Positions 1 to 58,409 of a stretch of 58,409 nt of DNA are shown one piece after another; the stretch's first letter is position 1; each line of letters begins with the position of its first letter. The position numbers were made by a program, and so were the translations under genes. The notes beneath the pieces were generated by a model. That model saw only the letters and a list, made by a program, of their open reading frames with translations. It did no database searches and was not told where the DNA came from. The DNA comes from Bacteroidota bacterium. GTDB lineage: Bacteria; Bacteroidota; Bacteroidia; Chitinophagales; Chitinophagaceae. The stretch lies in the NCBI GenBank assembly GCA_947461125.1, contig CANHHX010000006.1, forward strand, positions 1-58,409, written 5' to 3'.

Positions 1-921
1 ATGGCAAGATTCCATTCTGTGGAAATCATGCAATTAAGCAATACGCTTGAAATTGATAGAAAAAATTTAGAGTGGGAATATGAAATTGGTGATAAGCGTA
101 TTCAATTAGAAATTGATCGTCGTAGAAAACAATTACAAGCAGAAGTAGGTTTTACTGAAATTGAAATTGAACAATGGAAGAAAATTGACGATTACGAGGA
201 TAGTAAGTTTTACCAAGAATTAAAGCGAAATAGAACTGCTGCAGAAGCTGAAATTGACTTACGTACAAAAGCCAGAGAATCTGAAATCGATTTAGACAAT
301 AAAGAGATGGATGCGCAAATGGCTAGGATGGCTAAGTTGAAAGAAATGGAAATGGCTGAGCAAAAGCAAGCGAATGAACATGCAATTTTAGCTGAAAAGC
401 AAAAGCTTGATCAAGAAGTTCAAATGGCTGAGACTTATAAAGGAATGTCATTTGAGCAAATCATGGCAGCGAATCCGAATATCTCACCTGCTGCTGCTGC
501 TGCCTTAGCTAAGAAGTTTGAAGCAGATGCTGCTGCGTCTTCATCAAGCACTGCTGCTGCTGATGCAAAAGAGAATCAAAATAAGATGGAATCATTCATG
601 CAAAAGCAAATGGAAATGCAAATGCAAATGATGAATAAGATGATGGATACTACTGCAACGATGTCAGGTAATTTATTACAAACTCAACAGCAGCAAGCCC
701 AAAAAACAGAAGACCGTCTCAATAGAACAGAGGAAAGATTAGATCATACCCAAGACAAGTCTTTGGATTATACGACTAAAAATAATACGATTGATGCAGT
801 TGTTTCAAACAATAATAAGAATCAAGCACCTGCACCAGGCTACATCAAATGTATGGGTTGTCAATCTGTAGAAAATACTGTTGGTACAAAGTTTTGTTTT
901 AATTGCGGACGAGAAATGTAA
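1..921 (+). CDS. C-terminal part of a coiled-coil protein with terminal zinc ribbon (partial at left edge)
   Basis: The reading frame is open from the first base, so the methionine at position 1 may be internal and the gene may begin outside the window. The visible 306 residues are mostly charged alpha-helix of the kind that follows SPFH/band-7 domains (rich in E, K, Q, R to about residue 145). An Ala/Ser-rich linker and a Met/Gln-rich stretch (about 195-240) follow. The protein ends in a four-cysteine zinc ribbon with C284, C287, C299 and C302. A membrane- or complex-associated scaffold is an inference; no SPFH domain is visible here. It heads the rightward series leading to the TerD genes, and a related ribbon opens the protein two genes downstream. 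The exact family is unknown. Confidence 0.7.
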   Translation: MARFHSVEIMQLSNTLEIDRKNLEWEYEIGDKRIQLEIDRRRKQLQAEVGFTEIEIEQWKKIDDYEDSKFYQELKRNRTAAEAEIDLRTKARESEIDLDNKEMDAQMARMAKLKEMEMAEQKQANEHAILAEKQKLDQEVQMAETYKGMSFEQIMAANPNISPAAAAALAKKFEADAAASSSSTAAADAKENQNKMESFMQKQMEMQMQMMNKMMDTTATMSGNLLQTQQQQAQKTEDRLNRTEERLDHTQDKSLDYTTKNNTIDAVVSNNNKNQAPAPGYIKCMGCQSVENTVGTKFCFNCGREM

Positions 922-930
922 TTTGAATTT

Positions 931-1218
931 ATGGAAAACTATTTAGGTTATATAATAATGAAAGAGTTTGTATCAGGTTCAAAATCTGATGGTTTTTCAG
1001 CAAATTTATATGTCAGCTCCAATAAGGTATATAAGTTATACAGGGCAGAAGTGCTGCCTGCTTTTGATACTTTTTTTAATGAATTTCATTTGAAACATGT
1101 TCAAGTGAATGGAGTGTTAAATACGCAATTTAATTCGATAAGTGTTGAATCAATTGAGATAGCTAAAGATCCTTTTTTGTCTACCGACGAAGAGGAAGTT
1201 AAAAATGACGAAGCATAA
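931..1218 (+). CDS. small hypothetical protein of the Ter locus
   Basis: A 95-residue soluble protein that I do not recognise. It starts 9 nt after the zinc-ribbon protein; a second in-frame ATG at 958 would remove nine residues and is equally plausible. It has no signal peptide, membrane segment or cysteines. The C-terminus is acidic (TDEEEVKNDEA). It ends about 11 nt before the next likely start, so it is probably cotranscribed with its neighbours and may be a small subunit of the same complex. No function can be read from the sequence. Confidence 0.6.
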   Translation: MENYLGYIIMKEFVSGSKSDGFSANLYVSSNKVYKLYRAEVLPAFDTFFNEFHLKHVQVNGVLNTQFNSISVESIEIAKDPFLSTDEEEVKNDEA

Positions 1219-1223
1219 ATTTG
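1216..1223 (+). promoter_or_regulatory. -7 element TAAATTTG just before the scaffold gene
   Basis: A perfect match to the Bacteroidota -7 consensus TAnnTTTG. Its first three bases are the stop codon of the preceding gene, and it ends 6 nt before the ATG at 1230. If used, the transcript would have almost no leader. It also overlaps the TTG at 1221, which favours ATG 1230 as the start. A chance match is possible in AT-rich DNA, and no -33 box was identified. Confidence 0.3.
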
Positions 1224-1229
1224 GCTCAA

Positions 1230-2753
1230 ATGAAATGTAAGATGTGTGGAACAGGTTTTGTTCCCGGTGAAAATAAATTTTGTGAAGGATGCGGAATGGA
1301 ATTGCCGGTGGTTGCAGCTGCAGCAGCTCCGGCATCTAAAGTAGCGCCTGCCAATGACGATGAGCTTCCTGCTGCCGGCAGTAGTCCTAGCACGGCGATA
1401 GGAAAAAATTCAATTTTATCTAACAGTCAAATTACCACAACCAATACCAACACTACTACAACTGTTAACAATACGACAATTGAGGACGATACAAAAAAGT
1501 CTATTGTTTGTGCTGTTTCCGGTAAGCGGGTATTATATATAGAAAGTGTTTGTTGTAGAGGTTGTGATAAAGATGTTTCATTAGCGTATTACAATGAAAA
1601 CACCAGAAGGTGTGAGAATTGTCATAAAGGATTCATCAATCAATACCGTGATGCGTTTAGTCAATCTATGTCTACTGGTGGAATTGATAGACACGAAAGA
1701 GCCCAGTTAGATATCTTAGCAAATTCATTGCATATCACCGAAAACGAAAAGCTTGAAGTTGAGCAGGAAGTAAAAAACAATCATGTAAATAAGACAAATA
1801 GTGATTTTTCGGAGTTGGATGATTTGTATGAATTGGATTTCATGGATGCCAAAAAAGACATTTTAGTCAAAAATGATTTATCATCTGCATTATTAAAATT
1901 AAAGCAGATTTATGATCAGGTTCAAACAAATGACGAAGTATCTTGCTTGTATTTCTTAATTAAGGCGTTAAAAAATCCAACAGCTTATATTGCCAATTAT
2001 GAAGCAAAATCTTTTGAAGATTATTGGGAAAACTACTGGTACTTTTTAGCTCAATTAACCAATGGAGACAATCAAAGAAAAGGTTTTGGAAGTTTTAGGC
2101 AAAATCATTCTAAGTATCCAAATAAACGAGATGAGATTATTCTTTCTGAAGCGCTTTATTTCATTGTAGCGTATCAGAATTCGAACAACGAAAGTTATAT
2201 TGAAAAAGCCAATGACAAACTTGTAGAAATTGAGAGCATTAGCGCTACATTTCTTTTAAAGTTGTATAAGTCTACCAAACAAATCATATTAAATTATGAT
2301 CCCGTAGATCAAAAATTCACCAATTTAACGCCACCTGATGAGCCTGGAATGAGAGAGTATTTCTTATTCTTCGTAAATCATCTATTTAAGATAGCGCCGG
2401 AAGTTCCAAAAGTTGAGGCGCCAGCTGCTAAAACGGTTGCTGCTCCGGTAGCTCCTGTTGCTCCGGTAGCCCCAAAATTACCAACTAGACCTAGTGAGGT
2501 TTTGCAAAGCCCACCACCAGTACCAACACCTAGTCCTAAACCAATGGCGGGGCCTAAATTGCCTAGTTTACCCCCTCAACCTGCGGCCAAACAAGCACCC
2601 GGGCCATCTCAACCTAAATTACCTACTTTGCCGCCAGGGGTAAAGCCGGCAAATACTGGTCCAAAATTACCCCAAATCCCAACTTTGCCCCCAACTCCGC
2701 CCAATAACAAAGTTAATTTACCCAAAACCCCTCCGGTACCTGGTAAAAAGTAA
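1230..2753 (+). CDS. zinc-ribbon, helical and proline-rich scaffold protein of the Ter locus
   Basis: About 507 residues from ATG 1230; a longer frame from TTG 1221 adds three residues but would put the ribbon cysteines further in. Residues 1-22 form a zinc ribbon (C3, C6, C18, C21). After a low-complexity Ala/Thr/Asn linker comes a second set of four to six cysteines around residues 95-135. A short helical segment (GGIDRHERAQLD onward) and an alpha-helical, TPR-like region follow, to about residue 390. The last 110 residues are a repetitive Pro/Ala/Lys tail with PKLP-like units, typical of a flexible interaction arm. No catalytic motif is visible. Placed immediately before the terD genes, it is probably an adaptor or metal-sensing component; that role is inferred. 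Confidence 0.75.
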   Translation: MKCKMCGTGFVPGENKFCEGCGMELPVVAAAAAPASKVAPANDDELPAAGSSPSTAIGKNSILSNSQITTTNTNTTTTVNNTTIEDDTKKSIVCAVSGKRVLYIESVCCRGCDKDVSLAYYNENTRRCENCHKGFINQYRDAFSQSMSTGGIDRHERAQLDILANSLHITENEKLEVEQEVKNNHVNKTNSDFSELDDLYELDFMDAKKDILVKNDLSSALLKLKQIYDQVQTNDEVSCLYFLIKALKNPTAYIANYEAKSFEDYWENYWYFLAQLTNGDNQRKGFGSFRQNHSKYPNKRDEIILSEALYFIVAYQNSNNESYIEKANDKLVEIESISATFLLKLYKSTKQIILNYDPVDQKFTNLTPPDEPGMREYFLFFVNHLFKIAPEVPKVEAPAAKTVAAPVAPVAPVAPKLPTRPSEVLQSPPPVPTPSPKPMAGPKLPSLPPQPAAKQAPGPSQPKLPTLPPGVKPANTGPKLPQIPTLPPTPPNNKVNLPKTPPVPGKK

Positions 2754-2802
2754 AATTTCGGGAGTTTTTGAGTGTAAAGCTTATTAAATATAATTAAATT
2801 AA

Positions 2803-2810
2803 TATCTTTG
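2803..2810 (+). promoter_or_regulatory. candidate -7 element (TATCTTTG) upstream of first terD
   Basis: The 93-nt gap before the first terD gene contains an exact TAnnTTTG match about 37 nt before the start codon, in a very AT-rich stretch. No good TTTG -33 box lies at 18-21 nt spacing, so the call rests on the -7 match and its position alone. It would allow the terD-terD-ompA part to be transcribed separately from the scaffold genes. Confidence 0.35.
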
Positions 2811-2846
2811 TTTATATCTATTTAAATTTTTAATCAATTATTCGTT

Positions 2847-3410
2847 ATGATAAGTCTAGAGAAAAAAACTTCAATTAGTTTAACAAAACAAGTTCCAGGA
2901 TTAAACAATGTAAGAGCAGGGTTAAGCTGGGATTCGCAAACAATAAATGGAAAAGAGGCGGACGCTGACGTTTCTGTTTTTATGTTAGATGCGAACTCTA
3001 AAATACCAAGCGAGGGATATTTTGTTTTCTATAATAATCTTAAAAGCGCGGATGGTGCGGTAGTACATAATGGTGATGCGCGTTCAGGCGATGCAGATGG
3101 AGATGATGAGTCAGTTAATATTACCTTGTCAAAAATTTCTCCAGACATCAATTTTATCTTATTAGCCGTTTCTATACACAATTCAAATGAAGGATTCAAT
3201 TTTGGTAATACAAAAAATGCTAAAATCAGATTGTTCAATGAGGATAATGGTGTGCAAATCTGCGAATTCAAATTAATGGAAGAGCATCCGGATGCAGACT
3301 CTATCATTATTGGTAGTTTCTTCAGAGGCGAGCAAGGTGAGTGGAAATTTGAAGCTATGGTAAATTCCTTTAACGGAGGCTTGCAAGCATGTTTACAAGT
3401 GTATAGTTAA
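2847..3410 (+). CDS. TerD-family stress protein 1
   Basis: A single TerD domain over nearly the full 187 residues, the usual length. Family landmarks are seen in order: the N-terminal strand pair ending in VRAGLSW, the FVFYNNL strand, an acidic calcium-binding segment (SGDADGDDES), and the C-terminal GEWKFEAM and GGLQACL strands. TerD proteins are cytoplasmic calcium-binding beta-sandwich proteins of tellurite, phage and colicin resistance and general chemical-stress systems. The usual FDLDASAF motif reads ADADVSVF, a mild divergence. The next terD gene starts 12 nt downstream, so the two are cotranscribed. The family is certain; tellurite resistance itself is not implied. Confidence 0.93.
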   Translation: MISLEKKTSISLTKQVPGLNNVRAGLSWDSQTINGKEADADVSVFMLDANSKIPSEGYFVFYNNLKSADGAVVHNGDARSGDADGDDESVNITLSKISPDINFILLAVSIHNSNEGFNFGNTKNAKIRLFNEDNGVQICEFKLMEEHPDADSIIIGSFFRGEQGEWKFEAMVNSFNGGLQACLQVYS

Positions 3411-3422
3411 AAAATATTTCAA

Positions 3423-4073
3423 ATGTCATCTTTTAATTTATCCAAGGGAAGTCATTTTAATTTATCTAAGTCAATTGGCTTTTCTAAAGTACGAATTGGG
3501 TTAGGGTGGAATCCTAATGAAACAAAGAATGGCCCTGCATTTGACTTGGATGTTAGTGCTTTTGGTATCGATAGTAGTTACAAAATCATAAATGATTCTT
3601 ATTTTATTTTTTATGGTCAAGTAAAGGCAGGTAATGCCAAAGAAGATCCAATTAGAAAAGGATTTTACAGGCCAACAACGAATGATGGAGCTGTAATGGG
3701 AGCAATTGATGATCCAACTGGGTTAAGTTCAGATGGAGATGATGATGAAGATATGATCATTGATTTATTGAAAGTACATCCACAAGTTGAACAGATTATT
3801 ATTTGTGCTTCTATCAGTAAATACCCACATGATAACTTCAAGGATGTCAGAACATTGAGTCTTGATTTTGGAAAGGTATCTGACTGTTATATTAGAATCA
3901 TTAATGAGTCTAACGGGATTGAAATTGCTAAATATGAATTAACCGATCAGTATAGTACTCAGGATGCCATCGAATTCGGAAGATTATATAGAATTGACAA
4001 TGAATGGCAATTTGAGGCAATGGGAAGAGGTCACAGCGGAAGTCTTCAGGCATTAGTTGATTTATATACCTAA
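3423..4073 (+). CDS. TerD-family stress protein 2
   Basis: A second TerD-domain protein (216 residues), clearly diverged from its neighbour. It keeps RIGLGW near residue 25, FDLDVSAFG, a strongly acidic loop (SSDGDDDEDM) for calcium, and C-terminal strands around NEWQFEAMGRG and GSLQALV. Compared with the first copy it has an insertion of about 15-20 residues after the FIFYGQ strand, carrying PIRKGFYRPTTNDG. Its N-terminus contains two copies of an F-N-L-S-K motif that recur as FDLNK and FDLSK in the cytoplasmic tail of the OmpA-like protein encoded next. Two unlike TerD copies in tandem suggest hetero-oligomers; this is inference. Confidence 0.93.
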   Translation: MSSFNLSKGSHFNLSKSIGFSKVRIGLGWNPNETKNGPAFDLDVSAFGIDSSYKIINDSYFIFYGQVKAGNAKEDPIRKGFYRPTTNDGAVMGAIDDPTGLSSDGDDDEDMIIDLLKVHPQVEQIIICASISKYPHDNFKDVRTLSLDFGKVSDCYIRIINESNGIEIAKYELTDQYSTQDAIEFGRLYRIDNEWQFEAMGRGHSGSLQALVDLYT

Positions 4074-4101
4074 AATAATTATTAAAAATAAAATTAAACT
4101 T

Positions 4102-4731
4102 ATGGCATTCGATTTAAACAAGAACGACGGACCTACAAAAAGCAAATTTGATTTATCTAAATCTGACGAGTCTACACCTGAGGTTCAAGAGCCTAAAAAG
4201 AGTAATAATACAACTATCATCATTGTAGTGGTATTGGCTGTAATTGCTTTGGCTGTTTATTTATTTACAAAAGATTCAAAAACGGGTGAAACTTCGGTTT
4301 CTACTGTCGATTCAGTAGCTCCAACAACAGATACTAGTTCGGTAGCGGCTTCTACTGATACTGCGGTAGCTAGTCAAGCTCCTGCAACTACAAGTGTTGC
4401 CCCACAAGTAAGTGCGCCTGCAACTTTCGAAAAAGCCTCTGCGGATGTAAAAAATGTAGATGAAACCAAATTAAATCAGGTATTAGAATATTTGAAATCA
4501 AATCCATCAGCTATGGTAACCATCGAAGGGTATGCTAGTAGTGAGGGTGAGTTGAATTTTAATGTGAAATTATCCGAAATGAGAGCTTCTAATTTTGCTA
4601 AGTTCCTAGTTTCGAAAGGTGTTAATGGAGATAATTTAAAATCAGTTGGTAAAGGGGTTGACAATCCTATTGCTAACAATGATGACGAAACTGGAAGGTC
4701 TCAGAACAGAAGAATTGAAATAAAATTCTAA
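4102..4731 (+). CDS. membrane-anchored OmpA-like peptidoglycan-binding protein
   Basis: 209 residues from ATG 4102; the frame is open upstream of it, but this start gives a sensible N-terminus 28 nt after terD2. Residues 1-36 are a charged cytoplasmic tail, 37-55 a single transmembrane helix, 60-105 a Ser/Thr/Ala/Val linker, and about 105-209 an OmpA C-terminal domain with the helix NFNVKLSEMRASNFAKFL and the terminal NRRIEIKF. The domain is expected to bind peptidoglycan in the periplasm. The tail repeats FDLNK and FDLSK, resembling the N-terminus of the preceding TerD protein. Together with TerD and TerC it could form an envelope-spanning Ter complex; that is inferred from context. Confidence 0.85.
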   Translation: MAFDLNKNDGPTKSKFDLSKSDESTPEVQEPKKSNNTTIIIVVVLAVIALAVYLFTKDSKTGETSVSTVDSVAPTTDTSSVAASTDTAVASQAPATTSVAPQVSAPATFEKASADVKNVDETKLNQVLEYLKSNPSAMVTIEGYASSEGELNFNVKLSEMRASNFAKFLVSKGVNGDNLKSVGKGVDNPIANNDDETGRSQNRRIEIKF

Positions 4732-4743
4732 AAACATAATTCA

Positions 4744-4792
4744 ATATAAAAGTAAAATAGGGTATCATGTATACCCTATTTTACTTTTATAT
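4744..4792. terminator. 22-bp perfect hairpin between ompA-like gene and PRTase module
   Basis: Bases 4744-4765 and 4771-4792 are perfect reverse complements separated by the five bases CATGT. The core is GGGTAT/ATACCC, with an A-rich 5' arm and a T-rich 3' arm, so it has terminator character on both strands. It begins 12 nt after the OmpA-like stop codon and ends 23 nt before the PRTase start. The 3' arm also contains TACTTTTA (4782-4789), close to the -7 consensus, so a promoter for the next module may be embedded in it. Whether it stops, attenuates or only insulates transcription cannot be told from sequence. Confidence 0.7.
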
Positions 4793-4815
4793 AGTCATAG
4801 AAAGGGATTTTTATT

Positions 4816-5895
4816 ATGTATCAAAAGGTTGTAGATCTACCTAATTGTGTTTTAAAAGTGCAATCCAATTCTAATTTGGATTCGGTGCTAGGTTATGGAT
4901 CTAGACTAAATAAAAAAAGAAGTTTTTTATTTATCAGTAAATTATTGGGTAAGCATATACCAGTAACGCCCAAAAAGTTAAATAGCACGTATGTAACATT
5001 GGCAAAGCTCATTAATCCTGACATTAAGGAGGATCGTGTTTTGGTTATTGGAATGGCCGAAACGGCTACTGGACTTGGGTGGGGCCTTTTTGAGCACATT
5101 GTTGCTAAGTCTAAAATATACATACATACTACAAGAGTTAAGCTTGCGCAGGGGCATTTAACTGAATTTGAAGAAGAACATTCTCACGCAACCGAACAGT
5201 ACTTATATGCACCTAAAAGCACAAAATTTGATGTAAATAAGATAAATCATATTGTAATTGTAGATGATGAAATTACAACTGGAAATACGGTTAAAAATCT
5301 GATCGTTCAATTAAATAAAGTTTTTAAAACACCCAAAATTTCAGTCGTTACATTGTTAAATTGGTCTAATTACAAGAAAAATTATAAAATATATGCTTTG
5401 CATGAAGGTACTTTTTCGGTTAAAGAAAAGCCGTCATCTACAAAAGATGCGTTAGTGTCAAGTAACACTTTAAATGCAAAGCCAGTTTTGAAAAAACTTT
5501 CAAATGGTTATGGTAGAGTAGGTTCTTTTTCTTTTCCTGCAATAAGTAAAAAGAATATTGAAAGATTTAAACAATTTAAAAACAGTAGGATCTTATTGCT
5601 AGGAACTGGCGAATTCATGTATTATGCTCAGGTGGCATCAAGATATTTTGATGAGAGCAATATCCTAAAAATACAATCTACTTCAAGGTCTCCTGTTTTG
5701 ATTGGAGGTAATATAAAATCGAAAATTAGTTTCAAAGACAATTATTATTCGGATATCAGCAATTATTTGTACAATGTTATTTGTAAAAAATATGATGTAG
5801 TTATAATTTTTTCCGAAAGTAAATCCAAATTCGACTATTTGTTGCATGATCAATTAAGGGAAAAGTTCAATGAAATCATACCAATATATGTCTAA
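4816..5895 (+). CDS. phosphoribosyltransferase-TRSP domain protein of Ter metabolite module
   Basis: 359 residues. The N-terminal two-thirds is a type-I phosphoribosyltransferase with the PRPP-binding loop VIVDDEITTGNT at about residues 148-159. The C-terminal third, from about residue 235, carries the TRSP-type domain, including GTGEFMY and the hallmark TSRSP near residues 289-293. In Ter stress loci this architecture is the first PRTase of a five-gene set proposed to make a nucleoside-like metabolite (Anantharaman, Iyer and Aravind). The stop codon shares one base with the next start. The 5' hairpin suggests its own control. The base used by the enzyme is unknown. Confidence 0.88.
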   Translation: MYQKVVDLPNCVLKVQSNSNLDSVLGYGSRLNKKRSFLFISKLLGKHIPVTPKKLNSTYVTLAKLINPDIKEDRVLVIGMAETATGLGWGLFEHIVAKSKIYIHTTRVKLAQGHLTEFEEEHSHATEQYLYAPKSTKFDVNKINHIVIVDDEITTGNTVKNLIVQLNKVFKTPKISVVTLLNWSNYKKNYKIYALHEGTFSVKEKPSSTKDALVSSNTLNAKPVLKKLSNGYGRVGSFSFPAISKKNIERFKQFKNSRILLLGTGEFMYYAQVASRYFDESNILKIQSTSRSPVLIGGNIKSKISFKDNYYSDISNYLYNVICKKYDVVIIFSESKSKFDYLLHDQLREKFNEIIPIYV

Positions 5896-6953
5896 TGAGT
5901 TTTAGTGGATCATATTTACCTACCGATGTTGATTTCCTATTGGAGATCCATGATTTTCAAGAGATTTCAATTCTTGAAAAGGAAAGGTTAATACAAACAG
6001 GCGAAAAACATTACAGTGAAGTGCTCACCGAGGAGATGGATTTTCCGGATGAATATTTAGAATTGTACGAAAAATCATTTTCAAACAACCTTCATAATGT
6101 TTCTAGCGATGTTTATAGTTTATCTAAGTATATAGCATCTGTTCATAAACCTGTTCTCATATCGTTGGCAAGAGCTGGAACGCCATATGGCGTGCTCATT
6201 AAAAGAACTTTACATAATTGCTTTCACATAGACGCTTCTCATTATTCTATTTCAATCATAAGAGATAAGGGGATTGATTACAATGCCATGAATCATATTT
6301 TGTCTATACATGGGGCCGATGCAACATTTTTATTTGTTGATGGCTGGACTGGAAAAGGGGCAATTGCCAATCAGTTACATAAATCAATGCGCAGTCTTAG
6401 TCAAAAGCTGAATTATCAATTTATTGTATTATCAGACATTGCAGGTGTTGCAGATGTTGCAGCAAGAAGAGAGGACTATATTATTCCTTCTTGTTTGTTA
6501 AATTCAACTATTTCTGGTTTAATTAGTAGGACATTAATTAATGCCAATCCAACATCTTTTCATCGAGCTAAATTCTATTTTCAATATCAACATAAAGACT
6601 TGTCACTTCAATATGTCGATAAAGTGGAACAGTATATAGTGAATCACGAATTCGCATCTGGAAATCCAGAGGTTCACCATTTTAATCAGGCTGCAAAGGA
6701 TTTGTATGTTCAATTTGTCGAAAGTATGTTAGGTCAATATAAAATTTCAAATAGGAATTATTTTAAACCTGGCTTAGGAGAGACCACACGGATGTTAATT
6801 AGAAGAAATCCAGATTATATTATTATTAATGAGCACTATTTGAGCGCTTTGGAGCATATATTGCTTTTAAGTAATCTGAAAAATATAAAAATATTAGTTC
6901 AAAATGATATGCCAGTTCCATGTGTTGGTATTATTAGTAAATTTCAATCATGA
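5895..6953 (+). CDS. second Ter-associated phosphoribosyltransferase, possible C-terminal PELOTA-like domain
   Basis: 352 residues with a PRTase core around residues 75-200: ISLARAGTPYGVL for the phosphate-loop region and FLFVDGWTGKGAI as the PRPP-binding motif near residue 146. The last 50 or so residues (DYIIINEHYLSALEHILLLS onward) fit the small L7Ae/PELOTA-like domain reported at the end of this PRTase type, although I cannot verify the fold. A start overlapping the previous stop and a 4-nt overlap with the next gene indicate translational coupling. Two unlike PRTases in one operon imply two PRPP-dependent steps, or one synthetic and one salvage step. Confidence 0.82.
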   Translation: MSFSGSYLPTDVDFLLEIHDFQEISILEKERLIQTGEKHYSEVLTEEMDFPDEYLELYEKSFSNNLHNVSSDVYSLSKYIASVHKPVLISLARAGTPYGVLIKRTLHNCFHIDASHYSISIIRDKGIDYNAMNHILSIHGADATFLFVDGWTGKGAIANQLHKSMRSLSQKLNYQFIVLSDIAGVADVAARREDYIIPSCLLNSTISGLISRTLINANPTSFHRAKFYFQYQHKDLSLQYVDKVEQYIVNHEFASGNPEVHHFNQAAKDLYVQFVESMLGQYKISNRNYFKPGLGETTRMLIRRNPDYIIINEHYLSALEHILLLSNLKNIKILVQNDMPVPCVGIISKFQS

Positions 6954-7822
6954 TAGACGTATTAGATTTAGGGGCTAGCTTGTATATCCCAGGTACAAAA
7001 CCAAACTTCTCTTCTTTTTTAGAGAAAAATAAACAAATTAGATCCGTAATAATTGATACCGAAGATTCCATTCATGCCATAGATATTCCAATGGCAGAGA
7101 AGAATATAGAAGCCGAATTAAATCGGTTGAGTAAGCTTACATTTAAAAAGTCATTTATCTTTTTGCGTGTCAAGGATAGCATGCATTTTAAAAGAATCAA
7201 AAATCATCCAATCGCTCATCTCATTGATGGTTATGTATTACCTAAATACAATCATATAACGGCTCCTAAGTATAACAAGTACATCAATGAAGAGGATGTT
7301 ATTATGCCAATCATTGAAAATGAATTATTTGATACGGCTAAGTTAGATAGTTGCTTTGGCTACATCGATCAAATTAAGAATTCTGTTTTATGTGTAAGGG
7401 TAGGGATTACTGATATCTTTAACTTATTCTCACTCCGAAGGCCAAAAGAAAGTACTATTTACACTCATCCTATTGGCGCAAGGGTGGTTACCGATTTATT
7501 AATTAGAGCCAATGCTTTAAATTTAAGCCTTTCAGGCCCTGTTTTTGAGTCCTATTCAACTAAATCTAAGGCGGTATTAGCAGAGGAAGTGAAAGCAGAG
7601 GTAACCATGGGCATTTATACTAAAAGTACGATCCATCCAGATCAAATTAAACTTATTGAACAGCAATATAGAGTTAGTAAAATAGATTTAGAATCTGCCA
7701 AATTGCTGATTTCTAAGTCTAGTTCAGTGTTTGGACACAGATTGGTTATGCAAGAAATTGCCACGCATTTAAAATGGGCGCAAAGTATTATAAAAAGAGC
7801 CGATAGTTATGGAACAATATAA
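6950..7822 (+). CDS. CitE/HpcH-like TIM-barrel C-C bond lyase of Ter module
   Basis: 290 residues with the layout of the HpcH/HpaI-citrate lyase beta fold. IIDTEDSIHAID near residue 35 supplies the acidic metal ligands, LRVKDSMHF follows, then CVRVGITDIFNLF and the C-terminal KSTIHPDQI that is diagnostic of CitE-like proteins. These enzymes break or form C-C bonds using a divalent metal. In Ter loci the family is known as the C-C bond lyase of the metabolite module and may act on a sugar-phosphate side chain. The start overlaps the preceding stop (ATGA), and the end overlaps the HAD gene by 14 nt. The substrate is unknown. Confidence 0.87.
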   Translation: MIDVLDLGASLYIPGTKPNFSSFLEKNKQIRSVIIDTEDSIHAIDIPMAEKNIEAELNRLSKLTFKKSFIFLRVKDSMHFKRIKNHPIAHLIDGYVLPKYNHITAPKYNKYINEEDVIMPIIENELFDTAKLDSCFGYIDQIKNSVLCVRVGITDIFNLFSLRRPKESTIYTHPIGARVVTDLLIRANALNLSLSGPVFESYSTKSKAVLAEEVKAEVTMGIYTKSTIHPDQIKLIEQQYRVSKIDLESAKLLISKSSSVFGHRLVMQEIATHLKWAQSIIKRADSYGTI

Positions 7823-8519
7823 AAATAAAATATTCTTTTTTGCAGATTTAGATGACTCACTATTTCAAACAATTAGAAAAGACAAAAGTGGCAAGTATAA
7901 AGCAACCTACCCTAAAAATGTTCTAAAAACTTCTTTTTATACTAAGGCTCAATATAACTTATTGAATTTTATTTTGGCGAATCACGAAATTGTTTTTATC
8001 CCATTAACAGCTAGAACGAAAGAGCAGTTTCAAAGAACAAAGATTTTTAAAAACAATCAGGCTTCGATGTACTCCATTTATTATGGGTCAACACTTTATT
8101 TGGATAACCGGGAATACGTACCCTACACTAAAAAAGTAAATGCTGATTCAGCAAACAGCTTTGCTCATTTAAGTGAACTGATAAATAAGGTTAAAAAGCG
8201 ATTTCCAGCCGTTGAATTCATTAATGTGGATCAAAAGTATTTTACATCTGATATACAAAACAAGGAAGTAAAAAAGTTCATTGTTGATTTAATTGATAAA
8301 AAATATCACGATGTAGAAGCATATGAAGAGGAAAAGTATATTACCATTTTGCCTAAGGTATACAATAAGAGTTCGGTAGTTAAGTACCTAACGACAAAAT
8401 TTAAGCCAAAGATGACCATTGGTATTGGCAATAGCGTAAGTGATATTGACTTTTTAAATCATTGTGATTTTAAAATCATCTCTCATATTGGCATGCTTGA
8501 TAATAAACTAAATTCGTAA
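7809..8519 (+). CDS. HAD-superfamily phosphatase of Ter module
   Basis: 236 residues. HAD motif I is FADLDDSLFQT, with nucleophile D13 and acid/base D15. Motif II is probably the Thr of PLTART near residue 67. The final acidic motif is GIGNSVSDIDFL near residue 212, as in Cof/sucrose-phosphatase-like members. It probably removes a phosphate from the PRPP-derived intermediate. It starts inside the lyase gene (14-nt overlap) and ends 4 nt before the ATP-grasp gene, so it is tightly coupled to both. The superfamily call is firm; the substrate is inferred only from context. Confidence 0.88.
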   Translation: MEQYKNKIFFFADLDDSLFQTIRKDKSGKYKATYPKNVLKTSFYTKAQYNLLNFILANHEIVFIPLTARTKEQFQRTKIFKNNQASMYSIYYGSTLYLDNREYVPYTKKVNADSANSFAHLSELINKVKKRFPAVEFINVDQKYFTSDIQNKEVKKFIVDLIDKKYHDVEAYEEEKYITILPKVYNKSSVVKYLTTKFKPKMTIGIGNSVSDIDFLNHCDFKIISHIGMLDNKLNS

Positions 8520-8523
8520 TTGC

Positions 8524-9546
8524 ATGATCATTTATTTTCCAAGATCGTTTGGTTCCACTTACAACATGATACATGTTGTAAAAAAATATTTTAAGCAAAA
8601 GAATATCGAAACAACAATTATTGTTTCGCATCCAGATACAAATTCTTTAACATTGCATGCAGCGGATATTAAGCTTATTGAGCCCAAGTACAATGCCGAA
8701 GAGAATGCTTCATTTTATGAAACTGTTGTGTTAGATTTTAAGGTAAACTTAATTATACCTGGGGAGTCTTCTTTGGTGTTTTTCAAAGAAAATGAAGATA
8801 AATTTGTTTCGCTTGGGGCCAAATTGATGATTAGTGGCGCTGCTGATTTATTGAATATTTTAAGATCAAAAACCTTAACGTATCAATATTTTACTGAGAA
8901 TAAAATTGATATTGCCATTCCGTTGTATAGAAATGTCAACACGCTTGATGCCTTTATTACAATATGTCAAGAAATTGAATCTATTGGATCCATCCCTTGT
9001 TTCAAGCCAGATGTATCGCAAGGGGCTTCTGGCTTCAGAATTGTTGATAATTCTGTAAATACCGGAAATTTACTTTATGGATTCCCAGGTCATCGAGCTT
9101 CATTAGACTATTATATAGGCTTATTTAAGGAGTGCGCTCATTTTCCCAATCTAATTGTAACAGAGTATTTAAGCGGGGAGGAAGTGACATTAGATACTTT
9201 ATCTTACAATAATGAGTGTGTTTGTTATTTTCCTAGAGTAAAGGATTTAAACAATCGATATGTGATTGATAGACCTTATTTTAGGCCACTCATTGCTGAT
9301 TTCATTTCCAAGTCCGGCATCAATTATTTATGGAATATCCAATTAAGGTATCATAATAATAAGCCATATTTATTGGAAGTGAATCCTAGGTATTCTGGTG
9401 GGTCATATTTAGCAGAGGAAAATGGCTATGCCATGTTATGCGGTGCGATTGAACTTATAATGTTCAATAACATGCCAAGTTTTCCGCCATTAAAACCAAT
9501 CAATTTTAAAATTGTTGAATCATATATCCAATTTAAAATCGATTAG
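8524..9546 (+). CDS. ATP-grasp ligase of Ter module
   Basis: 340 residues with ATP-grasp organisation: an N-terminal pre-ATP-grasp domain (1-110), a lysine in PCFKPDVSQGASG for the nucleotide triphosphate around residue 160, TEYLSGEEVTLDTL near 215-230, and the metal-binding LLEVNPRYSGGSY near residue 280. Members join a carboxylate to an amine or similar nucleophile with ATP. As last gene of the five-gene block it may attach an amino acid or other group to the nucleoside-like product. Spacing is 4 nt from the HAD gene and 39 nt to terC. Confidence 0.88.
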   Translation: MIIYFPRSFGSTYNMIHVVKKYFKQKNIETTIIVSHPDTNSLTLHAADIKLIEPKYNAEENASFYETVVLDFKVNLIIPGESSLVFFKENEDKFVSLGAKLMISGAADLLNILRSKTLTYQYFTENKIDIAIPLYRNVNTLDAFITICQEIESIGSIPCFKPDVSQGASGFRIVDNSVNTGNLLYGFPGHRASLDYYIGLFKECAHFPNLIVTEYLSGEEVTLDTLSYNNECVCYFPRVKDLNNRYVIDRPYFRPLIADFISKSGINYLWNIQLRYHNNKPYLLEVNPRYSGGSYLAEENGYAMLCGAIELIMFNNMPSFPPLKPINFKIVESYIQFKID

Positions 9547-9585
9547 ATTTAAAAATATTATTTAAATTGTTGAAAATTAATTCAC

Positions 9586-10566
9586 ATGATTGAAAATTTA
9601 GGAAATCATCCAGCTATTTTAATTGTTTTTAGTGTACTTATTTTAGGTATGTTGGTATTAGATTTAGGGGTCTTTAATAAAAATGCCCATCGTGTTTCTA
9701 GCAAAGAAGCTGCTATTTGGACTTTAGTTTGGATATCATTGTCTATGTTGTTTAGTGTTTTTGTTTTAACGCAAACTTCTGTGGAGAAATTCTCTCAATT
9801 TCAATCTGCCTATTGGATAGAAAAAGCATTGTCTGTCGATAATCTTTTTGTATTTATTCTAGTGTTTAATTTTTTCAAGGTACCAGAGGAGTCGCATCAC
9901 AAAGTATTATTTTGGGGTATTATTGGTGCTTTACTTATGCGCGCGCTATTTATTTTTAGTGGAGTAGGGTTAATAAATTTCACCTATTTGCCTGATATGA
10001 ACTTATTCAACAGAGTGGTATCCATTAATTTAGTTTTAACTGGTTTTGGAATATTTCTTATTTATGCAGGAATTAAATCATGGTTTGCAGATGATGATGA
10101 CGAGGATCAAGACTTTAGTAAGAGCAGAGGCGCTCGTCTTATTCACAAACTATTTAAGGTGAGTGATCATTTTGATAAGGATAAATTCTTTACTGTTGAA
10201 AATGGTGTAAAAGTTGCAACTCCTTTACTCGTTGTAGTAGGTGTTATTGAATTTACAGATTTATTATTTGCAGTAGATTCGATTCCTGCCATTTTCTCTA
10301 TTGCACCTGATGATCCGTTCATCTTATACACTTCAAATATTTTTGCTATTTTGGGTTTGAGATCTATGTATTTTTTATTATCAAATTTTATTCACATGTT
10401 CTCAAAATTAAAATATGGTTTAGCTATTATTTTAACTTTTATTGGCTTGAAGATGGTGATTTCGCCTTTTTATCACATTGACACGCTTGTTTCTTTATTA
10501 ATTGTACTATCTGTGCTTGTTGGTTCAGTTATTTTATCAATTTTATCCGCTAAACCGCAGCAGTAA
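9586..10566 (+). CDS. TerC-family integral membrane protein
   Basis: 326 residues with eight to nine predicted membrane segments and TerC landmarks: LDLGVFNKNAH near residue 25, an acidic YWIEKALSVDNLFVF segment near 80-95, FTDLLFAVDSIPAIF near 225-240, and ILGLRSMYFLL. The conserved Asp and Glu in membrane helices are thought to bind metal; TerC relatives export manganese or serve metal loading of secreted enzymes. An acidic cytoplasmic loop DDDDEDQD lies near residue 166. It follows the ATP-grasp gene by 39 nt and completes the TerC-TerD pairing. No manganese riboswitch was recognised upstream. Confidence 0.92.
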   Translation: MIENLGNHPAILIVFSVLILGMLVLDLGVFNKNAHRVSSKEAAIWTLVWISLSMLFSVFVLTQTSVEKFSQFQSAYWIEKALSVDNLFVFILVFNFFKVPEESHHKVLFWGIIGALLMRALFIFSGVGLINFTYLPDMNLFNRVVSINLVLTGFGIFLIYAGIKSWFADDDDEDQDFSKSRGARLIHKLFKVSDHFDKDKFFTVENGVKVATPLLVVVGVIEFTDLLFAVDSIPAIFSIAPDDPFILYTSNIFAILGLRSMYFLLSNFIHMFSKLKYGLAIILTFIGLKMVISPFYHIDTLVSLLIVLSVLVGSVILSILSAKPQQ

Positions 10567-10589
10567 AATGCACCACAAAAATAAATACA

Positions 10590-10790
10590 ATGTCAGAACA
10601 GTCTAATGATAAAAAGCCAGAGAAATCTAGTGCATCAAACTCTTTGAATCCATTACCTGATGAAAAAGTTTGTTTCAACTGTAAGCATATGTTATGGATG
10701 GTGGGCTTAGGTCTTGGTCTTAAATGTGATTTAACAAAGCACAATATTGAAAACAGAAGACATACCTGTGATAATTTTGAATTTAAATAA
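10590..10790 (+). CDS. small four-cysteine protein
   Basis: 66 residues, with a polar N-terminal third followed by CFNCKHMLWM, CDL and HTCDNF. Four cysteines and two histidines suggest a metal-binding knuckle. I do not recognise a named family. It starts 23 nt after terC and ends 11 nt before the nucleotidase gene, so all three probably share a transcript. A role in metal binding or redox within the Ter locus is speculation. Confidence 0.7.
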   Translation: MSEQSNDKKPEKSSASNSLNPLPDEKVCFNCKHMLWMVGLGLGLKCDLTKHNIENRRHTCDNFEFK

Positions 10791-10801
10791 ATATATTTTA
10801 G

Positions 10802-11263
10802 ATGGAGTTGGTAAAAAAAATATTATACATTGATATGGATGGTGTGTTGGTTAATTTTCAATCTGGCATTGATAAATTAACCAAAGAAGAATTAGAAAAG
10901 TATGCGGGTCAAGAAAAAAATGCACCACATATTTTTAGTAAAATGGATCCAATTGAAGGCGCTATTGATGCTTACGTTCAGCTAGCACAAAAGTACAATA
11001 CCTATATTTTATCTACGGCTCCTTGGCATAATGAAACTGCTCTCGGAGATAAAGTTGGTTGGGCTAAAAAGCATCTTGGAGATGCGATTTATAAAAGGCT
11101 AATATTTTCTCATAATAAGCATTTAAATGAAGGTCATTTTCTCATTGACGACAGACCTCACAGAAACGGTGCAGGTGACTTTAAAGGCGAGCTTATACAT
11201 TTTGGTAGTGATAAATTTCCTAATTGGGATCATGTACTAGACTACCTTTTAAATGTTGATTAA
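10802..11263 (+). CDS. 5'(3')-deoxyribonucleotidase-like HAD phosphatase
   Basis: 153 residues. HAD motif I IDMDGVLVNF (D11, D13) near the N-terminus, motif II STAPW near residue 71, and the C-terminal LIDDRPHRNGAGDF near residues 114-127 are those of the NT5C type, which dephosphorylates nucleoside monophosphates in the cytoplasm. The length matches the compact bacterial members. It is the last rightward gene of the Ter series, following the Cys protein by 11 nt. A nucleotide phosphatase beside a presumed nucleoside-like biosynthesis module may be functional or coincidental. Confidence 0.85.
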   Translation: MELVKKILYIDMDGVLVNFQSGIDKLTKEELEKYAGQEKNAPHIFSKMDPIEGAIDAYVQLAQKYNTYILSTAPWHNETALGDKVGWAKKHLGDAIYKRLIFSHNKHLNEGHFLIDDRPHRNGAGDFKGELIHFGSDKFPNWDHVLDYLLNVD

Positions 11264-11282
11264 GAAGCAAGAATTATTTTAA

Positions 11283-12005
11283 CTACCCGCCCGCTTCCAA
11301 TACATTCACTATTTGCTGGGTTAGTTTTATCGCCCATTTAGTGTATTCAAGTTTAGAAGGATGGAGACCATCACTCGATAAATAATCTGGTTTAGATCCA
11401 TCTAGGCGGTAGGCATCAGTGATATTGATATAATTGGCACCCTGTGCTTTTGCGTTTTTTTCACAAACCAAATTATACGCATCTATTTCGTTGGCAATTT
11501 CTTTTCTGTCACGCCCTGATGCAAACGGTGTTATACCCCAATCCGGAATACTAATTACAAAAACTCTTTTGGGTCTATTCCCAGTTAATGCAATGGCTGA
11601 TTTAAGCAACGATAAAAATGAAGGTTCAAATTCTTTGCTGGGCCTTCCTTGGTATTGATTGTTAACGCCAATTAATAATGTTACTACCTGGTAGCTATTT
11701 CTTTTATTCGTGGTGGCTATGGCTGTAATTAGATCTTCTGCTGTCCATCCATTTTTAGCAATTATTTGAATGGTACCAGTTTTAAAACCAGCAGTTTTTA
11801 ATAACTGAAAAGTTTGATTCGGAAAGTTATCCTCTCTTTCTACCGATGCGCCAATGGTATAAGAATCTCCGAGTGCCAAATAATGAACAGAGTCTTTAAA
11901 ACTGGTGACCCTCGTTGTTGGACCGGTATTGCTAGTATCCCAATTAGGTTTGGTGCATGAAATACAGAGCCAAATGAATAGGGGGATTAGAATAATTTTA
12001 AGCAT
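11283..12005 (-). CDS. SGNH/GDSL-family hydrolase lipoprotein
   Basis: 240 residues with a lipoprotein signal peptide ending in LCISC (C17 lipidated). Catalytic blocks are present: LGDSY with the nucleophile serine near residue 48, GVNNQY as block III, and SSDGLHPS holding the Asp-His pair near the C-terminus. This is a complete SGNH esterase/lipase-type enzyme on the periplasmic or outer face of the membrane, probably acting on acyl or acetyl esters. It is convergent with the nucleotidase gene (19-nt gap) and divergent from the M28 peptidase. Confidence 0.88.
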   Translation of the reverse strand: MLKIILIPLFIWLCISCTKPNWDTSNTGPTTRVTSFKDSVHYLALGDSYTIGASVEREDNFPNQTFQLLKTAGFKTGTIQIIAKNGWTAEDLITAIATTNKRNSYQVVTLLIGVNNQYQGRPSKEFEPSFLSLLKSAIALTGNRPKRVFVISIPDWGITPFASGRDRKEIANEIDAYNLVCEKNAKAQGANYINITDAYRLDGSKPDYLSSDGLHPSKLEYTKWAIKLTQQIVNVLEAGG

Positions 12006-12077
12006 GTTTTTAAAGTTACCTCAAAAAACAATCAAATGGTTCTGTAAATCAGCAGGATTTTACATAAATTTAAAAAT

Positions 12078-13664
12078 ATGAAAGAAATGCAACCTCTTCG
12101 CTTACGTTATGCTGGAAGTATAGCTAAGCTTTTTATGATGACCTGTTTGTTTACTGTGAATCAATTGTATGCACAAACGGTCATTGAAAAAATTGTACAG
12201 GAAGAAACTAAAAACTCCCAATTACAAGTATTGGCTCATGAATTATTAGATGGTATTGGACCAAGACTTGTAGGCACACCGCAAATGAAAAAAGCCAATG
12301 ATTGGGCAGTAGAAAAATATGCCAGCTGGGGTATTACTGCGCGCAATGAACAGTGGGGTGAGTGGAAAGGTTGGGAGCGAGGTATCACACATATTGATAT
12401 GCTTTCCCCTAGGGTAAAAAGTTTGGAAGGAACGCAGTTGTCATGGAGCCCTTCTACAAAAGGTAAATCGGTAAAAGCCGAAATTATTATTATACCGGAT
12501 CTAGCAGACTCTGCAGCATTTGCTAATTGGTTACCTAATGTAAAAGGAAAGTTTGTAATGATTTCTATGAATCAGCCAACAGGAAGACCAGATGATAACT
12601 GGCAACAATTTGCAACAGCAGTGTCATTTGAAAAATTAAAAAAAGAACGTGCCGAGCAAACAGAAGCTTGGCGTAAACGTTTAAGTAAAACAGGCTATTC
12701 ATCTCGAATGCTTCCTATTATTTTAGAAAAAGCGGGAGCTGTAGGTATTTTAACCAATGGTTGGTCTAATGGTTGGGGCGTTGATAAAATATTTAATGCA
12801 TACACTTCAAAAGTGCCAACTGTTGATATTGCACTAGAAGATTATGGATCATTGTACCGTCTAGTAGAGTCTGGCGCTAATCCAATCATTAGTATTAGAA
12901 CCGATTCTAAAGACTTAGGGACTGTTCCTAATTTTAATACCATAGCTGAAATCAAAGGCACAGAAAAACCTGATGAATATGTAATGCTTTCTGCGCATTT
13001 TGATTCTTGGGATGCTGGTCAAGGCGCTACCGATAATGGAACTGGAACGTTAACCATGATGGAAGCGATGCGCATTTTAAAGCTGGTGTATCCAAACCCT
13101 AAGCGTACCATCTTAGTGGGACATTGGGGTAGTGAGGAGCAAGGTTTAAACGGATCAAGAGCATTTGTTGAGGATCATCCAGAAGTGGTGGGTAAACTGC
13201 ACGCATTATTTAATCAGGACAATGGAACAGGAAGAATTGTAAATATTTCTGGACAAGGATTTAAATATGCCGATGAATTTATTTCAAGATGGTTGGCTGC
13301 TGTACCTAACAGTATAAAAGATTCTATTAAAACAACTTTTCCCGGTACGCCTGGTGGTGGAGGAAGTGATCATGCTTCTTTTATTGGAGTAGGTGCACCT
13401 GGATTTTCATTGGGTGCATTAAATTGGTCTTACTTTAATTACACTTGGCATACCAATAGAGATACCTACGATAAAATCATTTTTGAGGATGTAAAAAATA
13501 ATGCGATGCTTACAGCAATGCTTGTTTATATGGCTTGTGAAGACAATACAATCTTCCCAAGAGATAAAGCAGATTTAGGGATTGATAGGCGAACTGGCCA
13601 ACCCAATAAATGGCCTACGCAAGTTAAAGCAATGCGTAAAGGACCCATTGCACCAACAAACTAA
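12078..13664 (+). CDS. exported M28-family zinc metallopeptidase
   Basis: 528 residues with an N-terminal signal peptide (AGSIAKLFMMTCLFTVNQLYAQ-type core). The M28 metal ligands are visible: SAHFDSWD near residue 307, TDNGTG, GSEEQGL with the catalytic glutamate, NQDNGTG, and the final histidine in GSDHASF. A PA-type insert probably lies in the first half. The family removes amino acids or dipeptides from peptides outside the cytoplasm. The S9 peptidase gene follows after about 50 nt, and the pair probably works together on peptides. ATG 12087 is an alternative start. Confidence 0.9.
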   Translation: MKEMQPLRLRYAGSIAKLFMMTCLFTVNQLYAQTVIEKIVQEETKNSQLQVLAHELLDGIGPRLVGTPQMKKANDWAVEKYASWGITARNEQWGEWKGWERGITHIDMLSPRVKSLEGTQLSWSPSTKGKSVKAEIIIIPDLADSAAFANWLPNVKGKFVMISMNQPTGRPDDNWQQFATAVSFEKLKKERAEQTEAWRKRLSKTGYSSRMLPIILEKAGAVGILTNGWSNGWGVDKIFNAYTSKVPTVDIALEDYGSLYRLVESGANPIISIRTDSKDLGTVPNFNTIAEIKGTEKPDEYVMLSAHFDSWDAGQGATDNGTGTLTMMEAMRILKLVYPNPKRTILVGHWGSEEQGLNGSRAFVEDHPEVVGKLHALFNQDNGTGRIVNISGQGFKYADEFISRWLAAVPNSIKDSIKTTFPGTPGGGGSDHASFIGVGAPGFSLGALNWSYFNYTWHTNRDTYDKIIFEDVKNNAMLTAMLVYMACEDNTIFPRDKADLGIDRRTGQPNKWPTQVKAMRKGPIAPTN

Positions 13665-13715
13665 ATGACCAAATAACATTTTCCAATGAAAATATATATT
13701 CTAAAATTAGATCCA

Positions 13716-16133
13716 ATGAAAAAAATCACTTGTTCAATCCTAAGTATTTTAGCTTTTGCACTAGTATGCATACAAAGCTTTGCACAAGAGGCTACTGCTT
13801 ATCAGCTTCCACCACAACAAATTGCTGATTTATTATTGGCGCCACCAACACCTTCTATTAGCGTGGATGGTAAAGCAAAACACATGCTTATTATGGAGCG
13901 TCCTTCATATCCATTAGTAGAAGAACTAGGACAGGCTGAATTTAAAATTGCTGGCTTACGTCTAAATCCAAATAATTTTTCACCTACACGTCAAACCTAT
14001 ATCAAGGGCATGACCATTAAAGATATTGCTACTGGTAAAGCATTATTGGTTAAAGGATTGCCTGTAAATATTGCAGCCCTCAGTCCTTCGTGGAATCCGT
14101 CAGAAAATAAAATTGCATTTTATAATGTGTCTGCAAATGCAGTAGATGTTTATGTTATTGATTTAACAACTTTAACTTGTCAAAAAATCAATAAAACAGC
14201 TTCCAACTTAATTTTAGGCGGCGGTTTGGTTTGGCAAGATGATGCAACCCTAGTGTATAAAGTAAATGTAAACAAGGCAAACGATTTGGCTAAAAGGCCT
14301 GTAACACCTAAGGGTCCTACCATTCAAGAAAACCTAGGTAAAGCGGCACCAAGTGTTACCTATCAAGATTTAATTAAATCACCGTACGACGAATATGTGT
14401 TTGAGTTTTTGGCAACAAGTCAACTCGTAAAAAACAAAAGCGGAGTAGAAACAAAAATTGGAACACCTGCTTTAATAAATAGTTTTAGTATTTCTCCTGA
14501 TAAAAATTATATTCTAACACGTACTTTAAATAAACCATTTTCTTATTTAGTAACTGCTGGTGGTTTTGCATCTTCAATGCAAGTGCTTGATAAAAATGGA
14601 AGGCTTGTAAAAACTATTGCCCAGCTACCTTCTTCCGAAGGAACGGCCAGTGGCTACGATAACGTACAAAATGCACCACGTGGTTTTGAATGGAAAGATG
14701 ACGAAGCGGCTACCATAGTCTATGCCATGCCACTTGATAGTGGTTTAATTAAAAAAGCAGTTCCTTTTCATGACGCGGTAATGGCTATTGCTGCACCATT
14801 TACAGAGGCGCCTCGGGAGTTATTTAAAACCGCTGCTCGTTTCTCTAATATTAGCTGGGGAGATGAAATGCTGGCGCTAGTTACAGAAGTTTTAAGAACC
14901 AAACAGCGATATAAAGTAAGCGTTTACAATCATAAAGCTGGCAGTTTAACCACTTTATACGAGAGAAGTTTAACCGATGCTTATAGTAACTTAGGGAATC
15001 CTGTAACCCAAAAAAATAAGTTTGGTAAAAGCGTAATTGCAACTGTAAATAATGGTCGTTCTGTTTTAATGAACAATACGACGGGTGCTTCTGATAAAGG
15101 TGATTTACCGTATTTGTCTATTTATAATTTGGATACCAAAGTCAATGAGATCATCTGGCGTAGCAAAGAAGATTGTTTCGAATATGTAGTAGAGGTTTTA
15201 GATGCGGCTACTCTACAAATTATTACCCGTAGAGAAACTGAAAAAGAAGTGCCTAATTATTTTTTAAAATCATTACAGGCAAATACTTCTGTTGCAATTA
15301 CTAGTTTTAGCAATCCATATGCAAGTATGGAAGGGGTTAGTAAACAAAAAATTAAATACAAAAGAGCAGATGGGGTGGATTTAACAGGTGACCTTTATTT
15401 GCCTAAGGGTTATAACAAGGAAAAAGACGGACCATTACCTACCTTACTTTGGGCATATCCGCGCGAGTTTACGAGCGCTGCCGATGCAAGCCAAATTAGA
15501 GGCAACCAACATAAATTCACTTTGCTAAGCTGGGGTTCTCCGGTGTTTTATGTGACACAAGGCTATGCAATTTTTGACAATGCCGAAATGCCAATTGTTG
15601 CTACTTCGCCAGATAAGAAACCAAATGACGATTTTGTTAATCAATTGATTTTAAATGCCACTGCGGCCATTGATAAACTCGTGAGTATGGGCGTTAGTGA
15701 CCGAAATAAAATGGCAGTTGGCGGACACAGTTATGGTGCTTTTATGACAGCCAATTTGTTAGCGCATTCTAATTTGTTTAAAGCAGGAATTGCGCGCAGC
15801 GGTGCTTATAATAGAACGCTTACGCCATTTGGTTTTCAAAATGAAGACCGCTCATTTTGGCAAGCGCCTCAATTGTATCTCGACATGAGCCCATTTGCGC
15901 ATGCCAATAAAATTAAAACTCCAATTTTATTAACCCACGGTGAAATGGATGATAACACTGGAACCTTCCCAATTAATAGTGAGCGTTTATATGCTGCTAT
16001 TAAGGGCCATGGAGGCACCGTTCGTTTTGTGTACTTACCGTATGAAGCACATGGCTACAGAGGTAAAGAAAACGTGTTGCATTTATTGTATGAACAAGGG
16101 CGTTGGTTGGACAAATACTTAAAAGGGAAGTAG
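13716..16133 (+). CDS. exported S9-family serine peptidase (glutamyl endopeptidase-like)
   Basis: 805 residues from ATG 13716, which places a normal signal peptide (KKITCSILSILAFALVCIQS core) at the N-terminus; the frame extends 30 nt upstream. Residues 30-550 resemble the beta-propeller region of prolyl-oligopeptidase relatives. The C-terminal alpha/beta-hydrolase domain carries GGHSYGAF (catalytic serine near residue 670), an aspartate in HGEMDDNTG, and a histidine in YEAHGYRG. This combination is typical of the S9D glutamyl-endopeptidase-like group found in Bacteroidota. It lies directly downstream of the M28 peptidase and is probably cotranscribed. Confidence 0.9.
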   Translation: MKKITCSILSILAFALVCIQSFAQEATAYQLPPQQIADLLLAPPTPSISVDGKAKHMLIMERPSYPLVEELGQAEFKIAGLRLNPNNFSPTRQTYIKGMTIKDIATGKALLVKGLPVNIAALSPSWNPSENKIAFYNVSANAVDVYVIDLTTLTCQKINKTASNLILGGGLVWQDDATLVYKVNVNKANDLAKRPVTPKGPTIQENLGKAAPSVTYQDLIKSPYDEYVFEFLATSQLVKNKSGVETKIGTPALINSFSISPDKNYILTRTLNKPFSYLVTAGGFASSMQVLDKNGRLVKTIAQLPSSEGTASGYDNVQNAPRGFEWKDDEAATIVYAMPLDSGLIKKAVPFHDAVMAIAAPFTEAPRELFKTAARFSNISWGDEMLALVTEVLRTKQRYKVSVYNHKAGSLTTLYERSLTDAYSNLGNPVTQKNKFGKSVIATVNNGRSVLMNNTTGASDKGDLPYLSIYNLDTKVNEIIWRSKEDCFEYVVEVLDAATLQIITRRETEKEVPNYFLKSLQANTSVAITSFSNPYASMEGVSKQKIKYKRADGVDLTGDLYLPKGYNKEKDGPLPTLLWAYPREFTSAADASQIRGNQHKFTLLSWGSPVFYVTQGYAIFDNAEMPIVATSPDKKPNDDFVNQLILNATAAIDKLVSMGVSDRNKMAVGGHSYGAFMTANLLAHSNLFKAGIARSGAYNRTLTPFGFQNEDRSFWQAPQLYLDMSPFAHANKIKTPILLTHGEMDDNTGTFPINSERLYAAIKGHGGTVRFVYLPYEAHGYRGKENVLHLLYEQGRWLDKYLKGK

Positions 16134-16228
16134 ATTAACGGTATAGCGTATAAATACCCTAAATGATCAAAGAATTGGTTTATACAGGCTTTTAGTCTAC
16201 ATTGGTTGCATATTAAAAATATGTAATA

Positions 16229-16864
16229 ATGAAAAAGTCCTTGATCACAACAATCTTAATCTCGTTTGCTTTTTTGGGTTATACACAAGTGGCAAAACAA
16301 ATCTTTGAATCCCCTGATCTAAAAGGGATGATTGCAAATACTAAAACTGTTGCAATCATCCCTTTTAAGGTTTCAATCTCATTTAAAAGGACGCCTAAAT
16401 CTATTTCGCTGGAACAAATCAAAGACAACGAAAAAGCCGAAAGCGTTCAGATGCAGGAGGGTATGTATACGTATTTGCTTCGTAAGTCTAAAGATTATAC
16501 GGTTTCATTTCAGGAAGTGGACCGCACTAATGCCCTTTTAAAAAAGGCAGGTGTATTTGAAACAGTTAATGAAATTTTAGCCGATTCTTTGTGTAAAATT
16601 TTGGGCGTTGATGCCGTTATTAAGTCGAGTTGGAGTTACCAAAAAACGGGTTCACAAGCAGCTGCAATAGCAACAGTTTTTTTATTAGGGGTGTCCACGA
16701 ATACCGGCACAGGTCAATTGGTGATGCAAATTAACAGAGCAAACGATGGTGGCATGATGTGGCGCATGGCAAAAGAAATGAACGAAGGTGCATTTTCTAG
16801 TGCTAATCTATTAATGGAAAGGATGATGAGGAAAGTAGGGCGTATTTTTCCTTTTGAAAAATAG
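16229..16864 (+). CDS. secreted protein of unknown function
   Basis: 211 residues with a clear Sec signal peptide (KKSLITTILISFAFLGYTQ). The mature part begins with a VAIIPFKVSISF strand and later has LGVDAVIKSSWSY and a Gly-rich segment, a pattern seen in small envelope proteins that carry a CsgG/GNA1162-like alpha-beta fold. That resemblance is loose and I do not assign a family. No lipobox is present. It stands alone between the S9 peptidase and a convergent gene, and its stop codon begins a terminator-like hairpin. Confidence 0.7.
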   Translation: MKKSLITTILISFAFLGYTQVAKQIFESPDLKGMIANTKTVAIIPFKVSISFKRTPKSISLEQIKDNEKAESVQMQEGMYTYLLRKSKDYTVSFQEVDRTNALLKKAGVFETVNEILADSLCKILGVDAVIKSSWSYQKTGSQAAAIATVFLLGVSTNTGTGQLVMQINRANDGGMMWRMAKEMNEGAFSSANLLMERMMRKVGRIFPFEK

Positions 16865-16888
16865 GTAGGGTTTAAAAATCCTATCTAT
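16861..16888 (+). terminator. hairpin terminator between convergent genes
   Basis: ATAGGTAGGG (16861-16870) can pair along its full length with TCCTATCTAT (16879-16888) if two G-U pairs are allowed in the rightward transcript; the loop is A/T-rich and TTTTA follows directly. It begins at the stop codon of the secreted protein gene. On the opposite strand the wobble pairs become mismatches, so it mainly suits rightward transcription. Confidence 0.5.
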
Positions 16889-16889
16889 T

Positions 16890-17675
16890 TTAGGCAAGCA
16901 CTAATTTGGCAAGTGCTTGCCAGAAAGCTGGATATCCATTCCAGAAAACAAAATTACAACCCCAATGTGGGCAAGGGTCCGAAGTATATGCTAAAACTTT
17001 GCCTGCACTGGTGTTTTTGATAATTATAGCTGGATCTCCGGTTTCTTTATACCTCGCAATAACTATGGAGTCTTCAAGTTCAATAGTTTTATTGTACCCT
17101 AGTATTGGAGGGCAGCCGTCTAAATTGAGTGATGGACATATCGCTTTTCCATCCGGTGTTATTTCCATTGAAAATCCTTCTGTTGTTTCTACCAAGTCTT
17201 CTATATCCAAACATTTTACCGGAAGCATTTCACGTAAACGAGTTCTTCCCCAACCGCCTTTGCCCAATTCGCCAGTAAAGGAATACCAGCCACCTAAAAA
17301 CATGTAGCGTCCGCCAGCATTGGCATGCTCGACAGAGAGTCTAATTCTATCTGGGAAAGTGAGAATTTCTTTTCCAAATTTACTTCTATCAAAAAATTTT
17401 GGGGATAGTTGAAAAAGCTTAGCATCTACGTCACTAAAAATAATGAGATCGTAATCAATTAATATTTGCTCGTAATCACCTGGCCCTAAATTGTTATAAA
17501 AATCCCATGCTGAAACGGAGTTAACCTCAAATTCCGGATCTTTTTCTAATGCTTCTTTTAGCCAAACTCCATAATTAAATATTTCTAAGCCCTTAGGACT
17601 GTGATGAAAAGGGGTTTCTGCAAAAACAGGGCCTGTTAGAATTGCCCAATCGCCTACGTAATATACTTTTTTCAT
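16890..17675 (-). CDS. class-I glutamine amidotransferase-like protein
   Basis: 261 residues, cytoplasmic, no signal peptide. It opens with a Rossmann-like strand (VYYVGDWAIL), has DYDLIIFSDVDAKLF near residue 78, GGRYMFLGGWYSF near 120, and a C-terminal VLAYTSDPCPHWGCNF block. This order matches the ThuA/GATase1-like family of uncharacterised proteins often linked to sugar catabolism. A catalytic cysteine cannot be assigned with certainty. It is the last gene of a leftward group with the isomerase-like gene and sulfatase, after a 136-nt gap, so it may have its own promoter. Confidence 0.7.
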   Translation of the reverse strand: MKKVYYVGDWAILTGPVFAETPFHHSPKGLEIFNYGVWLKEALEKDPEFEVNSVSAWDFYNNLGPGDYEQILIDYDLIIFSDVDAKLFQLSPKFFDRSKFGKEILTFPDRIRLSVEHANAGGRYMFLGGWYSFTGELGKGGWGRTRLREMLPVKCLDIEDLVETTEGFSMEITPDGKAICPSLNLDGCPPILGYNKTIELEDSIVIARYKETGDPAIIIKNTSAGKVLAYTSDPCPHWGCNFVFWNGYPAFWQALAKLVLA

Positions 17676-17811
17676 AGAAGTTGATTTTATTATTTAAGGT
17701 AATTATTCTTATGTATAGTTCTTATTATTTTATTTCCACCAATGGATCTTTATTTAAAAATCCAATAGATTGTATAAAATAATGTCTTTTGCATAGTTGC
17801 TGTTTACTCAG

Positions 17812-18762
17812 TTATACGCCAGCTTTTTTTAGTACTTCTAATGTTTTTTTAAGTCCGGTTTTGGCAACCGTTAGCAAATCTTCTTTATGATAATTTGGAT
17901 TATACATTTCTAGAGAAATAAATCCTTTATAACCAATGTCTTTTAAATCCTTAAAAATTGAATCTAGAGGTAAAATGCCATCACCTGGATATACACGGTG
18001 TTCATCTCGTAGGTCGTTAAATGTAGGCGAGGCGGGTGCATCATTAAATTGAAATATGGCAATGGCGCTCCCTTGTAGCATTTTTAATCCATCAAACCCG
18101 CCATCACTAATATACATATGATATACATCAGGAATAACCATGGCATTTGGATGATTTGCGTCCATGGCAATACCCGCTGCCTGTCCTAAAGTTTTTATGG
18201 TGAAATACTTTACAAAAACAAGCGCTGGTTTAATGTTAAACTCCTTGATGCCAATTTCTATTATGTCTTTGTATCTGTCTGCAACCCATTTTTGATTATA
18301 ATTTGGAGAAAGTTCATTGGGTATTGTTTGAATATGCTCGGCACCAATATCATGTGCCATGCGCATACGGCGTCTTGTTTCTGGCAATGATTTTATAAAT
18401 AATTCCATGGTGTCTGGAATCGCATTCCATAGTCCTATTACACTCGGCACTTTAAGCCCAAGCTTTTTTATTTGTAACCCTAGCTCTTTTAAATTCCCGC
18501 CATTTTTTTCATATTCTTCTAGTTCACCATCCCAGGGTTCTATGCCGTCATAACCTGCTTTGGCTGCAATGTTTATTTTTTCAACAAGTGATGCAGGCCT
18601 AATGGTTGCTGTATCTAAACAAATTGGCCATGGGCTTGCTCCATTTTGAAATCTTTTTTCATTTTTTTCCGCTTTAACGGATGCTGACAAACTCGAAGCA
18701 GGTATGACGCTAGCCAATAGGCCAATGGATGAACTTAATCCAATAAAACTTCTTCTTTTCAT
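17812..18762 (-). CDS. Tat-exported sugar phosphate isomerase/epimerase-like TIM barrel
   Basis: 316 residues. The N-terminus MKRRSFIGLSSSIGLL is a twin-arginine signal, so the folded protein is probably sent to the periplasm. The barrel shows AGYDGIEPWDGEL near residue 90, a histidine/glutamate pattern in IPDVYHMYISDGG, and YKGFISLEMYNP near the end, where metal-binding acidic residues sit in xylose-isomerase-like barrels. The substrate is unknown, likely a sugar or keto-sugar. It lies 8 nt downstream of the SGNH remnant in the sulfatase group. Confidence 0.82.
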   Translation of the reverse strand: MKRRSFIGLSSSIGLLASVIPASSLSASVKAEKNEKRFQNGASPWPICLDTATIRPASLVEKINIAAKAGYDGIEPWDGELEEYEKNGGNLKELGLQIKKLGLKVPSVIGLWNAIPDTMELFIKSLPETRRRMRMAHDIGAEHIQTIPNELSPNYNQKWVADRYKDIIEIGIKEFNIKPALVFVKYFTIKTLGQAAGIAMDANHPNAMVIPDVYHMYISDGGFDGLKMLQGSAIAIFQFNDAPASPTFNDLRDEHRVYPGDGILPLDSIFKDLKDIGYKGFISLEMYNPNYHKEDLLTVAKTGLKKTLEVLKKAGV

Positions 18763-18770
18763 ACAATCGA

Positions 18771-19064
18771 TTATTTTAGTAAACCAATTTTATTACGAAT
18801 TAAATGGTAGTAAGCATTTGCATATTGCATCATCCCTATATCGTTAGGGTGTGTTCCATCAAGTGCACTCTCGGTATCAAAACCAATTTGACGTGCAGTA
18901 AGCTCGTAAATATCCTTGATGCCTTCTTTGCCGCTGTATCCTTCTTTCCATCCTCTGCCATCAATACATTGCTCTTTCATTTGAGTAGGATCCATCCATT
19001 TAATTTGACTGTTTTGCCCGTATGCAAAGTTTGTGAAGAGAAAGAGTGCTAGAATATGTTTCAT
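18771..19064 (-). pseudogene. gutted SGNH hydrolase remnant (in-frame internal deletion)
   Basis: 97 residues: an intact signal peptide (KHILALFLFTNFAYGQ), about 25 residues resembling the start of Bacteroidota GDSL hydrolases with a GxDLY domain (KWMDP, DGRGWKEGY), then directly the C-terminal catalytic block DGTHPNDIGMMQYANAYY. The Asp-His dyad is kept, but the GDS serine block, the oxyanion blocks and the whole middle of a usually 200-350-residue protein are absent. The frame is undisturbed, so this looks like an in-frame deletion or a minimised derivative. An 8-bp direct repeat CCTTCTTT (18922 and 18940) lies within the join region. It sits between the sulfatase and the isomerase-like gene. 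Confidence 0.65.
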
Positions 19065-19068
19065 GGCA

Positions 19069-20523
19069 TTAATTTTTAGTTGCTTTTATTTTTTCAAGCT
19101 CCTCGGTTAGTGCACGTACAATTTCCGGGTGTTTAGCAAACACATTCTTTTGTTCTGAAGGATCTTTTTTTAGATTAAATAGTTGAACTTCGGGAAAATT
19201 AATTTTTAGCGCTTGATTTTCGGTTGGCGCACTCCATCCCCCGGAACCTCTGCAAATAGCTAATTTCCAATCTCCTTTTCTAATGGCAAAATAACCATCT
19301 ATGGAGTGATGAACAGTACTGGTTCTTTGGTAATTGTTTTTTTGGGATGATGTTAATAAAGGCAATAAACTGTAACCATCCTGAGTCGTACTATTTTGCA
19401 AAGGCATACCAAGTATATCGGAGCAGGTTGCCATAAAATCTGTGAGACAAATTGTGGTATTGTTAATGCTGTTTGCTTTTACATTAACAGGCCACTTTAC
19501 AATAAAGGGGATACGGTGTCCACCCTCGTAAATATCTGCTTTGGTTCCTCTAAATCCACCACTTGGGTCATGTCCTTTTTCGCGCAATTCTTTAAAGTTA
19601 GCACTGGGTGAACATCCATTATCACTGGTAAAAACAATCATGGTGTTTTTATCCAAGTTTTTATCTTTTAGGTACTGAAGCAGTTGCCCAACTTTTTCAT
19701 CTGTCATTTCAACAAAATCGCCATAGGCATTAGTGTCTGTTTTTCCTGTTCGAGTATTGGAAGTAAGTATGGGTGTGTGTGGTGAAGCAAGTGCTAAGTA
19801 TAAAAAAAATGGGTCTTTTTGCTTGGATGCTTTTTCAATGTATTGAATAGACTTGCTTACAAAAGTGTCTAGCACATCTTGATGTTTAAAATCGTTTCCA
19901 ATAGGCCCTGCTCTCCAAAATCCTTGCCCACCTTGTTCTTGAATGCTGTCTATGCGGGTAGCTGTAATTTTCTTACCATCAATATAAACATAGGGTGGAA
20001 TATCCAGCGACGCTGTAATGCCAAAAAAATAATCAAAGCCTAGTTGGGTAGGGCCTCCGTTAATAGGTTTTGTAAAATCAATTTCTCCGTTTTTTTGTTT
20101 GGCCCAATCTAAACCTAAATGCCATTTGCCAATACATGCTGTTTGGTATCCATTATTATTTAGCAATTGTGCTACTGTTAATTGATCTGGCGTAATTAAA
20201 GGTTTGTCATAACTCCACAATACGCCACTTTTTAAACTCGTTCGCCAAGCATACCGCCCTGTTAGAATTCCATATCTGGTAGGCGTACATACCGACGAAT
20301 TAGAATGCGCATCTGTAAATATCATGCCTTCTTTTGCTAACGCATCAATCCATGGAGTCGAAATTTTTGACTTGGTATTGTAAGCACTAACATCGCCATA
20401 ACCAAGATCGTCGGTTAGAATATAAATGATATTGGGTTTTTGCCCGGAAGCAATGATTGATAGGGTCAAAAATGACAATATTGTAACCGCCCTAAATATA
20501 GGAGTTGATTTGTTATTAGGCAT
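19069..20523 (-). CDS. exported S1-family sulfatase
   Basis: 484 residues with a signal peptide (AVTILSFLTLSIIASGQ core). The N-terminal strand NIIYILTDDLGYGD supplies the paired aspartates for calcium. The sulfatase signature SVCTPTRYGILTGR has C79, to be converted to formylglycine by a maturase not encoded here. Later come GKWHLG, FTSDNGCSPS for the metal site, and PFIVKWP. It would desulfate a polysaccharide or sulfated sugar in the periplasm. The SGNH remnant starts 4 nt after its stop, and the fucosidase and rhamnosidase genes nearby fit a sulfated, deoxyhexose-rich glycan as substrate; that link is inferred. Confidence 0.92.
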   Translation of the reverse strand: MPNNKSTPIFRAVTILSFLTLSIIASGQKPNIIYILTDDLGYGDVSAYNTKSKISTPWIDALAKEGMIFTDAHSNSSVCTPTRYGILTGRYAWRTSLKSGVLWSYDKPLITPDQLTVAQLLNNNGYQTACIGKWHLGLDWAKQKNGEIDFTKPINGGPTQLGFDYFFGITASLDIPPYVYIDGKKITATRIDSIQEQGGQGFWRAGPIGNDFKHQDVLDTFVSKSIQYIEKASKQKDPFFLYLALASPHTPILTSNTRTGKTDTNAYGDFVEMTDEKVGQLLQYLKDKNLDKNTMIVFTSDNGCSPSANFKELREKGHDPSGGFRGTKADIYEGGHRIPFIVKWPVNVKANSINNTTICLTDFMATCSDILGMPLQNSTTQDGYSLLPLLTSSQKNNYQRTSTVHHSIDGYFAIRKGDWKLAICRGSGGWSAPTENQALKINFPEVQLFNLKKDPSEQKNVFAKHPEIVRALTEELEKIKATKN

Positions 20524-20605
20524 ATTACAAATTACGAAATTTGGTTCTACTATCTGTCATTTTTTCAATTATTGGTGGGAACCCTTTTTTGGTTTAAATT
20601 GAATT

Positions 20606-21310
20606 ATGCATTCAATAAAAGCCACCCTATTATCTACTCTTTTTTTGACAGTATCCCTATGCACTTTGGGTCAAGAACGGTATAAGATACGTGCAGGGGA
20701 TCCAAATGGTATTAATAAGTGGTACATGGGTAGGCAAATTGCACATGTAATGAGTCATTACGGGATAGACTGGCTCGAAAGAGAGGAAAGAGAAATGGAA
20801 GAAAATACTTCTCTATTATTAAAAAATTTAGCCGTAAAGCCAGGTATGGTTGTTGCAGATATAGGAGCGGGTAGTGGTTATCATAGTGCCTTACTTTCAA
20901 AAATGGTGGGAACGGGAAAAGTTTTTGCAGTTGATGTGGAACCAGAAATGATTGCTTATTTAAACGCAAGAATTAAGCAGGAGAAATTGAATCGTATAGT
21001 ACCTGTATTAAGTACAGAACAAAAAGTATCTTTACCCGAAAACACCATTGATATGATGCTACTAGTAGATGTATATCATGAGTTTTCTTTTCCATACGAA
21101 ATGGCTTTATCTATGCGGGCTGCATTAAAACCGGGTGGTAAATTAGTGTTGGTAGAATTTAGGGCCGAAGACCCAGCTGTACCCATTAAAACCATTCATA
21201 AAATGAGTGAAGCGCAGGCTATTAAAGAATTTAAAGCCGCAGGCTTTGCATTTGATAAAAATATTGATAATCTGCCATGGCAACACTGTATGGTATTTAT
21301 TAAGCAGTAA
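20606..21310 (+). CDS. class-I SAM-dependent methyltransferase with N-terminal signal peptide
   Basis: 234 residues. A hydrophobic N-terminus (TLLSTLFLTVSLCTLGQ) looks like a Sec signal peptide. Then come about 50 residues with DWLEREEREMEENTS and a full Rossmann methyltransferase fold: VADIGAGSGYHS (motif I near residue 90), VFAVDVEPEM (acidic end of strand 2), DMMLLVDVYHEF and PGGKLVLVEF. Related proteins are annotated as methyltransferases in many Bacteroidota and Planctomycetota. SAM is not normally available outside the cytoplasm, so the signal is odd. Its stop codon overlaps a promoter-like element of the next gene. Confidence 0.82.
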   Translation: MHSIKATLLSTLFLTVSLCTLGQERYKIRAGDPNGINKWYMGRQIAHVMSHYGIDWLEREEREMEENTSLLLKNLAVKPGMVVADIGAGSGYHSALLSKMVGTGKVFAVDVEPEMIAYLNARIKQEKLNRIVPVLSTEQKVSLPENTIDMMLLVDVYHEFSFPYEMALSMRAALKPGGKLVLVEFRAEDPAVPIKTIHKMSEAQAIKEFKAAGFAFDKNIDNLPWQHCMVFIKQ

Positions 21311-21315
21311 TTTTG
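21308..21315 (+). promoter_or_regulatory. -7 element TAATTTTG overlapping a stop codon
   Basis: An exact TAnnTTTG match whose TAA is the methyltransferase stop and which ends 4 nt before the alcohol dehydrogenase ATG. If functional it would give a leaderless or nearly leaderless transcript. No convincing -33 box is seen, so this is tentative. Confidence 0.3.
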
Positions 21316-21319
21316 CCGT

Positions 21320-22330
21320 ATGAAAGCACTCGTTTGTACAACGCCTGGTCGGTTTGATTACAGCAACACCGAAATGCCTGTCCCTGCCGATGGAGAGACG
21401 CTTTTACAAATAGAACGTATTGGTATTTGCGGAACGGATTTACATGCTTTTGAAGGAACGCAACCTTATTTTAATTATCCACGCATTTTAGGACATGAAC
21501 TTGCCGCTACTATTGTAGAAACAAAAGCTATTGGATTTACTGTTGGTGATAAGGTTACAATAATTCCGTACATGCATTGTGGAAATTGTACCGCTTGTAA
21601 TAGTGGTAAAAATAATTGTTGCGTTAACATGCGTGTTTTTGGTGTTCATATCGATGGCGGTATGCGCGAATTTGTTACCGTTCCAGATCATGCACTTTTA
21701 AAAAGTGAAGGTTTAAGTTTAGACGAACTAGCACTTGTAGAACCACTTGCTATTGGCGCTCATGCCGTGAAAAGAGCCGCTGTTGCAAACGGCGAATTTG
21801 TGCTTGTAATTGGCGCAGGCCCTATTGGGCTTGGTATTGCTCAGTTTGCTCGCATTGCTGGCGCTCACGTTATTGTTGTAGATGTAAATGAGGATAGATT
21901 ACAATTTTGTACAACTCATGTAGGGGTTAAGCATACCATTAATCCGCTCAAGCAAGATGTAATGGAAGCCCTTAAGCAAATAACGAGTAATAATATGCCT
22001 ACTGTTGTAATGGATGCTACAGGAAATTTAAAAGCAATAAACAATGCCTTTGCTTATTTGGCACATGGTGGACGTTATGTGCTAGTGGGTTTACAAAAAG
22101 AGCATATTAGTTTTAGTCATCCCGAATTTCATAAACGTGAAGCGACCTTAATGAGTAGTAGAAACGCCAATGTATCAGATTTTGAGCATGTAATGGAATG
22201 TATAAAAAATGGATTGGTACAGCCTGTAAACTACATTACACATAAAGTAGCTTTTGATGAAGTGGCTACTCAATTTGAAACTTGGTTACATCCAAATAGC
22301 AAAGTAGTAAAAGCGGTGGTTGTTTTTTAA
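21320..22330 (+). CDS. zinc-dependent medium-chain alcohol/sugar dehydrogenase
   Basis: 336 residues. Catalytic-zinc ligands are in GICGTDLHAF (Cys near residue 38) and LGHELAA (His-Glu). The structural zinc is bound by the run C-G-N-C-T-A-C and a cysteine eight residues on. The nucleotide fold has VIGAGPIGLGIAQ near residue 170 and VVDVNEDRL, whose aspartate favours NAD. It oxidises a secondary alcohol or polyol, cytoplasmic. Closest types are L-threonine, sorbitol and galactonate/fuconate-type dehydrogenases; with a GH106 enzyme nearby a deoxyhexose-derived substrate is plausible but unproven. Confidence 0.88.
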   Translation: MKALVCTTPGRFDYSNTEMPVPADGETLLQIERIGICGTDLHAFEGTQPYFNYPRILGHELAATIVETKAIGFTVGDKVTIIPYMHCGNCTACNSGKNNCCVNMRVFGVHIDGGMREFVTVPDHALLKSEGLSLDELALVEPLAIGAHAVKRAAVANGEFVLVIGAGPIGLGIAQFARIAGAHVIVVDVNEDRLQFCTTHVGVKHTINPLKQDVMEALKQITSNNMPTVVMDATGNLKAINNAFAYLAHGGRYVLVGLQKEHISFSHPEFHKREATLMSSRNANVSDFEHVMECIKNGLVQPVNYITHKVAFDEVATQFETWLHPNSKVVKAVVVF

Positions 22331-22346
22331 AAAACAAAAATTAAAT

Positions 22347-23117
22347 ATGTCAAAAAGCAAACAATATTACATTAGAAAATCTCATAGAATATTAGGAGTG
22401 CTACTTGGTATTCAATTTATGCTATGGACTATTGGTGGGCTCTACTTTAGTTGGAATAATATTGATGAAGTGCATGGTGATATGCAACGAAAAAGAGTTC
22501 CATTATTAAGTTCAAATGTTCAATTGGTTTCCCCAACTGCGGCACTTGATGCTATTAAGCAAAATCATAAAATTGACTCGCTAGTATCTATACAGCTTAT
22601 AGATATTTTGGGAAAACCCTTTTATCAAATAAGGTGCGTATCTGCATTACATGATATGGGTTCACATACCAATCATACTCAATTAATGAATCATTTGGCA
22701 GATGCACAAACGGGTAATTTACGTGCTCCACTTTCTAAAGATGAAGCGGTAGCTGTTGCTAAAAGAAACTTTGTAGAAGATGCCAAAGTTGTTAAGGTAG
22801 AAAAAGTAGACAGTATTCATCCGCATCACGAATACCGTTCTGGTGAATTGCCTGCTTATGCAATAAGTTTTGAGCATGCTTCTAAAACAACTGTTTATGT
22901 AGCATCGCAACTTGGTACTGTTCAGAAATTTAGAAATGACAAGTGGCGCTTATTTGATTTTTTATGGATGCTTCATACCATGGATTATAACGGCAGAGAT
23001 AATTTTGGAAATATATTGTTAAGGGCATTTTCGATTTTTGGTCTTGTAACGGTGCTTTCCGGATTCTTATTATATTTTAGCTCATCTAAGATTTTCAGAA
23101 AAAATCGGTTTCAATAA
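22347..23117 (+). CDS. PepSY-like membrane protein
   Basis: About 256 residues from ATG 22347 (a TTG upstream would overlap the dehydrogenase stop). An N-terminal membrane helix (ILGVLLGIQFMLWTIGGLYFSW) is followed by a periplasmic stretch with two PepSY-like repeats (LDAIKQNHK..., KDEAVAVAKRNF...). A C-terminal helix (AFSIFGLVTVLSGFLLYF) ends the protein. PepSY-associated membrane proteins are often linked to reductases or iron uptake. The substrate or partner is not evident. It follows the dehydrogenase by 16 nt and precedes the GH106 gene by 31 nt. Confidence 0.75.
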   Translation: MSKSKQYYIRKSHRILGVLLGIQFMLWTIGGLYFSWNNIDEVHGDMQRKRVPLLSSNVQLVSPTAALDAIKQNHKIDSLVSIQLIDILGKPFYQIRCVSALHDMGSHTNHTQLMNHLADAQTGNLRAPLSKDEAVAVAKRNFVEDAKVVKVEKVDSIHPHHEYRSGELPAYAISFEHASKTTVYVASQLGTVQKFRNDKWRLFDFLWMLHTMDYNGRDNFGNILLRAFSIFGLVTVLSGFLLYFSSSKIFRKNRFQ

Positions 23118-23148
23118 TTAATTATTTACGGCAACTAAAAATATTTTT

Positions 23149-25884
23149 ATGCTAGGTGTAGTAGTTCTCCTTCCTCTTTTTGTAAAGTCTATGGTACTCG
23201 GTGTGCCTGATTATAAAACGCAAGACACTGTTTATAAAAAGGGTATCACGCAATCTTCACTAGAAGCAAATTTTATCAATCCGCCAACAAATGCTAAGCC
23301 TTATGTGTGGTGGCACTGGATGGGATCCAACTTTTCAAAATCGGGTATCACCAAAGACTTGGAAGCCATGAAATCGATGGGTATTGGCGGTGCTACTATA
23401 TTTAATATTGCATCTGCGGTGCAGGAATCGCATGTCCCAACATTAAACAACCCATATCCTACGCAAACGTACCGGAGTGAAGCATATTGGGATGCTATTA
23501 AACATGCTGCTGCCGAAGCACAACGCTTAGGACTTGAAATTGGGTTACACAATACAGCTGGTTATTCTACAACAGGCGGGCCTTGGATTACCGAAGAAAA
23601 AGCCATGCAGCGTCTTGTTTGGACAAAAGTAGAAGTGGCAGGTGGAACTAAAATAGAATTAGAATTAGCACAAGGGGTGCCGCCCATTTTTGAAGGCTGG
23701 GGTTCGCCTAAAACAAAAGCTACATTTTACAAAGACATTGCCGTTTTAGCAATGCCTGTTGGTACTATTACGAATCAAAAAGATGTTATTGATATCAGTG
23801 CTTTTATGCAGCCAAATGGAAAATTAAGTTGGCAGGCGCCGCAAGGTAAATGGATAATTTACAGAATGGGTCATGCTCCTACGATGGCAAACCCACACCC
23901 GCTTCCAGATGATATTATAGGCAAGTCTTTGGAAGTAGACAAAATGAGTTTGGAACATAACGAATTTCATTGGAACCAGGTTTTAGAGCCATTAAAAAAA
24001 CATGTTGGTAATTATATTGGTAAATCATTCAAGCATATTTTAATTGATAGTTATGAAGCGGACATGCAAAATTGGACGCCTACATTTAGACAAGAATTTA
24101 AAAACCGTAAAGGGTATGATCCATTAGCCTGGTTATTAACTTTTGACCGCGATAAAAATGGTCTAGGCCCCATTATTAATAGTAAAAATGAAACAGACAA
24201 TTTTACGCAAGATTTTAATGAAGTAGTAGATCAGCTGTTTATAGACAATGGTTGGAAAGTGGGTAAGCGGATGGTGCAAGATGCAGGATTGACCTTGCAG
24301 TTTGAACCTTATACTGGGCCTTTTAGTATTTTAAGAGGTACAACAGTGGCAGATCTTCCCATGGGTGAATTTTGGACACATATACCGGGTATTAATATTC
24401 AAATTCCTGCGGCTGCACATGCAGCAGGTAAAAAAATTATTGGAGCAGAGGCCTTTACGGGATGGCCTATGAATAGTCAATACACAGAAGATCCTGAATT
24501 TTTAAAACCGACTTCATCATGGGCTTTTGCTACGGGAGTTAACCGTTTAATACTGCACACATGGGTACATCAACCTTTTGATGATAAGTATCAGCCAGCT
24601 ATGAGTATGGGATGGTGGGGAACACATTTTGGAAGACATCAAACCTGGTTTGAACCCGGAAAAGCTTTTTTACAATACCTTTCTAGGGCCCAAGTAATGT
24701 TACAATATGGAGAGCCCGTTTCAGACATGCTTTGTGTTGGGGAAGCTCAAAATTTACAAGAGGATGCAATTGATCCATACGATTTCATGCATCAGAATAT
24801 AACGCTTGTAGATGGAAAAATTAAATTACCATCCGGAAGAATGTATAGTGCTATTAGAGTTTCAAATTCTGTTAAAGCTACCCCAGCAATACTTGAAAAA
24901 ATAAGATTATTGCAAACAGGTAATAGGGTCATAGCACCAGATTTTATTGTGGAAAAAGCAGATACTACGGAAGCGATAAAAATTTTACACAGAAAAGGAA
25001 TACATGGAGATGTCTATTTTGTTACCAACTTACATAAGAAGCCACAAGATATTCGTATTTCATTTAGACAAAAAGGACTACAGCCCGAATTGTGGCAAGC
25101 AGAAGACGGAAGTCAAATCGATGCAAACATTTGGGAAGAAAAAGGCGAAAGAACTACGGTTGATATTCACTTAAATGATTTTCAAACCGTTTTTGTGGTT
25201 TTCAAAAAGCCAATAACTTCCGGAAAGCATGCCATTAAAAAAATGGATGCTACTGTTTATTTTTCGGATAGCACTAAAAAGTTGTTGGAGCCTGATTTTA
25301 TTAATAGCAAATTAGTGACTGCTAAGTGGCAGGTTAGTATGGCACCTAAGTTAGAGCAACCTTTTGTTATTCATTTAGACACACTTGCAAATTTTGGCGC
25401 ACACCCCGATAAGCGTATTCGTTATTTTGCTGGCACAGCTACATACCGCACATCAATTGATATTCCTGCATTCGATAAAACTGGTATAAAATTGCTTCTT
25501 AATCTAGGAAGCGTTCACGATATTGTTTCAGTTACCATAAATGGAATTGATATGGGGGTTGTTTGGTACCCGCCTTATCAACTCGACATTAGTAAAGCAG
25601 TAAAGCCTGGAAATAATAAAGTAGAGATTGCGGTTACCAATAACTGGGCTAATAAATTAATTGGTGATGAACAGGAGCCCGAAGATATGGAGTGGGGGAC
25701 AGATAGAGGAGAATTTGGTAGGGCTATAAAAGCATATCCTGATTGGTTTATTCAAAATAAACCAAGACCTTCTAGTAACCGGAAAACATTTTCTATTTGG
25801 TATTACTACCGAAAAGGAGATGCAACAAAGCCCGCTGGTTTATTAGGCCCCGTTCAACTCATCTATGAGCGCAAACAAATTTAA
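23149..25884 (+). CDS. GH106-type alpha-L-rhamnosidase-like glycoside hydrolase
   Basis: 911 residues with a hydrophobic N-terminal signal (LGVVVLLPLFVKSMVLG). The catalytic barrel begins with NPPTNAKPYVWWHWMGSN and SGITKDLEAMKSMGIGGATIF, diagnostic of GH106. Acidic residues in IDSYEADMQNWTP and IGAEAFTGWP are candidate catalytic residues. A C-terminal beta-sandwich (about 760-890), with FAGTATYRTS and a Gly/Asp-rich strand set, is the galactose-binding-like domain usual in this family. It would release L-rhamnose or a related sugar from pectic or bacterial glycans. Its stop overlaps the convergent peptidase stop within TTAA. Confidence 0.85.
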   Translation: MLGVVVLLPLFVKSMVLGVPDYKTQDTVYKKGITQSSLEANFINPPTNAKPYVWWHWMGSNFSKSGITKDLEAMKSMGIGGATIFNIASAVQESHVPTLNNPYPTQTYRSEAYWDAIKHAAAEAQRLGLEIGLHNTAGYSTTGGPWITEEKAMQRLVWTKVEVAGGTKIELELAQGVPPIFEGWGSPKTKATFYKDIAVLAMPVGTITNQKDVIDISAFMQPNGKLSWQAPQGKWIIYRMGHAPTMANPHPLPDDIIGKSLEVDKMSLEHNEFHWNQVLEPLKKHVGNYIGKSFKHILIDSYEADMQNWTPTFRQEFKNRKGYDPLAWLLTFDRDKNGLGPIINSKNETDNFTQDFNEVVDQLFIDNGWKVGKRMVQDAGLTLQFEPYTGPFSILRGTTVADLPMGEFWTHIPGINIQIPAAAHAAGKKIIGAEAFTGWPMNSQYTEDPEFLKPTSSWAFATGVNRLILHTWVHQPFDDKYQPAMSMGWWGTHFGRHQTWFEPGKAFLQYLSRAQVMLQYGEPVSDMLCVGEAQNLQEDAIDPYDFMHQNITLVDGKIKLPSGRMYSAIRVSNSVKATPAILEKIRLLQTGNRVIAPDFIVEKADTTEAIKILHRKGIHGDVYFVTNLHKKPQDIRISFRQKGLQPELWQAEDGSQIDANIWEEKGERTTVDIHLNDFQTVFVVFKKPITSGKHAIKKMDATVYFSDSTKKLLEPDFINSKLVTAKWQVSMAPKLEQPFVIHLDTLANFGAHPDKRIRYFAGTATYRTSIDIPAFDKTGIKLLLNLGSVHDIVSVTINGIDMGVVWYPPYQLDISKAVKPGNNKVEIAVTNNWANKLIGDEQEPEDMEWGTDRGEFGRAIKAYPDWFIQNKPRPSSNRKTFSIWYYYRKGDATKPAGLLGPVQLIYERKQI

Positions 25885-27203
25885 TTTCCTACAAGGTGCA
25901 ACTTGGTTTGTCTACCATTAATATATCTAAATCCTGATTGATCAAAATAGCCATCCTGCTCTAACATAATACGAATGGTTTTTTTCCATTCTTTAATTTC
26001 TACTGCTGCATTTAGTTCGATAGAATAGGCGGTTTTGTAATGCATTGGAACATCCCCCGTGCCCGGAACGCCTTCTTGCATATCCCACATACCAATGGCG
26101 GGTCCAGCTGCGTGTCCATGAAATCCAATTGGGTGCGTATAAATAGTGGCATTGATATTTTCTTTTTTTGCTTGCGCTAGCGCATCCGATAAAATTTGAT
26201 TGCCCGTTTTGTTTTCCTTAAACTGATCGGTTAAAATGTCTTGTAAGCGGTTACCTGTTTCTAGTGCTTTTTGTAGATACAATGGGGCGCTTGTTTCACC
26301 TGGTTTTAAAACATAAGCATGCTCCTGAATATCTGTATTTAAGCGCAAATAAGTAATGCCAAAATCTACATGTAATAAATCCCCTTGTACAATAACATCT
26401 TTACTATTGTAACCCTTGCTGGTAAAGGCTGTTAGGTGATCAAAAGCCACCGAATCGTTACGTTGAATTTCTACCGATGGATGAAACCAAGTAGTAAATC
26501 CACGCTTAATGATTTCTTGACGGTACCACCATACTAAATCTTCGGTGGTGGTAATACCTGGTGTAATTACTTTGCTACTAAAACCTTCTGCAATTATATC
26601 TTTACTCATTTTAATGAGTTGGGGATAAAACTGCATCTCTTTATCGGTTCTAGTTTCGAGCCATGCAATTGCTAGTGGTTCCGACGAAACAATTTTAGAG
26701 GCATAAGGTGCGGGAAGTTTTTGTTTGAAAGTTTCATACTCGGTATGGTCTAAACCATCGGCGTGGCCAAAATGAACAGAGGTATTAACGGCAATTTTTT
26801 TAGGCTGATACTGTGTAACGATTGCTGCTAGTGCATCCCACTGGTCGGGATGGGCTTTCATGTCCCAGGCCGCTTTAATTTCATTTCCAACACTATAGCG
26901 GGCCACTGCTAATTTTTTATAAGTTTTAGTTTGAGGGTTGTAGTAAAAAACAAGTATCGTTCTTCTTCTAGCACTAATCCAAGTGGCAGGTAGCATGGTT
27001 TTGATGATTGGATCCTCATTGTATTCTCTCGTGATAAGTACCCACATATCTATGCCATTTTTTTCCATGATTGATGGCAATAAATTGTTGAGACGATCAG
27101 AAAGTACTTCGTCAATGACAGCAGCTTGCTGACGAAGGGGAAGTACTTGCGCGTTTAATTGTACGCATATAAATAATAGTCCGGCAATTATCAACTTTTT
27201 CAT
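25881..27203 (-). CDS. exported M24-family Xaa-Pro-type aminopeptidase
   Basis: 440 residues from the start at 27203, which gives a signal peptide (KKLIIAGLLFICVQLNAQ); the frame runs 33 nt further upstream. A creatinase-type N-domain covers roughly 30-190. The pita-bread domain keeps the dinuclear metal site: HVDFG and TDIQ aspartates, histidine in THPIGFHG, glutamate in SIELN, and a last glutamate in MLEQDG. The family cleaves N-terminal residues before proline. The export signal puts it in the periplasm, complementing the M28 and S9 peptidases in this window. Confidence 0.9.
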   Translation of the reverse strand: MKKLIIAGLLFICVQLNAQVLPLRQQAAVIDEVLSDRLNNLLPSIMEKNGIDMWVLITREYNEDPIIKTMLPATWISARRRTILVFYYNPQTKTYKKLAVARYSVGNEIKAAWDMKAHPDQWDALAAIVTQYQPKKIAVNTSVHFGHADGLDHTEYETFKQKLPAPYASKIVSSEPLAIAWLETRTDKEMQFYPQLIKMSKDIIAEGFSSKVITPGITTTEDLVWWYRQEIIKRGFTTWFHPSVEIQRNDSVAFDHLTAFTSKGYNSKDVIVQGDLLHVDFGITYLRLNTDIQEHAYVLKPGETSAPLYLQKALETGNRLQDILTDQFKENKTGNQILSDALAQAKKENINATIYTHPIGFHGHAAGPAIGMWDMQEGVPGTGDVPMHYKTAYSIELNAAVEIKEWKKTIRIMLEQDGYFDQSGFRYINGRQTKLHLVGN

Positions 27204-27331
27204 AAGGGCTTGTTTCAAGTGTTTTCTTGCATACAAGTTAATTTTTATTTTATAATTAGCACACGGTAATGATAAAATAATGAAAAGTCATCGCCTATTA
27301 GTATAGTTCTTGCAATACGTATGGCTGGGTT

Positions 27332-28759
27332 CTATTGCCAGCGTCCGCCCAGATTTTTGAATAATCTAACCAGGCTATGTTTGCTGCGTTTATGTAAGAG
27401 AATGAGTTCTATGTTGGTTTGTAATGCATTTTGTTGGCTTAGTAATACATCATAATAGGGTACTCTTGCTGCTTTATATAATTCAAATGAGCTCTCAACG
27501 GCTTTTTCAAAGGAGCTAGATTTAAGGCTTGTTAATTGTTTAATTTCTTCTAAATGATCAATTTCAGTAAAATCATTAACCACATCCACGTAGGCATCTA
27601 ATATGGTTTGCTGATAGTTTAGCATTGCTTCAATTTGGTTGGTTTTAGCAGTATTGAATTGCGATTTTATAGCTGCTCTATTTACTAGGGGTGCCACTAA
27701 ACTTCCAATCGTATTATAGGCAATAGATTCCGGGCTTCTAAAAAAGTAATTGGCGTTAAAGGCTTGAAGTCCGTATCCTAGATTTAAAGTAAAGGAGGGA
27801 TAAAATGCAGCTTTTGCAGCATTGAGATCAAATTTAGAAGCTGTAATTTGGAGTGAGGCTGCTTTGATGTCAGGCCTGTTTTCTAAAACACTAGAAGGGA
27901 TTCCTTTAGAAAGAAGTTGATTTTGTACATACAGACTGCTCCTATTTCTTTCAATAGCAGTTGGGTACCTGCCCAGTAAAAAGTTAAGTCTATTTTCTTC
28001 TTTTCTAATATTTTGAAGAATTTCTTTTTCAAGAATACTTAAGTTATAATACTGGGCCGTAAACTGCTGAACGGCAAGTTCGTTGACTTTACCAACTTCT
28101 TTTTGTGCTTTTACAAATGCCAATACCTCATTTTCTTTTTTTGCATTTTCTCTTGTTACAATTAGTTCGTTATCGAGCGCTAGAAGTTCGTAATAGGAGA
28201 GTGCTACATCGGCTGCCAAACTGCTTACTACAAATTTAAACCCCTCCTGACTTGCAAAAAATTTAGATAATGCCGCTTTGTCTAAATTTTTTAACCGGCC
28301 TCTAATATCTACTTCCCATGTGCTTTGTAGGCCTACATACATATCTGGTAAATCGATAGGGACCATTTTACCTGGAGTCATTTCTGTGGCAATATTACCT
28401 GCCCCATCCATTGTATACAATCCAAACTTCCTTACAGCACCACTTGTTGCTACACTTAGTTGAGGTAGTAGGTTGCCTTTTGTTAACTGACGTTGATTGC
28501 GCGCCAGTTCAATTTTTTGGTATGCTAATTGTAGTTCTTTGTTATTTTGTATCGCTGTATCAATCAAAGCCTTTAAAATAGGATCATTAAGGATAACATC
28601 CCATTGCAAACTGTCTTGTTTGTTATTCGTTTCTCCTTCAAAAAACTTTGATGGTGTTGTTGTAGTATTTTTTAATTCTACTAGCGTAGAGGGGGTACTA
28701 CATCCAATCAATAAAACAAATAAGCTAAGTATAAGTAAACGGTAACATTGCATGATCAT
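27332..28759 (-). CDS. TolC/NodT-family outer-membrane efflux lipoprotein
   Basis: 475 residues with a lipoprotein signal ending in VLLIGC. Two outer-membrane-factor repeats are visible, with long amphipathic helices such as NKELQLAYQKIELARNQRQL and AAKAAFYPSFTLNLGYGLQ and the characteristic ENRPDIKAASLQI. It would form the trimeric channel for the RND pump encoded upstream on the same strand, 23 nt away. Two near-equivalent starts exist (28759 and 28753). This is the last gene of the efflux operon. Confidence 0.93.
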   Translation of the reverse strand: MIMQCYRLLILSLFVLLIGCSTPSTLVELKNTTTTPSKFFEGETNNKQDSLQWDVILNDPILKALIDTAIQNNKELQLAYQKIELARNQRQLTKGNLLPQLSVATSGAVRKFGLYTMDGAGNIATEMTPGKMVPIDLPDMYVGLQSTWEVDIRGRLKNLDKAALSKFFASQEGFKFVVSSLAADVALSYYELLALDNELIVTRENAKKENEVLAFVKAQKEVGKVNELAVQQFTAQYYNLSILEKEILQNIRKEENRLNFLLGRYPTAIERNRSSLYVQNQLLSKGIPSSVLENRPDIKAASLQITASKFDLNAAKAAFYPSFTLNLGYGLQAFNANYFFRSPESIAYNTIGSLVAPLVNRAAIKSQFNTAKTNQIEAMLNYQQTILDAYVDVVNDFTEIDHLEEIKQLTSLKSSSFEKAVESSFELYKAARVPYYDVLLSQQNALQTNIELILLHKRSKHSLVRLFKNLGGRWQ

Positions 28760-28782
28760 ATTATTTAGGTAATTGGTAAGTC

Positions 28783-31700
28783 TTATTTCTTTTTATGTCT
28801 TTTGGCTTCTAGTTTTGCAAACACAACATATAATCCAGGTATAATTAGTACGCCAAATATGGTTCCAAATAGCATACCGCCTGTTGCCGTAGCACCAATG
28901 GTTTTATTGCCAATGGCGCCAGCTCCTGTGGCAATTAGAAGTGGAATTAAACCTGCAACAAACGCAAAGGATGTCATTAAAATTGGACGCAGCCTTAATT
29001 TAGCGGCCTCGATAGCTGCCTCTATTGGTGTTTTACCCTCTTTCTCTTTTAATGCTGCAAATTCAACAATCAGGATTGCATTTTTACCAAGCAGTCCAAT
29101 AAGCATTACGATGGCTATTTGCGCATAAATATTATTTTCTAGTCCCATCATCAATAAAAATAGGAAGGCCCCCGCTGCACCAGTAGGTAATGAAAGGATT
29201 ACAGGCATAGGAAGCCAGAAACTTTCATATTGTGCTGATAATAGTAAGTAAATAAAGAGTAAGCTAATTAAAAAGATAAAGATAGATTCGCTGCCTTGAT
29301 TGGCTTGGTCTTTGGAGGATCCTGCCCAGTCAAAATCATAGCCTTTGGGTAGTTTGGCTTTTGCAGTTGCTTTAATGGCATCAATTGCCTGACCACTACT
29401 AAACTTTTTTTCTGGCTCACCATTAATAATCGCAGATGGATACATGTTGTAACGCGTCACTTGCTCCGGTCCATAAATTTTTTCGATGGTTGCAAATGTG
29501 GCAACAGGAACCATTTCTCCATTGATATTTTTTACGGTTAATTTTAAGACGTCTTCGGGGTGTGCTCTAAACTCGGGAGCTGCCTGCACCATTACTCTAT
29601 ATAACTGACCGAATTTGATAAAATTGGTAGCGTAATCACTACCTAAATAGGTTTGTAGTGTATTTAAAATATCTTCTACTACAATATTTTTTTGTGCAGC
29701 TTTTAAGTAGTCGATATTGACCATGTACTGAGGGTATGACGCATCAAATGAAGTAAACGTATTGGTGATGGCTTCGTTTTTATTGAGTTCGACTACAAAA
29801 TCATTGGTTACTTTTTCAAATGCTTTTAAATCGCCCTTTCCTGTTTTATCTAGGAGTCTTAATTCAAAACCACTTGCATTTCCATAACCAGGAACTGGAG
29901 GTGGCGTAAAAAATTCAATTTTAGCATCTTTTATATGACTTGTCTTTTCTCTGAGTAGGGCAATAATTTGTTGATCCGAATATTTTCGTTGGTCCCAGTT
30001 TTTGAGTCCAATCAAATTCATCCCAAAGTTGGCCCCAGTTCCATCAGTTAAAACGTTAAAGCCTGCTAGAGTAGAAACGGAGGAAACCATGTCTAAACTA
30101 CCTGCAACTTTTTGTATTTCATCCACCACTTTTTCTGTTCTTTCAAGCGTAGCACCCGATGGGGTAGTAACGTTTACATAAATTGTACCCTGGTCTTCGT
30201 TTGGAATAAATCCACCCGGAATAATTTTTCCTAATAGGCCTGTCGAAAAACTAAACACAATTAAAATGCCAAAAATTAAAAAGCGTTTTGGAGAAATCTT
30301 TTGAATAATTTTTTGAAATTTATTTTCAACACCATCATAGCGCTTATTAAAACCAAGTAAAAATTTGTCTAGCCAATTCTTTGGCCCATGTCCATGTTGA
30401 TGCGGCTTTAAAAGCATTGCACATAGGGCTGGAGTTAATGTAAGGGCTACAACGCCGGATAATACAATGGCAACCGCCATGGTTAGTGAAAATTCTCTAT
30501 AAAAAATACCGGTTGGCCCGGGTATAAAGGATACCGGTATAAATACCGCCGACATCACAAGCGTTATGGCAATAATGGCCCCAGTAATTTCTTGCATGGC
30601 CTCATCGGTTGCTTTTAACGGGCTCATATTAAAAGTAGCCATCTTATAGTGCACAGCTTCCACCACTACAATGGCATTATCTACCACTATACCAATGGCA
30701 AGAACGAGCGCAAAGAGTGTTATTAGATTGATTGAAAATCCAAATAACTGCATGAACAAAAAAGTACCAACAAGTGAAACGGGCACCGTTAAAGCTGGAA
30801 TCAGGGTAGATCTCCAATCTTGTAAGAAAATAAATACAACAAGTGATACGAGTATAAATGCTTCCAATAGGGTTTTATATACCACTTTCATGGAAGCGTT
30901 TAAAAAATTAGAGATGTCGTAGCTAACAGTGTAATCAATATCTGCTGTGAAGCCCTCTTTGAGCTCATCCATTCTCTTTTTGATATTTTGAATTACCTCA
31001 TTCGCATTCGTACCTGGTCTTTGTTTTAATAAGATAGCCGCAGAAGGTTTCCCATTTTCTTTTGAAATAACGTCATATTCTTGCGAGCCTAATTCTACAT
31101 CGGCAATGTCTTTTAACTTTAATACTTCACCTGTTGCAGTGCTTTTAACAATAATATTTTTATACTGCTCTTCTGTATTAAATTTCCCAATATATTTTAA
31201 TACGTATTGTAAGGACTGTGCATTTTTGCCAGAGCTTTCACCCACTTTACCCGGAGCAGCTTCAATATTTTGTTGCTGTAAGCTTTCGACAACGTCTTGG
31301 CTAGATACATTATATGCAGTCATTTTAACAGGGTTCAACCAAACGCGCATGGAGTATTCGCGCATCCCCATAATATCTGCAAACCCTACCCCTTCAATTC
31401 TTTTTAATTCAGGTAATATGTTGATGTCGGCAAAATTGTACAAAAACTTTTCATCGATGGTTGAATCGTTACTCAATAAATTAATATAAAGTAGCATACT
31501 GTTTTGTACTTTTTCAACAATAACACCCGCTTTTACAGCTTCTTGTGGAAGTTCATCTAGTGCAGAGGATACCCTGTTTTGAACGTTCACCGCTGCTAAT
31601 TCAGGATCGGTGCCTGCTTTAAATACTATTGAAATAACACTGGTGCCGTCATTCCCCGATACCGATGACATGTAAGACATGCCAGGTACCCCGTTGATGG

Positions 31701-31902
31701 CTCTTTCTAGCGGCGTCACAACCGCTTTAACGCAGGTTTCTGCATTTGCTCCCGTGTATTTAGTGGTAACGGTAACTTCTGGTGGTGCAATATTTGGAAA
31801 CTGTGTAATGGGTAATTGCGTCATTGCAATAACGCCCAATAACAAAATAAATATTGAAATAACGATAGATAATATGGGCCTATTAGTAAATTTTAAATTC
31901 AT
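28783..31902 (-). CDS. RND multidrug efflux permease (HAE-1, AcrB-like)
   Basis: 1039 residues, the normal AcrB length, with twelve membrane helices in two halves separated by large periplasmic loops. Landmarks are NRPILSIVISIFILLLG at the start, TQFPNIAPPEVTV, GANAETC, and the helix-4 proton-relay segment GIVVDNAIVVVEAV near residues 400-412. The partner lysine is in IGLLGKNAILIVEFA, and GNKTIGATATGGM is near the end. In helix 4 the second of the two usual aspartates is asparagine. It sits between adaptor (14-nt gap) and channel genes and would export drugs, bile-like compounds or solvents using the proton gradient. Confidence 0.95.
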   Translation of the reverse strand: MNLKFTNRPILSIVISIFILLLGVIAMTQLPITQFPNIAPPEVTVTTKYTGANAETCVKAVVTPLERAINGVPGMSYMSSVSGNDGTSVISIVFKAGTDPELAAVNVQNRVSSALDELPQEAVKAGVIVEKVQNSMLLYINLLSNDSTIDEKFLYNFADINILPELKRIEGVGFADIMGMREYSMRVWLNPVKMTAYNVSSQDVVESLQQQNIEAAPGKVGESSGKNAQSLQYVLKYIGKFNTEEQYKNIIVKSTATGEVLKLKDIADVELGSQEYDVISKENGKPSAAILLKQRPGTNANEVIQNIKKRMDELKEGFTADIDYTVSYDISNFLNASMKVVYKTLLEAFILVSLVVFIFLQDWRSTLIPALTVPVSLVGTFLFMQLFGFSINLITLFALVLAIGIVVDNAIVVVEAVHYKMATFNMSPLKATDEAMQEITGAIIAITLVMSAVFIPVSFIPGPTGIFYREFSLTMAVAIVLSGVVALTLTPALCAMLLKPHQHGHGPKNWLDKFLLGFNKRYDGVENKFQKIIQKISPKRFLIFGILIVFSFSTGLLGKIIPGGFIPNEDQGTIYVNVTTPSGATLERTEKVVDEIQKVAGSLDMVSSVSTLAGFNVLTDGTGANFGMNLIGLKNWDQRKYSDQQIIALLREKTSHIKDAKIEFFTPPPVPGYGNASGFELRLLDKTGKGDLKAFEKVTNDFVVELNKNEAITNTFTSFDASYPQYMVNIDYLKAAQKNIVVEDILNTLQTYLGSDYATNFIKFGQLYRVMVQAAPEFRAHPEDVLKLTVKNINGEMVPVATFATIEKIYGPEQVTRYNMYPSAIINGEPEKKFSSGQAIDAIKATAKAKLPKGYDFDWAGSSKDQANQGSESIFIFLISLLFIYLLLSAQYESFWLPMPVILSLPTGAAGAFLFLLMMGLENNIYAQIAIVMLIGLLGKNAILIVEFAALKEKEGKTPIEAAIEAAKLRLRPILMTSFAFVAGLIPLLIATGAGAIGNKTIGATATGGMLFGTIFGVLIIPGLYVVFAKLEAKRHKKK

Positions 31903-31916
31903 TTTATTTTCTTTCT

Positions 31917-33008
31917 TTATTTCGAAAATGAAGGCATTTGAACGAGCTGCTGCTTAACAATGTCACCTTCTTTAACAGATTGAATGCCCTCTAAAATGAT
32001 GGCATCTGTTTTTTCTAGGCCTATGTCTAAAACAAAAAAATTAGATAATCTTACAACGGGATTAATTTTTTTAATACCCACTTTATTTTGTTTGTCTACA
32101 ACGTATACATAAATATTTCCTTGTACTTCAAATGTGGCTTTTTGAGGAATTAATATTGCATTTTTAAAATGCGAAGGAGCTAATATTTTTCCACTAGATC
32201 CTTGTTTTAAAATCCGGCTTTGATTAGGAAATTTGGCCCTAAATGCTATATTTCCGGTTGAAGCATCAAATTCTGATTCGGTGGTTTCAATAACACCTTG
32301 TTGGGAGTATGGGGTATTGTTGGCTAAAACCAGTTTTACTTTGTTATTTGATTTGTTATTGTCCTGCGCATATTCTAAGTAATCTATTTCTGAAACATTG
32401 TAATAAGCATATACATACTCATTGTTTGAAATAGATGTTAGTAAAGCACCTTCATCTACTAGACTTCCTTTTTTAAATGGAATTCTATTGATCACACCAT
32501 TAAAGGGTGCTCTTATTTTGGTAAACTGAAAGTGAAGGGTAGCCTGCTCCTTTTCAACTCTGGCTGCGTTTAATTTTGCTTTGTTTAAAGCTACTTTTGT
32601 TGCCCACAAATCAAGTTCAGATTTCGCAACAATATTCTTCTCAAATAATTTTTTTGTGTTATCGTATTCAATTTCAACACCCTTTAGTTCTGCTTGGGCA
32701 CTTTGAATAGAAGCTTCTGCTTTAAGTATTTGCTGTTCAAGTTCTTTACTATTTAATGTAAAGAGCGTTTGACCGGTTTGTACCTTTTGACCTTCGTCTA
32801 CATATATTTCCTCAATAAAACCCCTTACTTTATTTCTTATTTCAACGTTTTGTAAGGAGTTGATTGTTGTGGCATATTCCCTTTCATAAACGGTGTCGGT
32901 AATAATTGGATGTACCACCTGATACGATTTGATTTCGGCGGTAGGGGTGTTTTCTGAGCAGGCTGATAGTGTCAATAATAGTAGAAGAGACAATGCAATT
33001 TTAGTCAT
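31917..33008 (-). CDS. RND efflux periplasmic adaptor (membrane fusion protein)
   Basis: 363 residues with a lipoprotein signal (LLLLTLSACSE). It has the hairpin-lipoyl-barrel order of MFP proteins: IEEIYVDEGQKVQTGQTLF for the first lipoyl half, a coiled-coil hairpin (about 85-160), IRAPFNGVINR for the second half, then beta-barrel and membrane-proximal domains. It bridges the inner-membrane pump and outer-membrane channel. It is the first gene of the three-gene efflux operon; the small gene at 33073-33393 lies 64 nt upstream. Confidence 0.93.
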   Translation of the reverse strand: MTKIALSLLLLLTLSACSENTPTAEIKSYQVVHPIITDTVYEREYATTINSLQNVEIRNKVRGFIEEIYVDEGQKVQTGQTLFTLNSKELEQQILKAEASIQSAQAELKGVEIEYDNTKKLFEKNIVAKSELDLWATKVALNKAKLNAARVEKEQATLHFQFTKIRAPFNGVINRIPFKKGSLVDEGALLTSISNNEYVYAYYNVSEIDYLEYAQDNNKSNNKVKLVLANNTPYSQQGVIETTESEFDASTGNIAFRAKFPNQSRILKQGSSGKILAPSHFKNAILIPQKATFEVQGNIYVYVVDKQNKVGIKKINPVVRLSNFFVLDIGLEKTDAIILEGIQSVKEGDIVKQQLVQMPSFSK

Positions 33009-33072
33009 TGATTAAAATTTACTTGAAGCAATAAAAAAAAGGTAATACGGGCTAGCAAGAAGCTAATAATGG

Positions 33073-33393
33073 CTACGCCTGTTTAGGAGGAGGCGTGTGT
33101 AATTCGGGCTGATACAATGAGGCAGCGGTATTATCTAGGGGGATAATGTGTAGTCCATTTAAGTTTGGATGTACCGGATCTTTTTTTGCAATTTCAATGG
33201 CGTCAATAGACGGGGATTTTTCTATTTCACTGTCTTCCGATTCAGCTGGCACATCTTCTTGATTGGTGGAAACTAGTTTTGTCATGGAAGTTGTGGCATC
33301 AAGGTAGGGAAGAACGATACCATTACTAAGCATTTGCATGCAAAGTATCATGAGTATCATTTTTATCCAGTTGCTTGGTTGAGTGCTAGCCAT
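33073..33393 (-). CDS. small exported or anchored protein of unknown function
   Basis: 106 residues. A hydrophobic N-terminal segment (WIKMILMILCMQMLSNGIVL) is followed by an acidic, disordered-looking stretch (EDVPAESEDSEIEKSP) and a Pro-rich end. No known domain is recognised. It precedes the RND adaptor on the same strand by 64 nt and has a fair promoter match upstream, so it may be the leader gene of the efflux operon. The composition would also fit a fortuitous frame, hence modest confidence. Confidence 0.5.
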   Translation of the reverse strand: MASTQPSNWIKMILMILCMQMLSNGIVLPYLDATTSMTKLVSTNQEDVPAESEDSEIEKSPSIDAIEIAKKDPVHPNLNGLHIIPLDNTAASLYQPELHTPPPKQA

Positions 33394-33401
33394 TAGTGCC
33401 G

Positions 33402-33431
33402 CGAAATTAACATGTTCTTATTATTAACAAA
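33402..33431 (-). promoter_or_regulatory. candidate Bacteroidota promoter (TTTG-N18-TAATTTCG)
   Basis: Read leftward, TTTG (33431-33428) is followed after 18 nt by TAATTTCG (33409-33402), one mismatch from TAnnTTTG. It ends 8 nt before the start of the 106-residue gene. It is the best promoter match upstream of the efflux operon, although the adaptor gene may also have its own promoter. Confidence 0.4.
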
Positions 33432-33603
33432 AGAAGCTGCTAGAAGTTGACTTATTTTATGAAAACCTTGGGAAATAGCCCTCTTTTTGTCCAAAAAATT
33501 GAAGCTATATTTAATAAATTATTTTAAAATTAATCTAATCATTAATACAGCCCTTCTGATATTTCGGTGTAGGATATGTAAATGTTTTTCGAAGTGTAGC
33601 CAA

Positions 33604-34341
33604 TCAAATTGAGTTAAGTGGAGGAAGTTCTTCGTATTCAAATTGCTCCAACGGATCACTCGCTGTTCTAAAGCTTTTATCTATTGTATAAGCGTTCATG
33701 TATGAGGCGTCACATGCGCTGGATGCTAGTTCCATTATTTCGGATTCAGATAAACTAGGGTTCAGCCAATCACTTGCCTGTGTTTCAGTTAAAATGGTTG
33801 GCATTCTTTTTTTCTTGTTATGAATTTGTTCCATAAACGCGTTTGCTTTTGTGGTAACAATCGAAAAAGTATCCATGGTTTCACCAGTTTCTTTATCGGT
33901 CCAGGGTTGATAAATACCTGCCATAAAAAATAGTGGCTGCTCTTTGAGTGTAATAAAATAAGGGTAGGCTATTTCTTTTTTTGCACCTGCTGGTTTGAAA
34001 TGTCGCCACTCATAAAAGCCGCTAGAAAGTACAAGGCATCTGTTGTTAAGTGCTGCGGGTTTATATAATTTGCTCTCTAATAATCTTTCGGCAGTAGCAT
34101 TGAGGGTATTAAATTTTTCTCGGCCTGCCTGAACTTCTTGGGTTTTTTTTACCCAGGGGGCAATGAGTTCCCAATGGGCATTTCCGATGGTAAAATTTTG
34201 AGCAGTTCCCTTAATGATGGGCCAATTGCTGTAGCTAAAGCCACTTTGCAGCGGCCTATTTATAGGTTCTAATTGTTTGGTTGTTCCAGCAAGGTTAATA
34301 GCTGCTCCCTTTGGAGCTACAAGGCTGTTAAAATAACACAT
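33604..34341 (-). CDS. SRAP/HMCES-family abasic-site protein (YedK-like)
   Basis: 245 residues beginning MCYFN: after removal of Met, Cys2 is the residue that forms a covalent bond with abasic sites. Other family landmarks are NRCLVLSSGFYEWRH near residue 105, with the catalytic glutamate, and FSIVTTKANAFMEQIHNKK followed by RMPTIL, which holds the active-site histidine. The protein shields abasic sites in single-stranded DNA by DNA-protein crosslinking. It is a single-gene unit, with a -7-like element placed directly before the start. Confidence 0.92.
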   Translation of the reverse strand: MCYFNSLVAPKGAAINLAGTTKQLEPINRPLQSGFSYSNWPIIKGTAQNFTIGNAHWELIAPWVKKTQEVQAGREKFNTLNATAERLLESKLYKPAALNNRCLVLSSGFYEWRHFKPAGAKKEIAYPYFITLKEQPLFFMAGIYQPWTDKETGETMDTFSIVTTKANAFMEQIHNKKKRMPTILTETQASDWLNPSLSESEIMELASSACDASYMNAYTIDKSFRTASDPLEQFEYEELPPLNSI

Positions 34342-34344
34342 GTA

Positions 34345-34352
34345 TAAAGGTA
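34345..34352 (-). promoter_or_regulatory. -7-like element TACCTTTA abutting the SRAP start
   Basis: Read leftward, TACCTTTA is followed by TAC and then the SRAP ATG. The same string TACCTTTATAC occurs, also just before an ATG, upstream of the gene at 52080-52421. It differs from TAnnTTTG only in the last base. A start this close implies a leaderless transcript. Tentative. Confidence 0.3.
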
Positions 34353-34529
34353 CAAAAAGCGGGTTATTCGAACTCTAAATCGGAAAGGAATGATTCCCAG
34401 GTGATTAGGCTGTATGTTTTTGGTTTGTTAGGCATGGTTTGAGATTGTATCCTATAAATAACATACTTAAAATGTAATTGTTGCTAAGATGTATGTTCAA
34501 TTAGATTATTTTTAACAAAATTTACCTCA

Positions 34530-34808
34530 ATGGTTACAAGGCTTTTTTCTTTAATGATATGCTTGTTAACGGGTGCAACAACTTCCGGTCAAGTATTTTT
34601 TAAGGTAAAGCCAATAACAGTTAGTACTACTAAAAAAGTAGATAGTTTAAAATACAGTCCTGTCAATATTTTAGCGCCCAACCATTATGTTAAAGGGCTT
34701 GCATTTTTTTGCAAACAAGAATGGCAATTTGAAAAGCGCACAAAAATACCTTTTCGTTTTAGATTAGGTAGTTTGGATTACGTCAATAAATTAGAAGGAA
34801 AGAAGTAG
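34530..34808 (+). CDS. small secreted protein of unknown function
   Basis: 92 residues with a signal peptide ([18 protein letters not shown]). The mature part is basic and contains [30 protein letters not shown] and [18 protein letters not shown]. Comparable small secreted proteins occur across Chitinophagaceae, but no function is known to me. It is the only rightward gene between the SRAP gene and the CBM9-like gene. Confidence 0.65.
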
Positions 34809-34809
34809 T

Positions 34810-34896
34810 TTAATACAGTGCAAATGTTTTAATCAATGGTGCGCTAATTGCAGTGCTTATGAATAAGGCAATTACAATCCAATATTTTTGAAACAT
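34810..34896 (-). CDS. possible 28-residue single-pass membrane peptide
   Basis: An ATG at 34896 opens a 28-codon frame ending at TAA 34810. It starts with MFQKYW, is then hydrophobic (IVIALFISTAISAPLI) and ends KTFALY. It begins 9 nt after the GH29 fucosidase stop on the same strand and almost fills the gap to the convergent small gene. Basic residue, hydrophobic helix and polar end fit a small membrane peptide, but a frame this short can arise by chance. Confidence 0.3.
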   Translation of the reverse strand: MFQKYWIVIALFISTAISAPLIKTFALY

Positions 34897-34905
34897 AGTT
34901 TTTGT

Positions 34906-36585
34906 TTAAGGTCTTTGTCTGATTTTAAATATACCTCTATTTTGAAAAACCTGGTTATCGGAGCGCATATATAAAGTAAGGGTAGAGGAACTGTTGGTAC
35001 TTACTTGCGATGTTCTATTGATATAAAACGTTCGGTTATCTTTTGAAGACAAATAAGATTGCATGGTATTTTGATTTTCAAAATTGATAATTGCGTTATC
35101 AATAGAAGTGCCTGTTACGGCAACATCTGCTAAAAATACAACTTCGTATTGCCCTGGTTTAGTAATAAAATTATTGAGGTTAAGCGTGATGGTGTCTTTG
35201 TTGTTTTTAAATGTTTTGGTGTCCCATGTGCCACAAATAGCCCAGTCGTTGGTTTCGGTGGCAGCGGGTGTATAGGTGTAGTTGGTTACGTGATAGGCTT
35301 TAAGGGAACGAAGTAATGGTGTGTCTGCAAAACGGGGGATAGTAAGTTTTATAGCAGTTACGTTCGTTGTAGCAAATGCGTCTATTTTTTTTCGACCCAC
35401 CGACGAACCTTGCGCGAGTGTTGTCCAACCATTGTTTGTTTTACCTTCTAATTTGTAATGTCGTATGCGGTGACCCATGCGGTAATCTTCTTCAATAACT
35501 ATATGGTTAATGGGTGTTGGGGTCATAAAGTCAATTGTAAAAACAGATCCTTTTTTGTTTGTTATTTGCTGTACGGGTTTTGCAAACCGGCGTTCAATTT
35601 CGTCGCCTAATGCTTTGTAGGCAGCTTGATCTCCTACTGTTATTTTACCCGTTGTATCTGGCGATGCGTTTAGCAGCATAACGCCACCATAACCCGCCGA
35701 TTTATAATACATGTCTAGTAGGTTTTGCTGCGACTTTCTCTTTTTTTCGTTGGTCGGGTTCCAAAACCAATTATGGTTGTAAAGAGGCGCATCAGCCTCA
35801 AGCGGCGCCCATACATCTCCGTTAGGATCATCGTCATACTGGGTGGCTACACCGCTTTGTAGGGCCTTTTTTGTTACAGTGTTCCATGCTGGATAGGCGA
35901 GCATGCCAGATTCGGTACCTGGCCATCTAATAGATGCTTTTTTACTCTGAAATATAACCGACTTGCTAGCGTGTTTGGTTAAAATATCATCGATGTCTAT
36001 AATGCAGTTGCCATCAAACCAAACTTCTAACATGGGGCCGAATTTGGTAAGCACTTCTGTGAGTTGTTGTCTAAAAACTTTATTGTAAGCGTCTTGTAAA
36101 GAAGGGTCGGTTGTTTTTCCGCCACTTCCAATGCCGGCTCCATATTTTACATCTCCCGGATAAATATAAATACCCAAGTTGAGTCCATATTTTTTGCAAG
36201 AGGCCGCAATATCTGCGAGTAAATCGCCTTTGCCATTTTTCCACGGAATATTTTTTACACTATAATCGGTGGTATTTGTTTGCCACCAACAAAATCCCCC
36301 TACGTGTTTGGCAACAAAAATAATTTGTTTAGCCCCCCAAGATTTTGCTACCCTGCACCACTCGTCTGTGTCTAAGTTTGTAGGGTTGATTCTTGACATA
36401 TCAAACTTACCTGTTTCGTCGTACTCACTTCCAAGCCAAGTAGCTACGCCAAAATGAATAAACATAATTCTTTCTTGTTCCTGCCATTTGTATTGAACAA
36501 CACTAGGTTTAGCGAGCGGTGTGTTTTGCGCAAAACAAAAACTGGTGCTACATAGTGTAAAAAGTAAGAGTATGTAATATTTCAT
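34906..36585 (-). CDS. GH29 alpha-L-fucosidase
   Basis: 559 residues with a signal peptide (KYYILLLFTLCSTSFCFAQ). The catalytic barrel shows RIMFIHFGVATW, FVAKHVGGFCWWQT and the nucleophile aspartate in LEVWFDGN near residue 190. A C-terminal discoidin-like module (about 340-430) and a further beta-domain end the protein. The enzyme removes alpha-linked L-fucose in the periplasm or outside the cell. The GH95 gene lies 21 nt upstream on the same strand, so two structurally unrelated fucosidases are made together. Confidence 0.92.
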   Translation of the reverse strand: MKYYILLLFTLCSTSFCFAQNTPLAKPSVVQYKWQEQERIMFIHFGVATWLGSEYDETGKFDMSRINPTNLDTDEWCRVAKSWGAKQIIFVAKHVGGFCWWQTNTTDYSVKNIPWKNGKGDLLADIAASCKKYGLNLGIYIYPGDVKYGAGIGSGGKTTDPSLQDAYNKVFRQQLTEVLTKFGPMLEVWFDGNCIIDIDDILTKHASKSVIFQSKKASIRWPGTESGMLAYPAWNTVTKKALQSGVATQYDDDPNGDVWAPLEADAPLYNHNWFWNPTNEKKRKSQQNLLDMYYKSAGYGGVMLLNASPDTTGKITVGDQAAYKALGDEIERRFAKPVQQITNKKGSVFTIDFMTPTPINHIVIEEDYRMGHRIRHYKLEGKTNNGWTTLAQGSSVGRKKIDAFATTNVTAIKLTIPRFADTPLLRSLKAYHVTNYTYTPAATETNDWAICGTWDTKTFKNNKDTITLNLNNFITKPGQYEVVFLADVAVTGTSIDNAIINFENQNTMQSYLSSKDNRTFYINRTSQVSTNSSSTLTLYMRSDNQVFQNRGIFKIRQRP

Positions 36586-36606
36586 TTAAATAATTTTTGA
36601 CCTGCG

Positions 36607-39117
36607 TTAAAAAGTTAATGGCGTATTGGTATTTACTGTTACATGTTTCCCGTTGCAATAAATACTTGCTTGCTTTTGTGTGCTAGACTTAATGTACAAG
36701 CTCGTTACGCGTCCTTTATTCCATTTCATGTCTATTTCATAATTACCCCTTGCTTTAATGCCATTAACAGCGCCTGAATTCCAAGCCTTTGAAATAGCGG
36801 GTAAAAGTTCTATAAGGCCTGTATGTGATTGAATAAGCATTTCAGCTACTGCTGCTGCACCTCCAAAATTTCCATCTATTTGAAATGGTGGATGTGCATC
36901 TAATAAATTTGGATACGTACCCCCCATATTGTTGTAATTTTCTTTGGTTTCATCGGGTGGAACAAACTTTAAAAGTTCACGGTACATTTTGTAAGCGTGT
37001 TCACCATCTTTTAGCCTAGCCCATAAATTAATGCGCCAACCTTTTGACCAGCCAGTGGTTTCATCTCCTTTAATGTCTAGTGTTTTTTTAGCAGCATTTG
37101 CAATTGCTGGTGTTTGTGTAAGTGTTACGTGCGTGCCAGGGTATAGCCCATACAAATGGCTTTGATGTCTATGCGTAGGTTCTACATCCTGCCAATCGTA
37201 ATACCATTCTTGTAAATTTCCGGCTTTGCCTACTTGGTATGGATGTAATTTATCGAGCGCTGCTTTTATATTTTTTGAAAAGTCAAGATCATTTTTAAGC
37301 ACTTCTTGCGCAGCAATAATTCCTAAAAATAATTCACGAATCATGGCAAGATCGGCAGTGCCACCATATAAAGTGCTACCCTTAAAACCTGTTGGTGTAA
37401 TAAAATAATTTTCTGGAGAGGTAGAAGGAGATGTAATGAGTTTACCGTTCTTGTCCGGTAACAGCCATGCCAAACAAAATTCGGCAGCACCCCTCATAAC
37501 CGGATATTCTTTTTGGAGATAGCTGGTGTCCTGTGTAAATAAAAAATGTTCCCAAATATGCGCAGAGGCCCAAGTGCCACCCATTGGCCAATTTGCCCAA
37601 CTAGGATCTCCGTCTCCAAAATTGCCTACCGGATTAGACATGGCCCATATATCTGAATTGTGGTGCGATACCCAGCCTGGCATATTGTAAAATGTTTTAG
37701 CAGTTGTTTTGCCGGTGACTGATAAGTTTTTTAAAAACTGTAAAAACGGCATATGCATTTCAGATAAATTGGTGTTTTCTGCTAACCAATAATTTTCTTC
37801 TGCATTAATGTTCATTGTATAATTGCTAGACCATGGTGGTTGTAAATAAGAATTCCAAATACCTTGTAAGTTGGCAGGAACACCCGGTGTTCTAGAACTA
37901 CTTATTAAAAGGTAACGGCCAAACTGAAAATATAAAGTTTCAAGGTAGGGGTCTGCTTCTCCTTTGGCGTAGCGTTGTAATCTTTCGTTGGTAGGGAGTT
38001 GTGGAGCAGCAGCGCCGTCTAATTGTAAAGCAACCCTATCAAAATAATTTTGATAATCTTTGGTGTGTCTTTTTTTAATAGCATCCCATCCTGTTTTTAC
38101 TGCACTAGTAAGTTGGGCTTTTGCAATCGCTACTTGATCACGACCATTTGTGGCCGGATTTTTATCAAATCCATTAAAGCTTGTTGCTACCGATACATAA
38201 ATAGTGGTAGCCGTTGCATTTGAAATTTGAATACTTGAATCGGTATAGTTTATTTTACCATCATTAGATACTACTTGAATTTGTGTCGAAAAACGGGTTC
38301 CTTTTTTATCATCAAACACCACCGAATTTTGTTTTTTGCCTAGATAATTAGGGTCGGCTTTGATGGGTGCGGTACCACTCACTTCTAAAATATTATTTAC
38401 CGTTTTAGTTGTGCATTTAAGTAATGATTCAAAGGCAATACTATAGTTAAGTCCACCCTTTTGTTTAGATGTAAGTTTAATGGCAAAAATTTTATCGGGA
38501 TGTGAAACCAGGTATTCTCTTTCGATGGTGTTATTGCTCGATTCAATTTTAACAGCGGCTACCGCATCATGTATATTTAGTTCACGATAGTAATTGCTAA
38601 TAAACGGATCATTGTTAAAGGTCAATAAAAGCGTACCAAGTGGTGCATACGACTCGGAAAATTTACCTTGTAACTTTTTTATCAGCGTTTGCGCTTTTTT
38701 ATAATTATTGTCTGCCAGCGCTTCTCTAACGTCTGGCAAATGTTTGTATGCATTTGGATTCATATTGGCATTTACTGGTTCGCCAGACCAAAGTGTTGCA
38801 TCATTTAAATATATTTTATCTATCGAAATGCCTCCAAATACGGTGGCGCCGTGCTGGCCGTTACCAAGAACTAAGGCTTCTTCAAAATATTTGGCAGGGC
38901 TATCATACCATAATTTTAGTGGCGCGTTGATAGCTGCGTTTTGAGCTGCGCTCGAGGTTTGGTTTAAAGCTCCATTAGTTGTTGTAGCCACTTTGTTGGC
39001 TCCTGATTTAGTACCCGCTTTCGCTGGCTTTGCAGTTGTTGGTTTTTTTTGAGCCACCCCTAAAAAAGTAGATGTTAGAAATAGGGTAAAGAGTATCGCT
39101 TTGCGTATCATATTCAT
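36607..39117 (-). CDS. GH95 alpha-L-fucosidase/galactosidase-type hydrolase
   Basis: 836 residues with a signal peptide (AILFTLFLTSTFLGVAQ) and an unusual Lys/Ala/Thr-rich linker (about 25-60). The N-terminal domain begins PLKLWYDSPAKYFEEALVLG with GNGQHGATVFGG and LNDATLWSGEP. The (alpha/alpha)6 barrel has NLQGIWNSYLQPPWSSNYT, then NINAEENYW with an active-site asparagine and glutamate, and DAHPPFQIDGNFGG with the catalytic aspartate. GH95 enzymes act by inversion, usually on alpha-1,2-L-fucose. It is the first gene of the fucosidase pair; TACATTTA upstream is a possible -7 element. Confidence 0.93.
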   Translation of the reverse strand: MNMIRKAILFTLFLTSTFLGVAQKKPTTAKPAKAGTKSGANKVATTTNGALNQTSSAAQNAAINAPLKLWYDSPAKYFEEALVLGNGQHGATVFGGISIDKIYLNDATLWSGEPVNANMNPNAYKHLPDVREALADNNYKKAQTLIKKLQGKFSESYAPLGTLLLTFNNDPFISNYYRELNIHDAVAAVKIESSNNTIEREYLVSHPDKIFAIKLTSKQKGGLNYSIAFESLLKCTTKTVNNILEVSGTAPIKADPNYLGKKQNSVVFDDKKGTRFSTQIQVVSNDGKINYTDSSIQISNATATTIYVSVATSFNGFDKNPATNGRDQVAIAKAQLTSAVKTGWDAIKKRHTKDYQNYFDRVALQLDGAAAPQLPTNERLQRYAKGEADPYLETLYFQFGRYLLISSSRTPGVPANLQGIWNSYLQPPWSSNYTMNINAEENYWLAENTNLSEMHMPFLQFLKNLSVTGKTTAKTFYNMPGWVSHHNSDIWAMSNPVGNFGDGDPSWANWPMGGTWASAHIWEHFLFTQDTSYLQKEYPVMRGAAEFCLAWLLPDKNGKLITSPSTSPENYFITPTGFKGSTLYGGTADLAMIRELFLGIIAAQEVLKNDLDFSKNIKAALDKLHPYQVGKAGNLQEWYYDWQDVEPTHRHQSHLYGLYPGTHVTLTQTPAIANAAKKTLDIKGDETTGWSKGWRINLWARLKDGEHAYKMYRELLKFVPPDETKENYNNMGGTYPNLLDAHPPFQIDGNFGGAAAVAEMLIQSHTGLIELLPAISKAWNSGAVNGIKARGNYEIDMKWNKGRVTSLYIKSSTQKQASIYCNGKHVTVNTNTPLTF

Positions 39118-39233
39118 TGTTAAGTAATTATAACTTGACTTAAATGTAAAAACAAGTTCGCATAATTATTGAAATAAAAACTACCTATGTTTTGTTATTT
39201 TCTTACATTTAATAAACCATCAAAAGCTTGTAC

Positions 39234-39956
39234 ATGAAGCACCTGACAAAGCTATCGGCGATCCTTTTTGCTATTTTGCTCGTAAATACAACACGGGTGT
39301 TGGCGAGCAAAATAGCATTTAAGGATACGCTTAAAGTAAATAAAGTACCTCCGTTTGAAATGGATGGGGCTGGGAGCCATGCAAGCTGGAATAATACGAG
39401 TTGGATAAACCTCATTCAGCTTGATTCAAGTAGTTTGGATTATCCTTCAAAATTTAAAATATTGTATGCCGATAGTGGAGTGTATGTTTTGTTTTCGGGG
39501 CTTGATAAAAAAATAACCTCGCCGTATAAAAATGATTTTGAGGATTTATTTAGAGCCGATGTTTTTGAAGTTTTTTTTCATCCCGAGCCAAGCACGCCCA
39601 TATATTTAGAGTATGAAATAAATGCCTACAACGCCGAGCTCGTGCTTCTTGTGCCGCATTTAAACAAAAAAACATTTGGCTGGGCACCTTGGAAATATAC
39701 TGGCACCAAAAAAGTAATTAAAAAAGTACAGGTACACAAGCAAAACAACGAAATGTACAAATGGACTGCCGAACTATACTTTCCATTTAAATTATTTATA
39801 CCCCTACAAAATTTAGATGTAAAAAAAGGCACTTGTTGGAATGCCAATTTTTATAGACTTGATTACGACGACACAAAAATGGTTAAATGGGCCTGGTCAC
39901 CCATTGTAAAAAGTTTTCATGAATTTGAAAAGTACGGTGTTATCCAGTTCAACTAA
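39234..39956 (+). CDS. CBM9-like secreted carbohydrate-binding protein
   Basis: About 240 residues from ATG 39234 (an upstream TTG is less likely). A signal peptide (KLSAILFAILLVNTTRVLAS) precedes a single beta-sandwich with family-9-like features: FKILYADSGVYVLFSGLDK, FRADVFEVFFHPEP, YLEYEINAYNAELVL and FPFKLFIPL. Such proteins bind sugar chain ends or sit beside glycoside hydrolases. The DNA for the signal peptide forms a 66-nt imperfect palindrome. It is divergent from the GH95 gene (116-nt gap) and may share its regulation. Confidence 0.8.
   Translation: MKHLTKLSAILFAILLVNTTRVLASKIAFKDTLKVNKVPPFEMDGAGSHASWNNTSWINLIQLDSSSLDYPSKFKILYADSGVYVLFSGLDKKITSPYKNDFEDLFRADVFEVFFHPEPSTPIYLEYEINAYNAELVLLVPHLNKKTFGWAPWKYTGTKKVIKKVQVHKQNNEMYKWTAELYFPFKLFIPLQNLDVKKGTCWNANFYRLDYDDTKMVKWAWSPIVKSFHEFEKYGVIQFN
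39261..39326. repeat. large palindrome within the CBM9-like signal peptide coding region
   Basis: The 14-mer at 39269-39282 (TGCTATTTTGCTCG) is perfectly complementary to 39304-39317. Outside it ATCCTT (39261-39266) pairs with AAGGAT (39321-39326) across a small internal loop. At the apex CAACAC (39289-39294) faces GTGTTG (39297-39302). The fold covers codons 10-31 of the gene. Confidence 0.85.
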
Positions 39957-39963
39957 ATAGGAT

Positions 39964-41037
39964 TTAGTTTTTTGGCTCCCGCTTATGCCAGTAGGATGCT
40001 AATATAGATCCCGTGATATTCATAAACGGCCCAAACACAGCAGGCGCGAGCCCCATAGTGGCAGCCTTCCCTAATTGTTGAGCAAGGCCGGAAGCCAATC
40101 CGCCATTTTGCATACCTACTTCGATAGCAATGGTTCTACAATCTTGTTCTGGCATTTTGAATAGTCGACCACTCCAATAGCCTAGCAAATACCCTAGTGT
40201 ATTATGAATGACTACAATGCCAATAAGTATGGGACCAATGTTGAGCAGGTTATCTCTGCCAGACGCAGTAATAATGGTAATAATCATGGTAATACCGGCC
40301 ATTGATACAATGGGCATAGCACTATCCATCCATTTAGATTTTCCTTTTAAAAATTGATTAAAAATAAGTCCTGCCCCAATAGGTAAAAGAATCATTTTAT
40401 TAATATCCCACATCATTTTTGTAACATCAATTTCAACCATTTCTCCGGCAAATAGTTTCATTAACAATGGGGTTACAAACGGTGCAATTAATGTTGTGAT
40501 AGAAGTTATGGTTATAGACAGTGCAAGGTTTGCTTTTGCTAAATAAGACATCACATTGGAAGCTAGTCCGCTAGGCGAACATCCAATTAAAATAATACCA
40601 GCGGCAATTTCGGGTGGCAATTTCGATATAGAAGCAAGTAAAAAACCTAGTGTAGGCATAATAGCAAACTGACTCACTACGCCAATGATAACACCTTTTG
40701 GCGTTTGAACAACCAGTGCAAAGTCTTTCATGCTCATAGAAGTACCCATACCAAACATGATCAATTGTATCAGCGGAACAATCAGTCCTGTTAGTTTATA
40801 CCCGCCCCAAACAATAAATAATTGTGGTTGAAATAATGATAGTGATACTGCCGAAAATATGACGAGCGTAAAACTAAATCCTTTGTAGTTATTGGTATAC
40901 TTTACGGCAATACTTAATAATAAAAATGCAGCAGCAACACTAAATCCTACATAATTTGTTAGCGCCAAAGCATACAATATGCCTGATGTAATAAATAATA
41001 GGACAGAAGTAGATAATAATATTTTGTACTGATTCAT
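39964..41037 (-). CDS. BASS-family sodium-coupled organic anion transporter
   Basis: 357 residues with about ten membrane helices. The family signature GIILIGCSPSGLASNVMSYL lies near residue 150 and the matching second-half crossover near EVGMQNGGLASGLAQQLG. BASS proteins import bile acids, pyruvate, pantoate or 2-keto acids with sodium. The gene follows the RraA-like gene by 22 nt and is last in the leftward group, so it may carry the product of the exported enzymes across the inner membrane. It is convergent with the CBM9-like gene (7-nt gap). Confidence 0.88.
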   Translation of the reverse strand: MNQYKILLSTSVLLFITSGILYALALTNYVGFSVAAAFLLLSIAVKYTNNYKGFSFTLVIFSAVSLSLFQPQLFIVWGGYKLTGLIVPLIQLIMFGMGTSMSMKDFALVVQTPKGVIIGVVSQFAIMPTLGFLLASISKLPPEIAAGIILIGCSPSGLASNVMSYLAKANLALSITITSITTLIAPFVTPLLMKLFAGEMVEIDVTKMMWDINKMILLPIGAGLIFNQFLKGKSKWMDSAMPIVSMAGITMIITIITASGRDNLLNIGPILIGIVVIHNTLGYLLGYWSGRLFKMPEQDCRTIAIEVGMQNGGLASGLAQQLGKAATMGLAPAVFGPFMNITGSILASYWHKREPKN

Positions 41038-41059
41038 GGTTGCAGCTTTTAAACAATAA

Positions 41060-41977
41060 TTACCAGGTTCTTTTTTCTAAAAATTTTTCGAGTAAAGCTT
41101 TTGTGATTTGAGGTTCGTTGGGGTGCGCCGCTATCCAGTTTAAAAATGCGGTTTTAATGGTTTCATTCCACTGGCTATCTATTTGTCCTGCTGTAAAAGT
41201 GCCCGCCTTTAAAACATCTTTTGAAAACCTGTCTCTAACAGCAATAAATTCGGCGGTAGCTACTACTTTTTCTGCCATGTGCGCAGGAATAAATAAAACA
41301 CCTTCTCTTTCTGAGAGTACGAGGTCGCCAGGTAGCACAACGGCTGCACCAATTCTGATGGGGCTGTTAAGTCCAATAAGTACTACTTCTTCTAAAAAGG
41401 AAGGATGAAAATCCCTAACGTACGCATTAAAGCCTTTGATTTGCGCCAGCCCCGATAAATCTCTTGCGGCGCCATCAAAAATAACACCATTGCCTGTTTT
41501 ATTAAAAATAGACGCACCTAAGTTATCGCCAATGAGTGTGCCTTGTGCAATTTTTCCAAATGCTTCGGCAACATATACGTCTCCTTTTTGAAGTACTTGA
41601 ATGGGCCATGCGTTGGTATTGCCGGTGCGACCTTCTGTTTTTCCACGCTCTTTAATGAGCGCTTCTATATCGGGCCTTGAAGGGCTATAACGCGCGGTAA
41701 CAACCCTGCCTACAACAGGAACATTGTCATGTACCATTTTCCAATTGCCTTCGAATTGATTTTTATAACCTTCGTTGTATAGTACTTGCCATGCTTCTTC
41801 GATTCCAATTTTTTTGGCTCTTTCTATAATGGCATCAGGTATTTTAGGTCTACCATCTTCAAATCTTTCACCCTTCCACTCTGATGTTAGGTATATAAGT
41901 TCCGAAGCAGGAAACTGTTGCGCATTTGATATATAAAAGCAAGCAATAAGTAATAATAAGAGACCCGTTTTTTTCAT
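41060..41977 (-). CDS. exported RraA-like aldolase/decarboxylase
   Basis: 305 residues with a Sec signal peptide (KTGLLLLLIACFYISNAQ). The RraA fold shows GDNLGASIFNKTGNGVIFDG, then AARDLSGL, where the Arg-Asp pair binds substrate and metal in 4-hydroxy-4-methyl-2-oxoglutarate aldolases, and VLPGDLVLSEREGVLFIP. Active relatives cleave or decarboxylate 2-keto acids. Cytoplasmic RraA that inhibits RNase E lacks a signal, so the exported location is notable. It lies 5 nt downstream of the SelA-like gene and 22 nt upstream of the transporter gene. Confidence 0.88.
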   Translation of the reverse strand: MKKTGLLLLLIACFYISNAQQFPASELIYLTSEWKGERFEDGRPKIPDAIIERAKKIGIEEAWQVLYNEGYKNQFEGNWKMVHDNVPVVGRVVTARYSPSRPDIEALIKERGKTEGRTGNTNAWPIQVLQKGDVYVAEAFGKIAQGTLIGDNLGASIFNKTGNGVIFDGAARDLSGLAQIKGFNAYVRDFHPSFLEEVVLIGLNSPIRIGAAVVLPGDLVLSEREGVLFIPAHMAEKVVATAEFIAVRDRFSKDVLKAGTFTAGQIDSQWNETIKTAFLNWIAAHPNEPQITKALLEKFLEKRTW

Positions 41978-41982
41978 ACAAT

Positions 41983-43206
41983 TTATTTTACAGCAGCTTC
42001 TAAAACTTCTTTTAGTCGTTTAGCAACAATTACATCTTCACCTTCTTGTAATGACCAAGCAGTCATGCCAATATTATCTTTTCCGCCCACCGATTCGATA
42101 GATGGTGATCCATTACGAAGGTCTAAACGAAGTTGTTCGCCGGTTTTACCAATTTTACTGTAGTCGAAACTGATATTTAAAGTAGGGGTAACATTGCCAA
42201 GTACTGGCGTAGAAATTTTTGTAGTAACACCAGGAACCGAATCGGCAGCTGCTTGAATTTTTTTAATTCTTTCTAAAAAAACAAGGGCTTCTGCATCATG
42301 GTCAATTTTTACAAATTCTTCTACGGCAACCATCATACCTAAAATTTCTTCTTTGTTTACTTTCATACCTCTACCAATGGTTTCACCACGTGGAGGCATG
42401 GATAATCTTGCTGCTTTAATAAGGTCTTTTTTACCCATCAGTAAACCCGCACTTTGTGGGCCACGCAGTGCTTTACCGCCAGAAATAGCAACAAAATCAA
42501 AACCCATTTCATTGAAGCGCCATAAGTTACTTACAGGCGGAACGTCTGCGGCGATATCAATAGTGGTAGGGATACCATATTTTTTTCCAATAGCTACCCA
42601 CTCTTCGTGCTGAATTTGTCCTTTATCCGATTGCACATGCAAAAAGTGCATCGCTGCCGTGTTTGGATTGATGGCTTTAATTAATTCATCGAGGGTTTCT
42701 ACCATTACAATTTTAACACCCGTGTTGGTTAATGCCTGATTGTATCCAATGGCGTGTGATTTTTGACAAATCACTTCTGTTTTCATGCCCGTGCCTTCGA
42801 GTTTTGGAAGCTGCTTTACTTTTACAGGATCCATGCCTGTTAATATACCTGCCATACCAAGTGTTAATGCAGCAAATGCACCACTTGTTACAACAACCGC
42901 TTCGGCTCTTGTAATTTGAGCAAGTCTTTCACCTACTTTATCTTGTAAGTCGTCTAGCATGCAAAATTTATGCGAAGCTTGTCTGATAGCTTCTACTGTT
43001 GCAGGGCGCATGAGTGTTGCAGTCATAGCGGTATAAGTACCAGCCGCATTAATAAAGGTGCGCACTCCTAGTTCACTAAATAAGTCGCGTTTTTTAGCAA
43101 CTTCGAGTGGGGTTGATTTTGGTGCCGCATTGGCAAGTCCACTAGCAATTGCACCACCAGCAAGCGGTGAAATTGAAATATATTTGATAAGGTCTCTACG
43201 TTTCAT
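41983..43206 (-). CDS. Tat-exported SelA-like PLP-dependent enzyme
   Basis: 407 residues with a twin-arginine signal (MKRRDLIKYISISPLAGGA). The fold-type-I body carries RTFINAAGTYTAM near residue 50, VTSGAFAALTLGMAG near 108, and the lysine for PLP in AISGGKALRGPQSAG near 245. It matches the SelA-related group that includes D-glucosaminate-6-phosphate ammonia-lyase, rather than true selenocysteine synthase. Tat export makes sense because PLP is inserted before transport. RidA-type genes upstream would hydrolyse the enamine or imine such a lyase releases. The substrate is unknown. Confidence 0.85.
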   Translation of the reverse strand: MKRRDLIKYISISPLAGGAIASGLANAAPKSTPLEVAKKRDLFSELGVRTFINAAGTYTAMTATLMRPATVEAIRQASHKFCMLDDLQDKVGERLAQITRAEAVVVTSGAFAALTLGMAGILTGMDPVKVKQLPKLEGTGMKTEVICQKSHAIGYNQALTNTGVKIVMVETLDELIKAINPNTAAMHFLHVQSDKGQIQHEEWVAIGKKYGIPTTIDIAADVPPVSNLWRFNEMGFDFVAISGGKALRGPQSAGLLMGKKDLIKAARLSMPPRGETIGRGMKVNKEEILGMMVAVEEFVKIDHDAEALVFLERIKKIQAAADSVPGVTTKISTPVLGNVTPTLNISFDYSKIGKTGEQLRLDLRNGSPSIESVGGKDNIGMTAWSLQEGEDVIVAKRLKEVLEAAVK

Positions 43207-43221
43207 AGTTTTTTGTTTTAA

Positions 43222-43695
43222 TTAGTTTGCAATTGCGATACAATCCATTTCTACAAGTGAATTACCCGGTACGCCACCATAAGTAGCTACTGTTGTTCTT
43301 ACAGGCGGTTTGGCGCCAAAGCGGCCTTTGTATACTTCGTTCATTTGCTTGTAATCATTTAAATCGGCGAGGTATACATTTACTTTTAAAACTTTTTCCA
43401 TAGAGGAACCAGCTTTAATCAGTTCTTTTTCCAATTCTTTTAATACATGATCGGTGTGTGCTTTAATGTCACCTTCAAAGTGTGCGCCTTTCCCGGCAAC
43501 AAAAACCATTCCCCCAAATTTTGTAGAACCTGAAAAAAGTGGAACGTCCTGATCGTACTGTACATTAAATACTTCTTTTTGTGCACTGTCATCACTGTTA
43601 TTGCTAGCAGCATTTGCAGCTATTGTTGTGCCTGTAACACCCAGTAGGCCTGCAAACATTTTTCTGAAAATGGAGCGGCGGTTGTTTGTTTTCAT
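43222..43695 (-). CDS. exported RidA-family protein
   Basis: 157 residues. The N-terminus NRRSIFRKMFAGLLGVTG is a Tat-type signal. The RidA domain (about 35-157) includes GMVFVAGKGAH, the substrate-carboxylate arginine in PPVRTTVATYG, and the glutamate in LVEMDCIAIAN, so it should be an active 2-aminoacrylate/imine deaminase. It lies 15 nt upstream of the SelA-like gene and 36 nt downstream of the lactonase-RidA fusion on the same strand. Placement suggests it clears the enamine produced by the PLP enzyme. Confidence 0.88.
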   Translation of the reverse strand: MKTNNRRSIFRKMFAGLLGVTGTTIAANAASNNSDDSAQKEVFNVQYDQDVPLFSGSTKFGGMVFVAGKGAHFEGDIKAHTDHVLKELEKELIKAGSSMEKVLKVNVYLADLNDYKQMNEVYKGRFGAKPPVRTTVATYGGVPGNSLVEMDCIAIAN

Positions 43696-43731
43696 AGCGG
43701 TTTATTTTGTTTTTAAAATGTATTAGATTAT

Positions 43732-45297
43732 TTATTTGAGTTCAACAATCATTTCTATTTCTACCGAAATATTATTAGGTAATGCTGCCACACCAAGAGC
43801 AGATCTTGCATGCTTTCCTCTTTCTCCAAAAATTTCAACCATTAAATTAGAAAATCCATTCATCACCTGAGGTTGCTGCGTAAAATTGGGCTCCGAGTTT
43901 ACAAGGCCTAATACTTTTACAATGCGTTTTACTTTATTTAAATCACCGATATAGGCTTTTAAAGTAGAGATCATTGAAATGCCTGTGAGTCTTGCTGCTA
44001 GTTGGCCTTCTTCGATGGTTACATCTTTACCTAAATGACCAAACATTTGACCACCGCCTGGTTTATCTGGTCCATGACCCGATAAATATACCAGGTTACC
44101 TACCTGCACTTGTTTTACATAATTGGCAATAGGAGGTACAACAGGAATTAATTGAATGTTTAATTGTTTGATGCGTTCTTCGGGATTAACTTCCATGGGG
44201 TCGTTACTAAATACCAAACAAACCGGACCACTTACCGCCATGTCCTGATTGGTGTTGGTTAATTTTCCGGTGATGTCATCAAAAGAAAATATTTGCACTT
44301 TATCTTCGGTTTGACTCGCTACAAAAACAAAATTTCCATTGGGTGAAAAACTAAAATTTCGTGGCCTCTGCGCTACTGGCTGATGGTACATTTTGGTAAG
44401 CTTGCCATCGGCTTCAATTTTAAATACCGTTAACTGCTCACTGCTTACGCGGTTGGTGGTAATAAGCCATTTACCACTAGGTGAAATATGAATATCGCCA
44501 CTTCCTTTTGTAGCAGTTGTTTTTGCAGTATCTGCTGTAATGGTTTGTATTTTTTCTAGTGCATTAGCACGTATTGAAAACACGTCAACAGTGCCCGATA
44601 ACTCATTGATTAAATAACCGTGCGTACCACTATTATTAAAAACAAAATGCCTTGGACCGTTGCCGGGTGTGATGGATACAGTGGTGTACTTTTCATCGAG
44701 TAAACCATCTGCATAAATTTTATGCATGTAAATTTTATCGGCACCTAAATCTGTTACCAATAACTGATTATGATCAGGTGTTAACACAACATTGTGTGCA
44801 TGCGAAGCTTCTTGTCTTGCTTTATGAATGCTTGATCCGCTGTAATTTATTTCTTGTGCAATTGGGAGCAGTGCTCCATTATCTAAGGTTTTAAAAACAC
44901 TAACACTACCAGAGGTATAATTAGCCGTATACACGGTTTTACTTTCGGGCCTAGATACAATAAAGCAAGGGGCTGCACCTTTGATAGGCTCCTGATTTAG
45001 TTTTTGAAATTGATTGCTTGCATCTAATTGATAAGCACTTACAAAAGAAGCGTCTTTGCCGCCTTCCGTTACAGCATACATTGATTTTCCATTATTTGCT
45101 AATGTCAAATAAGAAGCATTGGCATTTTCTTTTGTATACAACAACTTAGGCTTCCCGGTAACTGCATTAACGGCATATACTTCAATACCAGGGTTTCCTT
45201 TTTTAGTATAGGAACCCACAATGAGTTGGTGCTGGGCAGTATCAGGCGCGAAAAAATGGAGGATATTACTAACAAGTAGTGTAGCAATCATGTTCAT
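43732..45297 (-). CDS. exported lactonase-RidA fusion protein
   Basis: 521 residues. After a hydrophobic start (ATLLVSNILHFFAP), residues about 20-360 form a seven-bladed propeller of the YbhE/6-phosphogluconolactonase type (LIVGSYTKKGNPGIEVY, SHAHNVVLTPD, GNGPRHFVF, PRNFSFSPNG). Residues about 375-521 are a RidA domain with LVYLSGHGPDKPGGG, the key arginine in GKHARSALGVAALP and VEIEMIVEL. Both halves look intact, so it could hydrolyse a lactone and an imine in one protein. It is the first gene of the leftward five-gene group, divergent from the amidohydrolase (131-nt gap). Confidence 0.88.
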   Translation of the reverse strand: MNMIATLLVSNILHFFAPDTAQHQLIVGSYTKKGNPGIEVYAVNAVTGKPKLLYTKENANASYLTLANNGKSMYAVTEGGKDASFVSAYQLDASNQFQKLNQEPIKGAAPCFIVSRPESKTVYTANYTSGSVSVFKTLDNGALLPIAQEINYSGSSIHKARQEASHAHNVVLTPDHNQLLVTDLGADKIYMHKIYADGLLDEKYTTVSITPGNGPRHFVFNNSGTHGYLINELSGTVDVFSIRANALEKIQTITADTAKTTATKGSGDIHISPSGKWLITTNRVSSEQLTVFKIEADGKLTKMYHQPVAQRPRNFSFSPNGNFVFVASQTEDKVQIFSFDDITGKLTNTNQDMAVSGPVCLVFSNDPMEVNPEERIKQLNIQLIPVVPPIANYVKQVQVGNLVYLSGHGPDKPGGGQMFGHLGKDVTIEEGQLAARLTGISMISTLKAYIGDLNKVKRIVKVLGLVNSEPNFTQQPQVMNGFSNLMVEIFGERGKHARSALGVAALPNNISVEIEMIVELK

Positions 45298-45428
45298 GGC
45301 AATCGGTTATAATTTGAATGAGAAATTAATCAAATAATGTCAAAAAAGGATTTCTATTCACCTATAATTTATGCACTTTCCTCGTTTTTTTATAAATTAC
45401 ATACAATCCTCAATTAAACTTTCAATGT

Positions 45429-46679
45429 ATGAATAAGAACTTACTCATAATTACCTTGTTTGTGGCCCTATCGCTTCAGTTAAAAGCTCAGACACCTGCT
45501 AGTTTTGATGTACTTGTTAAGGGTGGTCATGTAATTGATCCAAAAAACGGCATTGATGCTGTAATGGACATTGCCATTAAAGCGGGTAAAATTTTTAAAG
45601 TTGGAAAAAACTTGCCAGCGTCTGATGCCAAGCAAGTAGTGGATGCTACTGGATTAAAAGTAGTACCAGGTATTATTGATATGCATGCGCACGTTTTTGC
45701 AGGTACGCAGCCGGATCATTATTTAAGTGATGGGTTAAGTGCGCTCATGCCAGATGGTTATACCTTTAGAGTAGGTGTTACCACGGTGGTAGATTGTGGT
45801 GGTGCCGGTTGGAGAAACTTTTCGACGTTTAAAAAAAATGTAATTGATATTTCACAAACAAGGGTATTGTCTTTTTTAAACATTGTAGGTGAGGGGATGC
45901 GCGGTGGGAATTACGAGCAGGACATTGCAGATATGAATCCAAAACTTGCAGCAAACACCGCTAAACAGTACAAAGATTATATCGTAGGTTTTAAACTAGC
46001 GCATTTTAATGGTGCCGATTGGACGCCTACAACGCGCGCCGTAGAAGCGGGCAAACTCGCTGAACTACCTGTTATTATTGACTTTGGCGGCTCTCAACCT
46101 AATTTATCAATTCAAGAATTATTTTTTAAGCACCTTCGACCAGGTGATATTTATACCCATACCTATGCAGCATTAAATGGCGCTAGAGAAGAAATTGTAG
46201 ACGCCAATAACACCTTAAAACCTTTTGTGTTAGAAGCACAAAAAAGAGGTATCATTTTTGATGTTGGTTATGGCGGAGCTAGTTTTAATTACACGCAAGC
46301 GATACCTGCATTAAAAGCAGGATTGTTTCCTAGTACTATTAGTACCGATTTGCATACCGGTAGCATGAATAGTTCTATGAAGGATCAAATCAGTGTAATG
46401 TCTAAATTTATGAATTTAGGCATGCCTCTTTTTGAAGTGATTAAAGCTAGTACATGGAAGCCTGCACAAGTTATTAATAGAACCAATCTTGGTCATTTAA
46501 CAGAAGGTGCAGAAGCAGACATCGCTATTTTAAATATCAGAAAAGGGAACTTTGGTTTCTACGATAAAACAGGTTACAAAGTAAATGGCACCGAAAAATT
46601 TGAATGCGAGCTCACTATCAAAGGTGGCAAGGTTGTGTACGATTTAAATGGTTTGGCAAATCCTATTTACGTAAAGTAG
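45429..46679 (+). CDS. exported amidohydrolase/deacetylase (EF_0837-like)
   Basis: 416 residues with a signal peptide (KNLLIITLFVALSLQLKAQ). Metal ligands are in PGIIDMHAHVF (near residue 85). FKLAHFNGADW holds the lysine usually carbamylated, and YTHTYAALNG and STDLHTG give histidine and aspartate. It belongs to the dihydroorotase-like branch often found beside SelA-related PLP enzymes. It would remove an acyl group from an N-acylated substrate before the PLP step. It is divergent from the lactonase-RidA gene, so both may use one control region. Its stop overlaps the convergent gene by 17 nt. Confidence 0.87.
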   Translation: MNKNLLIITLFVALSLQLKAQTPASFDVLVKGGHVIDPKNGIDAVMDIAIKAGKIFKVGKNLPASDAKQVVDATGLKVVPGIIDMHAHVFAGTQPDHYLSDGLSALMPDGYTFRVGVTTVVDCGGAGWRNFSTFKKNVIDISQTRVLSFLNIVGEGMRGGNYEQDIADMNPKLAANTAKQYKDYIVGFKLAHFNGADWTPTTRAVEAGKLAELPVIIDFGGSQPNLSIQELFFKHLRPGDIYTHTYAALNGAREEIVDANNTLKPFVLEAQKRGIIFDVGYGGASFNYTQAIPALKAGLFPSTISTDLHTGSMNSSMKDQISVMSKFMNLGMPLFEVIKASTWKPAQVINRTNLGHLTEGAEADIAILNIRKGNFGFYDKTGYKVNGTEKFECELTIKGGKVVYDLNGLANPIYVK

Positions 46680-48450
46680 CCGCTGCATTTAATTTGGCTT
46701 CGGCCTCTTTTTGTAACTGCATTTCTTTTCTTTTTAAGAGGCGTAGCCTTTGGCGTACAATGGTTACAGAGGTTTTGGAGATGGAGTCGGAGTGATTGCC
46801 AAAATTTTGTCTGATATAGGTAAGTATACTTGCAATATCTCTATCCGGTAGTTGCGAAAATTTAGGCATCGCTCCATGAAATGGTTGACCGTTAATTTTA
46901 ATGGGCCCTTCAAGTCCTTTTAGTAAAACACCAATGAGGGTATCCTTGTTGCCATTCACCCAATCGGTTTTTGCAATCGTTGGAAACCTAATACCATCCC
47001 CTTGTCCATTTTGTTGATGACAAACGCGGCAGTTTATTTGGTAGAGTTTTTCGCCACCAAGTACCACTTTATCTTTTTCTAAATTATCTTTTATAATGTC
47101 TGGATTTTTTACATTGGTTCTGTTTTCTCTAGCTTTCATTTGCGCTAGATTTTTTTCAGAAAAAGATTCTTTATTTCCTTTGTATTGAATTTTCCAAATC
47201 TTTCCTTTTTTAGAATCGGAAATATACAATGAACCATCGGGCCCTTGTGCAAGTCCCATTGGGCGGTGCTTACTATCACTGGTATTTACAAGTGTATCTG
47301 TCCCCGTAAATCCATCTGCAAATACTTCCCATTTTTGAGTCTTACCATTTACAAATGGAACAAAGGCTACAATGTAACCTGCTTGCGGATAGGGTGCACG
47401 AATGGTAGATCCATGAAACGCAATAAACGCACCATTTTTATAGCGCGCAGGAAACTGATCGCCGGTATAAAATAGTAAATCGTTAGGTGCATAGTGTCCC
47501 GGAAAACCTACAATGGGTGTTTCAATACTCTTATCTGTGTTTTCTAGTTTGCCATCGCCACCATACTCTGGGTTCACCATAACCTTGCCCTTCATTTGAT
47601 CAAAATAATAATAAGGCCAACCTGCATTGGCACCTGGCTTTAATTTATAAAACGCTTCGGAAGGTAAAACAGCGCTCTGCCATTCGTTGTAAAATTGTGG
47701 CCAGCTACTAGAAAGTCCATCTCTGCCGTGGCCTACACAATACAAAGTGCTATCCTGATTGTTCCATGTCATGGCAACAAGGCTTCGTAAACCTGTTGCA
47801 ACTTTTATACCATCGGTGGTTCTAAATTGATTGAGTTTGTTTTCATCAAACATCCAAACGCCTGCATTAGAATCTAAAATAGGGCAGGGCTTCATGCCTG
47901 GTGAACCTGGCAATCTATTTTCTTCTTGGCAAGCATCGGAAGGAGCTCCAAAAGGAACAAAAATATGCCCCTTGCCATCAAAGGCTAGTGGCTTACCATC
48001 ATGCTCGCGTGGTTGTCCGCTGTCAATTACAATAAACTCTGCCTTACTAGAAGGCACCATTTCACCCTGCTTTAATTTATAACGGTACACCAGCATTTCT
48101 GAACTGGTATAGAGGTATCCATTATGAATGCGCATACCAGTAGCGTAAGCCCCTTCGCTTGCGATGGGTCCAAAATTTTTAATGATATCGGCGCGGCCAT
48201 CATTGTTTTCGTCTCTTAAAACATAGTTCATGCCGCCCTCAATGGGCTTATTGGCTTTTACATAAATATCTCCATTGTTATTGACCGCTAAATGCCTAGC
48301 CCTACCCGGCAAACTATCTACCACCACAACGGCTTCAAAACCATCAGGTAAAAACAAGCCCCCATTTTTTTCGCGTAAGCAACTTGTAAAAACCATTGCT
48401 ATTAAGCAAACAGCCATTACATAGCGGGGTTGTAGTTGGGTTAGCGCCAT
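46663..48450 (-). CDS. sorbosone dehydrogenase-like/cytochrome c lipoprotein
   Basis: 595 residues with a lipobox (VFTSC). Residues about 30-430 form a beta-propeller of the soluble glucose/sorbosone dehydrogenase type (RARHLAVNNNGDIYV, DSKHRPMGLAQGPDGSLYIS). A cytochrome c domain follows with CRVCHQQNGQGDG (haem near residue 475) and the methionine ligand probably in GAMPKFS. The last 35 residues are a charged helical tail (RQRLRLLKRKEMQLQKEAEA). It probably oxidises a sugar or aldehyde in the periplasm with PQQ and passes electrons to its haem. TATATTTA (48471-48464, leftward) may be its -7 element. Confidence 0.88.
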   Translation of the reverse strand: MALTQLQPRYVMAVCLIAMVFTSCLREKNGGLFLPDGFEAVVVVDSLPGRARHLAVNNNGDIYVKANKPIEGGMNYVLRDENNDGRADIIKNFGPIASEGAYATGMRIHNGYLYTSSEMLVYRYKLKQGEMVPSSKAEFIVIDSGQPREHDGKPLAFDGKGHIFVPFGAPSDACQEENRLPGSPGMKPCPILDSNAGVWMFDENKLNQFRTTDGIKVATGLRSLVAMTWNNQDSTLYCVGHGRDGLSSSWPQFYNEWQSAVLPSEAFYKLKPGANAGWPYYYFDQMKGKVMVNPEYGGDGKLENTDKSIETPIVGFPGHYAPNDLLFYTGDQFPARYKNGAFIAFHGSTIRAPYPQAGYIVAFVPFVNGKTQKWEVFADGFTGTDTLVNTSDSKHRPMGLAQGPDGSLYISDSKKGKIWKIQYKGNKESFSEKNLAQMKARENRTNVKNPDIIKDNLEKDKVVLGGEKLYQINCRVCHQQNGQGDGIRFPTIAKTDWVNGNKDTLIGVLLKGLEGPIKINGQPFHGAMPKFSQLPDRDIASILTYIRQNFGNHSDSISKTSVTIVRQRLRLLKRKEMQLQKEAEAKLNAAATLRK

Positions 48451-48500
48451 AGAATTGTTTGACTAAATATAGCAATTTTCAATAAAAAAATAAGGACTAC

Positions 48501-48537
48501 TTAAAAAAAACAAAGGCCGCCCGTAGGGCGGCCTTTG
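48501..48537 (-). terminator. strong intrinsic terminator of the TonB-receptor operon
   Basis: CAAAGGCCGCCC (48511-48522) and GGGCGGCCTTTG (48526-48537) form a perfect 12-bp stem with the loop GTA. On the left lies TTAAAAAAAA (48501-48510), which in the leftward transcript is a run of eight U after the stem. It lies 28 nt past the stop of the outer-membrane barrel gene. GC-rich stem and U-tract make this the clearest terminator in the window. Confidence 0.92.
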
Positions 48538-48565
48538 TAAAACACTAAAATTTTCTCGAACCCCT

Positions 48566-49171
48566 CTATTTTTTAGAAGACTTCAAAGTATATCCCACAG
48601 ATAAACTAATCACGTTGTTTTTCCAGCTAGTAGCACTAGGCGCGATATCTGTTAAGCTCACTAAACTGTTAGCGCTTACAAAAATGCCAGATTTAGTTTG
48701 GTAGCCTACTAAAAAATTTAAGCCAAGATCTGTTCTTGTAAAATTCTTGTCTTTACCAAATTCAAAATCATAATTTTCGGTAGGGTCATCGTGTGCGTCT
48801 AATTTTCCTGATAAGTTATAGCCAAGGTTTAAACCTGTTCCAGCAAACAATCCTTTTTTACTAGTAACCACAACATTTAATGGAATATCAATAGCTGTAA
48901 ATTTGTATTTATCGCCATGTCCATCATGCGCTACACTTACACCCTTTGTTCCAAGGTTCAAACCTGTTTGAAATGAAAACTTTTTATTCATTGGAACATT
49001 CAGTACGGATCCAATATGAAAGCCAGATAAGGTTTGTCCGTCGTCGGTAATATCTGCATCATTAGATTTTACACTAGCCGCATTGTAACCTGCTTTTACT
49101 CCAAAACTAACTTGTGCAAATGTTGCACTAGAAATTAAAATACTCAATAAAAAAATAATACTCTTTTTCAT
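48566..49171 (-). CDS. outer-membrane beta-barrel protein (PorT-like)
   Basis: 201 residues with a signal peptide (KSIIFLLSILISSATFAQ). The rest is a set of alternating strands typical of eight-stranded outer-membrane barrels: VSFGVKAGYNAASV, FSFQTGLNLGTKGV, IPLNVVVTSKKGLFAGTGLNL, and a C-terminal strand ending VISLSVGYTLK. A function beyond the barrel fold cannot be assigned. It is the last gene of the TonB-receptor operon, 11 nt after the lipoprotein gene, and is followed by the strong terminator. Confidence 0.82.
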   Translation of the reverse strand: MKKSIIFLLSILISSATFAQVSFGVKAGYNAASVKSNDADITDDGQTLSGFHIGSVLNVPMNKKFSFQTGLNLGTKGVSVAHDGHGDKYKFTAIDIPLNVVVTSKKGLFAGTGLNLGYNLSGKLDAHDDPTENYDFEFGKDKNFTRTDLGLNFLVGYQTKSGIFVSANSLVSLTDIAPSATSWKNNVISLSVGYTLKSSKK

Positions 49172-49182
49172 GGTTTTGTTTT

Positions 49183-49731
49183 TTACTTAATTGTGATTGG
49201 TAAATTTAATTGAATGTCACTATGACCTACGTTAGGGCCGTCGTTAGGGCCTTTTAAAGCCGTTTTGTGCATGAGTTTAAATAATATGCTTCCAGTACCT
49301 GCACTTGATGTTTGCCAAGTACTTAAAAATCCAATAGGGTACCCGTTTTTATCCTTGTCTGTTTTTTGAATCGTTACAGATACACCTGAAGGAATAAAAT
49401 AAAATTCGTGTGAAGTTGCTTGCATTAAAACTGTGGCACTTACGTCTTTAACAACACCATTTGCAATATTGTAAATTTTTACAGTTACATTGTATTGCTT
49501 ATTGCTATTGATTTTAATAGTGTCAATTCGGGAAGGAGGATTGCCGCCATCACCATCCGGGTCTTCCATAATAAAGCTTGTAGTAGCGCCGCCCGTTTCT
49601 GCAAATACGAGTTCTATTTTATTAATGGCTTCGTGCTCATTTTCGTCATTGGGGTTGCTTACATTTTTGGAGCAACCAGCCAATAGGATTATGAACGCAG
49701 CGCATATGGCACCTAGTTTTATTTGTTTCAT
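49183..49731 (-). CDS. lipoprotein partner of the TonB-dependent receptor
   Basis: 182 residues with a lipobox (FIILLAGC, C20). The mature protein looks like a single beta-sandwich, with an acidic turn MEDPDGDGGNPPS that could bind calcium or another cation and a C-terminal SDIQLNLPITIK strand. I do not recognise the family. Its ATG overlaps the stop of the receptor gene, implying strong coupling. A surface-exposed or periplasmic accessory to the receptor is likely. No SusD features are present: it is too short and lacks TPR helices. Confidence 0.75.
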   Translation of the reverse strand: MKQIKLGAICAAFIILLAGCSKNVSNPNDENEHEAINKIELVFAETGGATTSFIMEDPDGDGGNPPSRIDTIKINSNKQYNVTVKIYNIANGVVKDVSATVLMQATSHEFYFIPSGVSVTIQKTDKDKNGYPIGFLSTWQTSSAGTGSILFKLMHKTALKGPNDGPNVGHSDIQLNLPITIK

Positions 49732-52028
49732 AATTTTAATTTAATTCTGAGGTTAATAGATCTACCTGGTTCGTCATTAAAATACCTAAACCTGTTCATG
49801 TAGTCTCGATAGGTTTGATTGAGTAAATTAACAACTGTTAATCCTACACTGAATTGCTTTTTTCCAACTGCTACATCGCTACTAAAATCAAGGTTTAGAA
49901 GGCTGTATGCATTTGGTGGTGGAATATAATCGGCAATACTTGTGGGGATTCTAGTTTGTTGCATGATGTGCATGTAGCGTAATTCAATAGCAGCGTTTTG
50001 TAGTAGCTTATTGGCAAAAGAATATGTGATATCCCCTTCAATTCTGTTGGAAGGCATTTGAATGATCCATTCTTTGGTATCGCTATTTTTTGCCCATAAA
50101 AGTGCCGTTTTTGCACCTGCCATAAAAGAGCGGTTTAATATTTTGTGCACACTAAAATCGATTCCTCTTAAAACAGCGTTACTTTGAACATACCTGAAAG
50201 TTGGATAGGCGCCTCTTAGTGTTAATGTGGCGGGAACGGATGGTATTAGGTTAATAAAATCAGTAATGATATTATTGTAGACACTAAAATCAAACTGCCA
50301 GCTACTATCGGATTGATATTTTAACTGCGTAGAAAAGTTTAGGGCTTTTTCGCTTCTAAGATTTGCATTACCAATTTCAAAACTTGATGTGCCGTGGTGT
50401 AAACCATTTACATAGAGTTCATTTACTTGCGGTGCCCTCCATGCGTATGCACCATTAATAAGCCATTTAAAATTTGGCGTTATTTTATAGGTAGCGCCGA
50501 GGGTTCCAGAAGCATTGCCCCATGTACGGTTGGCAGCAGTAATACTATCCGATTTATTACGGTAGGTTCTTAAGTGTCTATAATCAAATCTAGCACCTGC
50601 GTCAAACATCCAATTTTTTACGTTGTAATTATGAATGCTATATATAGCAATATTTTTTGTGCGAAAATTTGGAATAAAAAAACGACTACCTGCCCAAATG
50701 TTTTCTTGCAGCATACCCACTATGCCAATATTGCTACTTATTTTTTTTGTAGGCGCAGTTTCAAAATTAACATCAGCCATGGTGGTTGAAATATCTAAAT
50801 CCAATTCTGGTCGATTGGAGAGCATTGCCCGGTCAAACTCTTTTCGTAGGTTCTTTTGGTAAGACACTAAAAGATTGACTTTATTGTTATTGGGCAAATA
50901 AAATTGCGATTTAGATTTTACCGTGTAGTGTTGTACATTTTGTTTGGGCCTTCCAATAGCATAACTAAAAGCATCAATATTTTGGGTAGGCTTACTTGCA
51001 GTAATGGCATTTTGTAAATCACTTAAATTGCCTACATGCGACCCAATAAAAATGCCCAGATCTGTATTAAAACTACTTACAAATAACTCGGTGTTGTATT
51101 TTTCTTTTCTAAGTCCTACTGCGCCAGAATAATTAAACTCTTGCAATCCAGTGTTGTGCAGCCAGTAGTTTGGTGTTCTGGCATTACCTCCTTTTTTATA
51201 AGTAGCCTGTAATCGGTAGCTTAATTCAGGAAATTTAACCGGTGATGATTCGATCATCCCATTCACAACATATTGTCTGTTGTTGGAGAAATAACCGGTA
51301 TTAAATTCGGCATTTGTTTGGGCTTGTTTGGGTAACGCTTTTGGTTCAATTAATACGGCGCCTGCTATTGCATCATTGCCATATTTTAAAGCGCCTGCAC
51401 CTTTAATAATTGTAAATTTTTCGGCGATAAATGGGTCAATTTCAGGTGCATGATCGCTGCCCCATTGTTGACTTTCAAGCCTAACACCATTATTAATGAG
51501 CAGTACGCGCTGGCTATGAAGCCCATGAATCACTGGTTTAAATATGGTGCTTCCTGTTTGTAAAACAGTAACGCCATTAGCGCGGCTCAATACTTCACCC
51601 AAACTTTGTCCTCTTGTTGCATCTACCACTTTACTACTAAGTACCTCTTTAATTGAATTCACATTGAGGTCTCTTTTGGCGTTTACACTCACATTTTCAA
51701 GTTCATTAATGGCGTGTGGTAATTTAAAATTCTGAATGATATTTTTTTGGATGGTCAATTTGTATTTGATACTATCACAGCTCATGTGGTTTACCACAAT
51801 GGTATAACTGCCTTTACACAAATTATAAAAATGGTAATGGCCTTCTATATCTGTAATAAATTTGATGCCTAGCTCTTTAATTTCAACCACCGCTTTTTCA
51901 AGTGGAGCGTTGTTAGATGCATCCATAACAACACCCGAAAGCACCAAATCACATTTTTGGGCATTCGCTTGAAACATTGTTAGGCATGTCATTATGCACA
52001 ATGACACAATACATTTGATACAATTCAA
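49728..52028 (-). CDS. TonB-dependent outer-membrane receptor
   Basis: 766 residues if translation begins at TTG 52028, which preserves the signal peptide; GTG 52007 and ATG 51992 are alternatives. A carboxypeptidase-like regulatory domain (LSGVVMDASNNAPLEKAVVEI) spans about 28-105. The plug has SLGEVLSRANGVTVL, IHGLHSQRVLLINNGVR, GSDHAPEIDPF and IKGAGALKYGNDAIAG. A 22-strand barrel follows and ends in RSINLRIKLKL. The plug wording resembles receptors for metal or metal chelates more than SusC sugar receptors, and the neighbours lack SusD; the substrate remains uncertain. Confidence 0.92.
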   Translation of the reverse strand: MNCIKCIVSLCIMTCLTMFQANAQKCDLVLSGVVMDASNNAPLEKAVVEIKELGIKFITDIEGHYHFYNLCKGSYTIVVNHMSCDSIKYKLTIQKNIIQNFKLPHAINELENVSVNAKRDLNVNSIKEVLSSKVVDATRGQSLGEVLSRANGVTVLQTGSTIFKPVIHGLHSQRVLLINNGVRLESQQWGSDHAPEIDPFIAEKFTIIKGAGALKYGNDAIAGAVLIEPKALPKQAQTNAEFNTGYFSNNRQYVVNGMIESSPVKFPELSYRLQATYKKGGNARTPNYWLHNTGLQEFNYSGAVGLRKEKYNTELFVSSFNTDLGIFIGSHVGNLSDLQNAITASKPTQNIDAFSYAIGRPKQNVQHYTVKSKSQFYLPNNNKVNLLVSYQKNLRKEFDRAMLSNRPELDLDISTTMADVNFETAPTKKISSNIGIVGMLQENIWAGSRFFIPNFRTKNIAIYSIHNYNVKNWMFDAGARFDYRHLRTYRNKSDSITAANRTWGNASGTLGATYKITPNFKWLINGAYAWRAPQVNELYVNGLHHGTSSFEIGNANLRSEKALNFSTQLKYQSDSSWQFDFSVYNNIITDFINLIPSVPATLTLRGAYPTFRYVQSNAVLRGIDFSVHKILNRSFMAGAKTALLWAKNSDTKEWIIQMPSNRIEGDITYSFANKLLQNAAIELRYMHIMQQTRIPTSIADYIPPPNAYSLLNLDFSSDVAVGKKQFSVGLTVVNLLNQTYRDYMNRFRYFNDEPGRSINLRIKLKL

Positions 52029-52079
52029 AATAATAAATTGAGGACTTTAAATAGAAAATTTAAAAATTGCTAGTATAAA

Positions 52080-52421
52080 TTAGCAATGAGGTGGGCCACG
52101 CGATTCTCTCGTAATGAAAGAACTATAAATTTGCGTTTCTTGGTACGTATCGTTTTGTGCTCTTGCTACAATTTGAGATGGGATGTCAATGGTAAAATTG
52201 TAATTGACAAATGGGGTAGTAGCAACCTGAAAATCAAAGGTGCAATGTAGTTGTGCTTTTTCAACCTGCTCGATGGGCGCTTTAATATGAACATCACATT
52301 TGGTAGGATCAGCGTGCTCCGCTACAAAATCGTGAATGGTTTTTTGCGGCGTAATACTAAACGCAAAAACAACCAGCATAGCCAGGGCTAAAAGTTGTTT
52401 TATGGTTTGTTTAAATCGCAT
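52080..52421 (-). CDS. small exported Cys/His-containing protein upstream of TonB receptor
   Basis: 113 residues with a hydrophobic N-terminal signal (LLALAMLVVFAFSITPQ). The mature part has HDFVAEHADPTKCDVH, a second cysteine in QLHCTFDFQV, and a C-terminal tail SRGPPHC. Three Cys-His or His-Cys pairs in so short a protein suggest metal contact. Similar small proteins occur before TonB receptors in Bacteroidota. It lies 51 nt upstream of the receptor gene, probably as first gene of the operon. Confidence 0.72.
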   Translation of the reverse strand: MRFKQTIKQLLALAMLVVFAFSITPQKTIHDFVAEHADPTKCDVHIKAPIEQVEKAQLHCTFDFQVATTPFVNYNFTIDIPSQIVARAQNDTYQETQIYSSFITRESRGPPHC

Positions 52422-52425
52422 AGTA

Positions 52426-52433
52426 TAAAGGTA
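52426..52433 (-). promoter_or_regulatory. -7-like element TACCTTTA before the TonB operon
   Basis: Read leftward, TACCTTTA is followed by TACT and the ATG of the 113-residue gene. The stretch TACCTTTATAC is identical to the one directly before the SRAP gene. If it is the -7 element, the mRNA would be leaderless. No -33 box with normal spacing is obvious. Confidence 0.3.
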
Positions 52434-52503
52434 CTTATTTTGGTGCTAAAAAATTTGTAAAAGCATTGTAGTTTGCATATAAAATTGATTAATATTGACT
52501 TAA

Positions 52504-53274
52504 ATGCATCCAAAAACCTCAAACTTTCTAAAAACTTTGCGCGCGCAGGCTTTTTTATGGTCTTTTGTATTTGTTTTCTGCTTTTTGTGTGCAGGAGCTG
52601 TTTCAGACACTTTACTTCCCAGCAATTACAGTGGGGTAACTATTAAACATACCTACTTCACCCTTTCGTATAGTAATAAAGATAAACAGGCAGAATGGGT
52701 GGCTTATTCGCTTACACCCACGTTTATAAACGGTACCCAAAAAAGAGCTTCTAAATTTATGGCAGACCCCAATATAAAGGACGCCGTTGGGCCTTCTAGT
52801 TATACTAAATCTGGATATGATAGAGGTCATTTATGCCCGGCCGCCGACATGAAGCTCAATAGCGTTTCTATGAACGAAACATTTTATATGTCCAATATGT
52901 CGCCGCAGGCACCCTCATTTAACAGAGGCATTTGGTCTAAGCTTGAAGACAAAGTGAGGGATTGGGCATTACAAAAAAATGGGGTATATGTAGTAACAGG
53001 GCCCTTACTCAATAAAAGCTGTGGCGTAGTATCTAAATCCATAACGGTTCCCTGCGCTTTTTATAAAATTGTATTTAAGCAAACAAAAGCAGGAGTGGAA
53101 GCCATCGCTTTTATGCTACCCAATGCAGGGAGTTCAATGTCACTTAGTCAATTTGTAGTATCAATAGATTATATTGAGTCGCTAACCGGAATAGATTTCT
53201 TTGTAAATCTTCCGGATAGTGAAGAAGAAAAATTTGAATCTCGGGTATTAACAAATAATTGGCAGTTCAATTAA
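52504..53274 (+). CDS. secreted/anchored DNA/RNA non-specific endonuclease (NucA type)
   Basis: 256 residues with an N-terminal hydrophobic segment (AFLWSFVFVFCFLCAGAVS). The beta-beta-alpha-metal nuclease motif is complete: YDRGHLCPAADM with catalytic H109 in DRGH, and MSNMSPQAPSFNRGIW, which gives the metal-binding asparagine. Family members cut DNA and RNA without sequence preference, using magnesium, outside the cytoplasm, for nutrient recovery. It is divergent from the TonB operon (82-nt gap). TAATATTG shortly before the start is one mismatch from the -7 consensus. Confidence 0.92.
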   Translation: MHPKTSNFLKTLRAQAFLWSFVFVFCFLCAGAVSDTLLPSNYSGVTIKHTYFTLSYSNKDKQAEWVAYSLTPTFINGTQKRASKFMADPNIKDAVGPSSYTKSGYDRGHLCPAADMKLNSVSMNETFYMSNMSPQAPSFNRGIWSKLEDKVRDWALQKNGVYVVTGPLLNKSCGVVSKSITVPCAFYKIVFKQTKAGVEAIAFMLPNAGSSMSLSQFVVSIDYIESLTGIDFFVNLPDSEEEKFESRVLTNNWQFN

Positions 53275-53324
53275 AGTGCTTCCTTAAACCTTAGTCTTTA
53301 CCTCTGGTCTCATAAAAAAAACCT

Positions 53325-54512
53325 ATGCGAAAAATCCCCCTTATTTTCTCTGGTATTGTTAGTCTTGTTATTGTATTAGTTGCTTGCTCAAAAGCTGATA
53401 CTACTGCCACAGGGCAAACGGTTTACACAGCAGTTGCAACTGCTTTTGGCGCACAAATTGACCTCAATAATTTAGCAAATTACGCAGCACAATCCAAGCC
53501 AGCTTACATTACAAAAGACAATACGGGGAACAATCCCATAACCAATGCCAAAGCAACACTTGGTAGGGTTTTATTTTACGATAAAAAACTAAGTATCGAT
53601 AACACTATTTCTTGTGCAAGTTGTCATAAGCAAGCTTTTGCTTTTTCAGACAATCAATTGGTAAGCACAGGGGTAGCAGGCGGAAAAACCGATAGACATT
53701 CCATGCGTCTTGTGAATGAACGATTTGGTGTAGAAACAAAGTTTTTTTGGGATGAAAGGGCGGTTAGTCTCGAAAGTCAAACCACGCAACCCATTGCCGA
53801 TCATAATGAAATGGGTTTTAGTGGACAGGCCGGAAGAGTGGGTATAGCAGCGCTTTTAACCAAGTTGCAAGGGGTAGATTATTACAATGAACTTTTCAAA
53901 TTCGTGTATGGTGATATTACAGTTACAGAACCGCGCTTGCAAGAATGTTTGGCACAATTTGTAAGAAGTATTCAATCTTTTGATGCAAAATATGATATGG
54001 GAAGATCGCAGGTTAATAATGACAGACAGCCTTTTCCAAATTTTACAGCGCAAGAAAATACCGGCAAAGATTTATTTTTAACGCCTCCTGTTTTTGATGG
54101 CAATAGCAGCCGAATTGGTGGAGGACTTGGATGCAATGGTTGTCATAATGCGCCTGAATTTGATATTGATCCCAACACAAGAAATAATGGGGTAATGATG
54201 ACCGGGTATACCGGCGTAGATTTGGGTGTTACACGCGCCCCCTCTCTTCGTGATTTAGTGAACAATAAAGGGGAACTCAATTCAGCACTCATGCATACCG
54301 GTAAAATAGGGGATTTAAGCACTGCGGTAACCCATTATGGAAGTTTAATCACCGACAACCAAAATCTGGATAGGAGGTTAAAACCAAATGGTGTAAATGT
54401 GCAACGGTTAAATTTACAACCCGCCGAAATAGCAGCAGTAGTGGCCTTCCTAAAAACCTTGGCCGGTACCAATGTATACATCGACAAAAAGTGGGCTAGT
54501 CCATTTAACTAA
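53325..54512 (+). CDS. di-haem cytochrome c peroxidase lipoprotein (CCP/MauG family)
   Basis: 395 residues with a lipoprotein signal (VSLVIVLVACSK). Two c-type haem motifs are present, CASCHKQAF near residue 97 and CNGCHNAPEF near 271. LGRVLFYDKKLS and FFWDERAVSLESQ are conserved in bacterial cytochrome c peroxidases. The distal-ligand segment and MHTGKIGDL near the end are also present. It would reduce hydrogen peroxide in the periplasm or modify a protein partner as MauG does. It follows the nuclease by 50 nt but seems functionally independent. Confidence 0.9.
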   Translation: MRKIPLIFSGIVSLVIVLVACSKADTTATGQTVYTAVATAFGAQIDLNNLANYAAQSKPAYITKDNTGNNPITNAKATLGRVLFYDKKLSIDNTISCASCHKQAFAFSDNQLVSTGVAGGKTDRHSMRLVNERFGVETKFFWDERAVSLESQTTQPIADHNEMGFSGQAGRVGIAALLTKLQGVDYYNELFKFVYGDITVTEPRLQECLAQFVRSIQSFDAKYDMGRSQVNNDRQPFPNFTAQENTGKDLFLTPPVFDGNSSRIGGGLGCNGCHNAPEFDIDPNTRNNGVMMTGYTGVDLGVTRAPSLRDLVNNKGELNSALMHTGKIGDLSTAVTHYGSLITDNQNLDRRLKPNGVNVQRLNLQPAEIAAVVAFLKTLAGTNVYIDKKWASPFN

Positions 54513-54521
54513 AAACTAACG

Positions 54522-54553
54522 TTTGTTATTTTATTTGTTTTGTGCTAATTTAG
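54522..54553 (+). promoter_or_regulatory. candidate promoter of the aromatic amino acid hydroxylase gene
   Basis: TTTG (54522-54525), 20 nt, then TAATTTAG (54546-54553), one mismatch from TAnnTTTG. The -7 element ends 22 nt before the ATG, leaving room for a short leader that contains AAGGAAG. Both spacing and position fit a Bacteroidota promoter. Confidence 0.5.
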
Positions 54554-54575
54554 CTGCTTACAAGGAAGCGAGTCA

Positions 54576-56357
54576 ATGAATCATTTTAACAACGAGCAAG
54601 TGGCTAATTTGCCGCCGCACTTAGCCAAATACATTGTAGATCAGCGTTACGAAAAGTATACTAGTGTAGACCATGCTGTTTGGAGGTATGTAATGCGTCA
54701 AAATTATAGCTACCTCAAAGATGCCGCCTATTATCCTTATATACCGGGCTTAAAAATGGCCGGGTTAACCATCGAAAAAATTCCAAGCTTACAAGAAATA
54801 AATGATGCACTGGCAAATATTGGTTGGGGTGCAGTAACTGTGGATGGATTTATTCCGCCTGCTGCATTTATGGAATTTCAAGCGTACCGGGTGCTTGTCA
54901 TTGCTGCCGACATTAGACAACTAGAACATATTGAATATACCAGTGCTCCCGACATTATTCATGAATCGGCGGGACATGCGCCTATTATTAGTGATACCGA
55001 TTACAACCAATACCTAAGTTATCTTGGATTTATTGGAACCAAAGCCATTTTTTCTTCCAAAGATTTTGAATTATACGAAACCATCAGACAGCTTTCTATT
55101 TTAAAAGAAATGCCAGGGATTGATGAAGACGTCATCAAAAAAACAGAAGCAACCATTTTTGAACAGCAAAAAAATTTAGGTGAACCTTCCGAAATGGCTT
55201 TGCTTAGTAGGTTACAGTGGTGGACCGTCGAGTATGGTTTAATTGGACCACTCGATCAACCCAAAATTTACGGAGCAGGTTTGTTGTCTTCTATTGGGGA
55301 GAGTGCATCTTGTATGCGCCCCGAGGTTAAAAAAATACCATACACCATTGATGCGCTTACCTATTCATATGATATAACAAAGCCGCAGCCGCAACTTTTT
55401 GTAACACCTACCTTTCAAAATTTAATTGATGTTTTAAAAGAGTTTGAAAGCACTATGGCTTTTAGAGTGGGTGGTTTACAAAGTGTACTAAAAGCGGTTG
55501 AATGTAAAAATATTTGTACCGCAGCCTATAGCTCAGGTCTTCAAGTGTCTGGTGTGTTTACGCAGGTTTTAGAAGGACCAGCGTCCTCGGTAGCGTATAT
55601 AAAAACAGCGGGTCCAGCTGCATTGTCATTTAACCACAAGCAGTTACATGGTCATGGAAAAAATTACCATGCAGATGGTTTTGGATCACCGGTGGGTAAT
55701 TTAATAGGTGCTACTAAGCCACTCGAAGATTTTACAGAACAAGACCTACAACAGTTTGGTATTGCTCTAAACAACGAAGTGGTTTTATCTTTTGAATCTG
55801 GTATAAAGGTTCAAGGCATTTTAAGAGATATCACAAAAGAGGAGTCTAAAAACTTACTATTTTCATTTACTTCATGCACGGTTACAAATAAAGAAGGGCT
55901 TGTACTATTTGATCCTGCCTGGGGTGTATTTGATATGGCGGTGGGCGCTTCTATTGTTTCTGTATTTAATGGGCCTGCCGATATCAGCACTTTTGAAGAT
56001 CAGTTGTATGTTTCACCAGAGCAAACGCATCAGCCTAGCTATTCCGATAACGATTACGCCTACCATGCACTATTTGCAAAGGTTAGAACCATAAGAGAGC
56101 AAATACAATTACACGGATTTACAACAGCGCAATTAGAAACGCTCAATAATATTTTTAATAGCATTTGTAATGCACATAAAAATGATTGGCTTTGTGCACT
56201 TGAAATTTTAGAAATCATAGCGCATGAAGCCGAAGCATCTGCATTAGTTCCTGATGTTAGGACTTATTTGGAAGCACAAAAAAATAAGATGCCGGAGTTT
56301 ACAAAACTAATTGGAGATGGTCTAGCTATTATTGACGCACAATTAGCGTTTCAATAA
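54576..56357 (+). CDS. aromatic amino acid hydroxylase (phenylalanine 4-monooxygenase-like, long form)
   Basis: 593 residues, about twice the length of PhhA. Residues 1-300 form the pterin-dependent hydroxylase domain. The iron ligands are visible as H129 and H134 in IIHESAGHAP (usually HDxxGH) and E219 in WWTVEYGLIG. The remaining 290 residues, with KTAGPAALSFNHKQLHGHG and DGFGSPVGNLIG, form an extension I cannot assign. It converts phenylalanine to tyrosine with tetrahydropterin and oxygen. Fumarylacetoacetase and homogentisate dioxygenase genes close by place it in phenylalanine/tyrosine degradation. It is convergent with the flavin reductase gene (29-nt overlap). Confidence 0.9.
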   Translation: MNHFNNEQVANLPPHLAKYIVDQRYEKYTSVDHAVWRYVMRQNYSYLKDAAYYPYIPGLKMAGLTIEKIPSLQEINDALANIGWGAVTVDGFIPPAAFMEFQAYRVLVIAADIRQLEHIEYTSAPDIIHESAGHAPIISDTDYNQYLSYLGFIGTKAIFSSKDFELYETIRQLSILKEMPGIDEDVIKKTEATIFEQQKNLGEPSEMALLSRLQWWTVEYGLIGPLDQPKIYGAGLLSSIGESASCMRPEVKKIPYTIDALTYSYDITKPQPQLFVTPTFQNLIDVLKEFESTMAFRVGGLQSVLKAVECKNICTAAYSSGLQVSGVFTQVLEGPASSVAYIKTAGPAALSFNHKQLHGHGKNYHADGFGSPVGNLIGATKPLEDFTEQDLQQFGIALNNEVVLSFESGIKVQGILRDITKEESKNLLFSFTSCTVTNKEGLVLFDPAWGVFDMAVGASIVSVFNGPADISTFEDQLYVSPEQTHQPSYSDNDYAYHALFAKVRTIREQIQLHGFTTAQLETLNNIFNSICNAHKNDWLCALEILEIIAHEAEASALVPDVRTYLEAQKNKMPEFTKLIGDGLAIIDAQLAFQ

Positions 56358-57186
56358 TTGCCCAAGCGGCCTGAGCATTATTACCTGCTAGTTCTTTTTT
56401 AATAGCACCCAAATTTTCGTCTGTTAATTGCAGACCTATGCCTGAATTTTTTGCAATTGATTCAGGAAGCGTTGTGCAATTTGCAAGCTGTGCTTTTTCA
56501 TTGTTGCTAAGGGCCTTATTTTCTCTAATAAATGAAGGCAGCATGTCAAAACCCATACCCAGCTGGGTGTTGGGCTTGGTTACCTCAAATAAATTTTGTT
56601 CGTTAATTCTTGCATACCAGTCGCCACCAAGTCTGGCAACCAAATCAAGTTTTGCTTGATCAATTTTATTGTTTGCATTAAGTACCGATTCTGTAATATG
56701 AATCCTTTTTATTTCGGCGAGCACCAAATTGCCGGCACCAGCTTTTTCGCCGAGGGCAATAATTTGTGCAACCGTGCATTCTAATTGAATGGGGGATTCG
56801 GCAACACGCGGCGGCGCTACTAAATCGGAAGGAATTTGTGTAAATCCTGCTTTGGTAAATTCATTAACGTCTTTACTGTATTCGCAACTAGATAATGAAA
56901 CCTGTCCAACCATGGCATAGTTTACAATATTGATCACGCACTCTGGAACTTCTTTTAAATTTTCGAGGGTATGCTTGGTAGTATTGTCTCTTACTCTTCT
57001 GGATGGCGAAAAAATACAGATAGGCGGGTTCATGCTAAATAAATTAAAATAGCTGAACGGACTGAGGTTTACTTGACCCGCTTTGTCGATAGTAGACGCC
57101 AAACATATTGGCCTTGGCGCAATAGCACTTTGTAAATATCCTTGGAGTTCGAGTGGACTTATATCTGAAGTGTTGATCGTAAGCAT
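56329..57186 (-). CDS. flavin reductase-like FMN-binding split-barrel protein
   Basis: 285 residues, cytoplasmic. The split barrel begins with SPLELQGYLQSAIAPRPICL and VNLSPFSYFNLFSMNPPICI, with SRRVRDNTTKHTLENL for FMN phosphate contacts and VINIVNYAM. Such proteins reduce flavin or act as flavin-dependent oxygenase partners. It lies 2 nt downstream of the fumarylacetoacetase gene, so it belongs to the aromatic catabolic unit, and relatives are commonly found in such clusters in Bacteroidota. Its exact step is unknown. The C-terminal 80 residues extend past the usual domain. Confidence 0.87.
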   Translation of the reverse strand: MLTINTSDISPLELQGYLQSAIAPRPICLASTIDKAGQVNLSPFSYFNLFSMNPPICIFSPSRRVRDNTTKHTLENLKEVPECVINIVNYAMVGQVSLSSCEYSKDVNEFTKAGFTQIPSDLVAPPRVAESPIQLECTVAQIIALGEKAGAGNLVLAEIKRIHITESVLNANNKIDQAKLDLVARLGGDWYARINEQNLFEVTKPNTQLGMGFDMLPSFIRENKALSNNEKAQLANCTTLPESIAKNSGIGLQLTDENLGAIKKELAGNNAQAAWAIIETLIVRQ

Positions 57187-57188
57187 GC

Positions 57189-58184
57189 TTATTTCTTTAA
57201 CGACAAAATAGACCAGTTGGTTTCTTCTGCAATAATTTGATTTTCTAATACGCCCAATTGATCAATAGTCATGGTTACGCGGTCTCCATTTTGTAACCAT
57301 TGTGGTTTAAAATTAGGATCTAATCTTTTTCCGGTTCCATTGAGTTCTAAAAAGCAGCCAGTACCTACGGTGCCTGATCCAATTACATCACCCGGATACA
57401 GCGTTACACCATATGAACATCTTTCTATAATTTCTGCAAATGTCCAATCCATATCTTTTACGTTTCCACTCGAAACCAAAATATCATTCACATAACATTT
57501 CATTTCTAAATTGTAGTTAAGGCCTATATGTCCAGCCTTGGTAGGTGCTACTTTTTGTGCAAGCTCATCTGGTGTTACAAGCCAAGGTCCAATCACAGTA
57601 GAAAAATCTTTTCCTTTAGCAGGCCCAAGGTTTAAAAGCATTTCTTCCATCTGAAGTTTTCTGGCACTCATGTCATTCATGATGGTAAAGCCTGCGATGT
57701 ACGCATCTGCTTCGCTCGCTTTAATATTTCTTCCTTTTTTGCCAATAACAATGGCTATTTCAAGTTCAAAATCAAGTTGCTCAAAATGATCGGGCATACA
57801 ATAAACAGGGCCGGGACCTTCAACAGCTTGGTGGTTGGTAAAATAAAAAATTGGGTACTGATCAAATTCAGGAATCATTTCTACGCCTCTGTTTTTTCGA
57901 GCCGCTTCTACGTGTTGTCTAAACGCATATCCGTCTCTACAAGAAGTAGGGTGGGGCACTGGCGCCAAAATATCATAGTTGAATACAGGCTTTGCAAAGA
58001 GTGTTCCAGCTTCAATTTGCTGTGCTGTTTGGCGGGCCATTTCCATGCCACTTTCTTCGAGTGCTAAAAAGGCATTCATGGTTGCTGGTAATCCCGACTG
58101 ATTTTCTGGTAATGAATAGAGTTCGTTATTGACCAAAACGCCATAAGAAGTGGCATTGTTTAAACGGTAGCTGATGATTTTCAT
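57189..58184 (-). CDS. fahA: fumarylacetoacetate hydrolase family protein
   Basis: 331 residues. An N-terminal domain of about 70 residues precedes the FAH fold: SCRDGYAFRQHVEAARKNRG, DFELEIAIVIGKKGRNI with the two metal-binding glutamates, GFTIMNDMSARKLQ with the aspartate, and a C-terminal GSGTVGTGCFLELNG. It fits fumarylacetoacetase, which splits 4-fumarylacetoacetate to fumarate and acetoacetate in the last step of tyrosine breakdown; other FAH-fold activities cannot be excluded by sequence alone. It is divergent from the homogentisate dioxygenase gene (88 nt), with a dyad in between. Confidence 0.87.
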   Translation of the reverse strand: MKIISYRLNNATSYGVLVNNELYSLPENQSGLPATMNAFLALEESGMEMARQTAQQIEAGTLFAKPVFNYDILAPVPHPTSCRDGYAFRQHVEAARKNRGVEMIPEFDQYPIFYFTNHQAVEGPGPVYCMPDHFEQLDFELEIAIVIGKKGRNIKASEADAYIAGFTIMNDMSARKLQMEEMLLNLGPAKGKDFSTVIGPWLVTPDELAQKVAPTKAGHIGLNYNLEMKCYVNDILVSSGNVKDMDWTFAEIIERCSYGVTLYPGDVIGSGTVGTGCFLELNGTGKRLDPNFKPQWLQNGDRVTMTIDQLGVLENQIIAEETNWSILSLKK

Positions 58185-58229
58185 GGAATGTTAATTGTGC
58201 AAAACGAAGGTAAAATAATATTCTATTTT

Positions 58230-58249
58230 ATACTAATAATTGTTAGTAT
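58230..58249. promoter_or_regulatory. 20-bp dyad (candidate operator) between fahA and homogentisate dioxygenase genes
   Basis: ATACTAA (58230-58236) and TTAGTAT (58243-58249) are inverted repeats around the six bases TAATTG. TAGTATTG (58244-58251), one mismatch from the -7 consensus, overlaps the right half and lies 21 nt before the dioxygenase ATG. A repressor bound here could shut off the dioxygenase gene and perhaps the divergent operon. Confidence 0.4.
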
Positions 58250-58272
58250 TGCAGCGGAATAAATACACTGTT

Positions 58273-58409
58273 ATGCCAATATACCATAGTTTAGGACAAA
58301 TTCCTGCAAAACGTCATACCGTTTTTAGAAAACCGGATGGTGCACTCTATGCCGAAGAGCTCGTTTCTACCGAAGGTTTTTCAAGTATGTATTCATTGGT
58401 GTATCACAC
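58273..58409 (+). CDS. hmgA: homogentisate 1,2-dioxygenase, N-terminal fragment (cut by right edge)
   Basis: The frame from ATG 58273 gives 45 codons that run off the window: MPIYHSLGQIPAKRHTVF, then RKPDGALYAEELVSTEGFS, then SLVYH. KRHTVFRKPDG, the position of the GF and the Y-H end are the well-known N-terminal wording of bacterial and eukaryotic homogentisate dioxygenases, which open the homogentisate ring with iron and oxygen. The catalytic residues lie outside the window. Context with the hydroxylase and fumarylacetoacetase genes supports the call. Confidence 0.85.
   Translation, partial: MPIYHSLGQIPAKRHTVFRKPDGALYAEELVSTEGFSSMYSLVYH

Follow-up and report, generated by a model that had tools for sequence, protein, structure and literature searches.

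The window, the whole stretch of DNA that we analysed, comprises 58,409 nt of contig CANHHX010000006.1 from a Bacteroidota bacterium (GCA_947461125.1), and the gene cluster under study lies at 39964-46679. Five genes run leftward on the minus strand: a BASS-family importer with an SBF/BASS domain (39964..41037; PF01758, 136 bits), an RraA-like protein with a Sec-like signal (41060..41977; PF03737, 56.5 bits), a DgaE/SelA-related PLP enzyme (Aminotran_5/SelA) with a Tat-like signal at about residues 1-28 (41983..43206; TIGR01437, 168 bits), a RidA that also has a Tat-like signal (43222..43695; PF01042, Ribonuc_L-PSP, 70 bits), and a 7-bladed lactonase with a second RidA-type (YjgF/RidA) domain and a weak N-terminal signal (43732..45297; PF10282, 313 bits; PF14588, 64 bits). 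An EF_0837/PRK09237-type amidohydrolase, a putative deacetylase with a Sec-like signal (45429..46679; NF006689, 438 bits), is read divergently from the plus strand. The ORF list bears out the tight packing that the initial annotation had described, with gaps of 22, 5, 15 and 36 nt between the leftward genes, as well as the 131 nt between these and the amidohydrolase. On its nearest named models the importer is below cut-off (TIGR00841, BASS, 243/326 bits; NF047939, PanS, 242/400 bits). The conserved neighbourhood extends past these borders on both sides, to a GSDH-type PQQ sugar dehydrogenase-like propeller fused to cytochrome c (46663..48450, minus strand; PF07995, PF00034) and to a CBM9-like protein with a hydrophobic N-terminus (39228..39956, plus strand; Pfam CBM9_2, 31 bits). 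GH95 and GH29 genes adjoin the cluster, and TatC, GH20 and KDPG aldolase are all present in the genome itself.

The core of the set is well conserved. Around the PLP enzyme in 51 Bacteroidota loci with full flanks, the amidohydrolase is nearby in 46, and so is RidA (42 through ORF clustering and 4 more through tblastn). The GSDH-type dehydrogenase occurs in 36/51 loci, the lactonase in 26, a CBM9-like neighbour in 21 and SusC-like proteins, identified by eye, in 20; the RidA-fused form makes up 14 of 32 lactonases. BASS (18/51) and RraA (12/51) are missing from most loci and are accessory members, so the earlier idea that the product is cleaved and then imported is not universal. A Granulicella plasmid carries the same set, with signal-like starts as read by eye, and the gene set recurs in two phyla, Bacteroidota and Acidobacteriota. 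None of 395 genomes reached the TIGR01437 cut-off in a phylum-wide profile search, and the 8 that matched at E <=1e-15 are not a frequency estimate.

Export signals were judged by eye and with a purpose-made rule. The PLP enzyme starts with MKRRDLIKYISISPLAGGAIASGLANA and RidA with MKTNNRRSIFRKMFAGLLGVTGTTIAANA, both Tat-like, and such calls fell on 81/92 PLP enzymes and 62/67 RidAs, versus 13/780 other ORFs of the same loci. From this motif, and with TatC in the genome, Tat export of both is predicted. The amidohydrolase and the RraA-like protein have Sec-like N-termini, as called by a permissive rule that also gave Sec-like calls on 349/780 of the other ORFs and false positives in two small cytoplasmic-looking control clusters (sugar epimerase-like and UDP-sugar dehydrogenase-like, named by eye; 4/4 each). 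Better Sec evidence comes from the alignment, in which the amidohydrolase has an extra hydrophobic N-terminus compared with five non-exported relatives. The start of the dehydrogenase-cytochrome c protein resembles a lipoprotein signal by eye. The lactonase-RidA begins with MNMIATLLVSNILHFFAPDTAQ, which is hydrophobic without positive charge and uncalled by the rule (17/32 lactonases were called), and its export is uncertain. The statement that every enzyme is exported thus holds, as a prediction, for the PLP enzyme, RidA, the amidohydrolase and the RraA-like protein, and is in doubt for the lactonase-RidA. It is very improbable that these are chance neighbours or misread signals and that the enzymes are cytoplasmic: related trios without signals exist and the Sec rule errs as described, but no Tat-like motif was seen in the non-exported relatives, the model of the PLP enzyme has pLDDT <50 over residues 1-35, TatC is present, and the set recurs in two phyla. 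A location outside the inner membrane is well supported by these predictions.

The PLP enzyme is related to the sugar-acid lyases and yet distinct from them. Its best NCBIfam match is the DgaE-type model TIGR01437, on which an Enterococcus enzyme scores 589 bits, and membership of the D-glucosaminate-6-phosphate lyase family fails, as both cut-offs are missed (135/600 and 168/385 bits). The nearest fold to its model is nevertheless that of the Salmonella lyase DGL (7lc0; rank 1, TMq 0.79), with which it shares the PLP lysine and, in most sequences, a basic residue at the Arg226 position. The lysine is K245, which aligns with K213 of the 7lc0 chain by our own count, that is Lys-217 in PMC9529869. 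It is kept in 92/92 homologs and the RidA arginine in 67/67, so the absence of active-site residues, which the initial annotation had named as grounds for rejecting its reading, was not observed. What the exported enzymes have lost are the phosphate arginines: positions 301/332/346 are T, V and W in the window enzyme, and Arg is absent there in 27/27 and 23/23 Bacteroidota rows with letters at these positions in two alignments. The His162/163 pair is not conserved in exported rows either; the window enzyme has a single His opposite His162 (phmmer), and many homologs have Asn. In the passages of PMC9529869 drawn on here, DGL acts on a phosphorylated substrate taken up by a PTS, and its H163A mutant sets the enamine free. 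Loss of the proton-donor pair was rejected as the cause of the pairing with RidA, since Rhizobium, Thalassospira, Sagittula, Palleronia, Aminobacter and Phyllobacterium keep both the pair and a RidA. In Mesorhizobium the pair is absent, and the stretch examined holds no annotated RidA.

The missing His pair could also be read as a sign that the PLP enzyme is no lyase but an oxygen-dependent oxidase related to Cap15, with RidA hydrolysing an imine that arises from oxidation. By fold, Cap15 (8t7j) comes second (E 9.7e-28), and it tops the PDB sequence matches (4.9e-31 versus 3.1e-30 for the lyase), and according to the passages of PMC11794154 drawn on here it makes a quinonoid intermediate and participates in oxidative chemistry. 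Cap15, however, keeps the three phosphate-position arginines that the exported enzymes have lost, and the tree places it with the Salmonella lyase and Firmicute DgaE (100/98), outside the exported clade. We regard the oxidase as improbable.

The amidohydrolase is above the NF006689 cut-off (438 versus 371 bits) and below that of TIGR03583, EF_0837 proper (210/432 bits). The residues concerned are H86, H88, K189, D218, H244 and D307, set against a metal-ligand scheme that we take to be HxH, Lys, His, His, Asp. H86 and H88 are found in 80/81 homologs (one gap), K189 in 80/81, and H244 and D307 in 81/81, but the first of the two later histidines is replaced in 81/81 (Asp in 77, Glu in 4). Its chemistry may differ, because five non-exported relatives have His at that site. 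In RidA, below the TIGR00004 cut-off at 65/106 bits, R133 is presumably the carboxylate-binding arginine together with E149, which is also kept in 67/67 homologs. The RraA-like protein has D-X20-R-D (Asp151, Arg172-Asp173), which we take as the RraA/HMG-CHA aldolase motif; R-D is found in 25/25 homologs, and the first Asp in 18/25, with S or Q in 7/25. The product of 46663-48450 is PQQ sugar dehydrogenase-like and may bind PQQ. It passes PF07995 (33 bits, cut-off 25), the top 21 entries in a Foldseek search of its model against the PDB are all either PQQ sugar dehydrogenases or structures whose title reads glucose dehydrogenase (the best a fungal AA12), and H150, presumably the active-site His of such propellers, is kept in 50/50 together with C474, C477 and H478 (CxxCH at 474-478).

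The sequences thus establish a conserved set with predicted export signals on the PLP enzyme, RidA, amidohydrolase, RraA-like protein and dehydrogenase, with its main catalytic residues kept, and with a putative inner-membrane importer encoded alongside. We suggest, with about as much doubt as confidence, that the locus encodes an amino-sugar-acid degradation route in a periplasmic form that does without phosphate. In an order that we infer, the dehydrogenase-cytochrome c protein would oxidise the sugar at C1 to a lactone, the lactonase would open it to the aldonic acid, and the amidohydrolase would take off the N-acyl group. The Tat-exported PLP enzyme would then eliminate the C3 hydroxyl of a 2-amino-aldonic acid (D-glucosaminate-like), and the resulting enamine/imine would be hydrolysed to a 2-keto acid and ammonia by the exported RidA, which would be required because a cytoplasmic RidA has no access to it. 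The RraA-like protein is a candidate for splitting the 2-keto-3-deoxy acid, and the 2-keto acid or pyruvate could enter through BASS. With no ATP in the periplasm, a substrate free of phosphate is to be expected, in keeping with the absence of the three arginines that bind phosphate in the Salmonella enzyme. The deacylation, deamination and keto-acid order of the initial annotation is plausible. More tentatively, and with rather low expectation for the whole, this could be a full ATP-free amino-sugar catabolism in the periplasm of Bacteroidota and Acidobacteriota, from oxidation, lactone opening and deacylation to PLP elimination, enamine removal by the exported RidA and keto-acid cleavage, with electrons passing straight to cytochrome c, ammonia and acyl groups released outside the inner membrane, and the 2-keto acid alone entering.

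The identity of the substrate is one that we infer, with evidence against it as well. Of the N-acyl amino acid or amino-sugar acid proposed earlier, the sugar-derived compound is now likelier, because of the adjoining dehydrogenase-cytochrome c gene, which had been left out. Both nagA and nagB are above cut-off in 13/13 cluster-bearing genomes searched; plain GlcNAc therefore needs no such route, and replacement of the normal GlcNAc route is ruled out. GH20 is weak evidence on the substrate: it adjoins the cluster in only 2 of one fetched genome set, and a BLAST with those two sequences found it beside the cluster at 0/78 loci. It is possible, if doubtful, that the module instead acts on N-acyl-D-amino acids or small peptide-like amides, which the amidohydrolase would deacylate and the PLP enzyme deaminate or subject to elimination, with RidA clearing the imine. 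Besides the presence of nagA and nagB, this would suit the ABC importers that adjoin alphaproteobacterial trios (the Sagittula ATPase is annotated for peptide transport), a haloarchaeal relative near a 'dipeptide' ABC ATPase, and the closeness of OngB, an experimentally known GlcNAc1A deacetylase, to D-aminoacylases in what we drew from PMC12017989. The frequency of dehydrogenase, lactonase, CBM9 and SusC-like neighbours, the adjoining GH95 and GH29, and a closest fold that is a sugar-acid lyase argue for the amino-sugar acid.

Such an acid is degraded by the ong pathway of oxidative chitin utilisation in Pseudoalteromonas, for which the passages of PMC9537276 drawn on here name the deacetylase OngB, the deaminase OngC, the RidA OngD and KdgK; mutants deleted for any one of ongB, ongC, ongD or kdgK could no longer grow on GlcNAc1A. 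Both systems direct an amidohydrolase-superfamily deacetylase, a PLP deaminase and a RidA at a 2-amino-aldonic acid (OngC is likened by its description), in our case putatively. OngB and OngC are, unlike the window enzymes, predicted to be cytoplasmic (PMC9537276), and OngB is a D-aminoacylase-type enzyme of subtype V with a Cys ligand (same part of PMC12017989), a different family from the window amidohydrolase. Oxidation by an LPMO and import by an SSS transporter are further differences. The ong cluster includes a KDG kinase, and no kinase was found among 19 window proteins scanned with Pfam. With another amidohydrolase family and export signals, the locus does not belong to ong, which the sources drawn on report from Gammaproteobacteria and one Betaproteobacterium.

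PLP enzymes that act outside the cytoplasm have been described before, a point that qualifies the initial annotation: BsrV is a periplasmic PLP racemase related to alanine racemase (in part of PMC7890096), and PvdN is a 'periplasmic aminotransferase' by a reference title in PMC11794154. The excerpts on these two mention no pairing with an exported RidA, titles and abstract beginnings in the literature gave no description of an exported RidA/PLP/amidohydrolase set or of a periplasmic PLP-lyase and RidA pathway, and a search there for Tat-exported PLP enzymes gave nothing useful. If our reading is true, PLP elimination and RidA clearance, usually deemed cytoplasmic, have together been transferred to the far side of the inner membrane in two phyla. 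This would provide a natural experiment on whether RidA is required in every compartment where a PLP lyase acts, and oxidised amino sugars would have an extra degradation route in phyla beyond those with the reported ong pathway.

Clusters without export signals, put forward earlier as a refuting case, do exist in Rhizobium, Aminobacter, Phyllobacterium, Sagittula, Palleronia and Thalassospira, and do not undo export here. These alphaproteobacterial trios have the same three enzyme families adjacent (EF_0837-like amidohydrolase, RidA, SelA-like enzyme) with an ABC importer, but lack the signals, keep the His pair and Arg301/332, and in the two amidohydrolase rows examined have His where the exported ones have Asp. 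The module also exists without signals, and export marks a single branch of it, which could be recognised by its Tat-like signals, the missing phosphate arginines and the change from His to Asp in the amidohydrolase. The pairing of an EF_0837-type amidohydrolase with a DgaE-type enzyme, as the initial annotation had it, is real and found in Enterococcus.

The six genes of the cluster lie where the initial annotation placed them, with the gaps of 22, 5, 15, 36 and 131 nt that it claimed. Pfam and NCBIfam assign them to a BASS transporter (39964-41037, minus strand), an RraA-like protein (41060-41977, minus), a DgaE/SelA-related PLP enzyme (41983-43206, minus), a RidA (43222-43695, minus), a lactonase with a RidA-type domain (43732-45297, minus) and an amidohydrolase (45429-46679, plus), which scores over the NF006689 cut-off of NCBIfam. 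The neighbouring gene at 46663-48450, convergent with that of the amidohydrolase and overlapping it by 17 nt, encodes a GSDH-type propeller carrying cytochrome c at its C-terminus, and a CBM9-like gene (39228-39956) adjoins the transporter gene, with GH95 and GH29 genes beyond it on the same side. The fused RidA-type domain is closer to the RidA partner of alphaproteobacterial trios than to the adjoining stand-alone RidA, and in some Bacteroidota its equivalent is encoded on its own and begins with a signal-like sequence.

The firm part of the pathway proposed below is its location, as predicted from export signals. The PLP enzyme and the RidA of the window have N-terminal twin-arginine signals, and the genome encodes TatC. 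With a custom rule (twin arginine, hydrophobic stretch and net positive start) applied to the window and 78 related loci, 81/92 PLP enzymes and 62/67 RidAs were called Tat-like, as were 13/780 other ORFs; the hypergeometric value of 5e-143 exaggerates the strength of this enrichment because the sequences are related. Ten PLP enzymes were not called by the rule, and the six that we inspected all have a twin-arginine start. Homology of the PLP enzyme to D-glucosaminate-6-phosphate lyase of Salmonella (DGL, structure 7lc0) starts at residue 41, and the model has pLDDT below 50 over residues 1-35. For Sec signals the rule was permissive: it called 349/780 other ORFs and gave false calls in two control clusters of cytoplasmic appearance, and the Sec-like calls for the amidohydrolase (80/81), RraA (25/25) and the dehydrogenase (49/50) therefore weigh less. 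Better evidence for amidohydrolase export is its hydrophobic N-terminal extension, absent in the five non-exported rows of the alignment. The claim that every enzyme carries an export signal is supported, as a prediction, for the PLP enzyme and RidA and, under the permissive rule, for the amidohydrolase and RraA, but the lactonase-RidA fusion has a weak signal only.

Within the family, 15/147 genomes have a strong homolog of the PLP enzyme (E < 1e-20), and 17 more have weak matches only, which are probably other PLP enzymes. The amidohydrolase is found near the PLP enzyme in 14 of the 15; in the fifteenth, 2.4 kb at a contig end were examined. A scan of genome contigs gave at least 573 relatives, of which the best 78 loci were analysed. 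These loci are closely related and several genera recur among them, so the neighbourhood counts from the 51 of them with both 10-kb flanks are not independent: amidohydrolase 46/51, GSDH-type dehydrogenase 36/51, any lactonase 26/51, RraA 12/51, CBM9 21/51, SusC-like 20/51 and BASS 18/51. RidA was found at 42/51 by ORF clustering and at four more by tblastn (46/51), and the same five loci (L096, L116, L126-L128) have neither amidohydrolase nor RidA. The complete six-gene set is present in the window and in nine of the best 78 loci; three loci recorded as Sediminibacterium (L051-L053) are near-identical to the window cluster. Paralogs are frequent (e.g. loci L031, L033, L037 and L039, with two or three PLP enzymes and several amidohydrolases per cluster), one PLP enzyme type being about 540 aa long with 36-40% identity to that of the window, and this suggests several substrates.

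Outside Bacteroidota we searched plasmid records, which give a partial picture. A Granulicella plasmid (Acidobacteriota) has in a row RraA, PLP enzyme, RidA, a second PLP enzyme, amidohydrolase, lactonase and an FAD/BBE oxidase-like protein, four of these assigned by Pfam. Inspection by eye shows Tat-like starts in RidA, the lactonase and the two PLP enzymes, and Sec-like starts in the amidohydrolase and RraA; no signal is visible in the BBE protein (L143:15011-16480), a possible stand-in for the PQQ dehydrogenase. The amidohydrolase, RidA and PLP enzyme occur next to ABC importers in Sagittula, Palleronia, Aminobacter and Phyllobacterium, with no visible signals, and RidA and PLP enzyme do so in Rhizobium and Thalassospira; haloarchaeal relatives likewise have no signals. 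Homologous clusters lacking export signals, which the initial annotation counted against its reading, exist in Alphaproteobacteria; the Bacteroidota and Granulicella clusters carry signals. A tree was built from 47 PLP enzymes, and a single branch in it (support 84/67; 82% of bootstrap trees) has the exported enzymes together on one side, which favours one origin without proving it. The two Granulicella enzymes group on long branches, each with a different Bacteroidota paralog.

Missing PLP or RidA active-site residues, also named as counting against the reading, do not refute it: the PLP lysine is conserved in 92/92, and Arg133 and Glu149 of RidA in 67/67 each. The aligned lysine is, by our count, residue 213 in 7lc0 chain numbering but Lys-217 in the available part of PMC9529869, with which the chain numbering agrees for His162/163 and Arg226/301/332/346. 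That part places arginines 301, 332 and 346 of DGL close to the phosphate. The window enzyme has T, V and W opposite them, none of the Bacteroidota rows with letters at those positions has Arg there (27/27 and 23/23), and this fits a neutral, non-phosphorylated substrate; the Granulicella enzymes keep 0/3 (first) and 1/3 (second). The His162/163 pair is also lost in the exported enzymes. The H163A variant of DGL sets the enamine free (same part of PMC9529869), and loss of His163 would therefore give RidA a clear role; comparison of exported and non-exported PLP enzymes did not support this loss as the cause of the RidA pairing. Although related to DGL, the window enzyme lacks DGL-defining scores, arginines and histidines, and we therefore do not class it as DGL. 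The best fold match of its model is 7lc0 (TMq 0.79), and the next distinct one is the oxygen-dependent Cap15 (8t7j).

Of the six usual metal positions of the amidohydrolase, five are kept nearly throughout. At the remaining one, 81/81 exported rows and Granulicella have Asp or Glu whereas 5/5 non-exported rows have His; Asp/Glu there is a marker of the exported branch. Ranks 1-21 for the dehydrogenase model are PQQ sugar dehydrogenases or entries titled glucose dehydrogenase, and its heme motif is present in 50/50.

Combined, the evidence suggests a pathway in which a substrate would be oxidised and its lactone opened (fold and neighbourhood), deacylated by the amidohydrolase (family), and then acted on by the PLP enzyme (fold and residues) and RidA (family and residues), which would together remove water and ammonia and yield a 2-keto acid that may be cleaved or imported (family only). 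The RraA motif is incomplete in 7/25 homologs. We infer an amino-sugar acid as substrate from the fold, the deacetylase family, the sugar dehydrogenase, the lactonase and the CBM9 and SusC-like neighbours, and from GH20 in two clusters and a PIG-L deacetylase in one. Against it, however, nagA and nagB are present in 13/13 genomes searched, GH20 seldom adjoins the cluster, and an ABC ATPase of peptide type lies next to one alphaproteobacterial relative. The proposed pathway would work like the oxidative chitin pathway of Pseudoalteromonas (ong), which has a deacetylase (OngB), a deaminase (OngC) and a RidA that is essential but has no assigned role, OngB and OngC being predicted cytoplasmic (available part of PMC9537276). 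The ong deacetylase, however, is from a different family and the ong enzymes are not exported, and the locus is therefore not an ong member. That a PLP/RidA pathway outside the cytoplasm is undescribed agrees with the literature searched by title or abstract start, outside which most subscription journals fall, where no exported PLP-RidA-amidohydrolase set was found; periplasmic PLP enzymes as such are already known, namely BsrV (excerpt of PMC7890096) and PvdN (a reference title in the accessible part of PMC11794154).

Elsewhere in the window, 2847-10566 looks by eye like a ter stress cluster: two genes for TerD-like proteins come first, and after them lie phosphoribosyltransferase-, HAD- and ATP-grasp-like genes and one for a TerC-like membrane protein. 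At 16890-20523, closely spaced genes encode a ThuA-like protein, an arylsulfatase-like protein and a TIM-barrel sugar isomerase-like protein with a Tat-like start (by eye), accompanied by a GH106 alpha-L-rhamnosidase (23149-25884).
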